A stretch of 47,465 nt of DNA, from positions 1 through 47,465 of the forward strand of contig CACZQK010000038.1 in NCBI GenBank assembly GCA_902783315.1, written 5' to 3'. This DNA is from an uncultured Erysipelotrichaceae bacterium (GTDB lineage Bacteria; Bacillota_I; Bacilli_A; RF39; UBA660). The notes under the pieces were generated by a model. The model saw only the letters and a list, made by a program, of their open reading frames with translations, was not told where the DNA came from and searched no databases. Of this stretch, positions 1-47,465 are shown in pieces; positions within the stretch are counted from its first letter, which is position 1, and each line of letters opens with the position of its first letter. Both the position numbers and the translations under genes were made by a program.

Positions 1-109
1 CAACATTATTATTTTCTACTAGTTCTATCTTTTCAATAGAAATATTTTCTTCAGCATGAACAAATATTGGTAAAAAGAAGATTAACAGAACAAATAATAT
101 CTTTTTCAT
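1..109 (-). CDS. Exported protein, N-terminal fragment
   Basis: Only the first 36 codons are inside the window; the gene continues past its left edge. The start is an ATG preceded by a good ribosome binding site (AGGTGGG). The fragment begins with two lysines, then a hydrophobic stretch ending in VHA-EE, a typical Sec signal peptide with an A-x-A-like cleavage site just before the acidic residues. No function can be given from this fragment. Upstream a TGATATACT sequence (extended -10 type) could be its promoter. Confidence 0.7.
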   Translation of the reverse strand, partial: MKKILFVLLIFFLPIFVHAEENISIEKIELVENNNV

Positions 110-202
110 AATCCCACCTATTATAAGTATATCATATTAAAATAATTCAATATATTTATATTTTTTGTAAACGTAAATTAATGTAAAAGAAAAAGAGGCA
201 TG

Positions 203-2083
203 CTATTTAGCGATTACCTCACATATTAATTTACTAATTTCAGTAGGATCATCAATAGGAAGACCTGCAATCATTCTAGCTTCACTATATAAAATCTTCG
301 TATATTTCTTAAACTCATCTTTATCTTTCTTATATAGCTTCTTTAACTTAGCAGCAATAGGATGTTTCTCATTAATTTCGAGAACAGTCTCTGCTTTGAT
401 TCCCATATCATTTGGCATAGCATCAAATACTTTTTGCATTTCAATTGATACATCACCTTTAGTTGTTAAACAAACTGGATGAGATTTTAATTTATTACTA
501 AAACGAACATCACTAACATCAGAAATCTCATCTTTCATTGCTTTTAATAAATCAGAATTATCTTCATTAGTCTTTTTTATTTCTTCTTTTTCTTCTTCTG
601 TATCTAAATCTAGATTACCATCACTAACATTAACAAATTTCTTACCATCATACTCTTGTAAAGCTGTAATACAGAATTCATCCACATAATCTGTCAAATA
701 TAAAATATCATATTCTTTATCACGAACTTGCTCAACTTGAGGTAAAGAATTAATTTTAGCAATTGATGCTCCAGATGCATAATAAATAGCGTCTTGGCCA
801 TCCTTCATTTCTTTTACATATTCAGATACTGTAATAAGCTTTTCATGCTTAGAAGAATAAAACATTACTAAGTCTTTCAATTTATCTTTATCTTGTCCAA
901 AATTATTATAAACTCCATACTTTAACTGAACTCCAAAAGTCTTAAAAAAGTTAATATATTCTTCTCTATTATCTTTTAACATTGATTCTAATTCTTTACG
1001 AATTTTTCCCTCTATATTTTTCGCAATTAATTTTAAACTCTGAGATTCTTGTAATAATTCACGAGAAATATTTAAACTCAAATCTTCAGAATCAACAACA
1101 CCTTTTACAAAACTAAAATAATCAGGTAAAAGGTCAGCACATTTTTCCATAATAAGAACACCATTAGAATATAAAGAAAGACCTTTTTCATATTCTTGAG
1201 TATAATAATCATATGGAGCATGACTAGGAATAAATAATAGTGATTTATAAGAAGTCATTCCCTCTACAGAAGAATGAATAACTTTTAATGGTTTATCATA
1301 ATCATTAAATTTATCCATATAAAAATTTTCATAATCTTCATTAGATACTTCATTCTTTGGTTTCTTCCAAATAGGAACCATACTATTTAAAGTCTCGATC
1401 TCTTTTATGTCTTCATATTCTTTTTTCTTTTCATCTTTTAATTCATGATGAGTACATTCCATTTTAATTGGAAAACGAATATAATCAGAATATTTCTTTA
1501 CTAATTGTTTTAATTCATATTCATCTAGATACTTATCATAGTCAAATTCATCCGTATTTTCTTTAATATGTAAGATAATTTTTGTACCACGCTCATCCAT
1601 TTTAGATTTTTTTATTGTATAACCATCTGCTCCTTCACTCTCCCAAAGATAAGCATCTTCATTATCAATACTACGAGATAAAACAGTTATCTTGTCACTA
1701 ACCATAAAAGCAGAATAAAAACCTACACCAAATTGACCAATGATATCAATTTTTTCATCTTTCGTCATGTTTTCCTTAAATGATAAAGAACCACTTTTCG
1801 CAATTGTACCTAAATTCTCTTCTAATTCTTCTTTAGTCATTCCTATTCCATTATCAATAATGGTTAAGGTACGGTTATCTTTATCAAAAGATAAGTTAAT
1901 CGCTAAATCATCTTTATCTACTTTTAGTTTCTTATCTGTTAAACTTCTATAATACAACTTATCAATTGCATCACTTGCATTACTAATTAATTCTCTTAAA
2001 AATATATCTTTATTTGTATAAATAGAATTAATCATTAAATCTAATAATCTTTTTGATTCAGATTGAAATTCTTTTTTTGCCAT
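203..2083 (-). CDS. htpG: Chaperone HtpG (bacterial Hsp90)
   Basis: Cytosolic ATP-dependent Hsp90 chaperone of about 626 residues, the usual length. The N-terminal GHKL ATPase signatures are intact: [13 protein letters not shown] (catalytic Glu and Mg-binding Asn), DNGIGM, and the lid motif [11 protein letters not shown]; the middle domain carries [11 protein letters not shown] chose the ATG giving MAKKEF because GGGAGATG lies just upstream; an in-frame reading that extends 14 codons further has no such site and would run into the promoter. The gene stands alone and is preceded by a SigA-type promoter overlapping a CIRCE-like operator, so heat-shock control by HrcA is likely. This differs from B. 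subtilis, where htpG is CIRCE-independent. Confidence 0.97.
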
Positions 2084-2115
2084 AATATCATCTCCCATTT
2101 TTTGCATACAAATAA

Positions 2116-2144
2116 TATATACCACTTATTTTAGCAGTTGTCAA
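2116..2144 (-). promoter_or_regulatory. SigA promoter of htpG
   Basis: Minus strand TTGACA (2144-2139), 17-base spacer, TATATA (2121-2116), about 30 bases before the htpG start. The -35 box is perfect consensus and lies inside the CIRCE-like element, so a bound repressor would block polymerase. Confidence 0.75.
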
Positions 2145-2157
2145 CAAAGAGTGCCAA
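2131..2157 (-). promoter_or_regulatory. CIRCE-like operator (HrcA site)
   Basis: Minus strand reads TTGGCACTC, nine bases, AACTGCTAA. The CIRCE consensus is TTAGCACTC-N9-GAGTGCTAA, so 15 of 18 arm positions match and the spacer has exactly the canonical length. It overlaps the -35 box of the htpG promoter, the normal arrangement for HrcA repression. HrcA itself is not in the window. Confidence 0.7.
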
Positions 2158-2213
2158 AAAAGTGCTACATATAAAAATAAATTGTAAAGACAATAAATCT
2201 TTAAACAAAATAT

Positions 2214-2243
2214 TTTACAGAAAAACTATTTTAATGTTATAAT
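2214..2243 (+). promoter_or_regulatory. Promoter of the WXG100-like/glycosidase gene
   Basis: TTTACA (2214-2219), 18-base spacer, TATAAT (2238-2243), followed by the ribosome binding site GAAGGTG and the ATG at 2273. Confidence 0.65.
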
Positions 2244-2272
2244 ATAAATAAGTATAAATAGAAGGTGACAAA

Positions 2273-3382
2273 ATGGCAGAAGAAAATTTTGGTTTTTCAA
2301 ATTATGAAGTTTTTAATGATGCAATTAGCCACACTAAAACAGCAAATGAGGCAATAACATCTGCAGAAACAGAAATAAAAGGGTGTCAGTCTCAATTAGG
2401 TAGTGATGCTATTTTTATGGGACCAATAGCGGACTCTTGTAAAGATGAATTTAATAAAATATCCGTACAGATTTCTAGCATGAAAGAAAATTTCACTAGT
2501 ATTGCTAGTTTCTTATCTAGCACAAGTGATACCTACAAAGGAAAAGATAATACTGCATCTAATAAAATAATAAATACAGGAATAAAAAATGAATCAACAA
2601 ATAAAAAACGAATTGATACTAAAAATATTAAGAGTGGAACAAAAGTTTCCAATGCTCTTACCAAATATAAAGACGAGTTAGAAGGAGCCGAATATGCTAC
2701 TGTTAATGATAAAATTTTTACAACAACTAAAACGGAAATGATTAATGGTCAACCAGTAAAAGTAACTCATGTTGTCATTAACGACCCAAGTCAAATCAAC
2801 GGATCACCAGCTAATGGAATTTATGGAAATGGCCTAGAAACATCATCTTCTGCTGCCAATCGACTAAATTCTGCTATTCTAGTTAATGGTAGTCACTTTA
2901 GAAGTGATGGCCAAGAAGACTTACAAGGTGCAAATAACATCGTTATTGTAAATGGTGAAATAAAAAAAGATGGCGTCTCTGGTGGTCAAGAATTACTATT
3001 AGATAGTGCCGGAAACATTTATAATGCAGCAGGAAAAAGTGCTCAACAATTAGTAGATGATGGAGTAAAATATAGCTTTGCTTGCCATAGCACTCAAGTA
3101 ATTGAAAATGGGGATACTTCACCAAGCTATAATGAACCAAGACATTACATGAGAACTGTCATTGGTCAGACAAATCCAGGTGAATACTATATTGTTACCG
3201 ATACCACTGAAAACAATGTATTAAGTGATACTGCAGAATATTTAAAAGGAAAAGGATGTGACAATGCGTATAGTTTAGACCAAGGAGGAAGTGTTACTTT
3301 AGTAAGAGATAATAACGTAATTAATACACCAAGAGATGGTAGTGAAAGAGAAGTTGGAGACTTCTTATACTTTACAGCCTAA
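2273..3382 (+). CDS. WXG100-like domain fused to phosphodiester glycosidase (NAGPA-like)
   Basis: 369 residues, two parts. Residues 1 to about 105 have no signal peptide and read as a helical hairpin of WXG100/LXG style: FMGPIADSCKDEF sits where W-x-G and the following helix would be, and the segment ends SDTYKGKD, like the Y-x-x-x-D/E tail of ESX substrates. The C-terminal 200 residues fit the phosphodiester glycosidase family (the N-acetylglucosamine-1-phosphodiester alpha-N-acetylglucosaminidase fold): AILVNGSHF, then SLDQGGSVTL, NTPRDGSEREVGDF, which match the family's G-x-x-NG-x-F, LDGGGS and P-x-DG-x-ER-x-x-x blocks. I infer an exported enzyme acting on a cell-surface or polysaccharide phosphodiester sugar, exported by a type VII route. 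No ESX genes are seen nearby. It is monocistronic, with its own promoter and terminator. Confidence 0.75.
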   Translation: MAEENFGFSNYEVFNDAISHTKTANEAITSAETEIKGCQSQLGSDAIFMGPIADSCKDEFNKISVQISSMKENFTSIASFLSSTSDTYKGKDNTASNKIINTGIKNESTNKKRIDTKNIKSGTKVSNALTKYKDELEGAEYATVNDKIFTTTKTEMINGQPVKVTHVVINDPSQINGSPANGIYGNGLETSSSAANRLNSAILVNGSHFRSDGQEDLQGANNIVIVNGEIKKDGVSGGQELLLDSAGNIYNAAGKSAQQLVDDGVKYSFACHSTQVIENGDTSPSYNEPRHYMRTVIGQTNPGEYYIVTDTTENNVLSDTAEYLKGKGCDNAYSLDQGGSVTLVRDNNVINTPRDGSEREVGDFLYFTA

Positions 3383-3387
3383 AAAAT

Positions 3388-3417
3388 AAAAAGCAACCAC
3401 CAAGAGTTGCTTTTTTT
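3388..3417. terminator. Bidirectional terminator between convergent genes
   Basis: AAAAAGCAAC, an 8-base loop, GTTGCTTTTT, followed by T on the plus strand and preceded by an A run that serves as the T run on the minus strand. It sits in the short gap between two convergent genes and overlaps the stop of the minus-strand one. Confidence 0.85.
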
Positions 3418-3967
3418 ATTTACCAATTGTAATATTTTTTAAATATTCTAACCATTCTTCTGCAATTTGATTATATAATTCTTTAGAATATTCCAATAGC
3501 AACAAATTATCGCATAAATTCATAATAATTCTAGGTAATCTAACCTGTTTTTCAATACATTCCTTCCATCTTTCAATACCCAAATCATCTAATTTATCTG
3601 CATCACGTATAATAATGCCCTCAATAGTATCAGGTAATTCTTTTTCATCATGCTTATATATTGCTTTATAACACTTTTCAATAAATAATTCATCATAATT
3701 AAGTTTAAGTAATTCTTCTTTAAGAATTTCCGCACTTTTCAAACCATGACCAGCTTTACCATATTTTCTTCCCACATCATGCCAATATGCTGATAAAATG
3801 CAAACCTCTTTATCCGCAAGTAAATTCTTCTCTAATAATAACCAAGTATTTTTAACGACACCCTTTACATGCCCAACTCCATGAACCGGATCATTTAATT
3901 CTTCTGTATATCGTAATGCTTTATCAATTAATTCCTTATATTTACTTTCTATTTCTTGTAAGTTCAT
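3416..3967 (-). CDS. HD-domain phosphohydrolase (YedJ-like)
   Basis: 183-residue soluble metal-dependent phosphohydrolase. The HD metal ligands are visible: His33 in GVGHVK, His63-Asp64 in YWHDVGR, and a distal Asp in RDADKLDDLG (122-128). This order and spacing match small HD proteins such as YedJ/YpgQ, which hydrolyse nucleotides or other phosphates in vitro. The substrate here is unknown. The start is an ATG preceded by AAAGGAG. The gene has its own promoter, shared back to back with the rhomboid gene, and ends in a bidirectional terminator. Confidence 0.85.
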   Translation of the reverse strand: MNLQEIESKYKELIDKALRYTEELNDPVHGVGHVKGVVKNTWLLLEKNLLADKEVCILSAYWHDVGRKYGKAGHGLKSAEILKEELLKLNYDELFIEKCYKAIYKHDEKELPDTIEGIIIRDADKLDDLGIERWKECIEKQVRLPRIIMNLCDNLLLLEYSKELYNQIAEEWLEYLKNITIGK

Positions 3968-3992
3968 GTTTTTCTCCTTTACTAACGACAGT

Positions 3993-4021
3993 ATTATACT
4001 AAAAAATTAATTCTTTAACAA
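3993..4021 (-). promoter_or_regulatory. Promoter of the HD phosphohydrolase gene
   Basis: Minus strand TTGTTA (4021-4016), 17 bases, TATAAT (3998-3993). Its -35 box occupies the same bases as the -35 of the divergent rhomboid promoter. Confidence 0.7.
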
Positions 4022-4042
4022 GAATAACAAATTTAGTATAAT
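4015..4042 (+). promoter_or_regulatory. Promoter of the small rhomboid gene
   Basis: Plus strand TTAACA (4015-4020), 16 bases, TATAAT (4037-4042), then the ribosome binding site GAAGG and the ATG at 4065. It overlaps the divergent promoter at the -35 box. Confidence 0.65.
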
Positions 4043-4064
4043 AACAATAAAGAAGGTAAAAAAT

Positions 4065-4679
4065 ATGAATTTTGATTTAGAAAATATAATAAAAAATATA
4101 AATTTTGACTATAACTCACCCGTAATAATTACTTACCTAGTTATTTCTTTAATAGCTTGTCTATTAAACTATATAACAAAAGGAAAAATGAATAAACTCC
4201 TATTCAGTAATTATCGAAGTTCTCCTCTAAATCCCTTAACCTATATTCGTCTATTCTCTCACTGCATCGGACACAAAGATTGGGATCATTTTGTAAGTAA
4301 TTTCTTATACATCCTACTAATAGGACCAATGATAGAAGAAAAATATGGAAGTTTAAACTTAATTGGAATGATTTTAATGACATCCCTAGTAATTTCTCTA
4401 TTCAATATTATATTTCACAATTATTGTATTACAGGAGCATCTGGTAATGTCTATATGCTTATCGTATTAAGTTCTTTTTCAAACATAACAGAAGAAAAAA
4501 TACCTATAACATTAATTTTAATTTTATTATTTTATATAACAAGTGAAATAAAAAAAAGCCTCCTAGAAGGCAATAAAAAAATTTATCATGATGGTCACTT
4601 ATTAGGAGCATTATGTGGAATAATTTTTGGTTTCTATTTTCTCTACTTTGAAGCATTTCCATTTATAAACATCTCTTAG
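4065..4679 (+). CDS. Small rhomboid-family intramembrane serine protease
   Basis: 204 residues, about six hydrophobic segments and no extra domain. The serine protease dyad is present: GASGNVYM holds the nucleophile (about Ser126, motif G-x-S-G) and DGHLLGALCG the base (about His178, motif H-x-x-G-x-x-x-G). DHFVSNFLY resembles the conserved H-x-x-x-N segment that forms the oxyanion hole, although the first His is shifted. It would cleave transmembrane segments of unknown substrates. It is about half the length of the second rhomboid in this window (44742-45893), which has a long cytosolic N-terminal domain. It is convergent with a decayed gene whose end it overlaps by a few bases. Confidence 0.85.
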   Translation: MNFDLENIIKNINFDYNSPVIITYLVISLIACLLNYITKGKMNKLLFSNYRSSPLNPLTYIRLFSHCIGHKDWDHFVSNFLYILLIGPMIEEKYGSLNLIGMILMTSLVISLFNIIFHNYCITGASGNVYMLIVLSSFSNITEEKIPITLILILLFYITSEIKKSLLEGNKKIYHDGHLLGALCGIIFGFYFLYFEAFPFINIS

Positions 4680-5510
4680 AGGACAATATCTTTTGATATT
4701 GCCATTTTAAATCATCCATATAAGGATAATCTACGATTAAATCAAGAAAAGATAAAAACATTCTAGGATTCTCCACATTTTTTTGATAAAAATAATCTTC
4801 AGAAATTTGATAATTTAAAATATCTAAAGAAAATTTTTTATCCTGAATAGCTTGAAATAAAGATAAAATAAAACAAATATCATTTTGAATAATCTTTTCA
4901 TTAAACGTTATATTGGGATATCTTATCTCAATTAATCCACTTTTTATCTAAAAAAAACGAACACCACCATGTATAAGAAAACATTCTGTCTTAGAAGCCA
5001 ATAATTCTAAGAAATTATCTGCTTCAAAATAAACTTTATCAATGTGCGCTTTAATTGAAAAAACATAAACCTAGTATTTCTTTCTTATTATTTCTAACAA
5101 AGTATTTTTCACCTATATAAAACATATCATATCTGTTTCACAAATAGCTAAGATTTTTAAAAAAAATTCAAAAAAATAACTATCAAAAACATCAACAGTA
5201 AAATAAAGATCACAATCTTTTAAGCAAAAGCAAACTAAACTGAGTTCTCTCCAAGAATCATAATCATCATTTAAAATCCTACTCGATAATTCTCCACCAA
5301 AATATTGAAGTTTTCTCATAATTCAAAACATTTTGTTATACCTGATTCTTAATCTAATATCCAATTATTATAAAAATCAATTTTTTGAGAAGTATTAGGA
5401 AAATATTGGTCCCAATTCAAAACTAACCACAAATTTTTAAATCCCTTATCCATCGTTTCACAAACATCTGAATCGAAGTGTATTATTATTTTTATGGTAT
5501 CAACTCATTT
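4663..5510 (-). pseudogene. Decayed gene, family not recognised
   Basis: No intact gene fills this 830-base stretch, but minus-strand translation gives protein-like segments in shifting frames. In order: DSDVCETMDKGFKNLW...YNNWILD then a stop; RKLQYFGGELSSRILNDDYD...ETDMICFI; GEKYFVRNNKKEILG; VFSIKAHIDKVYFEAD...LIHGGVRFF then a stop; and IKSGLIEIRYPNITFNEK...KWQYQKILSSKRCL. The segments abut with at least three frameshifts and two in-frame stops, ending in a TAA that overlaps the rhomboid gene. Together they would make a protein of about 270 residues. It lies directly downstream of tdk. I do not recognise the family. Confidence 0.6.
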
Positions 5511-6158
5511 TTAGATCCGGTTGATTTTTCGTTTTGGAATTTTTATAAGTGGTTTACCAGTTAATCTTTCTACTTCATCTATGTAACACTTACCACATAA
5601 TGGTTTATATTCATAGGCATCAGAACCATCTATTACTATTACTTCTCCACCAGGAAGTTCTATTTTACCATTTTTGTATCTGGCATTAATTGTTGCTTTT
5701 TCACCACATTTTGTACAAACTGCAATTGTCTGCAATTCACTTATTTCATCTGCTATTCCAATTAATGATGAACTTCCTTTGAAAAGACTTAAATCAAATT
5801 GCGATTTTAATCCATAACAATCTACTGGTATATTGTATGTTTTTGTAAAGTACCATAATTCTTGAACTTGTGCTTTTGTTAGAAATTGAACTTCATCCAC
5901 TAATATTCTTGAAACATTTTCTTCAGCCCATTGTTCAAAATATTCTACTAAAGATTCATTAGGCTTTAGTAAAACATCTACTGGTACTTCTATTCCTCCT
6001 GCAACTCTTGTTTGAATACAATCATTAGCTTTTGTATCACGACTTGGTTTTAATATAATTACTTTCTCACCTATATTTCTTAAATTATATTGTGCCATTA
6101 AAAGTGCCATTGTCTTTCCTGAACTCATTGTTCCATAAAAAAATCTTAAAAGTGCCAT
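5511..6158 (-). CDS. tdk: Thymidine kinase (type II)
   Basis: Cytosolic salvage enzyme that phosphorylates thymidine to dTMP with ATP. 215 residues from the start I prefer, the ATG giving MALLRFFYG, preceded by GGAGGGT at ideal spacing; a start 10 codons upstream has no site. The P-loop GTMSSGKT is near the N terminus, followed by LVDEVQFL (Walker B, D-E-x-Q-F) and the four-Cys zinc lasso CTKCG ... PLCGKC, with the substrate-loop Tyr in NARY. All expected blocks for the zinc-binding TK family are intact. A degenerated gene lies on each side of it, so this region may have been remodelled. Confidence 0.95.
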   Translation of the reverse strand: MALLRFFYGTMSSGKTMALLMAQYNLRNIGEKVIILKPSRDTKANDCIQTRVAGGIEVPVDVLLKPNESLVEYFEQWAEENVSRILVDEVQFLTKAQVQELWYFTKTYNIPVDCYGLKSQFDLSLFKGSSSLIGIADEISELQTIAVCTKCGEKATINARYKNGKIELPGGEVIVIDGSDAYEYKPLCGKCYIDEVERLTGKPLIKIPKRKINRI

Positions 6159-6239
6159 AATTCTTACCCTCCTATACAAGGATAACAAATATGATAAAAT
6201 TTAACTATCGAACAGACATATTTTGACAATAAAAATTTT

Positions 6240-6603
6240 TTATAAGACAAATTATCTTCTTAAATTATTATTATCTCTATTAATGCTAATATTATTATTT
6301 TCATCTAGATACATAACATAATTATCTTTGTTGCTTGAGTTCTTCTATTTCTTCTTACTAATTCTTTCGCAACTTCATCATATGAACTATTTAGATTTCT
6401 CAAAGAAATATTCATATATCCTAATATTTAGTCTTGCCCTTTTACCCCGTTAGGAAACTGAAATAATTCTTCTTCATCTAGAATTATACCTAAAGATTCA
6501 AATAATTGTTTTTCTGGCTCTCCCAATAACTTGTTTTTAGACAACAAGATACAGCTTCATTATCACAATATGTATTTTTAAAATTTAAAGTATTTATAGT
6601 CAT
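6240..6603 (-). pseudogene. Gene remnant with several stops
   Basis: The roughly 500 bases between tdk and trpS hold no intact gene. The minus strand opens with an ATG (6603) reading MTINTLNFKNTYCDNEAV, then shifts frame to LFESLGIILDEEELFQFPNG and, after a stop, to SSYDEVAKELVRRNRRTQATK. The coding-like composition across stops and frameshifts suggests a short decayed gene. I cannot name the family, and part of this could be chance in AT-rich DNA. Confidence 0.35.
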
Positions 6604-6672
6604 ATATCAAATCGCCAAAAAGTATATATCACCACATATTAAAAAATTATAGTAAAAATATTAATAATAATA

Positions 6673-6681
6673 TGATAAAAT
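6673..6681 (+). promoter_or_regulatory. Possible extended -10 promoter of trpS
   Basis: TGATAAAAT lies about 20 bases before the start codon with AAGGAG between. No good -35 box is seen. No T-box-like leader precedes the gene, since transcription from here would leave a leader too short for one. Confidence 0.4.
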
Positions 6682-6702
6682 ACTATACAAGGAGTGATAA
6701 TT

Positions 6703-7728
6703 ATGAAAAAAACAATTCTTACTGGTATAAGACCAACTGGTAACCTACACTTAGGTCATTATTTCGGAGCCAGTAAGACATGGCGAGACATTCAAAATGA
6801 TTATGACTTTTACTTAGAAATAGCTGATGTTCAAGCTTTAACAGATAATTTTGATAATCCTGAAAAAGTAAGAACGAATGTTTATGAAATAACAAAAGAT
6901 TTATTATCCATTGGTATAGATCCTGAAAAAGTACATTTTTTTATTCAATCACAAATACCAGAAATAGCAGAACTAACTGTATTCTTTGGAAATCTTGTAA
7001 CAGTATCAAGACTACAAAGAAATCCAACAGTAAAAACAGAAATAAGTCAAAAAAAAGCTATCTTTGGAAATAATGGAGAATCAATAACATATGGCTTTTT
7101 AGGATATCCAGTATCCCAAGCTGCTGACATTACTTGTTTTGAAGGAGAAATTGTTCCTGTTGGAGAAGATCAATTACCTCTTTTAGAGCAATGCAGAGAA
7201 ATAGTTCGTAAATTTAATTCTATTTATGGAGAAACTTTAATTGAACCACAACCTCTTCTAAGTAAAACAACCAGAATAAAAGGCCTAGATGGAAATGATA
7301 AAATGGGAAAAAGTTTAGGAAATGCTATTTACTTAGTAGATGATAAAGAAACAATTCATAAAAAAATTATGGGAGCTATGACAGATCCAAATAAAATTAA
7401 AAAAGATGATCCTGCTAATCCCAACATATGTATGGTATATTATTATCACAAATTGGTAAATAATGAAGAAAATATAAAAACAATATGTGAAGAGTGCAGA
7501 AAAGGGAACCGTGGCTGTGTTCAATGTAAAAAAGAACTAATAGAAACAATGAACAACTTCTTAAAACCAATTCAAGAAAGAAGAAAATATTATGAAGAAA
7601 ATCCACAAGAAATAGAAAAAATCTTACAACAAGGAACAAAAGAAGCTAAAGAAAAAGCACAAAGAACAATAAAGAAAGTAAAACAAGCAATGAAAATAAA
7701 TTATGAAGAAGATAAAGTATCAGAATAA
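6703..7728 (+). CDS. trpS: Tryptophan--tRNA ligase
   Basis: Class I aminoacyl-tRNA synthetase charging tRNA-Trp, 341 residues. The HIGH motif is GNLHLGHYFG and the KMSKS motif appears as DKMGKSLGN. GIRPTGNLHLGH is diagnostic of TrpRS, and QAADITCFEGEIVPVGEDQ is the usual specificity block. The C-terminal half has two C-x-x-C-like pairs (CEECRKGNRGCVQCKK), as in many Bacillota TrpRS. I chose the ATG at 6703 because AAGGAGTG ends six bases before it; a GTG three codons upstream lies inside that site. The last 28 bases overlap the convergent DUF3603 gene. Confidence 0.97.
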   Translation: MKKTILTGIRPTGNLHLGHYFGASKTWRDIQNDYDFYLEIADVQALTDNFDNPEKVRTNVYEITKDLLSIGIDPEKVHFFIQSQIPEIAELTVFFGNLVTVSRLQRNPTVKTEISQKKAIFGNNGESITYGFLGYPVSQAADITCFEGEIVPVGEDQLPLLEQCREIVRKFNSIYGETLIEPQPLLSKTTRIKGLDGNDKMGKSLGNAIYLVDDKETIHKKIMGAMTDPNKIKKDDPANPNICMVYYYHKLVNNEENIKTICEECRKGNRGCVQCKKELIETMNNFLKPIQERRKYYEENPQEIEKILQQGTKEAKEKAQRTIKKVKQAMKINYEEDKVSE

Positions 7729-8348
7729 GTAAGTTTTATAATATCATATAATCTAGAATAATCACTACAATAATGATACTGAATTTTATCTATTAAAAAC
7801 AAATATTTTTCACGAATACTTTTACTATCAGAAAAGTACTCATAATATAAATAGTTGATTTCATCATATTTTTTATTTTTATATAAAGATTTAATCTCAG
7901 ACAAAAGATAAGATTGAATCTTTTTTTCATTTCGAGTTAAAAAAGAAATTTTACTACATTTTTCTATAACTTCATAATCTAATTGAATTGCATCCAACTC
8001 CCCTATTTCTTCCATAATGGCATTTTCTTCATCAACTAATAAAGAACTCTTTTTTATCATATTACCATAACGATCAAACAAAAAGGCATAAATTCGAAAA
8101 GAATCAGTAAAAAGAGTAGCATAAGGAATAACATCTTGAACAGTAGATGTTTTTTTATATATTTTTTCTAAAAAAGAAGAACTAAGTTTACAAGATGATT
8201 GCAACAAATCATTCATTTGAAAACAATCAATTTTAAAAATAGGAATTTCTTGAACATAAGTAAGATTATCCGTAGTATCCCACTCATAAAATTCATAAAA
8301 ATTATCTAAATCACAAAAATTTAGCACCAAATCATAAACAAAGTTCAT
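7701..8348 (-). CDS. DUF3603-family protein
   Basis: 215-residue soluble protein from the ATG preceded by GGAGGGG. The N terminus, MNFVYDLVLNFCDLDNFYEF followed by YEWDTTDNLTYVQEIPIFKI, matches the opening of the Bacilli DUF3603 family as I remember it. The rest is acidic and alpha-helical with no membrane segment or catalytic motif. The family has no established function. An upstream in-frame extension would be hydrophobic but lacks a ribosome binding site and overlaps the preceding small gene, so I rejected it. It is convergent with trpS. Confidence 0.75.
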   Translation of the reverse strand: MNFVYDLVLNFCDLDNFYEFYEWDTTDNLTYVQEIPIFKIDCFQMNDLLQSSCKLSSSFLEKIYKKTSTVQDVIPYATLFTDSFRIYAFLFDRYGNMIKKSSLLVDEENAIMEEIGELDAIQLDYEVIEKCSKISFLTRNEKKIQSYLLSEIKSLYKNKKYDEINYLYYEYFSDSKSIREKYLFLIDKIQYHYCSDYSRLYDIIKLTYSDTLSSS

Positions 8349-8349
8349 A

Positions 8350-8547
8350 TTATCCCCTCCAATAAAGATAAATATAGAAAGCCAAACCAATATAAAAGAA
8401 GTAGCATTCATAATTTGTAAATATAAATTTAAGATAATCAAAAATAGTATAACCAAAAGAAAATAAATTTATGTATAAAAAAAGAAAAATAAATCCAATA
8501 ATCATAAGAATAAAACTTAAGCAATACAAAAATATTTTTTTGATCAT
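8350..8547 (-). CDS. Small two-helix membrane protein, hypothetical
   Basis: 65 residues: a lysine pair at the N terminus, one long hydrophobic segment (about 5-30), a short loop with KFIFTNYE, and a second hydrophobic segment before WRG. The stop codon lies within the ribosome binding region of the DUF3603 gene, a spacing typical of coupled genes. The weak point is its own start, which has no clear ribosome binding site. AT-rich DNA often yields hydrophobic chance reading frames, so this call is uncertain. Confidence 0.4.
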   Translation of the reverse strand: MIKKIFLYCLSFILMIIGFIFLFLYINLFSFGYTIFDYLKFIFTNYECYFFYIGLAFYIYLYWRG

Positions 8548-8571
8548 ACTAATTCTTATTAAAAAAAGGCA

Positions 8572-8597
8572 AAAAAAAGAACTTTCTAGTCCTCTTT
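8572..8597 (-). terminator. Terminator overlapping the rmuC stop codon
   Basis: Minus strand AAGAGGACT, loop AGAA, AGTTCTTTT then a T run. The nine-pair stem (with G-U pairs) includes the rmuC stop codon TAG. Confidence 0.75.
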
Positions 8598-9665
8598 TAT
8601 AGAATATTCTTCTAAAATATTCTTATCTACTTGATTTATCGTATCAAACTTTTTAGAAATTTTATCAGTAGTAATGCTAACACTTTCAATATCTTTATTA
8701 ACCGTTTGAATACTTCTAGTCAACTTATCCCAACGCTCCTTATAACGAGAAAATTCAATTCCTAATTTATTTAATTCTTCATGGATAATGGATGTATATT
8801 TATCCCTTTCGATATTTTTAATTATCATTTCAATAACAGTTAAGGTAGAAATTAGTGTGGTAGGACTTGTTATCCATACCTTTTTTTTATAAGCATATTG
8901 AATAATATCTGGATGATAAGCATTAACTTCAGCAAATATAGCCTCAGCAGGTAAAAATAAAATTGCTTGATTAGTAGTCTCACCAGGAATAATATATTTG
9001 GTGCTTATAGCATCAATATGCTTTTTCATATCCTGACGAAAAAGCTTTTCATAGTTTTCACGAGCCTCAATAGAATTTTTTTTATCAACCATTAATTGAT
9101 AATGTTCTAACGGGAATTTTGAATCAATACAAATAGTTCCTAAAGGCTCTGGAGCAAACAAGACACAATCTGCAATGACTCCTGTAGACAAGGTATATTG
9201 TAATCGATAAATAGAATCGTTCTTTTGTCCAAAAACACTAACCAAAATATGATTCAAATTAACTTCACCATAAATACCTCTTGTTTTCTTATCTGTTAAA
9301 ATACCTTGAAGACCAACAATATCCGTTGAAAGAGTCTCTATTTTTTTTTGAGCCTCATCAATTTTAGAAAGACGCTCTATTACATTTAAAAAAGTTTTAT
9401 TTGTCTTTTCAAAATTTTGATCTAATCGCTCATTTACTTTCTCATTTATTAATAAAAGCCTTTTTTCAACTTGCTCATTTAACTTCGTAAAGTCACCACT
9501 AATGGTATGACTAAAGTCACTTTTAAAGTCACCCATTTCTTTCATCATACTAACTTCTAGTTTTGAAAGACGATCAATAATATGGGATTCATTAATTCCC
9601 TTTAATAAAGAAAAAGATACTAGAATGATTAAAATAACTAATAATAAAATAATAACAAAATCCAT
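8586..9665 (-). CDS. rmuC: DNA recombination protein RmuC
   Basis: 359 residues. An N-terminal membrane anchor (about 3-22) is followed by a long coiled coil (about 30-110) and the RmuC nuclease-like domain. Family blocks include RGIYGEVNLNHIL (the R-G-x-x-G-E signature), DSKFPLEHY (with the catalytic-type D-S-K-F-P), and the C-terminal FLPAEAIFAEV. RmuC limits certain recombination events and is thought to act on DNA near the membrane. The ATG is preceded by AGGTGGTG. It has its own promoter, whose -35 box overlaps the end of the rhodanese gene, and a terminator that includes its stop. Confidence 0.93.
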   Translation of the reverse strand: MDFVIILLLVILIILVSFSLLKGINESHIIDRLSKLEVSMMKEMGDFKSDFSHTISGDFTKLNEQVEKRLLLINEKVNERLDQNFEKTNKTFLNVIERLSKIDEAQKKIETLSTDIVGLQGILTDKKTRGIYGEVNLNHILVSVFGQKNDSIYRLQYTLSTGVIADCVLFAPEPLGTICIDSKFPLEHYQLMVDKKNSIEARENYEKLFRQDMKKHIDAISTKYIIPGETTNQAILFLPAEAIFAEVNAYHPDIIQYAYKKKVWITSPTTLISTLTVIEMIIKNIERDKYTSIIHEELNKLGIEFSRYKERWDKLTRSIQTVNKDIESVSITTDKISKKFDTINQVDKNILEEYSIKED

Positions 9666-9692
9666 AATGACACCACCTAAGATTATACATTT

Positions 9693-9721
9693 ATTATAGT
9701 ATAAATCTAATTTCTTAACAA
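9693..9721 (-). promoter_or_regulatory. Promoter of rmuC
   Basis: Minus strand TTGTTA (9721-9716), 17 bases, TATAAT (9698-9693). The -35 lies inside the last codons of the rhodanese gene. Confidence 0.7.
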
Positions 9722-9958
9722 GTAATTGTAATAACCACCTTCAATACTAATGGTCGAATATCCCATAGAGTTTAATTTTTTAGCAACCATTTTACTTTGA
9801 ATTCCAGAATTACAGTAAAGATAATATATTTCTTTTTTTTTCAAATATTTTTCAGGATTATTCAATAACTGATACTTTTCAATATGTTTTGCTCCAGCAA
9901 TATGTCCTTTTTGATATTCAATTAAAGTTCGAATATCAATAATATTATTGCTATTCAT
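9707..9958 (-). CDS. Rhodanese-domain protein
   Basis: 83-residue single-domain rhodanese from the ATG at 9958. It carries IDIRTLIEYQKGHIAGAKHI, the usual D-x-R-x-x-x-E-x-x-x-GHI-x-GA block, and the active-site loop YCNSGIQSKMVA with Cys at about 49, the C-x-x-G-x-x-S form typical of persulfide-carrying rhodaneses. It probably moves sulfane sulfur in the cytosol; the acceptor is unknown. GGAGGTG lies about 14 bases before this ATG; two GTG codons (9979, 9973) are alternatives but lack a site. The gene follows the terminator of the large secretion locus. Confidence 0.85.
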   Translation of the reverse strand: MNSNNIIDIRTLIEYQKGHIAGAKHIEKYQLLNNPEKYLKKKEIYYLYCNSGIQSKMVAKKLNSMGYSTISIEGGYYNYLLRN

Positions 9959-9990
9959 ATAAATATAATTCACCTCCACTATATTTGATG

Positions 9991-10021
9991 AAAAAAAAAG
10001 AATCTATATTATAATAGATTC
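9991..10021 (-). terminator. Terminator closing the secretion locus
   Basis: Minus strand GAATCTAT, loop TATAAT, ATAGATTC, then nine Ts. The perfect eight-pair stem starts directly after the stop codon of the last gene of the locus. Confidence 0.88.
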
Positions 10022-11194
10022 CTAACGAACTTTAAAAGGTTTTTCTAAAGTACCTTTACCACTCTTATATAAAACATTAGAATTTAAATAAATTACAGGA
10101 CGAACAATTGCATAATGAGCAGCGGTTTCTGCTGTAACATTTCCAGTTCTAGAAACAGAGAAAACAGTGGAGTTATCCTCCTTATTTGCAGTAACTAGCC
10201 ACCAATCTTCCTTCATAGTTAGATAATTATAGTTTTTGCATGATTTAGTCATACTAGATTTACAATTAGGATCAACACTAGCATATAGATAATCAGATAA
10301 TGTTAATAAGCCATATTTTTGATTTCTCAAAACCTCACTACATTCTTCACTATTATCTTTAGACTCACTACTGAGTAATCTTTTTCCCACACAGATATTA
10401 TACGGAACAATTCTAGCTTTGACAGTTTCTGTAAAAATACCTTCTCTATCTTTATCAGATGGATTTGTATATACTTTATCTAAATACTCTCTCATGCGGC
10501 TAGCACTATATTGATTAATACCAGCCTCATAACGCCGAACTTCATTATAACGATTATCCCAAGGTTTTGAATAAGGTAATCCATCACTGCTAATCAAAAC
10601 AAGATTATTATTAGAAGTAATTTTAACAATTCGCCATAAGCTATTTCCTAATTTTACATAATTATTGACGGTTTCTCCACGAAAAACATAACCACCACCA
10701 ACAGAATATAAACCATAGCCACTAGTAACAACGCTATTATCAGAAACTACTTTTTTATATAATTCAACTGTAATATAATTATCACCACAACTAAGATATG
10801 GAGTATATAAATACTCAGAATTCATTTTTTCAACTAACACCGAACCTTTGCAAGTATCACCATCCGATATATATTGAGAAAAATCTTTCATTTTTCCTTC
10901 CGCAATTAAATTACTAGAATCTATTTCTACAATATTACCCTCTTCTGATGGTAAACTTTCAGGAAAATCCTTAAAATAAGAAATAGCAGCATTTTTCATT
11001 ATGGACTCAACATCAGAATAAGTATATTTCTTTTGAACAGAGAATTTAGAAGCAATAAATAAAATTAGTAGTAAAATAATTACACCAATAACGATAAACC
11101 CCATAAATTTAAACATTTTCAATTTAATAATATCATCACTACTTTTTTCTTCTACATCTTCTAATTCATATTCATCTTTTTCTTCTTCCATCAT
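10022..11194 (-). CDS. Membrane-anchored surface protein A (paralogue of 32890-34719)
   Basis: 390 residues: acidic cytosolic N terminus (about 1-28), one membrane segment (about 30-50), then an extracellular part. The segment after the membrane (SIMKNAAISYFKDF ... TPYLSCGD) aligns with the same position in the 609-residue protein at the other end of the locus (KLEKAAKRYFELN ... YTYLECGV). The C-terminal domain starts GNSLWRIVKI and ends GKGTLEKPFKVR, the same frame as the repeated modules of the paralogue (ends GTIDSPYVIG and GTVSDPYIIK). It has several Cys that could form disulfides outside the cell. Probably a surface or pilus-associated adhesin-like subunit. It is last in the locus and is followed at once by a strong terminator. 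Confidence 0.7.
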   Translation of the reverse strand: MMEEEKDEYELEDVEEKSSDDIIKLKMFKFMGFIVIGVIILLLILFIASKFSVQKKYTYSDVESIMKNAAISYFKDFPESLPSEEGNIVEIDSSNLIAEGKMKDFSQYISDGDTCKGSVLVEKMNSEYLYTPYLSCGDNYITVELYKKVVSDNSVVTSGYGLYSVGGGYVFRGETVNNYVKLGNSLWRIVKITSNNNLVLISSDGLPYSKPWDNRYNEVRRYEAGINQYSASRMREYLDKVYTNPSDKDREGIFTETVKARIVPYNICVGKRLLSSESKDNSEECSEVLRNQKYGLLTLSDYLYASVDPNCKSSMTKSCKNYNYLTMKEDWWLVTANKEDNSTVFSVSRTGNVTAETAAHYAIVRPVIYLNSNVLYKSGKGTLEKPFKVR

Positions 11195-11242
11195 TTCATC
11201 ATCCTTCTATTTAAATTAATTATATAATTCACAACAAATCCC

Positions 11243-13678
11243 CTAGTTATCAAAAAAATCATCAAAAAAATCATCATCTGGATCATCATCCAAGCTCAAA
11301 GTACTAACTGGATTGTCAACAGTTGCTGGAATAGTGCCATTTTCTTCCACTTTTTTATGATTGTGAAACCGTTCATCAACAAGCTCATCCTTAGAATCGG
11401 AAGAAAGAATTTCAATATCCTTAACTTCCTCTTGATCTTTTTTATTATTCTTCTCTTGAACAATTTTCTTTTCTTCTTTTTTCTCCTTTTCTTGTTGACT
11501 TTCTTTAGCTTTCTTTTCTTCATCTTCAAGCTCTGCAATTTTTGCATCAATCTTCTTAACAAGATCATCAACATCGAATCCAAAAGGATCTTTACCTTCC
11601 TTCTTATTAAATGGATTAGCAGGCCCTGCACCAGGAAATGGCACATTGTCTAGTTCCCGACTAATACCCTCTTTCTTCTGTGGTTGATGATTAGTCCCAT
11701 CAGAAAAAGGCTGAGATTTAAAAGGATTCTCTGTCCTTTTAAAAGGATCAAAATCTAAAGGCTTATTATTGGTAGATGGATTTCTGTTCATTCTATCTAA
11801 ACCACCCGAATCTGGAAAAAATGGAGGCATCCCAGAAAAAGGATTATCACGACGCTCAAAAGGTGATGGCATTCCAGGTGGAAAACCACTTCCGTGAGGT
11901 AACCCTGAAAAACCAAAGCCATTACCAGAAGAGCTACCACTAGCATCAGGAGAATTCATCATATCAAGTAACTTTTTCTTTTTAGCTTCCTTTACAAACT
12001 CCTTTATATCAAAGGTTTTAACAACACTTTTTTTACGAACTGGATATTTAGCTGGAGAATATTTTTCACCCCAATTTAACTTAAAATATGGAGTAAATTT
12101 AGTTTTAAAAGGTTGCTTTCTCATTCGTAAAATAATAACTTCAAATTGTTTCATTCGTTGCAAATCAGAAACAGTAACTAAAGGGGTCGATGCAGTCTTG
12201 TCATCCTTCTTGGACTTAACTTCTCCACACATTTTTGAAATTTCTTCTAAAGCCTTCAACTCTGTCGTAATCAAATAAATGATATTTCCACAGTTACCAC
12301 GAATAGTTTCAGCTTCTTCTTTCCCATAAACATCATCCAACTGAGCAAAGTTTTGAATAATCATTGTAAAACGGATTTTTCTAGAACGAGCTGCAGTAAT
12401 CATTGTAGTAACATCCTTTAAAGGTGGCATATTAGCAAACTCATCCAATAAGAAATTAGTACGAATAGGCAACTGTCCACCATGTTTCTGCGCTGTTGAT
12501 ATTAAAGTTTCATAAATTTGCTTTAATAGAATCGTAACTAAGGAATGATAAGTTTTCTTCTCATCTTGAATAACAATAAAAACAGCAGTTGGTTTCTCGC
12601 CAATACTTTCTAAATTGATATCACTATGAGATAACATTTCTGATAAATTTTCACGAGAGGCAAACAATTTTACTTTTTGCTTAAAAACAGACAAAATACT
12701 ACCTTTCGTTTCACTAGGTGCCATAATTGTACTTGAAGCATTAATAGCGGCTGCACTTCCCGGATCTTTCATAGAAAAATATTCTTTTATATAAGTAGAA
12801 CCACCAAATTTTTCTTCTCCAACTGTTGTTGCAAGTGAGATACTATTAATATTAATTTCATCTTCTTTAGCATCTTCAAATAATCCAAGAGCAACTCCTG
12901 AAAAATAATCAGCAGATGTTTTCTCCCAAAATGGATCGGCATTTTTATTAGATTCATCATACAAGATATTTAAAGCCAAATCATCTAACAACTCAATTGC
13001 CTTATCTTGATTTCCACTTTTATACATTTGATAAGGTAATGTCATAGGATTCCAGGCATTACCATTTTGTGGATCACGGAAATTCAAAAGTAAAATTTGA
13101 TAGCCATGAGCCCGAAGCATCGTACTAGTTTTCTCATATATTTCACCTTTTGGATCCGTAATAATCATAGACTCTTTAGCTTTGGCCAAGCTATGAACCA
13201 TAGGCAAAATAACAGTCTGTGTTTTACCAGATCCGGTAGCACCAATTACAAGAGAATGATATTCACCATTATCAACCCACATTTCCTTATCATTTAAAAT
13301 TAAGGGTACTCCAGCTTTTTTAGATCGTTTAGCTTGAATAGGAACACACTCCAATTCTTCTTGGATTTCCTTTTCTTTTGCCCATCTAGAATAACCCTTA
13401 TCTTTCTTATCAGTTGTAATTCCGAATCCCTTCTCACGGTCAAAAAACATTGAACTAACACTAGCAAACAATCCTAACAAAAACAACAAATACAAAAAAA
13501 TCGTTGAAAACAAATAATCTGGTGCAAAAGCAGGAATCGGATTTAGACCAGACAAGTGTCCCTCTACTGCAAAAGTATGAACATTAACCACACTAATAGC
13601 AACAATATAAAGTAAAAAAATAGCAAAAATTACAAATATTAATAAATCTTCACTATCTGCACGAAATTTAAATTTCAT
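11243..13678 (-). CDS. virD4: Type IV secretion coupling ATPase, VirD4/TraG family
   Basis: 811 residues, inner-membrane ATPase that recruits substrates to a type IV secretion channel. Two N-terminal membrane segments (about 12-35 and 54-75) precede the ATPase domain. Walker A GATGSGKT is at 146-153, followed by ITDPKGEIY; Walker B FLLDE is at 409-413, then FANMPPLKD; later MIIQNFAQLD, all hallmarks of VirD4/TraG. From about residue 560 comes an unusual 250-residue tail: Gly/Pro/Phe-rich, then a Lys/Glu-rich coiled stretch, ending in a very acidic LDDDPDDDFFDDFFDN. This tail could bind substrates or partners. The ATG has GGAGAAGGAG upstream and an internal promoter precedes it. Confidence 0.93.
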   Translation of the reverse strand: MKFKFRADSEDLLIFVIFAIFLLYIVAISVVNVHTFAVEGHLSGLNPIPAFAPDYLFSTIFLYLLFLLGLFASVSSMFFDREKGFGITTDKKDKGYSRWAKEKEIQEELECVPIQAKRSKKAGVPLILNDKEMWVDNGEYHSLVIGATGSGKTQTVILPMVHSLAKAKESMIITDPKGEIYEKTSTMLRAHGYQILLLNFRDPQNGNAWNPMTLPYQMYKSGNQDKAIELLDDLALNILYDESNKNADPFWEKTSADYFSGVALGLFEDAKEDEININSISLATTVGEEKFGGSTYIKEYFSMKDPGSAAAINASSTIMAPSETKGSILSVFKQKVKLFASRENLSEMLSHSDINLESIGEKPTAVFIVIQDEKKTYHSLVTILLKQIYETLISTAQKHGGQLPIRTNFLLDEFANMPPLKDVTTMITAARSRKIRFTMIIQNFAQLDDVYGKEEAETIRGNCGNIIYLITTELKALEEISKMCGEVKSKKDDKTASTPLVTVSDLQRMKQFEVIILRMRKQPFKTKFTPYFKLNWGEKYSPAKYPVRKKSVVKTFDIKEFVKEAKKKKLLDMMNSPDASGSSSGNGFGFSGLPHGSGFPPGMPSPFERRDNPFSGMPPFFPDSGGLDRMNRNPSTNNKPLDFDPFKRTENPFKSQPFSDGTNHQPQKKEGISRELDNVPFPGAGPANPFNKKEGKDPFGFDVDDLVKKIDAKIAELEDEEKKAKESQQEKEKKEEKKIVQEKNNKKDQEEVKDIEILSSDSKDELVDERFHNHKKVEENGTIPATVDNPVSTLSLDDDPDDDFFDDFFDN

Positions 13679-13700
13679 TCCACGCCACTCCTTCTCCTAT

Positions 13701-13729
13701 ATTATATCGTAACAATCTAAAACTGTCAT
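13701..13729 (-). promoter_or_regulatory. Internal promoter before virD4
   Basis: Minus strand ATGACA (13729-13724; five of six to TTGACA), 17 bases, TATAAT (13706-13701), close to the virD4 ribosome binding site. Confidence 0.6.
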
Positions 13730-13732
13730 CAT

Positions 13733-14512
13733 TTATTGATTAGAAATCAAAATTTTAAATTCACCATTTTTAAACTCATAAAGCATATCAACAACTCCAC
13801 CCATACTATATCTAGCACAACTTAAAATAAGCTCAGATGTTTGATCATTATTAATATCTAAAAAAGAACGAATATAAGGTCTACAACCATTAAAAGCCTG
13901 ATTAGAATCAACATCTGTATAAATAGAGTAGATTTCATCATTTTTTACCATAAATACAATAGAAAATATAGTATCTGGGACAAAATCATGTGGAAACACA
14001 TTACTAATCAAATAAAAGTCCTCAATAAAACCATCATTATCAAAATCAAAAGAGATTTTTGAAGAAGAAGTAAACTGTGAATTAGTACTAAGATTATTCT
14101 CAAGTAAAACTTTCTCAACATAGGTTTTATCTTTAATTTCATCTTCCACAAAATCATAAATTTTCAAATCAAAATTAGAACGATATGCAAGTAGATCTCC
14201 TTCTAAAGAAATAGCATTTTTATGATCATCAAAAGCATACCATCTATCATCTTTCCACAGATAATAATTACCAAATTCTATATTATCAAGATAAATTTTA
14301 TATTTATTCCAATTTAGATTTTGAATCGAAATATTTGAAGTAACATTCGTCCACTTTTTATTATGATAATTCCAAATAGCTTCATCAGAAACAATAACAG
14401 TTGCCTCATATCTATTTTGTTTAATATTAGGAAGCCCAAAAGCAAGAAACATAAAAACAAAAAAGATTAAAAAGATAGCAATCAATTTTATATAAGTACT
14501 TTTTTCTCTCAT
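13733..14512 (-). CDS. Membrane-anchored protein with FG-GAP/calcium-loop-like repeats
   Basis: 259 residues. One N-terminal membrane segment (about 8-28) then an extracellular domain. Two Asp-rich loops, FDFDNDGFIEDFYL (about 155-168) and LDINNDQTSELIL (about 218-230), look like D-x-D-x-D-G calcium loops of FG-GAP/VCBS blades. The N-terminal half is rich in Trp and Tyr. There is no Cys at a lipobox position. It lies between the wall hydrolase and virD4, the place where conjugation systems often keep VirB8-like or other channel parts, but I see no VirB8/TcpC similarity. Function unknown; structural role at the wall is a guess. Confidence 0.65.
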   Translation of the reverse strand: MREKSTYIKLIAIFLIFFVFMFLAFGLPNIKQNRYEATVIVSDEAIWNYHNKKWTNVTSNISIQNLNWNKYKIYLDNIEFGNYYLWKDDRWYAFDDHKNAISLEGDLLAYRSNFDLKIYDFVEDEIKDKTYVEKVLLENNLSTNSQFTSSSKISFDFDNDGFIEDFYLISNVFPHDFVPDTIFSIVFMVKNDEIYSIYTDVDSNQAFNGCRPYIRSFLDINNDQTSELILSCARYSMGGVVDMLYEFKNGEFKILISNQ

Positions 14513-14520
14513 ATTTCCTC

Positions 14521-16632
14521 CTATGAAACTTTATAATAATGAACTATAGTTGCATCATTAGGATTATATCTCTCCCACAAATCCGTATAATCTGTTCCAG
14601 GATCTATCATTCGTATCTTATCACCATCAATATAATCTAATGCAACCCAATGTTCACTCTTACCAACCTCTGCAACAGCATATACACCAGGCTGACTCAT
14701 AATTGCTTTAATTTGATTTGATTTATTCTCTTTTCCACCTGTTAGGACAACTGATCCCTGATCCTTAAACGCTGGTATAAGTCTCGTAGCCGCATCCCAC
14801 AAAAAAGATCCATTTGGAGTAAAACCTCCGATTTGATTTAATTTTTCAACAAAAGTTCCCGGATTAAAGTTTGCACTAACAGCAGATAATCCACTTTTTT
14901 GAATTAATATAGCCATCGACGTAGCTAAACATCCAATATCCTTAATGGTTTTGCCACTATTTCCAACGGGAGTAGAAATCCAAGGTCCTGAATTTTGCCT
15001 CCAATGAACATAATCCCCAGAAGCTGGACAATTACTCCCTGTGCCACTACAACTAGCTTTCTGAAGTCCACTTACATTATAATTCTTACTAGTCTGGTTA
15101 TATACTTGCACTAAAATTTGTTTATAAGTTAACCCTTTTTTGGCTAAAGAAACAAACTTATTCAAAATACTTTGATTATTTTGATCAACTTGATGATAAT
15201 CAGCATATACAACATATCCTTGACTATTAACCAAAAGTTCTCCTTGTGTTTGCGTAGCATACTGTCTTAAAGATGAATCAGTTGCCAAAGCGTTTTTCGA
15301 AAATCCTCTATTATAATTTAATCCACTATGGACTTCTCCCCACTGTTGATCATTAGAAGAACAACCTTGATCAGGATCACAGTAAACAGGATCTAAATTA
15401 CAAGCAGCCACTTGTAAAACCCATTTACCATTTTCTTCTTTTTTAAGAGTTCTCCAACCACCCATCACTAAATGACGAGCTAAAATATAGCTTCTGAGGG
15501 ACACCATTTGAGCTTTAATCGCCTCTGCTGGACTATCGGACCCTAGCTCCTTATATGCAACTCCTAAAACATATTTTTCAAAAGGAATTAGCTCCTCACC
15601 AACTAAAGGTTGACCAAATGTTCCACCATAATTATGACCATTAGTAGATCCACATTGCATCAATCGAACATATAAATCAGAAGGCTTAATACTATTTGGA
15701 ACATTTCCCTTCCCAGGAATATAAAAGCCTTTTATATCATAAGTACAGCTAACAGGCCCAGAACAAACCGGTTCTGGAGGAGTCTTTCCCGTTAAATCAT
15801 AATATTTTTCAATATAATCAAAGACTTCTTCAGCCATATCTTCTCTTTCTCTTTGAGATGATTTTGGTAAATATTTAGGAATCAAGGACGAAACTAAATT
15901 ACTTTTAAAGGCCTCATCTCCACCAAGCATAGCATCCATTATTTCCTTAATTCTTTCATCAGTCATTTTTTGATAATCAACATTAGCCCCATTTCTTTCT
16001 AATACATGAAAAACAGCTTCTACTTTTAAAGAATCAACGTATTTTCCTTGTGTTTGATACTGATTTTTTAAGGAATTAACGCGATCATAAAAATCCTGTT
16101 GATCTAAAGTACCTGCAGAAAAAGAAATCTCACTTTCATCCACATCAATACCTACAGCCCCTTCAAATTCTTTAAAAACACTAGCAATACAAGCAATAAA
16201 AATAATAATAATCAAAAGCACTATAAGAGAAGGTAAAAGGAAAATAACAATTTTTCTTACAATAGAACCAGCTAAAAAACTAGCAATACCACTACTATCT
16301 TCATTTTTATCTTCTTTTTTATCTTCACTAATATTACTACTATCTTCTGAACTAAAAAAAGATTTTTTCTTCCCTTCATTAAAAGAACTAGAATCAGATA
16401 CAGGTGATGTCCGAGGAGGGACAGGAACAGAGTCTACTGGAACATCTGAAGAAGGAAGAGAATCAAAATCTCTTCCTAAATCACCTTCTTGACTAGATTC
16501 AATAGTCATGCCTCCTTTTTTAAAAAAAGGATTATTAGGGTTGGGCTTAGTACCACGCCTTAAATTTTCTTGTGCTCTATGCACATTATCTTTTGAAATA
16601 GCCGCTTGAAGTTTTTTTCCTGTATTTGGCAC
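14521..16632 (-). CDS. SpoIID-like / C39-like peptidase wall hydrolase (VirB1 role)
   Basis: 703 residues from the GTG at 16632 (AGGTGG ten bases upstream; two GTGs closer to it are badly spaced). A disordered Ser/Pro/Lys-rich cytosolic part (1 to about 120) is followed by one membrane segment (about 125-150) and an extracellular portion. At about 345-480 lies a SpoIID-type domain: FEKYVLGVAYKELG, then AEAIKAQMVSLRSYILAR, the Glu-bearing blocks of SpoIID/LytB transglycosylases. At about 545-700 comes a C39-like peptidase domain: DIGCLATSMAIL (Cys), SEHWVALDY (His), MIDPGTDY (Asp). Gram-positive conjugation systems use two-domain wall hydrolases (PrgK, TcpG) as VirB1; this one pairs different folds for the same likely job of opening peptidoglycan. 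Confidence 0.8.
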   Translation of the reverse strand: MPNTGKKLQAAISKDNVHRAQENLRRGTKPNPNNPFFKKGGMTIESSQEGDLGRDFDSLPSSDVPVDSVPVPPRTSPVSDSSSFNEGKKKSFFSSEDSSNISEDKKEDKNEDSSGIASFLAGSIVRKIVIFLLPSLIVLLIIIIFIACIASVFKEFEGAVGIDVDESEISFSAGTLDQQDFYDRVNSLKNQYQTQGKYVDSLKVEAVFHVLERNGANVDYQKMTDERIKEIMDAMLGGDEAFKSNLVSSLIPKYLPKSSQREREDMAEEVFDYIEKYYDLTGKTPPEPVCSGPVSCTYDIKGFYIPGKGNVPNSIKPSDLYVRLMQCGSTNGHNYGGTFGQPLVGEELIPFEKYVLGVAYKELGSDSPAEAIKAQMVSLRSYILARHLVMGGWRTLKKEENGKWVLQVAACNLDPVYCDPDQGCSSNDQQWGEVHSGLNYNRGFSKNALATDSSLRQYATQTQGELLVNSQGYVVYADYHQVDQNNQSILNKFVSLAKKGLTYKQILVQVYNQTSKNYNVSGLQKASCSGTGSNCPASGDYVHWRQNSGPWISTPVGNSGKTIKDIGCLATSMAILIQKSGLSAVSANFNPGTFVEKLNQIGGFTPNGSFLWDAATRLIPAFKDQGSVVLTGGKENKSNQIKAIMSQPGVYAVAEVGKSEHWVALDYIDGDKIRMIDPGTDYTDLWERYNPNDATIVHYYKVS

Positions 16633-16656
16633 TAAAATCACCACCTAACATTTCTT

Positions 16657-18447
16657 TTAAAAACCGCCACCTGTTCCAAAGGAATCTAATTCCTCTTTAG
16701 TAACTGTAATATTGATTCTCATCCGCCTGCTACCACATACAAACAAAGCTTCTCCTTGAGAATAATGCTTAATACTTTCTTTTTCACTCTCATTTAAATC
16801 AATCAATAAAGCTAAATCTTCAACCGCTTGTTTTCGAAGTCCCATAACAAGATAATAAGATGAATTATCAAAAATAGCTTTACCTTGAGTAATAACTGAA
16901 GGATCAGAAAAGTCTGTCGGTTGCTGAGTGATAATAACTGTACCAGTATTATACTTACGAGATCTTCTTTGTAATTGTGCTAAGAAATCTGCACCCAAGG
17001 CATTATTACTTCCTAACAAGACATGAGCCTCATCAACCATTAAAACTGTATCCAAACTAAAATCTAAACACAATCCCCAAGCATATTTCAAAACATTAAA
17101 AAATAAAGCATTTTTTATTGTCGTATCACTATTCATAAGTTCTTTAATATTAAAAACCATAAAGTCACTACCTTTTTTAATAGTAGTATGACCATCAAAA
17201 TAGAATTTTAATTCATTAACAATTGGACGAATTTTTAATTCTAATCGCTCCATAATTTCTCTTTCCTGAGTATGATCCGTCATAGACATAAGTCTTCCTC
17301 GAATCGTTGCATAAACATCACTAAAAGTTGGATAATCACCAGATGTAAAATGAGAAAAGTCTGTATTAAAATCAATACCAAAACGCTTATAAGTATCTTG
17401 AACAACCTCAGAAAACATTGCAAGAACATCTTCTTCAATAGACGGATCATAATATTTCATAAAGGCTTTTAAAAATTGCAAAGTTCTTGTTAAAACAGTA
17501 TAACCTAACCCTTGCTTGATTTCTTCTTCATCAACATCAATAACGATCTCAAGTGGATTGATTAAACCAAAAGTACCACCTTTTCCAATATCAATTGTAT
17601 CTCCACCAAAAGCCTTAGTTAATTCACGAAATTCATCTTCTGGATCAATAATAACGATTTGACAACCATTACGAATATGAGATCTTAATAATAGCTTTGC
17701 AGCAGTAGACTTTCCAGAACCAGATGTACCTAAAATAATCATATTAGCATTATTTCTATTATTCTCTTTTCGAATCTTATATAAAAATTGATTAAATAAA
17801 ATAACCCCTCCAGAAAAATCAACTCCAAGAAGAGTAGAAAGCCCCGGATCTTTAATACTGTCAAAAATAAACGGATACATAGCAGACATAGTAACACTAG
17901 GAATAGGAGTACCAATTCTTTGTTCAATATCCTGAGCAGGGAAAATTGGAAGAATAGATTTTAAGGCCTTTTCCTGTTCAAAACGTAAAGGAATAGCCCT
18001 CAATTCCATCGCATCTAAATAGTTTTTAACATTTAATTTTTTTAATTCTAAATCTTCTTTGGTATCCGCTGTAATCATAATATGCATTTGAAAATCAAAA
18101 TTTCTAGACTGACTACCAGCAATCATTGATGTAAAATATTCCAAACTTTCAGCATCTTGACGAATTCTCTCACGTACTGTTTGGTCTTTTTCATCTTGAT
18201 AACGTTGTTTTAATTCGGCTACTTGCTTATTTAACATCTTTTGCATATCCTGGGCAGGAACCGGAATATGTTTTACAACAATCTTTATTCCGCTCATACT
18301 AGTTAAAGAAGATAAATAACCAGGAGAAATATACTTAGGATAAGAAACAACTGTTAAAATAGTTGCATATTTATCACTAATAAAAAACTCACTAGGTGAA
18401 AAATGTAATCCCTTAGGGGCTAATTGACTTCGTAATCCTGTACTCAT
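16657..18447 (-). CDS. virB4: VirB4-type ATPase, main (C-terminal) part
   Basis: 596 residues, cytosolic ATPase that powers type IV secretion channel assembly and pilus growth. Walker A GTSGSGKST begins at about 240, Walker B VLMVDEAH is at about 468-475, followed by QLQRRSRKYNTGTVIITQQP, the diagnostic VirB4/TraC block. It starts at about the middle of the usual VirB4 N-terminal domain. The missing N-terminal part is encoded by the previous gene, whose TGA overlaps this ATG (ATGA). The two together total 780 residues, the normal VirB4 length. Confidence 0.93.
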   Translation of the reverse strand: MSTGLRSQLAPKGLHFSPSEFFISDKYATILTVVSYPKYISPGYLSSLTSMSGIKIVVKHIPVPAQDMQKMLNKQVAELKQRYQDEKDQTVRERIRQDAESLEYFTSMIAGSQSRNFDFQMHIMITADTKEDLELKKLNVKNYLDAMELRAIPLRFEQEKALKSILPIFPAQDIEQRIGTPIPSVTMSAMYPFIFDSIKDPGLSTLLGVDFSGGVILFNQFLYKIRKENNRNNANMIILGTSGSGKSTAAKLLLRSHIRNGCQIVIIDPEDEFRELTKAFGGDTIDIGKGGTFGLINPLEIVIDVDEEEIKQGLGYTVLTRTLQFLKAFMKYYDPSIEEDVLAMFSEVVQDTYKRFGIDFNTDFSHFTSGDYPTFSDVYATIRGRLMSMTDHTQEREIMERLELKIRPIVNELKFYFDGHTTIKKGSDFMVFNIKELMNSDTTIKNALFFNVLKYAWGLCLDFSLDTVLMVDEAHVLLGSNNALGADFLAQLQRRSRKYNTGTVIITQQPTDFSDPSVITQGKAIFDNSSYYLVMGLRKQAVEDLALLIDLNESEKESIKHYSQGEALFVCGSRRMRINITVTKEELDSFGTGGGF

Positions 18448-18998
18448 ACTGGCATCACCGTCCCAAACTCCGTAGTATTACCCCCATTTAAGAAATTTTC
18501 AAGTACAAATCTTAAATCTGAATTACTAACCAAAGATGCATTTAATCCACAAGTTGCTAAACCATTAATCATTTGACGAACTCTTTTCTGCAATAAATCC
18601 ACATCTTTTCCTTTAAACAGAAAATAATATTCTGTATCAACAACATTATTGCGAATAAAAGCATCTCCTTTTTCAATATCTTGCATAATGAGTTTACGAA
18701 TAGCGGGAGATTTTGTTTCATTAAGTAACAATTGCATTTGAGACATATAAATAGAAATATCCACAGGTCTATCCGCAACAACTAACCAAAATTCATAATC
18801 TATCGTATTATAAAAATTACGAAGACTAATTAATATATTATTTTGCATCTCTGGATCCAAAATAAATATATTTCTAGGAGAAATTTTAACACCCGTTACT
18901 TTAAGATTATCCCGAGTAATAATCATATTATTTTGAATAGTCTTTACAGGTAACCAATCTTCTGTAAAACCACTATTTTTTCCTCTTTTTGTCGCCAA
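18444..18998 (-). CDS. VirB4 N-terminal part encoded separately
   Basis: 184 residues with no ATPase motif. The text DWLPVKTIQNNMIITRDNL, then GVKISPRNIFILDPE, then NTIDYEFWLVV, resembles the N-terminal domain of VirB4/TrbE proteins, where a beta-rich segment begins the protein before the ATPase. The start is a TTG overlapping the VirB3 gene by 26 bases; the first internal ATG would remove a quarter of the conserved part. The end overlaps the ATPase gene by four bases in another frame, so the two chains are probably made by coupled translation and assemble together. A recent frameshift of one virB4 is the alternative. Confidence 0.75.
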   Translation of the reverse strand: MATKRGKNSGFTEDWLPVKTIQNNMIITRDNLKVTGVKISPRNIFILDPEMQNNILISLRNFYNTIDYEFWLVVADRPVDISIYMSQMQLLLNETKSPAIRKLIMQDIEKGDAFIRNNVVDTEYYFLFKGKDVDLLQKRVRQMINGLATCGLNASLVSNSDLRFVLENFLNGGNTTEFGTVMPV

Positions 18999-19296
18999 CT
19001 TTATAACACCAACCTTTCCATCGATATGTCTGTCGATTCGTTAAAAACTCATACATTTCCACAATGATATTTAACATATTATGGTAATAAGGAACTGGAA
19101 TCACCAGAAACCCCGTAATAAGAGCAGGACTCAAAGCAAGAATTGTCACAGCTAAACTTTCTAAAGGAAGAAAAGCAATTAGCAGTAACGTTACTAATAT
19201 CCCACAACTAAACAAGGCTAAATCAAAAGGACGAAACCATCCTAAAATCAATTGCCCACGCTTTGTATTAGCCGGTATTAAATATTGATTATCCAT
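18973..19296 (-). CDS. PrgI/TcpE-like VirB3 membrane protein
   Basis: 107 residues with two closely spaced membrane segments (about 28-48 and 50-70) and a basic C terminus, RWKGWCYKVGDKKRKK. Small size, the N-terminal ...PANTKRGQLILGWFRPFDL, and the position just before virB4 fit the PrgI family, the Gram-positive counterpart of VirB3, which holds VirB4 at the membrane. The ATG follows GGGAGTG. It overlaps the next gene. Confidence 0.8.
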   Translation of the reverse strand: MDNQYLIPANTKRGQLILGWFRPFDLALFSCGILVTLLLIAFLPLESLAVTILALSPALITGFLVIPVPYYHNMLNIIVEMYEFLTNRQTYRWKGWCYKVGDKKRKK

Positions 19297-19314
19297 TTAG
19301 TATCACACTCCCAT

Positions 19315-21438
19315 TTATTTCTTTCCTTGACTATTAGCTCGGTTCATAATATGTCTCATATCTGTACTCATATCGGAAACAGCAGTGTTTGCTTTGCCAA
19401 TTGTCGTACCAATATCCTTATAAGCATCTGCATGATGCCTAACATCTCCAAGATAATCGCCACTATATGTTAAATCAGCTTCGTCCATATCATGACGAGC
19501 ATTACGCCACTCCGTATTAAGTTTATCATTGTCAAAGCCAGTCTTACCAGCTCTAATACCCTTATCCCATTCACTACGTAAATAACTTGCAGTTTGAGAA
19601 TCTTCAATATCAGCCATTACCCCAGTATCAAACCAAGCAGCATTCAAATGATGAACATTCCCTTGCCTATCAATATAATCAAAATTACCAGAAGTATCTT
19701 TAGTTCCCATAGCAGCCTCTAATTCACGGTAATTAAACTGAATTCCTTGCAAACGATGAAAACGATCTTTTGCACTAGAAACTGTACCATAATCTCCTTT
19801 TTTCATAGACTCTTCAACTGCAGTCGTTTTAAATTGTTTGAGCGAGCTAGCAGCAGCTTTATTAGCATCCAATATTCCCTGATCTCGAGTCGCTAAACTT
19901 CTTCCCGAAACCATTCCATATATATCATTGCCAATACGACCAGGTAAAGTAGAATGTGCAGCACGTTGAGCATTTCTCTGGCTTTGAGCTGCTAAAACAG
20001 CCTTAGCAGAAGCGTCTTTGCCCATAAGTGCTTTAGCACCTACATAACCTCCACCAATTGCACCAGCAATGGTAGAACCAAAATTACGTACCCCTCTCAA
20101 CAATTTATTATTAGGATATAAAGCCTTACCTTCTTCAGAAGAAGCTCTATAGTTAGCCGCTGCACTACCAACAATTCCTAAGCCAGCTGTCCCAACAGCC
20201 ATAATTTCTCCAAATCCTCCAAATAAGCTTCCAATGTCTTGCTTTAAACCCAATACCTCTTTGATGAACTTTGGAGCCTGTTTTGCAAAAATAAATAATC
20301 CAAACCAAATAAGAATTAGAGAAAAAATTCCCAATATACCACTACCACTATTAATACGAACACCTGTAGCAATCATTTCTTGGATAATAGCTATAACAAA
20401 ATAAACAGAACCTAATCGAATAAATAAATCTAAATAAGTTGAAGTTAAAGTCTTAACCCAAGCATTAAATGATCCATCCGTTGATCCTTTAGGATTCATA
20501 TAAGCAATAATCGGAATAGGTGCAATTAAGCGTAAAACAACAAGCTTAACAGCTCGAACAGCTACATCAACAGTAAAGCTAAGCATGATAAATGCAAATA
20601 CAAAACCCACTATAGTAGAAATAAAAGGCATATAAGCAAAAACATATTTCTTACTTCCGTTAGTAGAACTAAGTACCGGAATATGATTTGCTAAACTAAA
20701 ATCCGGTTCACAAGTTTCATTAACCATATCAATAATTTCACCAGGATCTGCATCTACTCTAGTATAATTATCAAGTATCTTATCATCTATATTTTGACAA
20801 ATTCTATTAGCATTAAACACAGCATCATCTTTACCATCTTCATGTCTTGGTCTCTGGCCCTCAGGTAATAGATTGATACGATAAAATCCCTTTAATACAG
20901 TCGAAGTAAAGATTCTCGAGGCTGCCTTCAAATTTGAACTATCATTACTAGTAGACATATAATCATTAGAAGTTCCCATAATAAGTCTTCCTAAAGTATT
21001 ATTAGACAAAATACGATTTTGTAAAGAATATAATGTCCCAAATAGTAACCCATTATTATTAATTTGCGCATCAAATTCAGTACTTCCACCAGTTTTTATT
21101 GGAACCATCAAAGTAAGTAAAATTAAAGCAACAACAACCCGAGTTACAAAATTACCTATTCCAGACTTTTTATCAAAGAAAGAATCTGGATTCATTATCC
21201 CACGTAAAATAATCATAGCAAGCTGAAATAACATAAATACACTAAGAATCAACTGAATACGTCCATAAAACTTCATCATCATATTACTAGCAAAAATATC
21301 AGCAGAAGCAACATTAAAAAATAATTGATAAACGATTTCCAAAAGCCAATAAGCCGGCCTATCTAATGTCGAAAAAACTGCTCGAATACCGGAATGAATA
21401 AAATTAGCTGATGCTGTATAAGATTCTCCCAATTGCAC
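19315..21438 (-). CDS. virB6: VirB6/TrbL-like polytopic channel protein
   Basis: 707 residues. The first half holds about six hydrophobic segments with a large loop (about 130-280) between them; MIILRGIMNPDSFFDKKSGIG and the block FAFIMLSFTVDVAVRAVKLVVLRLIAPIPIIAY are typical of Gram-positive VirB6/TrbL proteins. The C-terminal 250 residues are Gly/Ala-rich then hydrophilic, probably cytosolic. VirB6 forms the inner-membrane channel with VirB3 and VirB4. The start codon is uncertain: GTG at 21438 is very near AAGGTG, while a TTG two codons on is better spaced. Confidence 0.85.
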   Translation of the reverse strand: MQLGESYTASANFIHSGIRAVFSTLDRPAYWLLEIVYQLFFNVASADIFASNMMMKFYGRIQLILSVFMLFQLAMIILRGIMNPDSFFDKKSGIGNFVTRVVVALILLTLMVPIKTGGSTEFDAQINNNGLLFGTLYSLQNRILSNNTLGRLIMGTSNDYMSTSNDSSNLKAASRIFTSTVLKGFYRINLLPEGQRPRHEDGKDDAVFNANRICQNIDDKILDNYTRVDADPGEIIDMVNETCEPDFSLANHIPVLSSTNGSKKYVFAYMPFISTIVGFVFAFIMLSFTVDVAVRAVKLVVLRLIAPIPIIAYMNPKGSTDGSFNAWVKTLTSTYLDLFIRLGSVYFVIAIIQEMIATGVRINSGSGILGIFSLILIWFGLFIFAKQAPKFIKEVLGLKQDIGSLFGGFGEIMAVGTAGLGIVGSAAANYRASSEEGKALYPNNKLLRGVRNFGSTIAGAIGGGYVGAKALMGKDASAKAVLAAQSQRNAQRAAHSTLPGRIGNDIYGMVSGRSLATRDQGILDANKAAASSLKQFKTTAVEESMKKGDYGTVSSAKDRFHRLQGIQFNYRELEAAMGTKDTSGNFDYIDRQGNVHHLNAAWFDTGVMADIEDSQTASYLRSEWDKGIRAGKTGFDNDKLNTEWRNARHDMDEADLTYSGDYLGDVRHHADAYKDIGTTIGKANTAVSDMSTDMRHIMNRANSQGKK

Positions 21439-21455
21439 TCACCTTCTTCTTCTTT

Positions 21456-21917
21456 TTACTTAAGTCCACAAATTGAAGTAAAACCAAAAAGGTCCAACAT
21501 TACCTCTACTAATAACGGAATAAAAAATAATAACCCCGCCAATATTAGCCTATGTCCCAACTTCTTTATTGCTTTTGTCATAGATTCATCATCACTATTA
21601 ATAATAACTTTGGCAAAATCAAGACCACTAAGAATAACCACCAAGATTGGTCCAATAATTTTAATAAAATTAAATATTTGTTGCAACAACCAAGCAACAG
21701 AATCTTCATCCGTTGGATCACCTAAAAGAGAATTACAATTCTGATCTTGAATATCTGGAGCAAACCATTTTTCAACACTTTGTGAATCATCTTTTCTATT
21801 AAGTAAATAAGCTGAATCTGAAATAGAATTAGTCACTTCAAAAGCTTTTGCAGAAATAGGAAAAATAGAAAACATAATTCCAATAAAAAACAAACAAGTT
21901 ATCAATTTCGTACGCAT
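21456..21917 (-). CDS. VirB2-like pilin b, with signal peptide
   Basis: 153 residues from the ATG after GGAGTGG. A Sec signal peptide (about 1-25, ending near SAKAFE) is followed by an extracellular segment, then two membrane helices (about 85-105 and 128-148) joined by a short basic loop, the VirB2/TrbC layout. Residues VILSGLDFAKVIINSDDESM and LILAGLLFFIPLLVEVMLDL match VirB2a (22011-22340) over both helices. One Cys lies before the first helix (QNCNSLL) and one at the C terminus (SICGLK), placed as in VirB2a. It is the first gene of the channel operon and may be a second pilin or a channel subunit. Confidence 0.8.
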   Translation of the reverse strand: MRTKLITCLFFIGIMFSIFPISAKAFEVTNSISDSAYLLNRKDDSQSVEKWFAPDIQDQNCNSLLGDPTDEDSVAWLLQQIFNFIKIIGPILVVILSGLDFAKVIINSDDESMTKAIKKLGHRLILAGLLFFIPLLVEVMLDLFGFTSICGLK

Positions 21918-21934
21918 AAAACCACTCCGCAAAT

Positions 21935-21943
21935 ATTATATCA
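21935..21943 (-). promoter_or_regulatory. Extended -10 promoter of the channel operon
   Basis: Minus strand TGATATAAT (21943-21935), 18 bases before the start of VirB2b and after the terminator of VirB2a. No good -35 box; the TG extension may compensate. Confidence 0.5.
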
Positions 21944-21961
21944 TAATAAGTATATCAAAGT

Positions 21962-21991
21962 AAAAAAAAAATAGCAATGAAATTACCATTT
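21962..21991 (-). terminator. Terminator after VirB2a
   Basis: Minus strand AAATGGTAAT, loop TTC, ATTGCTATTT, then a long T run. The ten-pair stem (two G-U pairs) separates VirB2a from VirB2b. Confidence 0.8.
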
Positions 21992-22010
21992 TTTGGTTTA
22001 GAGTAAAAAA

Positions 22011-22340
22011 CTACTGAGTCGCTGAACTCCAACAATTCCACCAACTGCTTGTATCTCCTTCTCCACCTACAGCAACAATATTCATAACAACACCAACTAA
22101 CATTGGAACAAAGAAAATCAAAGCTGCATAGATGAATCTTTTAATTAATCTACCTTGTGCACTTTTTACTTCCTTCTCATCACTAGCAATAACAGCCTTA
22201 CCTAAATCAATCGTACCATAGACAATTAAAGCTATTGGAATAATAATCATAGCAATTCTTATAACTTGTACAATAACGCGAATTAAAGGTAATAACCCAC
22301 CGCAATCATCAGCTGCTCCAATTAAAAATAAATTTGCCAT
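22011..22340 (-). CDS. VirB2-like pilin a, no cleavable signal peptide
   Basis: 109 residues. The N terminus MANLFLIGAADDCGG is short with no Sec signal. Two membrane helices (about 18-42 and 68-90) flank a charged loop, GKAVIASDEKEVKSAQGRLI, in the VirB2 pattern. Cys in DDCGG and in the C-terminal WWNCWSS parallel the two Cys of VirB2b, suggesting a conserved disulfide between the two exposed ends. The gene is alone between a near-consensus promoter and a terminator, as expected for an abundant pilin subunit. Confidence 0.8.
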   Translation of the reverse strand: MANLFLIGAADDCGGLLPLIRVIVQVIRIAMIIIPIALIVYGTIDLGKAVIASDEKEVKSAQGRLIKRFIYAALIFFVPMLVGVVMNIVAVGGEGDTSSWWNCWSSATQ

Positions 22341-22363
22341 AAAACAACCTCTCTTTCAACAAT

Positions 22364-22393
22364 ATTATAATATTTTATGTCAGGTTTTGTCAA
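22364..22393 (-). promoter_or_regulatory. Strong promoter of VirB2a
   Basis: Minus strand TTGACA (22393-22388), 18 bases, TATAAT (22369-22364). Both hexamers are perfect consensus. It begins just after the tadZ stop. Confidence 0.85.
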
Positions 22394-22398
22394 TGAAT

Positions 22399-23415
22399 TT
22401 AACGCCTAAATAGGCCAAATATTCGATTAGAATTGCTTGAATTAGCATTATTTGAGTTTAATAACCCAATTTTTATTAAAAAATCATGAATAATAGCATT
22501 CCTTTTTCTCTCGTCAAGTGGAGGTAAATTATATAAAACTTTAATACCTGCTTCACCCTCAAAATCAAAAACATCGTTATTTAATAACAAGCTTTTATTT
22601 AAAATAACTTTATTCTTAGAAAGTTGATTAAATATTTCCTTATTTCTATGAATTAGTTTGTTTAATTTAATTGTACTAGGTTCTATTAAAAATAAAAGAT
22701 CAGAACAAAAACTAGTATCTTTACAAGAGTTCAAATCAACCAAAATAATATTAGCTTTGGCATACTTCTGAAGAATAGATTTCACTTCATTTTCTTTACA
22801 TGAAATCATACCCTTATCTCGAAATAATTGAAAATCACTCTTTTCTATTTCAATTGCCAAAACGTTTTCATACCCATAAATAATAGCTAACTCTTTCTTT
22901 AACATATATATTAAAGTAGTAGCACCAGCATGATCAGTAACATTGCGAAATCCCATAATAGTAACTCCACTTTTTACTCCATGGTTTGATATAAGGGCAA
23001 CATTAGCCCCAGTATCTTGAGATTCTTGAGTATGAACCATTTTTTTAATGGATTCTACATCTTTTAATGTATTAGGTTTCTTTAACAAATATTTTACACC
23101 AGTTAAATTTGTTGTAAAATTATAAATACCCAAAGATATCAAATGAGATAAAAAATTAGGAGTACACAAACGACTTCCTTCAGGTAGCAAAAAAATAATT
23201 TTTTCTGGGCTTAACCCTTTAGCTAAAAGTTCATAAGAATGTATATCATCATAATTATAAATAGCTGTTACATCTAAAATCATTTTACTATAAAAAAAGT
23301 TCTTAAACATTTCTACAATTTCTGCAACTTCATAAGAACCTGATACACTTTTAATAATATCAACATCTAAATTAGCCAATGCATTTCTCTGTTCATTCGC
23401 TACAATCACATTCAT
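22399..23415 (-). CDS. tadZ: TadZ/CpaE-like ParA-family protein with altered P-loop
   Basis: 338 residues. Residues 1 to about 130 look like the atypical receiver domain of TadZ/CpaE, with ILDVTAIYN in the place of the phospho-acceptor strand and SLGIYNF near the end. The rest is a MinD/ParA-type ATPase in outline, but the P-loop reads MGFRNVTDHAGATTLIYML (about 154-172). The usual K-G-G-x-G-K-T/S is replaced by D-H-A-G-A-T-T, lacking the signature lysines. TadZ proteins often have G-A-T-T here, but the upstream Lys-Gly-Gly is normally kept. It probably directs pilus-machine placement at the membrane or pole, with weak or no ATP hydrolysis. It follows the TadE-like genes. Confidence 0.7.
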   Translation of the reverse strand: MNVIVANEQRNALANLDVDIIKSVSGSYEVAEIVEMFKNFFYSKMILDVTAIYNYDDIHSYELLAKGLSPEKIIFLLPEGSRLCTPNFLSHLISLGIYNFTTNLTGVKYLLKKPNTLKDVESIKKMVHTQESQDTGANVALISNHGVKSGVTIMGFRNVTDHAGATTLIYMLKKELAIIYGYENVLAIEIEKSDFQLFRDKGMISCKENEVKSILQKYAKANIILVDLNSCKDTSFCSDLLFLIEPSTIKLNKLIHRNKEIFNQLSKNKVILNKSLLLNNDVFDFEGEAGIKVLYNLPPLDERKRNAIIHDFLIKIGLLNSNNANSSNSNRIFGLFRR

Positions 23416-23430
23416 AGATTACCAACTTCC

Positions 23431-23892
23431 TTATTTTTTCTTTTCTTTATATATTGTCTTTGTATCACCAGAAATTTTAAAAACATCTAAGTCAAAAATA
23501 TTATCAATAATTGGAATTTCAATATTAATTTTAGTAACTATTCGATAATATACACCATTAGCTCGATCATTTATACTATCATCTGATGTTATCCGAGTAT
23601 TAACAGCAATTTCATCATAACAATATAAATTTTTGTAACCTGGAGTCATCCCATTACAATGGAAAGTACTTCTGTTTGGTTTATAACCAATCTCATTGGC
23701 ATATTTCTCTATATTAGCAGGACATATACCAGATCCACAATCTCCTTCTGCCTTCTCATACTCACTAATAATCTTATTTTTCATACGAAAGGCTTTAGTA
23801 TAGTTAACGTTAAATGCCATATAACCAAGAGCAACAACAATAAAAACCACTATAATGATAACGTTAACAGCACCACCCAAAGAATCTCGCAT
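23431..23892 (-). CDS. TadE-like minor pilin 1
   Basis: 153 residues: MRDSLGGAVN, one hydrophobic helix (about 9-28), then an extracellular domain with four Cys. It is a clear paralogue of the next upstream gene; shared blocks are NYTKAFRMKNK, a C-x-x...C region ending EIGYKPN, LYCYDEI, YYRIVTKINIEIPI and FKISGDTKTI. The layout fits TadE/TadF-type minor pilins. The ATG has GAGGTGAG upstream. Confidence 0.7.
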   Translation of the reverse strand: MRDSLGGAVNVIIIVVFIVVALGYMAFNVNYTKAFRMKNKIISEYEKAEGDCGSGICPANIEKYANEIGYKPNRSTFHCNGMTPGYKNLYCYDEIAVNTRITSDDSINDRANGVYYRIVTKINIEIPIIDNIFDLDVFKISGDTKTIYKEKKK

Positions 23893-23901
23893 CTACTCAC
23901 C

Positions 23902-24348
23902 TCATTTATTTGAAATATCAATCATACGGGTATCTCCCTTTACTTGAAAAAATTCAAGACTCATGATTTCTCGAACAATAGGAATATGAACATCAACTTG
24001 AGTAATAACTCGATAATATGTCTGTTTTCTAGAGGAAGAATTATCTACTTCCATTTGCTTATAACAAAATAGTCCCTCTTTTGATTCATAGTTACGAGGG
24101 CATCTTAAATTAGAAGGAGAATAACCGATGCTTTCAGCGTCTTCACTTATTTTTTTTAAACATGCAGTATCAAGATTGTTAGACTCAAAGCAAGCAGAAG
24201 CCTCATACTGTTCTACAGCAGAAAGAACAATATTCTTCATTTTAAAAGCCTTAGTATAATTAACAGTCATTCCCAAAATTCCTTCTACAATAACTAAAAA
24301 TAAAACAATCAAAACTAAGTTAACAATCCCACCAAAAGCATCTTGCAT
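23902..24348 (-). CDS. TadE-like minor pilin 2
   Basis: 148 residues, paralogue of the previous gene: MQDAFGGIVN, a hydrophobic helix (about 9-30), then NYTKAFKMKN, ESIGYSPSN, LFCYKQM, YYRVITQVDVHIPI, FFQVKGDTRMI. Four Cys in the external domain keep the spacing of the paralogue, suggesting two conserved disulfides. The helix contains a Glu (VIVEG), which the paralogue lacks. Confidence 0.7.
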   Translation of the reverse strand: MQDAFGGIVNLVLIVLFLVIVEGILGMTVNYTKAFKMKNIVLSAVEQYEASACFESNNLDTACLKKISEDAESIGYSPSNLRCPRNYESKEGLFCYKQMEVDNSSSRKQTYYRVITQVDVHIPIVREIMSLEFFQVKGDTRMIDISNK

Positions 24349-24361
24349 TCAGTATTCACTC

Positions 24362-24553
24362 CTATCTTTCTAAAACAATCAAACCAACTGAACCATGATT
24401 ATTATTTGCTCTAGTATTTCCACTAATGTCCTCCCATTGGCCTTGAATTGCACCTTGGATATTAGGCCACATCAACCAGAAGAAGGCAATAACAGCCCCA
24501 ATAGCAATCAAAGTAATTACTGTTAAGTTTAATTCACCTGTAGCTGCTTTCAT
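24362..24553 (-). CDS. Small single-helix pilin (Flp-like candidate)
   Basis: 63 residues: MKAATGELNL, one hydrophobic helix (about 9-30), then a short polar tail. Size, position at the head of an operon with a good promoter, and the neighbouring TadE-like and tadZ genes fit a Flp-type major pilin. It lacks the canonical Flp motif (G with Glu and Tyr shortly after), so the name is inference. Its first six residues share a Gly6 with both TadE-like proteins. AAAGGACG is about twelve bases before the ATG. Confidence 0.6.
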   Translation of the reverse strand: MKAATGELNLTVITLIAIGAVIAFFWLMWPNIQGAIQGQWEDISGNTRANNNHGSVGLIVLER

Positions 24554-24590
24554 ATATTTATCACGTCCTTTCTTACTTTTTCATAAAATA

Positions 24591-24619
24591 ATTATAGCAA
24601 AATTACATTTATTAAACAA
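24591..24619 (-). promoter_or_regulatory. Promoter of the Flp-like/TadE/tadZ operon
   Basis: Minus strand TTGTTT (24619-24614), 17 bases, TATAAT (24596-24591) preceded by TGC, an extended -10. The 230-base gap to tadC holds this promoter and the terminator of the previous unit; nothing else is visible. Confidence 0.72.
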
Positions 24620-24763
24620 TACATTTTATTTTATTTTTTTTAATAACATAGTAACTAAATAAAGGTAAAATAATGATAAAACAATTTCAAACAAATTGTA
24701 AAAAATCAATATTTCAATACTTTTATTCATAATTTAATATGTAACACCTTGACACTTTTATAC

Positions 24764-24787
24764 AAAAAAAAGAGAATAAATCCCTTT
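24764..24787 (-). terminator. Terminator at the end of the tadA-B-C unit
   Basis: Minus strand AAAGGGA, loop TTTAT, TCTCTTT followed by Ts. Seven pairs including one G-U; the stem starts within the tadC stop codon. Confidence 0.72.
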
Positions 24788-25589
24788 AAAACATCATCAT
24801 CATTGAAATTAAAATAACTAACATAACTCCAACACCAGTAACAACTAACATTATCATTGTTTGACTTTCCATATGATTAAGTCTTTCTTTATATTTAGTC
24901 TCTCTAGCTTTATTCTGCAAACTAGATACAGTTCTTGAAAACATCATAAGTCTTTCTTGCTTTCTCTCTTGAGAACCAATTCCTAAACGATATAAAAGCC
25001 TCATCATACGCATTGAATCTCGAACTGGATAAGTATTAGCAAATTCCATATATGGATCAACACTAGAATCTCCAGCATTAATACGATCAATCATTTTGCG
25101 AAGCCCAGGTTTAAATATTTCTGGAGCATCAGCAATAGATTTACCAATTGCAACAGGTACTGTATAGTGCTGGATTAATATTTCTAAACTCTTTAAATAA
25201 TAAGGCAACATAACATCAATTTCATGTAAATGTTGTTTATAATAGCTTTTTAATTGAGTATATGGTAGTTTAAAAGCAACAACCCCAACAACAGTGGCCA
25301 AAACTAAGTTTAAGAAAAATTGAGAATTAAAAATCTCTGCTGAAGAATTTCTTGTAACAGTTAACACCAAAACAAATAAGAAAGCTACAAAAGCATAAAT
25401 GACCCTTTTAGAATACAACTGATCAATATCAACATCTTCACCATATTTAGCATAAACAAGAAATTGATAATCATCTTCTTTAAAAGCCTCTAAATATTTC
25501 TGATTATCAGCAAAAAATTTATCTTTATCAATAGTATTATTATAAACTAGTACATACATGATAACTGCACCTACGATTAATATCTCCAT
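24786..25589 (-). CDS. tadC: TadC-like inner-membrane platform protein
   Basis: 267 residues, T2SSF-domain protein. An N-terminal helix, two central helices (about 65-105), a cytosolic domain with LPYYLKSLEILIQHYTVPVA and the C-terminal GVGVMLVILISMMMMF helix give the Tad platform layout. The stop of tadB overlaps the start (TAATG), so translation is coupled. It probably pairs with TadB to anchor the CpaF motor. Confidence 0.85.
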   Translation of the reverse strand: MEILIVGAVIMYVLVYNNTIDKDKFFADNQKYLEAFKEDDYQFLVYAKYGEDVDIDQLYSKRVIYAFVAFLFVLVLTVTRNSSAEIFNSQFFLNLVLATVVGVVAFKLPYTQLKSYYKQHLHEIDVMLPYYLKSLEILIQHYTVPVAIGKSIADAPEIFKPGLRKMIDRINAGDSSVDPYMEFANTYPVRDSMRMMRLLYRLGIGSQERKQERLMMFSRTVSSLQNKARETKYKERLNHMESQTMIMLVVTGVGVMLVILISMMMMF

Positions 25590-26491
25590 TACTCAGCACC
25601 TACATTCTCATAATAATATTTTTCACCTTTTAATAGGAAATATGTATTAATGACTAAAACTCCGTGCATTAAAAACTGAATATACCATCTTTCAAGCAAA
25701 ACCAAATAGGTTTCACGTCCTAATAAATATTGGACTAACATAACCATTAAATACAACATAATACCAAATTGTAAAAAAGACTTATGGAAAGAAGCTCTTT
25801 CAATTCTATCCCGATATACACTTTCAACAAGCATATCAATATCTAATTGCATATTCTCTAAAGAATCTGCTGAGTTTTGAGCACCTTCCTTTGTAATTTG
25901 TAAAAATAATTGATGCATATTTTTTACAATATAATACGGATATAATTTACTCATATAATCCAAAGCTTCATCAATAGTACCATTATCGTAACTCATACTA
26001 ATCATTTGTCTTACATCAGAAAGGACAGGATCTTCCAAAATTCCAGAATTAGCAACTCCCTCCAATGCTTTTACAAAAGATTGGGTAGTAGCAAATTCCA
26101 TAATAGTATTAGATGTATACACTTGTATTTGTTCAAATAAAAACTCTGAATAAACTTTTTTACAACGTAAATACGTAAGATATGGAATAAAAGAAATAGC
26201 AATTAAAGCATATATAATACTAATAATCAAGTTATAAAAATATAAATAAGTAACAACAGAAGCAAAAGTAGCAAACAACGCTGCCTGAATAGCATATTGT
26301 TTAGGCGTATACTCTTGTCCTAATTGTTTTGTTTTTTCACGAACAACTTTAAAAGAATAAGGTGAAAATCTGTCATATGCATTTTGGACTTGCCCAAGAA
26401 TATATTTACCAAGATTATCACCTTTATAATTCCTATATAGATAAATAAATATAACAGCAGCTGCAATAACAAATAACTCAGTCAAATACAT
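25589..26491 (-). CDS. tadB: TadB-like inner-membrane platform protein
   Basis: 300 residues, T2SSF-domain protein. Helices lie near the N terminus, at about 70-110, and two at the C terminus (about 240-290). The cytosolic part holds TYLRCKKVYSEFLFEQIQVY and TQSFVKALEGVANSG, typical of Tad platform proteins. It sits between cpaF and tadC, the standard tad order. Confidence 0.85.
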   Translation of the reverse strand: MYLTELFVIAAAVIFIYLYRNYKGDNLGKYILGQVQNAYDRFSPYSFKVVREKTKQLGQEYTPKQYAIQAALFATFASVVTYLYFYNLIISIIYALIAISFIPYLTYLRCKKVYSEFLFEQIQVYTSNTIMEFATTQSFVKALEGVANSGILEDPVLSDVRQMISMSYDNGTIDEALDYMSKLYPYYIVKNMHQLFLQITKEGAQNSADSLENMQLDIDMLVESVYRDRIERASFHKSFLQFGIMLYLMVMLVQYLLGRETYLVLLERWYIQFLMHGVLVINTYFLLKGEKYYYENVGAE

Positions 26492-26506
26492 AAAACAAAC
26501 TCCTCT

Positions 26507-27964
26507 CTATTCTTCTAATCTAGCCATAGTATTAGGCAAAACATTGCCAGGAACAGTTCCCGATTGAACAGGGGGCTGAATTACTACCTGTTGTTGAGGA
26601 ACACTAGGTGCAAAAACAGGTTGAGTATGAACAACATTAGAAGAAATAGAAGGTAGAACCTGACTTTGTGTTGCTGTCAGTTGAGGCAAAGCCTGTGCTG
26701 ATATAGCATTACTAGTTACATCATTTACCTGAGTCAAACCAGAATTAATAACTGGTGCTACTTGCACTTGTTTTTGTGCAGAAGCAATTGAAGAACTGTT
26801 TGCAACATCGCCACCAACTTTTGACAACTTTTTACTATCAACTGTAAAAGAACTTCCTTCAGAACCATCTCCTCCTTCTGAAGAAACAGTCTCATGAACC
26901 GGTAATTCCAAAGGCAAATCCTTTATAATATCTTGAACCTCAATATTTTGGTTTTCAAGATATTCTATCAAATGATTACTTGGCCTACACATCATCGGTT
27001 TTCCAAAAATCTTTTGATAAATAATTCTCGATCTAGGAACATTTTCATCATCTACATAAAACTCAGTAACTTCATCAACTTCACGATGAAATTTACCATA
27101 TTCTTTACTATAAAAAGCTTTAATATGAACACCTAATTGAATGTAACGATAAATAGTTGATAAAAACTGATGCACATCCAAATCTGTTTCCATTAAAGAA
27201 TACAAACGATACGGAATAGCTGATGCTTTATCCGCATGAATAGTAGATAAAATATTATGACCAGATGAAATAGAATTACGAACAGCAGAAACAGCCTCAG
27301 CAGAACGTACCTCAGACAAAAGAATCCACTTAGGATTCTGACGCATACAAGTAACCAATACATCAGAGTAACTTGCAACATTATTTGTCTTCATAGCTAC
27401 AATATCCCTTTGTGGGAAAATCCTGTCTAAATGAAGTTCCAAAGTATCCTCTATTGTAATAATTTTCTCATTAGTCTTAGTATGACTAGCTAAATATTTA
27501 ACAAATTCTGTTTTACCAGAACCAGTTTCTCCAGCAACCATAATATTGCAATGACCTTGAACACACTTTATTAAAAAATCATGAATTGCAGGCGTAAAAT
27601 AATCTTCTTGAATTAGTTTTTCTTTCTGTAATCTTATCTTCGCAGGAGTTTTACGAATAACTAACGCAATACCATTAGTAGCAATAGATTGATGCACAAA
27701 ATTCATACGCAACTCTGCAGACTCTGCATCCAAAAAAGGCTTTGCGTTATTAAAAGTAGTTCCCATAACATTAGAACATTGGAAGGCTAATTTCTCCACA
27801 AACTCAGGAGTAGCCCCTTCCACTTCTACCCGTAAAGAACCTTGGGTTAATGAACGAATCCATATTTGTCCACCATTGTCATATGAGATATCAGTAATAT
27901 CATCATTATCTAACAACGAACGAAAAGGACCAAAGTCCAATTTATCGAAAATATTCTCGTTCAT
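26507..27964 (-). CDS. cpaF: CpaF/TadA secretion ATPase (VirB11 superfamily)
   Basis: 485 residues, hexameric cytosolic motor of Tad pili. Walker A GETGSGKT is at about 145-152, then the Asp box TIEDTLELH, the Walker B-like WILLSEVRSAEAV, and the His box TIHADKASA. Residues from about 370 form a long tail rich in Gln, Ser, Val and Pro (about 115 residues) with no counterpart in typical CpaF, presumably disordered. In Gram-positive conjugation systems a VirB11 ATPase is normally absent, so this enzyme might serve both halves of the locus. The ATG has GGGAGGG upstream. Confidence 0.9.
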   Translation of the reverse strand: MNENIFDKLDFGPFRSLLDNDDITDISYDNGGQIWIRSLTQGSLRVEVEGATPEFVEKLAFQCSNVMGTTFNNAKPFLDAESAELRMNFVHQSIATNGIALVIRKTPAKIRLQKEKLIQEDYFTPAIHDFLIKCVQGHCNIMVAGETGSGKTEFVKYLASHTKTNEKIITIEDTLELHLDRIFPQRDIVAMKTNNVASYSDVLVTCMRQNPKWILLSEVRSAEAVSAVRNSISSGHNILSTIHADKASAIPYRLYSLMETDLDVHQFLSTIYRYIQLGVHIKAFYSKEYGKFHREVDEVTEFYVDDENVPRSRIIYQKIFGKPMMCRPSNHLIEYLENQNIEVQDIIKDLPLELPVHETVSSEGGDGSEGSSFTVDSKKLSKVGGDVANSSSIASAQKQVQVAPVINSGLTQVNDVTSNAISAQALPQLTATQSQVLPSISSNVVHTQPVFAPSVPQQQVVIQPPVQSGTVPGNVLPNTMARLEE

Positions 27965-27985
27965 TATGTTCCCTCCCTTTTATTC

Positions 27986-28804
27986 TTAACTCTCTGTCCA
28001 GTAAGTCATCTTTTCAATCCACTCTTTTAAGTCTTCACTACTAATCTTAAGTTCTCCAGGTTCATCCTTTAAACTTTCATTTGTAGGAACCAAAACTAAT
28101 TGAGTTTCATAAGTTCTCATGTATTCTGCTTTCTTTAGTAAAATATAATATTCCTTAGGGACAGCAAATACAACCATTGAAGGTTTCCTATTCTCATCAA
28201 TATTTTGAAAAACAGGTTGCCCTTCTGAATCTTTTACAGCAAGAACCTGAATATTAGAAAGCAATTCACCATACATAATTTTATCTGCATTTTGTTTTTC
28301 TTCTGGTGTCATATTAGTATTATCACTAACCTTATAGACAGATTTCAAGTAAATATCAATATAATTACCTGGATAAACAGAATTACCATAAGTAGAATCT
28401 GTCGTAACAGATAAATTATAAAGAACATATCCTTTTGGATAATCCAAAATAATATTAGCTGGCAATTGTTCTTTTTCTACAACAGCACGCTTGTAAAAAA
28501 GACTACCTTCTGGAATAACTGTATCTGCAGCTGAATACTTATCAATAATTTCTCCTTTATTTCGAAGAACATCACCTGTCAACATAGAAGGTGGAACTTC
28601 ACGAGTAGAAATCATCGATTCAGTAATTTGAGTACCTGCAGGTATTTGTTCATTTGCATAAGGTACAACTATAGGATTTATTGCAGAATTGATACGCCAT
28701 ACATATACAAAATACAAAAATATAATAACTCCAACAAAACCAACAACTGTAACAGTATTTTTGTTTTGCATAAACTTTTTCAAACCTGAAGTTAAGTTTC
28801 CCAT
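27986..28804 (-). CDS. cpaB: CpaB/RcpC-like pilus assembly protein with SAF domain
   Basis: 272 residues. One membrane helix (about 17-36) then an extracellular SAF-type domain: VVPYANEQIPAGTQITESM, REVPPSML, IPEGSLFYKRAVV, and YPGNYIDIYL, the CpaB order. CpaB works outside the membrane on pilus assembly, possibly by contacting the wall. It lies directly upstream of cpaF as in typical tad loci. Confidence 0.85.
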   Translation of the reverse strand: MGNLTSGLKKFMQNKNTVTVVGFVGVIIFLYFVYVWRINSAINPIVVPYANEQIPAGTQITESMISTREVPPSMLTGDVLRNKGEIIDKYSAADTVIPEGSLFYKRAVVEKEQLPANIILDYPKGYVLYNLSVTTDSTYGNSVYPGNYIDIYLKSVYKVSDNTNMTPEEKQNADKIMYGELLSNIQVLAVKDSEGQPVFQNIDENRKPSMVVFAVPKEYYILLKKAEYMRTYETQLVLVPTNESLKDEPGELKISSEDLKEWIEKMTYWTES

Positions 28805-28822
28805 TTTATTCTTTCCTTTCTC

Positions 28823-29329
28823 TTATGAACTTACTTTACAAAAGTTAGCCTTTTCATCGTTATAAGGTTCAATTTGTTTTAAAATAGCCTCAGTTACAGG
28901 ATCATAACCATAATTTGTTTCTATAATTGCATCATAACTAGTTGTAATATCTGCAGCTTCTTTTTTGCCTTTTTCCTCACCACCAGTTACATTAAAAGCA
29001 AGTACAGTTAAAGAATCAACTTTAATACTAACTTTTGGTGGAACTTCATTGATATCATAAAATCCAATAGAATAATTACGGCTATTATCTACGCTATCAG
29101 CGAATCGATAAAGAAAGCTCTCAACGAACTTTTCTTTATCGATACGATATAAACCACATGTTTCATAATATTTCATGTCGATAGCATCTTCCATAGCAGC
29201 ATCTGTTGTCTCTTTTACAAGATAATAATCCAACTCACTACCAGTAGAATAATTTGTTAAAACATTAATTAATAATAATGCAATTATACTAAGTAATATA
29301 ATACCAACAGTTAACATACCTTTATTCAT
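28823..29329 (-). CDS. Single-pass pilin-like protein
   Basis: 168 residues: MNKGMLTVG then a hydrophobic helix (about 6-25) and a soluble external domain, with INVLTNY resembling the position of a pilin shaft. Two Cys (ETCGLY, NFCKVSS) could pair. It is between the Cys-rich protein and cpaB. A third TadE/TadF-like minor pilin is the best guess; similarity to the other two is limited to layout. Confidence 0.6.
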   Translation of the reverse strand: MNKGMLTVGIILLSIIALLLINVLTNYSTGSELDYYLVKETTDAAMEDAIDMKYYETCGLYRIDKEKFVESFLYRFADSVDNSRNYSIGFYDINEVPPKVSIKVDSLTVLAFNVTGGEEKGKKEAADITTSYDAIIETNYGYDPVTEAILKQIEPYNDEKANFCKVSS

Positions 29330-29343
29330 ATATTTTTAACCTC

Positions 29344-32079
29344 CTAATCCATTCTCTGACAAGTAGATGATTGATAGTTAATCAAATTATTACACTCAGT
29401 AGCAGCTTTCTCATTAGGCAATTTATTTTTGTTATTTTTTCCTGAAATATCTCGAATAACATTACTGAAATAAGTAGTAATTCCATTTTCTCTTTCAGAA
29501 ACTTCACCTTTGAAATCAGAATACTTATGTCCTTGTAATTTCTTCAAATCTTCTTTGCTTAATTCAAAATAATAATCTAAGTGTTCTTGACTATATACAT
29601 CATAACCTAACTCTTGAACTTTAGTTGCATAATCAAGTGGTTTACTTTGGTAAGCTGGAGTATTAACTGTATTTGATGCATATTGACTCCAGTTAAATCC
29701 AGGATTTCTACCTGTTTCAGATTTATTAGTTGATTTTCCACTCTCATCAGGGAACATATTATTCAAATCTACAGAACGAATTCTATAACTTTGTGGTTTA
29801 CAATCATTACCACAACACTCACTTGTACAACACTTCTTAGCTTCATCTGATGAACCAGATGTAGTAATCATTGCAAAGTTTGTATTTAATGCATAGAAAC
29901 ATTGAATATGAATATTCCACTCATAATATCCAAATTTCATAGCTTTTGCATTAATATTCCATCTTTCTATATCACTAGCTGAAATAGAAGTTATCTTACT
30001 AATTGAATCAGAAGATTCATAAGGTCCACAATCTTTTTGATATTCTGAACTTTCAATTGAAGTACCTTGGCCGATAATATATTGTTTCATATACCAGTTC
30101 CACCATTTCTGGTTTACATTTTTAGCATCTAATGGAATACAGAATGCATTTTTCATTTCTTTCCAACCAGTAAGCTTACGAATATATGAAATTTCTCCAG
30201 TCTTATTATTAATCCAACTACCAGGGAATGACCATTTAGTTTGATACCAATTTCTCTGTTCTTTATTCAAATAGCATCCATTATAACTTAATATTGTACT
30301 ATTGGTACTAGTTGCCGTACTAATAGTATTATCACCAGAAGATAATTTATCAGTTTCTTTACCATTCATACTAGTATATGGATAATTAATTTCCTTAAAT
30401 GTAGTATCACTATAACTTGCATATTCAGTAGAAATTGTAAACTCAGCAGTTGAAGTCGTACAAGTTGCTAAAGCTTTACATTGTTTTAAAGCCTCATTAT
30501 ATTTCTTAGCATTTTCAGAATTATCATATTCTGGCCATTCTGGATTTAAATGTTTATACTCAGCAGAACATCCAGCAATTGACCAAGAACAACTATCACT
30601 ACATAAACTTCCATCAGAATGAAGTCTACGATAAATTCCATTGTCATCTAAACGATAAGCAGATTTTGAAGCAAATCCAGTCCAATTATTATTATACCAT
30701 CTACCTTCTTTAGTATTTCCACAAGACCATCTAATAGCACCATTTACCTTATAGAAATAACACTTATCAGTTGGTTTTGCAACATTTTCACAAGAAGAAG
30801 TCTCAGCTAATTTTTGAACTCTAGCTTTAGATTCACTAATAACTGTTGTTTTAGAAACTTTACCATTCTTTCCATAAACTTTTTTATAGCAAGAATTACT
30901 ACATTTTGATGTATATTTTCCACCATCACAAGATTGAATACAATCATCAAATTGTGAATTTGGTCCACCTTGATGGAAACTATTTGAACTACCATCACCA
31001 CGAGAACTAATACATACAGGAACAGCTTCACAATAACCTTTAGCCCATTCAGGCTCTTCAGGTGGAACTGCCATATGACAACTAACACGACTAGTAACTT
31101 TTACTTTATATTCAAAGCATAAACCAGCCTTTGAAGCAACTGGAGCACCATACTCAACAGTTACAGCTTCTTCACATCCTATTTTACAAGTAATAGCTCT
31201 ACCTTCAGTTACTTTTCCAGCGCCTTCATAATGGTATTGATATTTACCAAATGTTTTAGTCGTTTCACCTGAACCATACATAAATTGTCTATTTACAAAA
31301 TAATCATTATCTGCATCATTATCCCAATTTACATATCCTGATGACTTAAGCTTTTGAACATCACATTTAAATTTTGCAAATTCACTAGTTACTTCAGAAT
31401 ATGTCTTCTTAGTATTAAAACCACCTGGAAGATATTTTGTTTTATCTCCTGCAGCAGCAGCCCCATTTTTAGCTTCACAAAAAGCTTTCTCAAAATTATC
31501 CTTAGGAGCATCGCAACTTATTGGTTGTGTAGCAACACCATCATCTTTATGTATAACATTAGAACATCTTACCTCAACATTCTTAGCTTTACCACCAGTT
31601 TCTACATCAACACTAAAATTAACATAAGCATTACAAGTTTTTTCTGCTCCATCATTTCCTGCAAACTTAACCTCTGATTGTCCACTTAACGTACAACGAT
31701 AAGCACCAGCAGCATCAACAGAAAGTGTATAAGGATTATTATAACTTATAGTACCCGTTGAAATAGGAACCTGTGAAACAGCTTCACCATTTTCATTTGT
31801 TGCCAATATTTTATTACAAGTAAGAGAAAAATTAACATCACGCAATTTTTGTTGAATGTCACGATTACTAGAATTAGGATTTAGTGATATTACATAACTT
31901 GAATCACCTTTTTTCTTAAATGATAAACCATAGTTAGCAGGAGTTTTCAAAGCTTTAATATCAGATCTAGTATCACAAGCAACATCTTCACCTTTCGCTT
32001 CTACAAAATATGTATTAGCAAAAGTAAGAATCAATGCACAAATAAACAACCCAATTATTCTTTTCGATATCCTATTCAT
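29344..32079 (-). CDS. Large Cys-rich exported protein
   Basis: 911 residues from the ATG at 32079, nine bases after AAAGGTG; upstream ATG and GTG codons lie inside or against that site. A Sec signal peptide (1 to about 28, ending near FVEAKG) precedes a secreted chain with about 37 Cys, including the cluster KCCTSECCGNDC near residue 775. The rest is rich in Tyr, Trp, Ser and Asn. No C-terminal hydrophobic anchor and no LPxTG-type signal. No recognised domain. It overlaps the sortase gene by eight bases. Probably a disulfide-rich surface or pilus-tip protein. Confidence 0.7.
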   Translation of the reverse strand: MNRISKRIIGLFICALILTFANTYFVEAKGEDVACDTRSDIKALKTPANYGLSFKKKGDSSYVISLNPNSSNRDIQQKLRDVNFSLTCNKILATNENGEAVSQVPISTGTISYNNPYTLSVDAAGAYRCTLSGQSEVKFAGNDGAEKTCNAYVNFSVDVETGGKAKNVEVRCSNVIHKDDGVATQPISCDAPKDNFEKAFCEAKNGAAAAGDKTKYLPGGFNTKKTYSEVTSEFAKFKCDVQKLKSSGYVNWDNDADNDYFVNRQFMYGSGETTKTFGKYQYHYEGAGKVTEGRAITCKIGCEEAVTVEYGAPVASKAGLCFEYKVKVTSRVSCHMAVPPEEPEWAKGYCEAVPVCISSRGDGSSNSFHQGGPNSQFDDCIQSCDGGKYTSKCSNSCYKKVYGKNGKVSKTTVISESKARVQKLAETSSCENVAKPTDKCYFYKVNGAIRWSCGNTKEGRWYNNNWTGFASKSAYRLDDNGIYRRLHSDGSLCSDSCSWSIAGCSAEYKHLNPEWPEYDNSENAKKYNEALKQCKALATCTTSTAEFTISTEYASYSDTTFKEINYPYTSMNGKETDKLSSGDNTISTATSTNSTILSYNGCYLNKEQRNWYQTKWSFPGSWINNKTGEISYIRKLTGWKEMKNAFCIPLDAKNVNQKWWNWYMKQYIIGQGTSIESSEYQKDCGPYESSDSISKITSISASDIERWNINAKAMKFGYYEWNIHIQCFYALNTNFAMITTSGSSDEAKKCCTSECCGNDCKPQSYRIRSVDLNNMFPDESGKSTNKSETGRNPGFNWSQYASNTVNTPAYQSKPLDYATKVQELGYDVYSQEHLDYYFELSKEDLKKLQGHKYSDFKGEVSERENGITTYFSNVIRDISGKNNKNKLPNEKAATECNNLINYQSSTCQRMD

Positions 32080-32875
32080 TGATCTCATCACCTTTCATAA
32101 TTTTTTCAATTCTATTATAATTGTCATTATTCTTAACAACATTATAATCACTTATAGACTCATCATCTCTTAAAAGTCGACCACTAACAACAAAGTCATA
32201 CTTATTTTCTTCTCCAAAAAATCTAGTACAAGTAGTCAAAGAAACAATTTTATCATTCTCTGATACCTCTACATCATAATTATATAAAGACTGTTTCTTA
32301 TAAAGACTAATCTGCTCTTTAATAGCATCTTTTGTATATTTACCATCTTGAATCAAGAAAATATTCATATCTACAATCGGAACAAAATCAACTGCAAATA
32401 TTTTATAAATATAATCTTTTCCATCATGAGTATACTGAATATATTTATTTTCTCTAGCAAAATCATAATATACAAAAGACATTAATTCTTCAAAACGAGT
32501 AAATTCCTTCGCCATTTTTCTTGGATTAGAAGAAAGATTGAATATATTATGTCCATTAATATTAACTACATCATCATATTTAGCATCTCTTTTAATAACC
32601 CACCCATATCCAGCTGGATCAACAGGATAAGGATTTGAATCATCTTGAGAAGATACAACTGGAAAGTCTATATTTGTTCCTTGAACCTTTAACCATCCAA
32701 CCGTATCATAATCTTCTACTTTTTCAGCAGATTCCACATTTTTTACTCTCGAATCAACTTTATAATAATGATTAGAAAAAGTTCTTTGATAAAGAAAGGC
32801 ACAAACAATTATAAAAATGAGACAGCCAAGAAAAACTAAGATGTTACCTAATTTATTTTCACTTACTTTTTTCAT
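32072..32875 (-). CDS. Class B-like sortase
   Basis: 267-residue membrane transpeptidase. N-terminal helix (about 10-28), then the catalytic set: His109 in NINGHNIFN, Cys216 in SLTTCTRFF (the T-L-x-T-C block), Arg233 in VVSGRLL. The long segment between His and Cys with a helix, and WLKVQGTNIDFPVV near the front, fit class B. Class B sortases attach pilins or specific proteins to the wall. I find no LPxTG- or NPxTG-like C-terminal sorting signal on any protein of the locus. It is next to the Cys-rich protein, so that protein or a pilin may be the substrate by an unusual signal. Confidence 0.85.
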   Translation of the reverse strand: MKKVSENKLGNILVFLGCLIFIIVCAFLYQRTFSNHYYKVDSRVKNVESAEKVEDYDTVGWLKVQGTNIDFPVVSSQDDSNPYPVDPAGYGWVIKRDAKYDDVVNINGHNIFNLSSNPRKMAKEFTRFEELMSFVYYDFARENKYIQYTHDGKDYIYKIFAVDFVPIVDMNIFLIQDGKYTKDAIKEQISLYKKQSLYNYDVEVSENDKIVSLTTCTRFFGEENKYDFVVSGRLLRDDESISDYNVVKNNDNYNRIEKIMKGDEINE

Positions 32876-32889
32876 ACTTCTCTCCTTAA

Positions 32890-34719
32890 CTACTTAATGA
32901 TATATGGATCACTAACAGTTCCACTACCACTCATAATTGCAACATTCTTTTTAAAATATCCAACAACACGTATTCCATAACGATTATAAATATCAATCTC
33001 ACCAGTATAAGGAACACCAATGTGAGTAATGCATGCCACATAATTCTTAGCTTTTGACGAATTCAATAGCCAATAAGAAGATACATTACCAAAATAATTA
33101 GCATCAGGAACCGCACTGAACATTTCATACATATTAGGTGCCGATAAAAATGTTTTATATTTTTTAGTCTCAATCTCTGTACCATAAATAATCTTTTTCT
33201 TGTAAATTGGCACTTCTATTTCATGAGATGCTAATTTTGAAATATCAACATAACCATTGGCTGTATTATTAATAAAATACCCAACGCTTCCTTGATCCTT
33301 TGGATTATACAAATATAATTCTTTATCACTTGCTGTAGGATAAAAAGTCAAAGCAGTATCAATATCATCCGAATCATTATAACTTCCTAGCGTATTATTA
33401 CTAATAGCTTTTGTAGTTCCATCTTTTAAAACTTCTATAATTCTCCAAGTTGTACCATTATCAATAACATATTCACCAGTCGAGCGTTCATTTAATAAAG
33501 AACCTCCACGACCCTTCTTAGAATCTCCAATAACATATGGGCTATCAATAGTACCCACACCATCAGTAATTAAAGTATTACCTTTAATAGTCATCATTGG
33601 TCTTACACCATAATTATCATCAACATGATAAGACAAATAATCTTTGCCATACTCGTCCCCAAAGAAAACTTCTCTAGTTAAATAAGCCTCTTTTGAATCA
33701 AGCTTCTTATTAGAAACCCAAGACATTGTATAAGGTTTCATAAAATTACCTTCTCCACCAGCTGCCTTATTAACCTCTATTACAGAAGGTATATACACTT
33801 TTTTCTTTTCAGTATAACTTCTACACTGTGTAGTATCTAAAGTTGCATCTGTCAAGTCCATATTGCAATACTTCGAATCTACTATAACATTTTTCGTTTT
33901 TTCTGACAAATGATTATAATAATAATTCAACCATTGATCAATTTTAGAATGATTAACATTAGCAATATCTGCATCAGCTACAACGATAACATTATTATTT
34001 GTATCAACACCATAAATACGAAATAACATATTAGATAATCTAATGTAATTATTATCTGGATTACCAGTGTAATTACTGTTAGAACCTAAATCTTGTTTAA
34101 CTGTTTTACCAAGTTTCTTAACAACCTTAATTTTTCGAACAACTACCGATTTATTTTTTAAACTATCATAAGCTGTATAAGATATTTCGTATGTTCCAAC
34201 TTTAGAAGTATCTACTTCACCACTGACACTGACATCCTTTATATTCAATTTACCATCAGTATCATCAACCACGCTTCTAATACCTGGATCTTTATACTTT
34301 TCCAAAACATTAATAGTAGCTTCAGTATCACCATTTAGCTTAATCTCAGGCCCTCTATGATCAACATTAGATGACAAAACACCACATTCTAAATAAGTAT
34401 AATATTTATATTCTCCTTGCACCTTTTTAACTTTTACCCAACTATTAGTGACAGAGCAAGTTTTTTTGGTATATGGAACAAATATATCTCCCTCTATAAA
34501 CGATTTATGATATAAAGTTTTCAAACTAACAGTCTTAACTCTATCACCAATAGGCAACTGAGTACTATTTAATTCAAAATATCTTTTCGCTGCTTTTTCT
34601 AGTTTTTTCTCATTCTGATGAAAAACTTTCATCGGAAAAATAATCAAAAACCAAACAAAACATAAAATCACTACTACCGTAACCGCCAATTTCAATTTCC
34701 CTAATATCTTTTTATTCAT
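32890..34719 (-). CDS. Membrane-anchored surface protein B with Ig-like and repeated modules
   Basis: 609 residues: membrane helix (about 9-29); a pilin-like segment KLEKAAKRYFELN...YTYLECG shared with surface protein A; a bacterial Ig-like domain of DUF5011 type (GPEIKLNGDTEATINV ... VGTYEISYTAYDS, about 115-200); then two tandem copies (about 218-400 and 415-609) of the module seen once in surface protein A. Copy ends are GVGTIDSPYVIG and GSGTVSDPYIIK. Copies start SNMLFRIYGV and GTTWRIIEVL. Ig-like plus repeated modules on a stalk suggest an adhesin or a wall-spanning component. Confidence 0.72.
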   Translation of the reverse strand: MNKKILGKLKLAVTVVVILCFVWFLIIFPMKVFHQNEKKLEKAAKRYFELNSTQLPIGDRVKTVSLKTLYHKSFIEGDIFVPYTKKTCSVTNSWVKVKKVQGEYKYYTYLECGVLSSNVDHRGPEIKLNGDTEATINVLEKYKDPGIRSVVDDTDGKLNIKDVSVSGEVDTSKVGTYEISYTAYDSLKNKSVVVRKIKVVKKLGKTVKQDLGSNSNYTGNPDNNYIRLSNMLFRIYGVDTNNNVIVVADADIANVNHSKIDQWLNYYYNHLSEKTKNVIVDSKYCNMDLTDATLDTTQCRSYTEKKKVYIPSVIEVNKAAGGEGNFMKPYTMSWVSNKKLDSKEAYLTREVFFGDEYGKDYLSYHVDDNYGVRPMMTIKGNTLITDGVGTIDSPYVIGDSKKGRGGSLLNERSTGEYVIDNGTTWRIIEVLKDGTTKAISNNTLGSYNDSDDIDTALTFYPTASDKELYLYNPKDQGSVGYFINNTANGYVDISKLASHEIEVPIYKKKIIYGTEIETKKYKTFLSAPNMYEMFSAVPDANYFGNVSSYWLLNSSKAKNYVACITHIGVPYTGEIDIYNRYGIRVVGYFKKNVAIMSGSGTVSDPYIIK

Positions 34720-34728
34720 AAAGGCCTC

Positions 34729-36276
34729 CTAATAAAAATTATAAATATACCGCTTATTACGAATAGTAAACTCCATTCGTAATAAATCTTCTTCCTTTAT
34801 ATAATTCGGAACTTTTAAATAAATCGTTTTTCCAAAATAAGAACGATTAATAAGATCGATTACCCCCAATTCATCTTCTGAACCGCTACTATCCTTATAA
34901 ATAATTTTACCATAGCTCTTTAAAAAGTCAATCAAATTTTTAGCCCCATAAACATCTGAACCAAAATCAATTTGTAAGATTTTATAACTACCATCTGTAG
35001 CAAGTTTACGATTAACAACATCGCAACCAGTACTAATACAATTTCGAACTAAATAATCAGCTTCATCCAATACTTGATAACGATCAAAACTAATACTTTC
35101 CTGGTTATTTTGAATAGTAAATTCCATATAATCACCAAAATTAAGAACAATCGCATCTTCAAGCACTCGCAAATCTTTTAACTTTAACTTTATCTTTCTT
35201 AAACTTCCTAAATCTTCTTGATAATACAAAACAAATTTTTCTTTCTTCAACGAACTATCTGCTTTATAAACGATAATAAAATGAACTATTTCATCTCGTT
35301 TCACTTCTTTCACAGAATCATAAGTTGTTCCCATATCAGAAAACTCTTTTTCATACACCTTTTGTGTTGTCGTATAATCCTTAGTTCCATTTTTCAAATG
35401 AAAATTTCCAAGATTAATCTTTCTAGGAGAAGAATTATTTTGAATAGTAATATCAATGATTACAAAATTACTTTTTGAAGAGATAATATTTCCAGCATAA
35501 TCTTTATCAGTAAAATATGCATTATTTACCTTCATTGTATAACCATTCGCAGAATAAAGCTCTCCTTCTGAATAACTACGGTTGGTAATAAATACACTTT
35601 TATAAATATTATAGCAAAGTAAGGCAATAATAACAATAAACAATGCCTTACATCCCTTAGTATGTTCTAAATAAAAATAACGACTATTTCTTAAAAATCT
35701 TCTATATATACGAATAAAAGAATTTTTGTCAATACTAAAACCAATTTCTACTTCTTCTCTATCTTCTTCGCTTAATTCTAAATATTCTTTATCTGCATTA
35801 AAATGAAATTTATTAATATCAAGTCCCAATCCTCGAACTAAAAAGATAGCCATCGCTGGTAATTGTACAACCAAGAATATAGCTAATAAATCCCTAGCCA
35901 TTCGCAAATCTGTAGTAGCAACATCATCTGTATAGTTTCTAAAAAAACCTCGAATAATATTTAGTACAAAAAACATTGCAGTATATTCAATAACAGGTAA
36001 TAAGTACAGTTTCCAAGGCTTTTGCTTATACCGTAATAGAAAGACCAAAGATAAACTACCAATAATTAATAAAACAACAATGATTAATAACCATGAAGAA
36101 ATATGATTTTGAACTGGATTTTGATACAAATCATAAGTACCAAATCGCATAAAATCCGACACAAAGCCATTAACATCTAAAAGTTTATAAGCAACAAACA
36201 AACTCAAAACAAATAAAAAAGCATGAATCTTCTTAAAGTTTTTTATCAAAAAGGCATATGGCTTTCTAATAATCAT
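34729..36276 (-). CDS. Polytopic membrane protein with external domain, first gene of the locus
   Basis: 515 residues. About four hydrophobic segments in the first 155 residues, a cytosolic basic/acidic stretch, one more helix (about 207-225) and then an external domain of about 280 residues. Within it, GYTMKVNNAYFTD, FVIIDITIQNNS and the following strands resemble DUF4352/Ig-like folds that start with a late helix. No enzymatic motif. It starts the locus after a weak promoter; the ATG follows GGGGTG and AGAAG. It may be a channel or pilus accessory protein. Confidence 0.6.
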   Translation of the reverse strand: MIIRKPYAFLIKNFKKIHAFLFVLSLFVAYKLLDVNGFVSDFMRFGTYDLYQNPVQNHISSWLLIIVVLLIIGSLSLVFLLRYKQKPWKLYLLPVIEYTAMFFVLNIIRGFFRNYTDDVATTDLRMARDLLAIFLVVQLPAMAIFLVRGLGLDINKFHFNADKEYLELSEEDREEVEIGFSIDKNSFIRIYRRFLRNSRYFYLEHTKGCKALFIVIIALLCYNIYKSVFITNRSYSEGELYSANGYTMKVNNAYFTDKDYAGNIISSKSNFVIIDITIQNNSSPRKINLGNFHLKNGTKDYTTTQKVYEKEFSDMGTTYDSVKEVKRDEIVHFIIVYKADSSLKKEKFVLYYQEDLGSLRKIKLKLKDLRVLEDAIVLNFGDYMEFTIQNNQESISFDRYQVLDEADYLVRNCISTGCDVVNRKLATDGSYKILQIDFGSDVYGAKNLIDFLKSYGKIIYKDSSGSEDELGVIDLINRSYFGKTIYLKVPNYIKEEDLLRMEFTIRNKRYIYNFY

Positions 36277-36306
36277 CTTCTATGCACCCCTATCTTACAC
36301 TACATA

Positions 36307-36335
36307 AGTATACCTTATTTTCGTTGAATTTGAAA
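36307..36335 (-). promoter_or_regulatory. Possible promoter at the head of the locus
   Basis: Minus strand TTTCAA (36335-36330), 17 bases, TATACT (36312-36307). The -35 is weak. Confidence 0.45.
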
Positions 36336-36370
36336 GAACTTTTAAGAAATAAACAAATATTTTTTACAAC

Positions 36371-36841
36371 TTACTTAATTTCAATTATTTCAATTTCATA
36401 ATTTCCATTAGGGCTCTCGACAGTTACAACATCTCCAACTTTATGATTAAATAAAGCTTGCGCAATAGGACTTTCATTAGATATTTTGCTTTCAAATGGA
36501 TCAGCCTCTTGGCTTCCAACAATCATATACTCATCCTCTTCATCATCATCTACATATTTTATAGAAACTGTATTTCCAATTCCGACACTATCAGTATTCA
36601 CTTCTGATATAATAGAAACATTCTCTAGCATCTTTTCCAATTGTTTAATCCTAGCCTCAATTTGTGCTTGTTCATTTCTAGCAGCATCATATTCCGCATT
36701 TTCCGACAAGTCACCAAGAGATCTAGCTTCTTTAATAGCCTGAATATTTTCTGGACGTCGTATATTTATCAAATCATCTAACTCCTTCTTTAAAGAATCT
36801 AATCCCTCCTGAGTTAAATAAACTACATTTTTATTTCCCAT
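36371..36841 (-). CDS. greA: Transcription elongation factor GreA
   Basis: 156 residues from the ATG six bases after GAGGTG (an ATG two codons earlier abuts that site). Acts on backtracked RNA polymerase by stimulating transcript cleavage. The N-terminal coiled coil carries YLTQEGLDSLKKELDDL and the functional tip LGDLSENAEYDAARNEQ; the C-terminal FKBP-like part has SPIAQALFNHKVGDVVTVESP. All GreA hallmarks are intact. In B. subtilis greA also lies downstream of the yrr genes, as here. Confidence 0.97.
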   Translation of the reverse strand: MGNKNVVYLTQEGLDSLKKELDDLINIRRPENIQAIKEARSLGDLSENAEYDAARNEQAQIEARIKQLEKMLENVSIISEVNTDSVGIGNTVSIKYVDDDEEDEYMIVGSQEADPFESKISNESPIAQALFNHKVGDVVTVESPNGNYEIEIIEIK

Positions 36842-36895
36842 TTTCATCACCTCATATTGTATTTTTACATCTGTTGGCAAGTTCCAACTTGACAA

Positions 36896-36924
36896 AGTAT
36901 ACCATATTATTTTTATAAATTCAA
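36896..36924 (-). promoter_or_regulatory. Promoter of greA
   Basis: Minus strand TTGAAT (36924-36919), 17 bases, TATACT (36901-36896) preceded by TGG (extended -10). An inverted repeat (CAAGTT-CC-AACTTG) just downstream could be an operator or a leader hairpin. The remaining DNA to 37124 holds nothing I recognise. Confidence 0.65.
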
Positions 36925-37124
36925 TATCAATTATATGTTTTCAAAAGTCATTATTATAAAAAAGAGAATTATCTAAAAAAAATCTAATTTTAAGAGTACA
37001 ATAAAACTTTCAAAGAACAATGTTTTACAATAAAGATGACTAAAAACATCTCTCTGTAAAAGTAAGCATACTATAACACAAAACCCTTGAAAAATCAATA
37101 AAAAAAGAAATAAATGCAGATATT

Positions 37125-37793
37125 TTACTTCTTTAAAAATAAGTTTGTTATTATAATAAACATTATAAAAACCACTATAGTAACAAAAAATGTAATTACT
37201 CCAAACATAATCCCAAATAAAAGAATCTTTTCTCCAATTTTAGAGTCTATAACATAATGCATTTTATCTATTTGATTTATAGGATATTTCACATAAATCA
37301 CATCATTTTCTTTTGGATTTAGAAAAAAAGGTTTATGAATCTCTATAATCTTATTTTCACTGTTACAATATTTTGGACAAGCAACCAATATTTTATTATT
37401 CCTAACATCTAAAACAGAAACTTCTCTAACTTCATATTGCCCTTCAAATGGTATTCCCAAAAGCCAAATACCAAAACCACTCATAAATAACCCAAAAGAT
37501 AAAGCAAAAAGAAACCCTAGAAGTTTAAAATACCACTTGTTACTTTTAATCAAACTTCCAATAAAAATATAGAAAAGAAGAAAAAGAACACCTATAAGAA
37601 CTAAAATTATTGGTAAGGCAACAATGCAACCCATATATGGTAAAAACTTTATCACAGATTTATTTTTACTAATAATTGCTAAAACAAAAGTACAAACCCA
37701 AATTAAAATTAAAACCATATAGCATCTACTGAAAGCTTTAAATACCTTGCTATAATTTACACTTTTATTTAACTGTTTATTTTTAAATATCAT
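37125..37793 (-). CDS. Four-helix membrane protein, hypothetical
   Basis: 222 residues. Helices at about 25-43, 50-80, 85-115 and 190-218; the loop between the third and fourth is external and about 75 residues long, with VREVSVLDVRNNKILVACPKYC. That loop resembles the DUF3592/NfeD-like strands found in small membrane proteins. The ATG has GGGGAA upstream. Sits between dGTPase-like and greA in the place where B. subtilis has udk and others. Function unknown. Confidence 0.6.
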   Translation of the reverse strand: MIFKNKQLNKSVNYSKVFKAFSRCYMVLILIWVCTFVLAIISKNKSVIKFLPYMGCIVALPIILVLIGVLFLLFYIFIGSLIKSNKWYFKLLGFLFALSFGLFMSGFGIWLLGIPFEGQYEVREVSVLDVRNNKILVACPKYCNSENKIIEIHKPFFLNPKENDVIYVKYPINQIDKMHYVIDSKIGEKILLFGIMFGVITFFVTIVVFIMFIIITNLFLKK

Positions 37794-37818
37794 TATATTC
37801 CCCTTCTATTTCAAAAAA

Positions 37819-38943
37819 TTAAGAATAATTTTTAATTTCTCTTAAAAACAACTCATCAGTCATCCCAGCAATAAAGTCAATTACCTTTCTTTTATCAGAT
37901 GTAGTCAAAAGATACTCATCAACTTGACTATTTAAAAATATTTTATAAATAATGCTATCAACATTATGATTCTCAATATCCTCTAAATATCTTTTAAAAA
38001 TACGATTCATTCCTTCTTTATAAAGAAGTTTCTCCTCACTAGTTAAACTATATTGATAAATATGTTTATAATTAAAATCCTTTAAAGCCATCACCCCATC
38101 AAAAACAGGCTTGCTCATTTTAATATATGGCTTATTCATACTATTTTTAATAATATCTAGAATAACAGTATTAACAATATCTCTATTAGTAACCCCTAAA
38201 ACATTACTAATTTCAGTTGGAATTTCTTCCCTTTTAATTTTTCCAATCATAATAGCATCTTCAATATCTCTACCAATATACCCAATAATATCACTAATAC
38301 GCACAACACACCCTTCTAAAGTCATAGGTCTATTTTGAGCTGATTTTTTTATATCTTGATATGAATTAGCATATTGCGCAAAAAAATCTTTTTTTGTTTT
38401 TTTAGCAGGATAATATATACAGTCCAAGAGCTCTCCATTATGACACATAATACCATCATAAACTTGTAAAGAAAGATTAAGTCCCTTTCCATTATTTTCC
38501 ACGACCATCAAATGCCTTACACTTTGAATATTATGTGCAAAAAATTCTCCCAACTCTCTCAATGAAATCTCATTTAGCATAGCCTCCCCTTCATGACCAA
38601 GGGGTGTATGACCGATATCATGCCCTAAAGCAATAGCTTCAATTAAATCTTCATTTAAAGCAAGGGCTCTTCCTATAGTTCTTGCAATCTTACTAACCAT
38701 TTGTACATGAGTAATACGTTTTGTAATATGATCATTATCAACTCTAGTAAAAACCTGTGTCTTATCTAAATATCTAGTATATGACAAAGAATAAATAATA
38801 CGATCTGTATCATGAAAATAGTTAGATCGAACATCCCAGCTTTCTTCTTTCATTCGAATAGCATCAACATCAAAGCAAGCATATTTACTAAGATTTTTTT
38901 CATGACTTAGAAAATTCTTTTTAGCTATTTGTAACTCTCTCAT
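37819..38943 (-). CDS. dGTPase-like HD-domain triphosphohydrolase
   Basis: 374 residues. HD motif residues: His79 in RITHVQMVSKIAR, His108-Asp109 in ALGHDIGHTPLGHEGE, and a distal Asp in RISDIIGYIGRDIEDAI. The N-terminal FHDTDRIIYSLSYTRYLDKTQVF matches the block that precedes the HD motif in dGTPases (Dgt and relatives). It would hydrolyse dNTPs to nucleosides and triphosphate. The start overlaps the trhP2 stop (ATGA). It is not part of the corresponding B. subtilis cluster. Confidence 0.88.
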   Translation of the reverse strand: MRELQIAKKNFLSHEKNLSKYACFDVDAIRMKEESWDVRSNYFHDTDRIIYSLSYTRYLDKTQVFTRVDNDHITKRITHVQMVSKIARTIGRALALNEDLIEAIALGHDIGHTPLGHEGEAMLNEISLRELGEFFAHNIQSVRHLMVVENNGKGLNLSLQVYDGIMCHNGELLDCIYYPAKKTKKDFFAQYANSYQDIKKSAQNRPMTLEGCVVRISDIIGYIGRDIEDAIMIGKIKREEIPTEISNVLGVTNRDIVNTVILDIIKNSMNKPYIKMSKPVFDGVMALKDFNYKHIYQYSLTSEEKLLYKEGMNRIFKRYLEDIENHNVDSIIYKIFLNSQVDEYLLTTSDKRKVIDFIAGMTDELFLREIKNYS

Positions 38944-40139
38944 ATTTTCCCCAAAATCTCCTTCCTTTTTACAATTTTAATCATCGAATACTCAGGGATA
39001 TCACACTCAAAAGCATACTCCAAATAATAAACAGCATCAGGATGCCTAGCAACATTAACTGGATTTTTCTCTGAATCATACATTCTTTCTAGTACAAAAG
39101 AAATATGTTCTCCATTTGGAGTAAAAACCTCAATCAAGTCGCCAACTTCAAAATAATTACGCTCATAAAATTTCAAGAGAGTACCATCATAAGATATTAC
39201 TTGCCCTAAATAATCCTGATTGGATTTTTCAGCCCTCCCAGTATAATACTGATCCGTATAATCCGCATTTTTCATAAAATAATGAGTAGACGTCTCACGA
39301 TTCGCAACTCGATCCAATCTTTGTTGAAATAAATTCATCTTCTCTTCTGTTAAAGTATTAGTATAATATGAATCAATAATTTCCCGATATGTCCCAATAA
39401 CAGTTGCTAAATAATATAAAGATCTCATCCTTCCCTCAACCTTTAAACTAGTAACACCTATTTCAATTAAGTCTTTAATATATTCAGCCATATTCATATC
39501 TTTTAAAGCCATAGTGAAATCCTTTTTACCAGGATTCTCAAATACAAAACGGCAAACTTGTGCACAACCACCACGATTAGCATCTCTATTAGTAACATAA
39601 TTAGAAAGTGCACAACGACCCGAAAAACATGTACACATAGCTCCATGAATAAAAACCTCAATATCTGTATCAACTTTTTTAACTATTTCTTCAATCTGCT
39701 TTTTAGAAAGTTCCCGAGCTAAAACAACTCGATCAACACCTTCCCTTTCAAAATACTGAATAGCCTTATAATTACTTGTCGAATTCTGAGTAGACAAATG
39801 AACTTCAACTTTAGGAAATTTCGTTTTTATATATGAAATAATAAAAGGATCACTCACAATAAATGCATCAATTCCAGCATCTACAACTTGAGAAATGTAT
39901 TCAAAAACCCCATCCATGTCTTCATTATGAAAGACAATATTCAAAGTAAGATGTACACGTTTACCCAATTTATGAGCAAAACTACATCCTTCCCTAATTT
40001 GACTCAATGTAAAATTATCAGCATTAGCACGCAAACTATATTTTTCTCCACCAATATAAACAGCATCCGCTCCATAAAGTAAAGTAACTTTTAGTCTTTC
40101 CAAATCTCCAGCAGGAGACAACAATTCTATTTTATCCAT
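38940..40139 (-). CDS. trhP2: U32-family tRNA hydroxylation protein TrhP2
   Basis: 399 residues. Family blocks: ELLSPAGDLERLKVTLLYGADAVYIGG at the N terminus, HLSTQNSTSNYKAIQYF, FIHGAMCTCFSGRCALSNY (with the Cys cluster) and GGCAQVCRF, then a C-terminal beta barrel. The U32 Cys set suggests an Fe-S cluster. In B. subtilis, YrrO (TrhP2) with YrrN hydroxylates tRNA U34 to ho5U using prephenate. The stop and start overlap neighbours on both sides, so it belongs to one operon with trhP1. Confidence 0.93.
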   Translation of the reverse strand: MDKIELLSPAGDLERLKVTLLYGADAVYIGGEKYSLRANADNFTLSQIREGCSFAHKLGKRVHLTLNIVFHNEDMDGVFEYISQVVDAGIDAFIVSDPFIISYIKTKFPKVEVHLSTQNSTSNYKAIQYFEREGVDRVVLARELSKKQIEEIVKKVDTDIEVFIHGAMCTCFSGRCALSNYVTNRDANRGGCAQVCRFVFENPGKKDFTMALKDMNMAEYIKDLIEIGVTSLKVEGRMRSLYYLATVIGTYREIIDSYYTNTLTEEKMNLFQQRLDRVANRETSTHYFMKNADYTDQYYTGRAEKSNQDYLGQVISYDGTLLKFYERNYFEVGDLIEVFTPNGEHISFVLERMYDSEKNPVNVARHPDAVYYLEYAFECDIPEYSMIKIVKRKEILGKI

Positions 40140-40989
40140 TTTTCCTCACCTTATAAATCGTTTTCTTAAAAAAGAAATTTGTACTATCCCCCAACTTTTT
40201 GTATTTTAAAATATACTTATTATCTTTACAACCATCATTAATATAATTCATAGTATCCAAGACTAAATCATGAAAAATATTTTCTAATCCATACTCTCTC
40301 ATAATAATATAGTCAACCCCGATAGAATATAATTCAGACAAAACCGAAGTACCATTAGTAACTGTATCTAAAAAGAAAGTAGTCCCATTTTCATCTTCAA
40401 TTAAATGATATTTCTCATTAGAGACCTTCTCAGAAATAACAAGTTCCGAAGGACCACTTTCTCCTAAATCACAATAATAATTATGAATTAAACTTCGCCT
40501 AGAAAAAGCAACACTAGGACGACTAACAACCTCTACCATAGAAGACACTTGACTCCTTAAACAAATTTCTTTAATTTCTTCTAATGTAATTTCTTTACCC
40601 AATAAAGCATATTGAACACCCTTAGAATAGTAATAGTCACAAGTTTTATAATTATTAACCATATGTGTTTGATTCCAAACTAAATCAATAGTTAAAGACA
40701 ATTCTTTTTTTAATTCTAAAATAGCTAAATCATAAAAAAATATTCCTTTAATTCCCAAAGAATTTAATTTTTTCAACATATCTGTAAGACTATCAATTTC
40801 CTCGTTCATAAAATTTTTATTCATTTTAACAAAAACTTCAACTTTACTTGTTTCTACAATGTTCTTTATCTCTTCATAAGTAAAATAACATACACTTTCG
40901 ACACTAAATCCTTTCAATGGTAAAATAATACCATCACTCATATCAAATAAAGAAGAGTCTTTCTTAGAACACTCAATTAATAATTTCAT
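40132..40989 (-). CDS. trhP1: U32-family protein TrhP1
   Basis: 285 residues from the ATG giving MKLLIEC, eight bases after GGGTGT; a longer form has no site. Weaker U32 similarity than its neighbour: IKGIFFYDLAIL, LVWNQTHMVNNYKTCDYYY, and VEVVSRPSVAFSRRSL are the readable blocks. Only TrhP1-type members lack the Cys cluster. It matches B. subtilis YrrN by length and by position directly before trhP2. Together they hydroxylate U34 of tRNA. Confidence 0.85.
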   Translation of the reverse strand: MKLLIECSKKDSSLFDMSDGIILPLKGFSVESVCYFTYEEIKNIVETSKVEVFVKMNKNFMNEEIDSLTDMLKKLNSLGIKGIFFYDLAILELKKELSLTIDLVWNQTHMVNNYKTCDYYYSKGVQYALLGKEITLEEIKEICLRSQVSSMVEVVSRPSVAFSRRSLIHNYYCDLGESGPSELVISEKVSNEKYHLIEDENGTTFFLDTVTNGTSVLSELYSIGVDYIIMREYGLENIFHDLVLDTMNYINDGCKDNKYILKYKKLGDSTNFFFKKTIYKVRKNG

Positions 40990-41018
40990 ATAAACACCCA
41001 AACTCATTATATATCAAT

Positions 41019-41045
41019 AAAAAAAAAAAGAAAAGGTCATACCTT
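41019..41045 (-). terminator. Terminator before trhP1
   Basis: Minus strand AAGGT, loop ATG, ACCTT then TTC and a T run. Short stem but a long T tract. It separates trmR from trhP1. Confidence 0.6.
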
Positions 41046-41138
41046 CCATTCCATAATAATAAACTCAAAACCTTTATCTTCAAAATAATTGTCTTCTCCA
41101 TAGATAGAAACAAAAATAGTAGTTAAAAGAAAAACCAC
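41037..41138 (-). CDS. Possible 33-residue small protein
   Basis: A GTG-started frame of 33 residues, starting VVFLLTTIFVSIYGEDNYF and ending IIMEWKV, whose TGA stop lies within the terminator hairpin. A hydrophobic start then acidic part looks like a small exported peptide. No ribosome binding site is evident and the codon signal is weak, so this may be chance. Confidence 0.2.
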   Translation of the reverse strand: MVFLLTTIFVSIYGEDNYFEDKGFEFIIMEWKV

Positions 41139-41186
41139 AAGATAACATTCGAAAATAATGTATCTATATTCACCTTTTTATAAATA

Positions 41187-41777
41187 CTATACTTTTTTAC
41201 TTATCGCCAAACCATCTCCAATATCTAAAAATTCTGTTTCATATTTTTTATTTGTCTTTAAAAAAGTAATATAATCTTTTATTTTATGAACCAATTGTCG
41301 CAAATTACGACTTTCTATTTCATCAAGATTTTTTTCAACAAGTCCGTGAAATTTCATATTATCAGTAATAATAGTTCCATCCTCAAATAAATTTTTTTCG
41401 AACTTCTCAAAAAATTTTTGATTTTGCGCTTTAGCAGCATCAATAACAATCAAATCGTAAAAATCATCAATCTTTACTTCTAAAGCATCATTATAAATTA
41501 AATGAATCCTTTCTTCTAATTTCAATTTCTTGATATTTTTCAAAGCCTCTAAATATCTTTTTTCATCTCTTTCAATAGTAGTAACAGTTAATTCAGGATC
41601 AGCACTACACATCATAATAGCTGAATAACCAATTGCTGTACCAATTTCTAAAACCCTTTTCACCTTATTTTTAGTAATATATTTAATTAAATAATAAATC
41701 CCACTATCTGTCATAATAGGAACATTATTTACTTTCGCATAATCCTTTATTTGATTAATCACATTTAAATCAAGCAT
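41187..41777 (-). CDS. trmR: tRNA 5-hydroxyuridine methyltransferase TrmR
   Basis: 196 residues, SAM-dependent O-methyltransferase. The SAM motif is VLEIGTAIGYSAIMM, then TIERDEKRY (acidic residue for the ribose) and LIVIDAAKAQNQKFF (metal-binding D). DNMKFHGLV is the second metal block. It methylates ho5U34 to mo5U34 in tRNA; it is B. subtilis YrrM by sequence type and by place between mltG and trhP1. AAAGGTG precedes the ATG. Confidence 0.92.
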   Translation of the reverse strand: MLDLNVINQIKDYAKVNNVPIMTDSGIYYLIKYITKNKVKRVLEIGTAIGYSAIMMCSADPELTVTTIERDEKRYLEALKNIKKLKLEERIHLIYNDALEVKIDDFYDLIVIDAAKAQNQKFFEKFEKNLFEDGTIITDNMKFHGLVEKNLDEIESRNLRQLVHKIKDYITFLKTNKKYETEFLDIGDGLAISKKV

Positions 41778-41803
41778 AATACACCTTTTCTTTCATAAAT
41801 CCT

Positions 41804-42874
41804 TTACCAAATCCAATCGCCATTTTTTTTGATTTCAGCCACCTTCTGATCATGCTCTTTGTTTGTTTTTGTATAATAAATTTTTCCATTTTTATCTGCA
41901 ACAAAGAACAGATAATTACTAGGTGTTGGATTAACACTTGCCTCAACACTTAAAATACTAGGATTACAAATTGGCCCAATGGGCATCTTCCCAATCATCG
42001 TCGAACTCCTTGTGTTATAAAAATTAACACTCGCAAATTGTTCTGAAGAAAGATCACTTGTCATGGCAGCTTGTAACCCATAATAAGTCGTTACATCACT
42101 TCCTAAATTCATTCCAGAATGCAAACGATTTTCAAAAATACCAGCAATCATTTTACGATTATCTAAATTAGTCCCCTCAAGCTCTATAATAGAAGCCATA
42201 GTAAGATAATAATGAGGATCTTTTAATAATCCATCCTTATATTTTTCTAATTTTTCTTCCATCTCATCTAACATAGTTTCAATAATACTAGTAATAGAAA
42301 CATCCTTATTATCAAAATAATAAGTATCGGGAGCCAAATATCCTTCCAATGGATAATAAATATTAGAATCCAAAATACTATCTGTCAAAAACCAATACTT
42401 TTCGATTAATGTTTTAATATAAGAAGAATCATTCATTATTTGAAAATATTCCAAACTAGAATGATTAGTCCCTTTCTCAACAACTTTTGCATAATCAGTG
42501 ATTCGAAGACCTTCTTTGAAAGTTAACTTAATCCTATCAGGGTTATAATTACTTCCTTTTTCTAATGTACGAACGATTTCACCAAGAGACATATTTTTAT
42601 GCAAAACATATTTCGATGCCTTTAAAGAAACAACATGATGAATTTTAACATAAACCTTAAAAAAACGAACACTATAAATTAAATCTTTTTCTTTCAACAT
42701 TTCCCCTATTTGACCAGTACTCATTCCACTAGTAACAACCACTTCAACATCTTCCTTGTTTCCACTATCCACCGGTCCAGTAAAATGCCACCAAGTAGCA
42801 CCAATACAAATAATAAAAACAAAAATTGTTATAAGAACAAATAAAAGCGGCTTTGGTTTTCTCTTCACTAACAT
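41804..42874 (-). CDS. mltG: Endolytic murein transglycosylase MltG
   Basis: 356 residues. N-terminal cytosolic basic segment and one membrane helix (about 9-29), a LysM-like domain (about 43-110), then the catalytic domain with Glu231 in ASIIELEG, followed by NRLHSGMNLGSDVTTYY and the block GPICNPSILSVEASVNP. It cuts nascent glycan strands in the septum or sidewall and sets chain length. It is B. subtilis YrrL by position. GGAGGTA precedes the ATG. Confidence 0.95.
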   Translation of the reverse strand: MLVKRKPKPLLFVLITIFVFIICIGATWWHFTGPVDSGNKEDVEVVVTSGMSTGQIGEMLKEKDLIYSVRFFKVYVKIHHVVSLKASKYVLHKNMSLGEIVRTLEKGSNYNPDRIKLTFKEGLRITDYAKVVEKGTNHSSLEYFQIMNDSSYIKTLIEKYWFLTDSILDSNIYYPLEGYLAPDTYYFDNKDVSITSIIETMLDEMEEKLEKYKDGLLKDPHYYLTMASIIELEGTNLDNRKMIAGIFENRLHSGMNLGSDVTTYYGLQAAMTSDLSSEQFASVNFYNTRSSTMIGKMPIGPICNPSILSVEASVNPTPSNYLFFVADKNGKIYYTKTNKEHDQKVAEIKKNGDWIW

Positions 42875-42898
42875 AATACCTCCAGAAAAAAGAAAGAG

Positions 42899-43189
42899 CT
42901 ATTGCTCATTTCCTTCACTATTATTCTGAATTTCTTCTTGCAACGTATCAAGAATTGTCTGAATAACTTTCCATTCCTTCTCTGTTTCAATTGCCTCTAA
43001 TTTACCTTGAGGATCATCTGGATAATAAACAGATGCATAGACTTGAACATTTCCTTTTTCATCTCTTTTCTTATCCGTATAAGCAATATAATTTTTTCCA
43101 GTTTCTTCACTTTCAAAAGTAAACAAAACATCGTAAGTTATTTTATTACCATTTTCATCAACCATAGAAAATGTACTATTCTCTTTCAT
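42899..43189 (-). CDS. DUF1292-family protein (YrzB-like)
   Basis: 96-residue acidic protein. DENGNKITYDVLFTFESEETGKNYIAYTDK is the family pattern (a short beta domain), ending with a Glu-rich tail. Located between mltG and ruvX as in B. subtilis yrzB. No enzymatic motif; function unknown. GGAGTTG is upstream of the ATG, slightly far. Confidence 0.9.
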   Translation of the reverse strand: MKENSTFSMVDENGNKITYDVLFTFESEETGKNYIAYTDKKRDEKGNVQVYASVYYPDDPQGKLEAIETEKEWKVIQTILDTLQEEIQNNSEGNEQ

Positions 43190-43196
43190 GCTTTAA

Positions 43197-43607
43197 TCAA
43201 CTCCTATCTAAATAGCTTTGTAATATTACTGTTGCTGCAATACCATCAACTACTTTTTTTCTCTTTTTTCTAGAAATATTTCCTTGAATTAGTACATCAG
43301 TAGCAATTTTTGTAGTAAGCCTCTCATCTTGCAAATAAATAGGAACAGATAAAACATCTTGCAACTTTTTTTGAAATTGAAGACTAAGCTCTCCTTTATA
43401 CCCAACGGTGTTGTTCATATTTTTAGGAAAACCTAAAACAATAGCACCAATCTCCAAATCTTGAACAATTTTTTGGATTTCTTCTACTAATCCATCATAA
43501 TCCTCATTATGACGAATTATCTTATAACTGCTAGCAATTAATCCCATTTTATCACTAATGGCAACACCCAAAGTTTTACTACCTAAATCTAAACCTAAAT
43601 ATCTCAT
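43197..43607 (-). CDS. ruvX: RuvX/YqgF Holliday-junction resolvase-like nuclease
   Basis: 136 residues, RNase H-like fold. The catalytic Asp is in YLGLDLGSKTLGVAISD; further blocks are IVLGFPKNMNNTVG and LQDERLTT, with the C-terminal Asp in KVVDGIAATVILQ. In various species the family processes 16S rRNA ends and recombination intermediates. B. subtilis YrrK. Overlaps the ireB stop (TAATG). Confidence 0.94.
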   Translation of the reverse strand: MRYLGLDLGSKTLGVAISDKMGLIASSYKIIRHNEDYDGLVEEIQKIVQDLEIGAIVLGFPKNMNNTVGYKGELSLQFQKKLQDVLSVPIYLQDERLTTKIATDVLIQGNISRKKRKKVVDGIAATVILQSYLDRS

Positions 43608-43861
43608 TATTTATGATTTTTCTGAAATTCCAACAAAAGAATTTCTACTATTTTAGCTCGATCAATTTCTTGAATTTTATTCCTAGCATCCTTATAACTA
43701 GAAATATATCCAGGATCTCCACTAATCAAGTAACCAACAATCTGATTTGTTGGATTATATCCTCTCTCTTCTAAAGCATCATAAACTTCTTTCAATATTG
43801 TCCTTGTAAGCTCCGTATCAATTTTTTGAATATCAAATAAACTAGTTTGTTCTTGTGGCAT
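43607..43861 (-). CDS. reoM: IreB/ReoM regulatory phosphoprotein (DUF965)
   Basis: 84 residues. The family sequence: TSLFDIQKIDTELTRTIL, ALEERGYNPTNQIVGYLISGDP, YISSYKDARNKIQEIDR. The N-terminal Thr residues are the usual targets of the PASTA Ser/Thr kinase in the family. In Listeria and Enterococcus it controls peptidoglycan precursor synthesis (MurA turnover). Conserved neighbour of ruvX. GAGGTG precedes the ATG. Confidence 0.94.
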   Translation of the reverse strand: MPQEQTSLFDIQKIDTELTRTILKEVYDALEERGYNPTNQIVGYLISGDPGYISSYKDARNKIQEIDRAKIVEILLLEFQKNHK

Positions 43862-44224
43862 AACATCACCTCATTATAATCAAATACAATTATATTTTAA
43901 CATTATCAAAAAATATTTACAACCTCATTTTTTTATTATAATTTTTTCCACATGAGCACAATTTAGTATTTGTAATTTCTTTACTTTTACTATTATAACT
44001 ATTTTTATCAACTAATATCAAATATATTGAAAGCACCATATTAATATTATTCATCACAAATTCAGAACTTGGATAATTATAGCAATGGATACTTTTCAAA
44101 AAATTTCATAAATATCTTTTGACTCCATAAACATTCACCATAAAACTAGACATAAGAAATACGCTATTTATTTTGCTTATTAAAATTTTATATTAAAAAA
44201 AGGGAATTTGCATTTTCCACAAAC
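43862..44224 (-). other. Gap with no convincing gene
   Basis: About 360 bases. It holds the upstream region of the reoM operon, with a TATAAT about 12 bases before the ribosome binding site but no good -35, and a TTG-started frame of 60 residues (43917-44099) ending KLCSCGKNYNKK. The frame lacks a ribosome binding site; the C-x-C-G pattern is slightly reminiscent of a SEC-C zinc motif, so it may be a remnant. Nothing else is seen. Confidence 0.4.
44195..44217 (-). terminator. Weak terminator after the orphan gene
   Basis: Minus strand GGAA...TTCC with an eight-base interior, followed by C and a T run. The short stem makes this uncertain. Confidence 0.35.
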
Positions 44225-44656
44225 TCACTTTTTCAAAAGGGAAAGTGGAATAGATGAATCTTGAAAGTTATTCAAACCAAATTCATCAATCCATCTTTCA
44301 AATAGTTTACAAGAAAGATCCTCAAAATTTTGCACAATTTTACTATCCATGTCAAAACCAAGACGCTGAACAAGATAACACTGAATAGCCGAAAAAGTAT
44401 TACTAGTAGGTGAAGAGGTAGAATTTGTAACAGATTCTTGAAGCAAGACGTATAAGTCATAAATTTGTTCTTTACTCATTTCTGAACATTCAGATAATTC
44501 ATAATCATCAAAAGGCCCATCAAAACAACCACTTTTCAAAGACACAAAACACTCTATTAATTTTTTCTGACCTTTAGAAATAGAAACATCTACCCCTCTT
44601 TTTTCATTGTTATATTCTTCTACAACATTATATTTTCCTAATTGCCAAGTTGACAT
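44225..44656 (-). CDS. Hypothetical acidic protein
   Basis: 143 residues, soluble and acidic, no recognised family. Phrases such as DDYELSECSEMSKEQIYDLYVLLQ and FERWIDEFGLNN suggest helices; four Cys are spread over the chain. The ATG has a strong ribosome binding site (GGAGG) and a good promoter, so this is a real gene. No neighbour suggests a role. Confidence 0.65.
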   Translation of the reverse strand: MSTWQLGKYNVVEEYNNEKRGVDVSISKGQKKLIECFVSLKSGCFDGPFDDYELSECSEMSKEQIYDLYVLLQESVTNSTSSPTSNTFSAIQCYLVQRLGFDMDSKIVQNFEDLSCKLFERWIDEFGLNNFQDSSIPLSLLKK

Positions 44657-44690
44657 ACTGAAACCTCCAAATAAATTTAATTTTTAAAAT

Positions 44691-44718
44691 ATTATAGCAT
44701 TTCTAAAGTAATTTTCAA
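44691..44718 (-). promoter_or_regulatory. Promoter of the orphan gene
   Basis: Minus strand TTGAAA (44718-44713), 16 bases, TATAAT (44696-44691) preceded by TGC, an extended -10. Confidence 0.72.
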
Positions 44719-44741
44719 ACAAAACATACTTATTATTAATG

Positions 44742-45893
44742 CTATGCCGTATAAATAAATGCTATATAGAATGCAAAAACTGTAAATATACTAGCAATAA
44801 TCCAACCATTTACTTTTTCAAAAGCAGTACTTTTATCCTTTATTCCTAATGCCATAGTAATCATGGCACCTCCAATCAAACCACCAATATGAGCAAAATT
44901 ATCAATGCCTGGTATTAAAAATCCCAAACCTAAATTAAGAGCAATTATTGGCAAAATTTGGTTTTTTACAACATTACCAAGATAAACTCTATAATAGTAT
45001 CCAAAATAAACCAATGCACCCATCAATCCAAAAATAGCACCACTTGCCCCAACAGAAGCAACACCATGACTAAATGCTATCGAAAATAAAGAACCAATCA
45101 AACCAGAAAACAAATAGATAACAAAGTATTTTATTTTCCCAAAAAAGCTTTCAATTTGGGATCCAATAATATATAAAGAATAGCAATTTAAAAATAAATG
45201 CATGATATTCCCATGAAGAAAAATACCTGTAAACAAGCGATAATACTGTCCAGCCCTAATACTTGGACCATGAACACAAAAATTATTAATAATATTTTCA
45301 TATTCCCCAAATAGATTGGGAATAAGATAAAAAATAACATTAAGTGCAATGAAGAAATATGTTATATATGGTACTTTATTTTTAAACACATTCTCAATCT
45401 TCTTTGCATCTTCACGATTATGACGATTAATATCACTAGTAATTTTAGCAAACAATTCAAAACCATCTTCTTCATATTCCATCTTTTCTAATAAATCTGG
45501 AAAAGTTCTTTTAATAAAATCATTATTAGCAAGATCATTTTCATTTTTTATCTTAATTGCCATTAATTTTGGATCTTCATTAATTTCACTAGTAACATTA
45601 TCCCCCAAATCAAGAAAAATACTCATAACATTCATTTTCAAAGAAAATGTTTTCTTCTTTATTTTTTTAATAATTCTTTTTGTTTTAAAAACATCAAAAT
45701 TAAATTGTTCATCATTATGAATATAACCAGAAACAATTCGAACCACTTTACAATCTTCATTTAAATTCTCTAACCAAATTTCATTTTCAACCCCTTGCAA
45801 AATGATAGGATTATAATTTTTTTCTGTTATAAAATAATGTAAGAGTTTCATTGTAAGAATATTCTTATCATCTAGCATTATATCCGTATTCAT
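44742..45893 (-). CDS. Rhomboid protease with N-terminal cytosolic domain (YqgP/GlpG type)
   Basis: 383 residues. The first 170 residues form a cytosolic domain of the type seen in B. subtilis YqgP. The membrane domain has six to seven helices with HGNIMHLFLNCYSLY (oxyanion region), GASGAIFGLMGAL (nucleophile about Ser284) and AHIGGLIGG (base about His335). YqgP cleaves the magnesium transporter MgtE in B. subtilis. AGGAGGA precedes the ATG. It is divergent from tspO. Confidence 0.93.
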   Translation of the reverse strand: MNTDIMLDDKNILTMKLLHYFITEKNYNPIILQGVENEIWLENLNEDCKVVRIVSGYIHNDEQFNFDVFKTKRIIKKIKKKTFSLKMNVMSIFLDLGDNVTSEINEDPKLMAIKIKNENDLANNDFIKRTFPDLLEKMEYEEDGFELFAKITSDINRHNREDAKKIENVFKNKVPYITYFFIALNVIFYLIPNLFGEYENIINNFCVHGPSIRAGQYYRLFTGIFLHGNIMHLFLNCYSLYIIGSQIESFFGKIKYFVIYLFSGLIGSLFSIAFSHGVASVGASGAIFGLMGALVYFGYYYRVYLGNVVKNQILPIIALNLGLGFLIPGIDNFAHIGGLIGGAMITMALGIKDKSTAFEKVNGWIIASIFTVFAFYIAFIYTA

Positions 45894-45964
45894 AAAATTC
45901 CTCCTAAAAAACTAATAATATTATATAATAAAACATAAAATAATAAAAGAGGAGATGAAAAAAT

Positions 45965-46423
45965 ATGAAAAAACTTATTATTTTCTTATGTTGTCTATTA
46001 CCTTGGTTTATATCAAATATAATCCCCTTAGATTATAGCTATTACAAAGATTTAAAATTACCATTTTTTGCACCACCGCAATCCTTTTTTGGTATTGCTT
46101 GGTCCATTATTTACATATTAACAGCCATAACAATTTATTATGTAGTAACATCTTATGGTAAAATAAAAAACATTCCCAAAAGCTACAAAATTATTCTAAT
46201 AATAAATTATTTATTAAATCAAAGTTATACTCTTGTTTTCTTCGGTCTAAAAAATAATTTTTTAGGAATAATTTCTTCTTTAGGAACGTTTTTATCAACA
46301 CTATTTTTATATGAAGAAACCTCTTTAATTAATAGTAAAGTATCAAAATTATTATTTTCATATATTGCTTTATCTCTATTTGGAACAATCTTATCAATTG
46401 CAATATATCTATTAAATATGTAA
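45965..46423 (+). CDS. tspO: TspO/MBR-family membrane protein
   Basis: 152 residues, five membrane helices. Family blocks: LPFFAPPQSFFGIAWSIIY near residue 32-50, and NQSYTLVFFGLKN, matching the P-P-x-x-x-F-G-x-x-W and N-x-x-x-x-x-x-F-F-G patterns of tryptophan-rich sensory proteins, which bind porphyrins. The Trp-rich feature is reduced: only a few Trp remain. GAGGAG precedes the ATG. It is convergent with the histidine kinase gene, one base apart. Confidence 0.9.
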   Translation: MKKLIIFLCCLLPWFISNIIPLDYSYYKDLKLPFFAPPQSFFGIAWSIIYILTAITIYYVVTSYGKIKNIPKSYKIILIINYLLNQSYTLVFFGLKNNFLGIISSLGTFLSTLFLYEETSLINSKVSKLLFSYIALSLFGTILSIAIYLLNM

Positions 46424-47465
46424 TTATTCTGAAACAGAATTATGTTCTACATAAGTTCTTGCAATATCAAGAACTTTTTTATATTCCTCAAACAATTCAT
46501 TAAAGTGTTCTCCTACAAAATTAATATCATTTTCTTTACTTTTTAATTCATGTTGATAAGAAATATCAGCCAAAGTCATAAACCCTAAGTATTTACAATC
46601 ACTTTTTAACGAATGAACTTCAATTGCATAATTAGGCATATCAGATTTATTTTTATAATCAACAATTCTGCCCCATTTTTCTTCTACCTCTTTTACAAAA
46701 TCAGAAATAGTCATATTATACATTTCCATATCTCCAAGCAATTCTAAAGCATGATCTAAATCAACACCATTCGTCTTTAAATATTCAGCACCATAGGAAG
46801 TATCATTTACAGATTTTAAATCTTGAGATGTAGGATTAAAACTTTTTGTTACATCAACATTAAGAGGTACAACAGGAACAATGAAATCAGCAGGAATATT
46901 ATTTGATTCAGCAGCTAAACTTTCGATATTATTATCAATAGAAGAAGAATTATTTTCACTATAATTTCTATTCAAAGAATCTCCAAGAATTTCCTCTATG
47001 TTATCCTCTACTGGAATTACAGATTGTTGTTTTTCTTTCTCCTCTTCATTAATCGATTCAACAGCCAAAACTTCATCCCTACAAACAGGAAGTTCTTTTT
47101 TTAATTCTGAAGACAAATTCCCCAAATCTTCAGTAGCATTTCTACCTAAAATTTGATTAATAACTTGAATTAATTGTTCTTTTTCAATTGGCTTAGCTAA
47201 ATAGTCATCAAAACCATCAGCTAAATATTTCTCCCTCATACCTGTAATAGCGTTAGCTGTTAACGCAACAGTAGGTATTTTAAAACCTGGCATTTCTTTC
47301 AATTTATTTAAAGTTATAACGCCACTCATCTTAGGCATCATATCATCTAATAATATTAAATCATAAATCTCTCCACGTTTAATTCGATCAATACATTCAA
47401 ATCCACTATCACAAGTAACTACTTGATTAGCATGATAACGTTCTAATAACTTGCAAGTAACCTTC
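46424..47465 (-). CDS. Hybrid histidine kinase, C-terminal receiver and HPt domains (partial)
   Basis: The 5' part is beyond the window. The visible 347 residues begin in a receiver domain: KVTCKLLERYHANQVV, phospho-acceptor Asp in LILLDDMMPKMSG, then TVALTANAI and the DDYLAKPI lysine. A long acidic, low-complexity linker (about 100 residues) follows. The HPt domain holds AIEVHSLKSDCKYLGF with the phospho-His. This is the architecture of a BarA-like or other phosphorelay kinase, or of a multidomain receiver-HPt protein. Upstream sensing part not seen. Confidence 0.85.
   Translation of the reverse strand, partial: KVTCKLLERYHANQVVTCDSGFECIDRIKRGEIYDLILLDDMMPKMSGVITLNKLKEMPGFKIPTVALTANAITGMREKYLADGFDDYLAKPIEKEQLIQVINQILGRNATEDLGNLSSELKKELPVCRDEVLAVESINEEEKEKQQSVIPVEDNIEEILGDSLNRNYSENNSSSIDNNIESLAAESNNIPADFIVPVVPLNVDVTKSFNPTSQDLKSVNDTSYGAEYLKTNGVDLDHALELLGDMEMYNMTISDFVKEVEEKWGRIVDYKNKSDMPNYAIEVHSLKSDCKYLGFMTLADISYQHELKSKENDINFVGEHFNELFEEYKKVLDIARTYVEHNSVSE

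Follow-up and report, generated by a model that had tools for sequence, protein, structure and literature searches.

The gene at 2273..3382 on the forward strand of the window (the whole stretch of 47,465 nucleotides analysed here, which constitutes contig C38 of a 1.40 Mb assembly in 108 contigs, estimated to be 72% complete) encodes a fusion, P0001, of 369 residues from its ATG, in which a WXG100-related helical hairpin head precedes a divergent NAGPA-type phosphodiester glycosidase domain. Based on sequence and genomic comparisons, we propose that P0001 is probably a wall-modifying substrate of a type VII secretion system and that it would act on the envelope of the producer itself. The link to type VII secretion, which the first-pass annotation had suggested, gains genomic support from the presence of EssC-type ATPases, the relationship of the head to WXG100 proteins, a YxxxD/E motif after its second helix and the location of sister genes in WXG100 operons.

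The gene is preceded by a promoter-like site (TTTACA-18-TATAAT with a TG before the second hexamer; 2214..2243), identified by consensus match only at 11 of 12 positions, and by a ribosome-binding-like stretch, GAAGGTG, read directly from the DNA (2261..2267), both on the forward strand like all features of the protein given below; a terminator-like hairpin, scored on both strands, ends it (3388..3415). It stands as a single gene between a divergent HtpG gene and a convergent HD-domain gene, the latter followed by a rhomboid gene (4065-4679). No immunity-like gene lies beside it, and no small WXG100 gene was found within five genes. P0001 has no signal peptide, the top hydropathy of any 17-residue segment near its N-terminus being 0.51, as compared to 2.31 and 2.94 in the two other NAGPA proteins of the same genome. 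Thus, the absence of a signal peptide and of an adjacent immunity-like gene, both claimed earlier from the window, is borne out. A rhomboid gene also lies on the same strand 7-21 bases downstream of the NAGPA gene in four genomes (G003, G007, G035 and G037). A role for the rhomboid as a NAGPA-specific immunity or processing factor was considered and rejected, as a search of 24 genus mates found it in 18, in most cases with no headed NAGPA.

The head (residues 1-100; 2273..2572) was delineated by profile comparison, AlphaFold2 prediction and family alignment, and on these grounds belongs with the WXG100 superfamily as a variant that lacks the W of the W-x-G turn. Residues 10-92 of P0001 match the Pfam WXG100 family with 14.9 bits, under the cut-off of 27.3, and the head scores below both the Pfam and the NCBIfam WXG100 cut-offs (PF06013, TIGR03930). 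When the 37 heads of the family profile are taken together, WXG100 is the commonest Pfam family, matched by 13 of the 37 at E<=0.05 (best 1.3e-5), and EspC is matched by ten; the LXG domain (PF04740) has no match in the P0001 head and matches only one of the 37, with an E-value of 0.022. In profile-profile comparisons, hhalign matched 99 columns of the head profile to one of the small WXG100 families of the genus (E-value 1.2e-5, probability 81%), and two other small WXG100 families gave nothing. AlphaFold2 predicts two helices for the head alone (residues 12-48 and 50-103; mean pLDDT 78.5) with the turn at F-M-G-P, so that the helical hairpin proposed from the window for the N-terminus is upheld by structure prediction. 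The top Foldseek match of this model in the PDB is the EsxA:EsxB complex (PDB identifier 4lws) with TM scores of 0.75/0.80 but an E-value of 0.16, because two-helix hairpins are common, and the predicted hairpin shape by itself is not significant. Searching PDB sequences with the head profile gave no useful information, the hits being mainly viral coiled coils with weak E-values, with WXG100-type entries only at E-values of 0.14-0.75.

Iterating the profile over loci fetched from the matching genomes yielded 49 headed proteins, in which the conserved features of the head are clearer. The turn motif F-M-G-P of P0001 (residues 48-51; 2414..2425), which takes the place of W-x-G in the family alignment, conforms to an FxGP pattern present in 43 of the 49 heads, with FMGP in 39 and any W in only two. 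A YxxxD/E motif follows the second helix in 47 of the 49 heads, as against 14.6% of shuffled heads; YxxxD has been described as important for type VII export in Bacillota (PMC12558993). The longer C-terminal export consensus reported for WXG100-type proteins (PMC3935865) is matched by 41 of the 49 heads and by 2.1% of the shuffles; the matching heads include that of P0001, where the export-signal-like segment YKGKDNTASNKI (residues 88-99; 2534..2569), assigned by motif match, carries YxxxD inside the extended consensus. Thus, the P0001 head shares with the WXG100/ESAT-6 family (PF06013, TIGR03930) a length of about 100 residues, a predicted helical hairpin, YxxxD/E and the extended C-terminal consensus, and differs from it in the F-x-G-P turn, the fusion to an enzyme and the sub-cut-off score. 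A disulfide within the head was also considered, but Cys residues occur at both of alignment columns 39 and 57 in only 20 of the 49 heads, which is too patchy.

A search of the genome for EssC/YukB, proposed in the first-pass annotation, identified two EssC-type ATPases of 1546 and 1525 residues (contigs C43 and C90), with 939.0 and 1000.8 bits against the NCBIfam EssC equivalog cut-off of 778.4, the first of which has FHA and FtsK/SpoIIIE domains. Type VII genes are thus present in the genome. Beside the two essC genes are genes for proteins of 90 and 86 residues without a match to any Pfam family at E<=0.01. EssC relatives are found in 37 of 38 genus mates and are missing only from G021. Within the genus, co-occurrence of head and EssC is not discriminating, since EssC is present in all 24 strongly headed mates and also in 13 of the 14 others; the corresponding head/EssC table across 98 relatives (24/0/24/50) is inflated by shared ancestry and is phylogenetically weak, because the head is restricted to one genus. 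No EssB/YukC (PF10140) was detected in the genome itself, and 24 genus mates had none over the cut-off, with three weak partial matches among them, while the same search was positive in a genome of another family (G060); with no EssB over the cut-off, we refer to the system simply as type VII and assign no subtype to it. Like the subtypes described as T7SSb to T7SSj (PMC11217815), it has an EssC that combines FHA and FtsK/SpoIIIE domains, alongside small WXG100 proteins and, beside essC in the YukD position, a small gene; it is unlike T7SSb in that EssB/YukC is not over the cut-off in the genome itself or in the 24 genus mates.

The sister genes give an indication of what the headed proteins may do. 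Tails of more than 60 residues follow 46 of the 49 heads and fall into clusters of 15, 10, 5, 5, 3, 2, 2, 2, 1 and 1. Pfam assignments of cluster representatives, extended by cluster membership and not by scanning each protein, cover 36 of the 46 tails as phage tail lysozyme (15), glucosaminidase (10), NAGPA (5), C39-like peptidase (5) and CHAP (1); the others comprise two sub-cut-off glucosaminidases, one sub-cut-off C39-like peptidase and seven without a convincing Pfam assignment. Signature residues are kept in 15/15 lysozyme-like, 10/10 glucosaminidase and 5/5 C39-like tails, and a strongly hydrophobic N-terminus is found in none of the 49 headed proteins. A search of the genome itself with residues 1-100 revealed one more head, 62% identical, on a 299-residue glucosaminidase (contig C67); YxxxD and the longer consensus are absent from this second head, and its gene adjoins three small WXG100 genes. 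More generally, a cluster that recurs among the loci combines a WXG-headed enzyme with a serine-rich protein and three small WXG100 proteins, joined by one to three enzymes with FxGP heads; in many cases two convergent FemAB-family genes come next. In G007, an NlpC/P60-like WXG-headed enzyme, an FxGP-headed glucosaminidase, the serine-rich protein, three small WXG100 genes and EssC are contiguous. Among 45 distinct headed genes in larger loci (a near-copy in G015, identical to another head over the first 60 residues, was dropped), a small WXG100 gene lies within five genes of 26. None of the five FxGP-headed NAGPA genes, P0001 included, has a small WXG100 gene within this distance, some of them being on short contigs; that of G035 has WXG-headed neighbours.

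As most of the sister tails are peptidoglycan hydrolases, a wall-modifying role is favoured for P0001. Among large type VII substrates, LXG toxins are well known (PMC10765036, PMC5555719), proposed conflict proteins that combine NAGPA with a TelC-type domain have been described (PMC12419801), and the tails on the heads are varied, as in polymorphic toxins. The headed proteins might therefore be antibacterial effectors that cut the walls of competitors, with self-protection coming from wall chemistry, for example through the FemAB pair, in place of a dedicated immunity gene; 13 of the 45 headed genes have a FemAB-family gene no more than five genes away. We consider this unlikely, though it retains some weight. 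A small unannotated same-strand gene, the candidate for immunity, is next downstream in only two of the 45 cases, where more usually a further headed gene or a convergent one comes next; the sister tails are of an autolysin-like kind, and the NAGPA part is conserved (76-88% identity among the FxGP-headed proteins); and G021, in which EssC is not detectable, has the FemAB pair as well. A self-directed role is preferred because immunity genes are missing and the tails resemble autolysins. Thus, of the two functions put forward in the first-pass annotation, antibacterial or wall-modifying, the latter is strengthened by the sister tails and the former is disfavoured. LXG and YeeF polymorphic toxins of T7SSb likewise have an N-terminal helical targeting part and an enzymatic C-terminus, and are often encoded beside small WXG100-like partners, but the proteins described here have a single WXG100-sized hairpin head, no immunity gene and autolysin-like tails, and by the features tested P0001 is not an LXG toxin.

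The human uncovering enzyme, a member of the NAGPA family, has GlcNAc-1-P-6-mannose as its substrate, and wall polymers are linked to peptidoglycan through GlcNAc-1-P on C6 of MurNAc. For P0001 as a self-directed wall enzyme, we envisage that the WXG100-derived hairpin probably pairs with one of the small WXG100 proteins of the genome and that its YxxxD signal would be recognized by an EssC-type ATPase, as in known systems, after which the protein would pass through the membrane. Once outside, its NAGPA domain would act on a wall glycopolymer by hydrolysing a sugar-1-phosphate diester. The likeliest such bond would be that between the polymer and peptidoglycan, GlcNAc-1-P to C6 of MurNAc, which is proposed because it resembles the substrate of the human enzyme. 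Two LCP genes in the genome are in keeping with such a bond, without being proof of the substrate. Type VII-tagged lysozymes, glucosaminidases and peptidases, together with NAGPA, could then open or remodel the wall of the producer, perhaps making way for the secretion system or for further substrates of that system. By extension, and more tentatively, type VII secretion in this genus may serve mainly as a route for the organism's own wall enzymes, with a genome-matched, WXG100-derived tag on lysozyme, glucosaminidase, peptidase and phosphodiester glycosidase and with the machine supplying wall-opening tools.

How type VII substrates cross the wall of the producer and reach their target is among the questions that a T7SSb review (PMC10765036) describes as open, and wall hydrolases of the donor have been suggested as helpers (PMC5555719). 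A precedent for a wall hydrolase needed by, and dedicated to, a type VII system is EssH of Staphylococcus aureus, which is stated to be exported by Sec and not to be a T7SSb substrate (PMC13059805). EssH has a Sec signal peptide and a CHAP domain, whereas the wall enzymes described here carry type VII heads and no strongly hydrophobic N-terminus, with CHAP found in one tail of one member. Wall enzymes with type VII-like tags, some of them encoded inside the WXG100 operon, make the question of wall crossing testable, and the single-hairpin tag could serve to follow type VII export.

The catalytic part of P0001 comprises a linker and an N-terminal portion defined by alignments (2573..2875), followed by the NAGPA/DUF2233 domain (residues 202-367; 2876..3373), which is matched by Pfam (PF09992) with 65.9 bits against a cut-off of 25, confirming the enzyme family named in the first-pass annotation. 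The two membrane-signal paralogues of the genome score 150 and 145 bits. A search of PDB sequences with P0001 gave NAGPA-type entries with E-values no better than 0.014-0.05, and prediction of the full-length structure, from five sequences, was poor in the NAGPA half (mean pLDDT 52.5). In a tree of 16 NAGPA domains, eight sequences that we term T7-linked form one clade with support of 100/100 and a stem of 1.97 changes per site. The alignments also reveal a clade motif N-G-S-H-F (residues 205-209; 2885..2899) and a D-Q-G-G-S motif (residues 336-340; 3278..3292), the counterpart of D-G-G-G-S in other NAGPA; D-Q-G-G-S is present in all eight T7-linked sequences where others mostly have D-G-G-G-S, and in all eight the DG(R/Q) motif is absent and the FGP motif is replaced. 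With the NAGPA/DUF2233 family, including the human uncovering enzyme and the phage protein YomE, P0001 shares PF09992, the Arg of R-T-x-I-G and D-x-G-G-S; the absence of DG(R/Q), the long stem and, in P0001, a helical head instead of a membrane signal set the T7-linked clade apart. The domain is, by sequence, a divergent NAGPA. NAGPA has also been described in cell-surface phosphoesterase fusions (PMC11188070).

These replacements, the long stem and the low Pfam score relative to the paralogues would also be expected if the NAGPA part were no longer a phosphodiester glycosidase and had become a wall-glycan binding domain or an altered enzyme. This reading comes next in likelihood and is again improbable. 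The NAGPA part is under purifying selection, with dN/dS of 0.11-0.19 in all ten pairs of the five FxGP-headed proteins and 154 of 230 positions of the catalytic region invariant; P0001 retains the Arg of R-T-x-I-G and the Asp of D-x-G-G-S, and the sister tails keep their signature residues. Nevertheless, the activity of the domain is uncertain owing to the loss of DG(R/Q) and the poor model, and its specificity or activity may have changed. This clade, with its changed active-site region, offers a subject for substrate study.

The N-termini of the T7-linked clade have been exchanged while the enzyme was retained. Five of the eight sequences have FxGP heads, one has a W-S-G head (G002), one has a different helical N-terminus (G007) and one has LysM repeats (G042), whereas the eight other NAGPA, including those on contigs C71 and C55 of the same genome, have hydrophobic N-terminal segments, except that of G030, whose ORF starts late. 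The NAGPA gene of G007, preceded by a gene for a 130-residue protein that looks helical by eye, has rhomboid and TrpS after it, the same place as in G003 and G035; because the place is shared, the head changed in G007 while place and enzyme stayed. The homologue in G042 is a 1050-residue LysM-NAGPA with three LysM repeats and no signal peptide, encoded divergently from essC (L055:4435-7587). In the same five proteins that show strong conservation of the NAGPA part, the heads are less constrained (dN/dS 0.28-1.03; 16 of 100 positions invariant).

The heads tend to follow the genome. Mean identity between heads on different enzyme classes within one genome is 51% (37 pairs), as against 35% when the enzyme class is shared but the genomes differ (197 pairs), a difference reached in none of 2000 label shuffles. 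Nearest neighbours are mixed, with 17 of 36 heads closest to one from the same genome, 14 to one on the same enzyme and two to both; of the five NAGPA heads, three have a head of their own genome as nearest neighbour. Tandem duplication contributes to this likeness within genomes, which also fits, without proving, adaptation to a genome-specific receptor. A further reading would make the head a coincidental coiled coil with no tie to type VII secretion, on a protein retained in the cell; this would be consistent with the sub-cut-off Pfam score of P0001 and the viral coiled coils in the PDB search. It is very unlikely, given the profile match to WXG100, the prevalence of WXG100 among the Pfam matches, the conserved turn and YxxxD, the location of sister genes in WXG100 operons and the swapping of N-termini within one NAGPA clade.

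Judged by strong matches, the head family is restricted to one uncultured genus of Bacilli. The whole of P0001 matched 38 of 99 genomes (its own and 98 relatives), and the 37-head profile matched 26 of the 99, namely its own and 25 of the 38 genus mates (24 strongly and G021 weakly), with none among the 60 relatives outside the genus. In 395 genomes drawn from the class, the head was found only in its own genome and, weakly, in two genomes of the same family. In 392 genomes of the phylum, a search with the fusion profile picked up, outside the source genome, G042 and three distantly related NAGPA proteins with membrane signals (E-value 1e-20) and nothing else. P0001 alone found nothing in database genome contigs; an alignment-based contig scan gave four relatives, viz., uncultured Erysipelotrichaceae RUG14143 and RUG12809, Bacillales bacterium UBA3789 (placed in Bacilli by NCBI) and an uncultured Firmicutes bin. 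The weak match in G262 is a small protein with a W-S-G turn and a YQSADANAKNAI tail, encoded in a row of small WXG100-like genes that adjoins a 94-residue gene similar to those beside essC; this protein and its context suggest, short of proof, an origin of the head from an ordinary small WXG100 protein. Derivation of the gene from a phage or prophage wall lysin, which the matches of several sister tails to the phage tail lysozyme family PF18013 and the NAGPA-like proteins of Bacillus SPbeta-type phages might bring to mind, is scarcely credible, as the best phage match is headless and starts only at residue 142 (62% coverage, 32% identity), no relatives of the fusion were found in viral contigs, and the neighbours at this place are HtpG, a rhomboid gene that is widespread, and TrpS.

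Alone among the genus mates in having no detectable EssC, G021 has kept a WXG100 operon and two divergent FSGP-turn heads without YxxxD (L080, L081); its EssC may have been lost or may be absent from the assembly. The FemAB-family pair convergent to the head operon occurs in many genus mates, being seen at L004:12453-15030, with equivalents in L043, L049, L054, L081, L090, L096 and L097, and might adapt the wall to the hydrolases that are exported. Two stand-alone heads of 104-106 residues carry no enzyme (L053:9707-10027, L027:1492-1806) and are possibly partners or leftovers. Three FxGP-headed tail families have no convincing Pfam match (the first at L045:8558-9403, L032:955-1830 and L034:1377-2219; the second at L045:9417-10244 and L029:573-1400; the third at L057:1040-2892) and are candidates for new wall-acting domains.

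Follow-up and report, generated by a model that had tools for sequence, protein, structure and literature searches.

The window, by which we mean the whole 47,465-nucleotide (nt) stretch of DNA that was analyzed, carries a type IV secretion system (T4SS) locus with two small genes at its head, encoding the VirB2-like pilins VirB2a and VirB2b (Table 1). The genes that follow supply VirB4, VirB6, PrgI/VirB3, and VirD4, which is the MPF-FATA set; PrgI was assigned by position and size. Beyond the Tad genes lie a sortase, Ig-like surface proteins, and greA, and downstream of the T4SS are rmuC, tyrS, a thymidine kinase, and htpG. The order Tad-VirB2a-VirB2b-VirB6-PrgI-TrsD-VirB4-coupling protein (T4CP) was kept in 50 to 56 of the 56 full-length loci found in relatives, and its VirB6-PrgI-TrsD-VirB4 core in all 56. 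That the Tad locus is syntenic with the T4SS in at least 50 of 56 relatives suggests coordinated surface organelles. DUF6273-containing proteins (10022-11194 and 32890-34719) flank the Tad-T4SS region; one has Ig-like domains and is next to the sortase gene (32072-32875).

TABLE 1 Features of the T4SS locus and its surroundings in the window
Feature	Position	Strand	Basis or remark
VirD4-type coupling protein	11243..13678	(-)	PF02534, E=1e-56; in 55/56 loci
SpoIID-domain protein, possible cell-wall hydrolase of the T4SS	14521..16644	(-)	Profile match and locus conservation
VirB4 ATPase	16657..18447	(-)	NF045975, E=5e-106
TrsD-like/VirB4 N-terminal domain	18444..18998	(-)	NF045975, E=2e-15, profile positions 98-276
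PrgI/VirB3-like, 107 aa	18973..19296	(-)	Position and size; in 56/56 full-length loci
VirB6, extended, 707 aa, first channel gene after VirB2b	19315..21438	(-)	TrbL_4; Mbov_0396 family, weak
VirB2b	21456..21917	(-)	153 aa; Sec signal, short exported linker, pilin hairpin, C61 and C150; PF18895 24.2 bits, subthreshold
Shine-Dalgarno-like GGAGTGG of VirB2b	21922..21928	(-)	Sequence
Second candidate VirB2b promoter, TTTACT-18-TGATATAAT	21935..21964	(-)	Sequence
Conserved VirB2b promoter, TTGCTA-17-TGA-TATACT	21949..21977	(-)	Of the two candidates, the more conserved among relatives; -35 within the terminator's 3' arm
VirB2a intrinsic terminator	21962..21994	(-)	13-pair hairpin, 3-nt loop, T10; in 82/95 relatives
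VirB2a	22011..22340	(-)	Bare 109-aa pilin, no Sec signal, C13 and C103; PF18895 20.9 bits, subthreshold
Shine-Dalgarno-like GAGAGG of VirB2a	22348..22353	(-)	Sequence
VirB2a promoter, -10 TATAAT, 18-nt spacer	22364..22369	(-)	Among 18 exact-consensus promoters in the genome
VirB2a promoter, -35 TTGACA	22388..22393	(-)	Sequence; conserved in relatives
Tad-type pilus genes directly upstream	22399..29329	(-)	CpaF-like 26507-27964, RcpC/CpaB 27986-28804

RESULTS

Two divergent pilins of one family

VirB2a and VirB2b were 34% identical over 64 amino acids (aa) (E=1e-12, as a single comparison), and a comparison of their profiles gave a probability of 99.8% (E=4e-29). Judged by their sequences they are homologous but divergent PF18895-like pilins; a sequence-only reading of this DNA had proposed two divergent VirB2 pilins. 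Both scored weakly against PF18895 (T4SS_pilin; curated cutoff, 26.6 bits), although same-family pilins of relatives passed the cutoff in 22 of 58 genomes; we count the subthreshold scores of the two window pilins against the explanation that we favor below. The AlphaFold models are two-helix hairpins of moderate confidence (pLDDT, 79 for VirB2a and 76 for VirB2b), and the charge pattern, a basic loop between the helices with acidic ends, predicts that the N and C termini are both outside. A two-helix hairpin with a basic cytoplasmic loop and both ends outside is what is expected of a T4SS pilin, as is encoding together with VirB6, VirB3, and VirB4, and each of the two pilins was present in 55 of the 56 full-length loci. 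Searching solved structures by sequence with both pilin alignments gave no match at an E value of ≤1, a further point against that explanation, and Foldseek and VIA-align returned only generic helical hairpins for the models; bare hairpin folds are indistinguishable by fold search.

In a tree of 110 hairpins, which is roughly resolved because it rests on few columns, the labels a and b changed twice, versus a mean of 37 changes when the labels were shuffled. This pattern points to ancient paralogues that form nearly separate groups on the two sides of one branch. Some loci carry one, three, or four pilins, which also counts against our favored explanation. At one locus (L179:3028-3225, seen again as L095 from that contig), the VirB2a copy is shortened to 65 aa and its frame is broken, with VirB2b and VirB6 intact.

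VirB6 has a long hydrophilic C-terminal half. Its N-terminal hairpin (residues about 45 to 117) resembled VirB2b weakly in a profile comparison (65% probability, E=6e-5), whereas other membrane proteins used as controls stayed under 4%; the VirB6 platform protein may contain a pilin-like hairpin. A more general similarity between pilins and VirB6, obtained with iterated profiles, proved to be partly drift, and with clean alignments only the match between VirB2b and the VirB6 N terminus remained, which is suggestive.

Separate transcription signals

The promoter upstream of VirB2a matches the consensus exactly (TTGACA-18-TATAAT, 22393-22364). Of 94 relatives, 71% had a promoter with 11 or 12 of the 12 consensus positions in the 100 nt upstream of VirB2a (22 of them exact), versus 0.7% of Markov shuffles; the same survey found no promoter at this level upstream of VirB6. 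By pattern search, the 1.4-Mb source genome contains 18 exact TTGACA-17/18-TATAAT sites, versus 3 for the reversed-pattern control. Of the remaining sites, several lie upstream of tRNAs, rpmH, rpsP, the L10 leader, and rpsD, and thus the VirB2a promoter belongs to a class common to high-output genes.

Immediately after VirB2a is a hairpin (21994-21966) followed by a run of 10 Ts, with a folding energy of -8.4 to -8.8 kcal/mol. A standard terminator scan missed this A+T-rich terminator because the scan demands three G-C pairs. A hairpin with a T tract followed VirB2a in 82 of 95 loci, VirB2b in 6 of 95, and VirB6 in none of 95; in shuffled sequences the count was 24 of 475. The perfect-consensus promoter and the dedicated terminator claimed by the sequence-only reading are therefore both real and conserved. 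Together they support VirB2a as a private transcription unit, from which we infer that it is the more abundant pilin.

For VirB2b there are two candidate promoters of the extended -10 type. The motif TGnTATA(A/C)T occurred no more than 110 nt from VirB2b in 76 of 95 loci (shuffled, 3%), in keeping with the earlier proposal of a separate extended -10 promoter for VirB2b and the channel operon; in 48 of the 95 it was accompanied by TTGC(T/C)A at the spacing of a -35 element. In many relatives, as in the window, the 3' arm of the VirB2a terminator contains TTGCTA, so that the terminator overlaps the VirB2b promoter. The gap between VirB2a and VirB2b in relatives has a median of 79 nt, and that between VirB2b and VirB6 is typically 13 to 30 nt.

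Export and the N-terminal region of VirB2b

A heuristic for Sec signals was positive for VirB2b in 90 of 95 loci and for VirB2a in 3 of 95, which agrees with the split in Sec status that had been read from the window. Among 99 loci, VirB2b was bimodal: about half of the proteins have 15 to 144 aa before the hairpin, and the rest have about 190 to 580 aa (192 to 576). The VirB2b in the window is of the short class, its N-terminal region being reduced to a short linker. On the same roughly resolved tree of 110 hairpins, VirB2b switched between short and long about nine times. No Pfam domain was found in the N-terminal regions of 10 long pilin proteins (nine of the b type plus an internal pilin at L232). 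An exported N terminus that is variable and often very large would fit a displayed minor pilin of the tip, initiator, or adhesin type at least as well as it fits a channel part.

A conserved pair of cysteines

Each pilin has one Cys before helix 1 and one in the C-terminal tail. The earlier reading had proposed that this pair is conserved, and a check for nonconservation among the relatives bore it out. All 94 full-length VirB2a sequences have both (the automatic count was 91, the Cys lying just outside the counting window in three more), and the pair is invariant in a 50-row alignment; the sole real exception is the truncated copy at L179. For VirB2b, the automatic count was both Cys in 95 of 99, with two proteins (L169 and L151) having lost both and two scoring for one only. 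Losing both together is the pattern expected of a pair (Fisher's P=0.002, with phylogeny ignored). The background frequency of Cys in the hairpin is 0.3 to 0.6% per residue.

Because the predicted topology places the cationic loop inside and the anionic ends outside, both Cys would lie on the outer face of the membrane, the arrangement that a disulfide-closed pilin calls for. The pair probably forms a disulfide that ties the two ends of the hairpin together. Counting against this is that VKOR was not found in a search of 58 genomes and Thioredoxin_4 nearly so, in only 1 of the 58. On the other hand, the source genome codes for a secreted CPHC thioredoxin-like protein with a membrane anchor and for a CPHC thioredoxin joined to a membrane part that we read as CcdA/DsbD-like. 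An orphan small pilin is encoded near the secreted, membrane-anchored CPHC protein (L135:4720-5097 and 1252-1803; G000:C68), which has relatives, many of them weakly similar, in 120 of 145 genomes.

Taken as a whole, the set of features, namely, the paired pilins, the promoters, the terminator, the split in Sec signals, and the Cys pair, is real and conserved, far above chance.

Distribution and descent of the locus

The closest relatives of the VirB4 protein, at 81 to 95% identity, are in metagenome-assembled genomes (MAGs) of uncultured gut Bacilli from ruminants, rabbits, and birds. They include “Candidatus Onthousia” and “Candidatus Faecimonas,” are filed at NCBI under Bacilli incertae sedis, and are presumably GTDB RF39/UBA660. 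UBA660 (RF39) consists of uncultured, genome-reduced Bacilli (PMC13155120). An origin in the Patescibacteria, which PF18895 and the gene set had brought to mind, is ruled out by these relatives of VirB4.

Of 117 genomes of the order, 107 matched a VirB2a profile, whereas about 260 other Bacilli yielded one marginal match and none that was convincing. That profile is the VirB2a family's own, and unrelated VirB2 pilins elsewhere in the Bacilli could escape it. VirB4 was present in 123 of 145 genomes of the family, and its identity to the window protein tracked the identity of MutS (Pearson's r=0.84, n=106), as expected of vertical descent.

PF03432, the sole relaxase family searched, had no match in the source genome, which is about 72% complete; it matched in only 15 of 58 relatives, and there elsewhere than at the T4SS locus. 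The plasmid and viral contigs that were searched had no match to the module. We therefore rejected a mobile element (an integrative and conjugative element [ICE] or plasmid), given the lack of a PF03432 match in the source genome and of a plasmid or viral match, and the fixed chromosomal synteny.

DISCUSSION

It has been stated that Gram-positive T4SSs are without VirB2 except in the Patescibacteria (PMC12857230). In that group VirB2-like pilins and 441 tandem arrays have been described, the Gram-positive T4SS classes again being given as lacking VirB2 (PMC12102498), and a series of pilins is essential in Southlakia epibionticum (PMC10633639). Our literature search turned up no report of a T4SS in RF39. 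The locus resembles the patescibacterial systems in its monoderm-type VirB4, TrsD, PrgI, and VirB6, in having divergent PF18895-type pilins near virB4, and in being chromosomal, usually without a relaxase, in a small-genome lineage. It differs in phylum, in the adjoining Tad locus, and in a stereotyped split, with a bare pilin between a strong promoter and a terminator and then a Sec-exported, exodomain-bearing pilin heading the channel operon; the published text that we found on the patescibacterial arrays mentions no Cys pair, separate promoter, or exodomain-bearing pilin. With the MPF-FATA systems of Gram-positive bacteria and the Mycoplasma ICEs (VirB4 NF045975, Mbov_0397) it shares VirB4, for which NF045975 was the best family, and VirB6, PrgI, and VirD4, but those systems are described without VirB2 pilins (PMC12102498, PMC12857230), and unlike those elements the locus has a fixed chromosomal site and no PF03432, plasmid, or viral match. 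Thus, the kind of system is known already, and its occurrence in the Bacilli with a two-unit layout appears to be new.

The Gram-negative VirB2/TrbC/TraA pilins (R388, F, Agrobacterium) are likewise two-helix membrane pilins with a basic cytoplasmic loop, encoded with VirB6, VirB3, and VirB4. The window pilins differ from them in having no significant sequence match to solved pilins, in the lack of a Sec signal on VirB2a, and in ends that may be joined by a disulfide. Some VirB2/TrbC pilins are cyclized through a peptide bond. In the Gram-negative model, a VirB2 fiber stands on a VirB6 platform and carries a tip protein, and a VirB5-tip, VirB6-platform model has been summarized (PMC12857230). 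No VirB5 was recognized in the window locus, and we propose VirB2b as a functional stand-in.

The explanation that we favor, as probable but well short of secure, is that VirB2a is the bulk fiber subunit and VirB2b a low-copy, exodomain-bearing tip, initiator, or base subunit of a chromosomally fixed, conjugation-type T4SS. The cell would use two paralogous VirB2-like pilins in different amounts. VirB2a would be a bare two-helix pilin inserted into the membrane without a Sec signal; its near-consensus promoter and immediate terminator would uncouple its dose from that of the machine, which would make it the bulk subunit. VirB2b, whose own promoter leads the virB6-prgI-trsD-virB4 operon, would be made at the level of the machine and exported by Sec with its N-terminal exodomain (in the window genome, a short linker). 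Most likely it would enter the pilus in few copies beside VirB6, either as a base collar or as a tip or initiator, the role that VirB5 has elsewhere, and would present the exodomain to partner cells. The Cys flanking each hairpin on the outer face would probably join its ends. The transcript and protein ratio, polymerization, the tip or base position of VirB2b, the disulfide, and contact with other cells are what we infer here from the genes.

By sequence, a tip or initiator, a base collar, and a non-pilus channel part cannot be told apart for VirB2b, and the last of these was the model of the sequence-only reading: VirB2b would stay out of the fiber and, with its pilin fold, serve the VirB6 complex as a membrane subunit of the channel or platform, leaving VirB2a to form the pilus by itself. 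The position of VirB2b directly upstream of VirB6 with no terminator between them, and the weak similarity of the VirB6 N-terminal hairpin to VirB2b, speak for such a subunit. The large, fast-changing, Sec-exported N termini fit display on the outside better than a place in an inner platform, and VirB2b has kept the hairpin and Cys pair of VirB2a; on balance we consider a channel role rather unlikely. We regard it as unlikely, too, that there is no extracellular fiber and that both pilins line a short trans-wall conduit through the monoderm envelope, with strong expression of VirB2a supplying the lining. Most Gram-negative T4SSs require VirB2 pilins, whether or not they build a pilus (PMC12857230), and no fiber has been observed here, but strong and separately terminated expression signals for one subunit suggest that many copies are needed. 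That the two simply belong to a diversifying array (for varying antigens or host range) and have no set roles is very improbable: tandem variable VirB2 arrays are described in the Patescibacteria (PMC12102498), some loci have three or four pilins, and extra pilin-domain genes occur elsewhere in the genomes, but a and b are nearly separate in the hairpin tree, about 95 loci agree in gene order, in the contrast in Sec status, and in the distinct promoters and terminators of the two, and the two positions are largely strictly orthologous, with little interchange across the lineage.

A bolder reading, which we offer tentatively and regard as doubtful, is that a Gram-positive lineage outside the Patescibacteria makes a true T4SS pilus in which the major pilin is closed by a disulfide and the minor pilin, with its exodomain, replaces VirB5 as tip or initiator. 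For these reduced-genome gut Bacilli the pilus would be a fixed organelle for cell contact, possibly in the service of an epibiont-like lifestyle as in the Patescibacteria. Animal guts commonly harbor this Bacilli lineage, in which the VirB2-like pair is near-universal and occupies a fixed place on the chromosome with no recognized relaxase nearby. Such a setting suggests that a second small-genome lineage has domesticated the system as an organelle of contact or secretion. The division into major and minor pilins makes a simple prediction about transcripts, and how a monoderm T4SS pilus starts and makes contacts can be approached through the exodomain-bearing pilin and the near-invariant Cys pair.

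Pilin-domain genes also occur away from the T4SS locus. In the genome of the window, an orphan pilin-domain protein is fused to a C-terminal DUF4886/SGNH-like domain (L134:1673-2776; G000:C102). One relative (G057) has 15 or 16 pilin-domain genes scattered over the chromosome, many of them encoding proteins of 330 to 560 aa, which has the look of a large repertoire of displayed pilin fusions.
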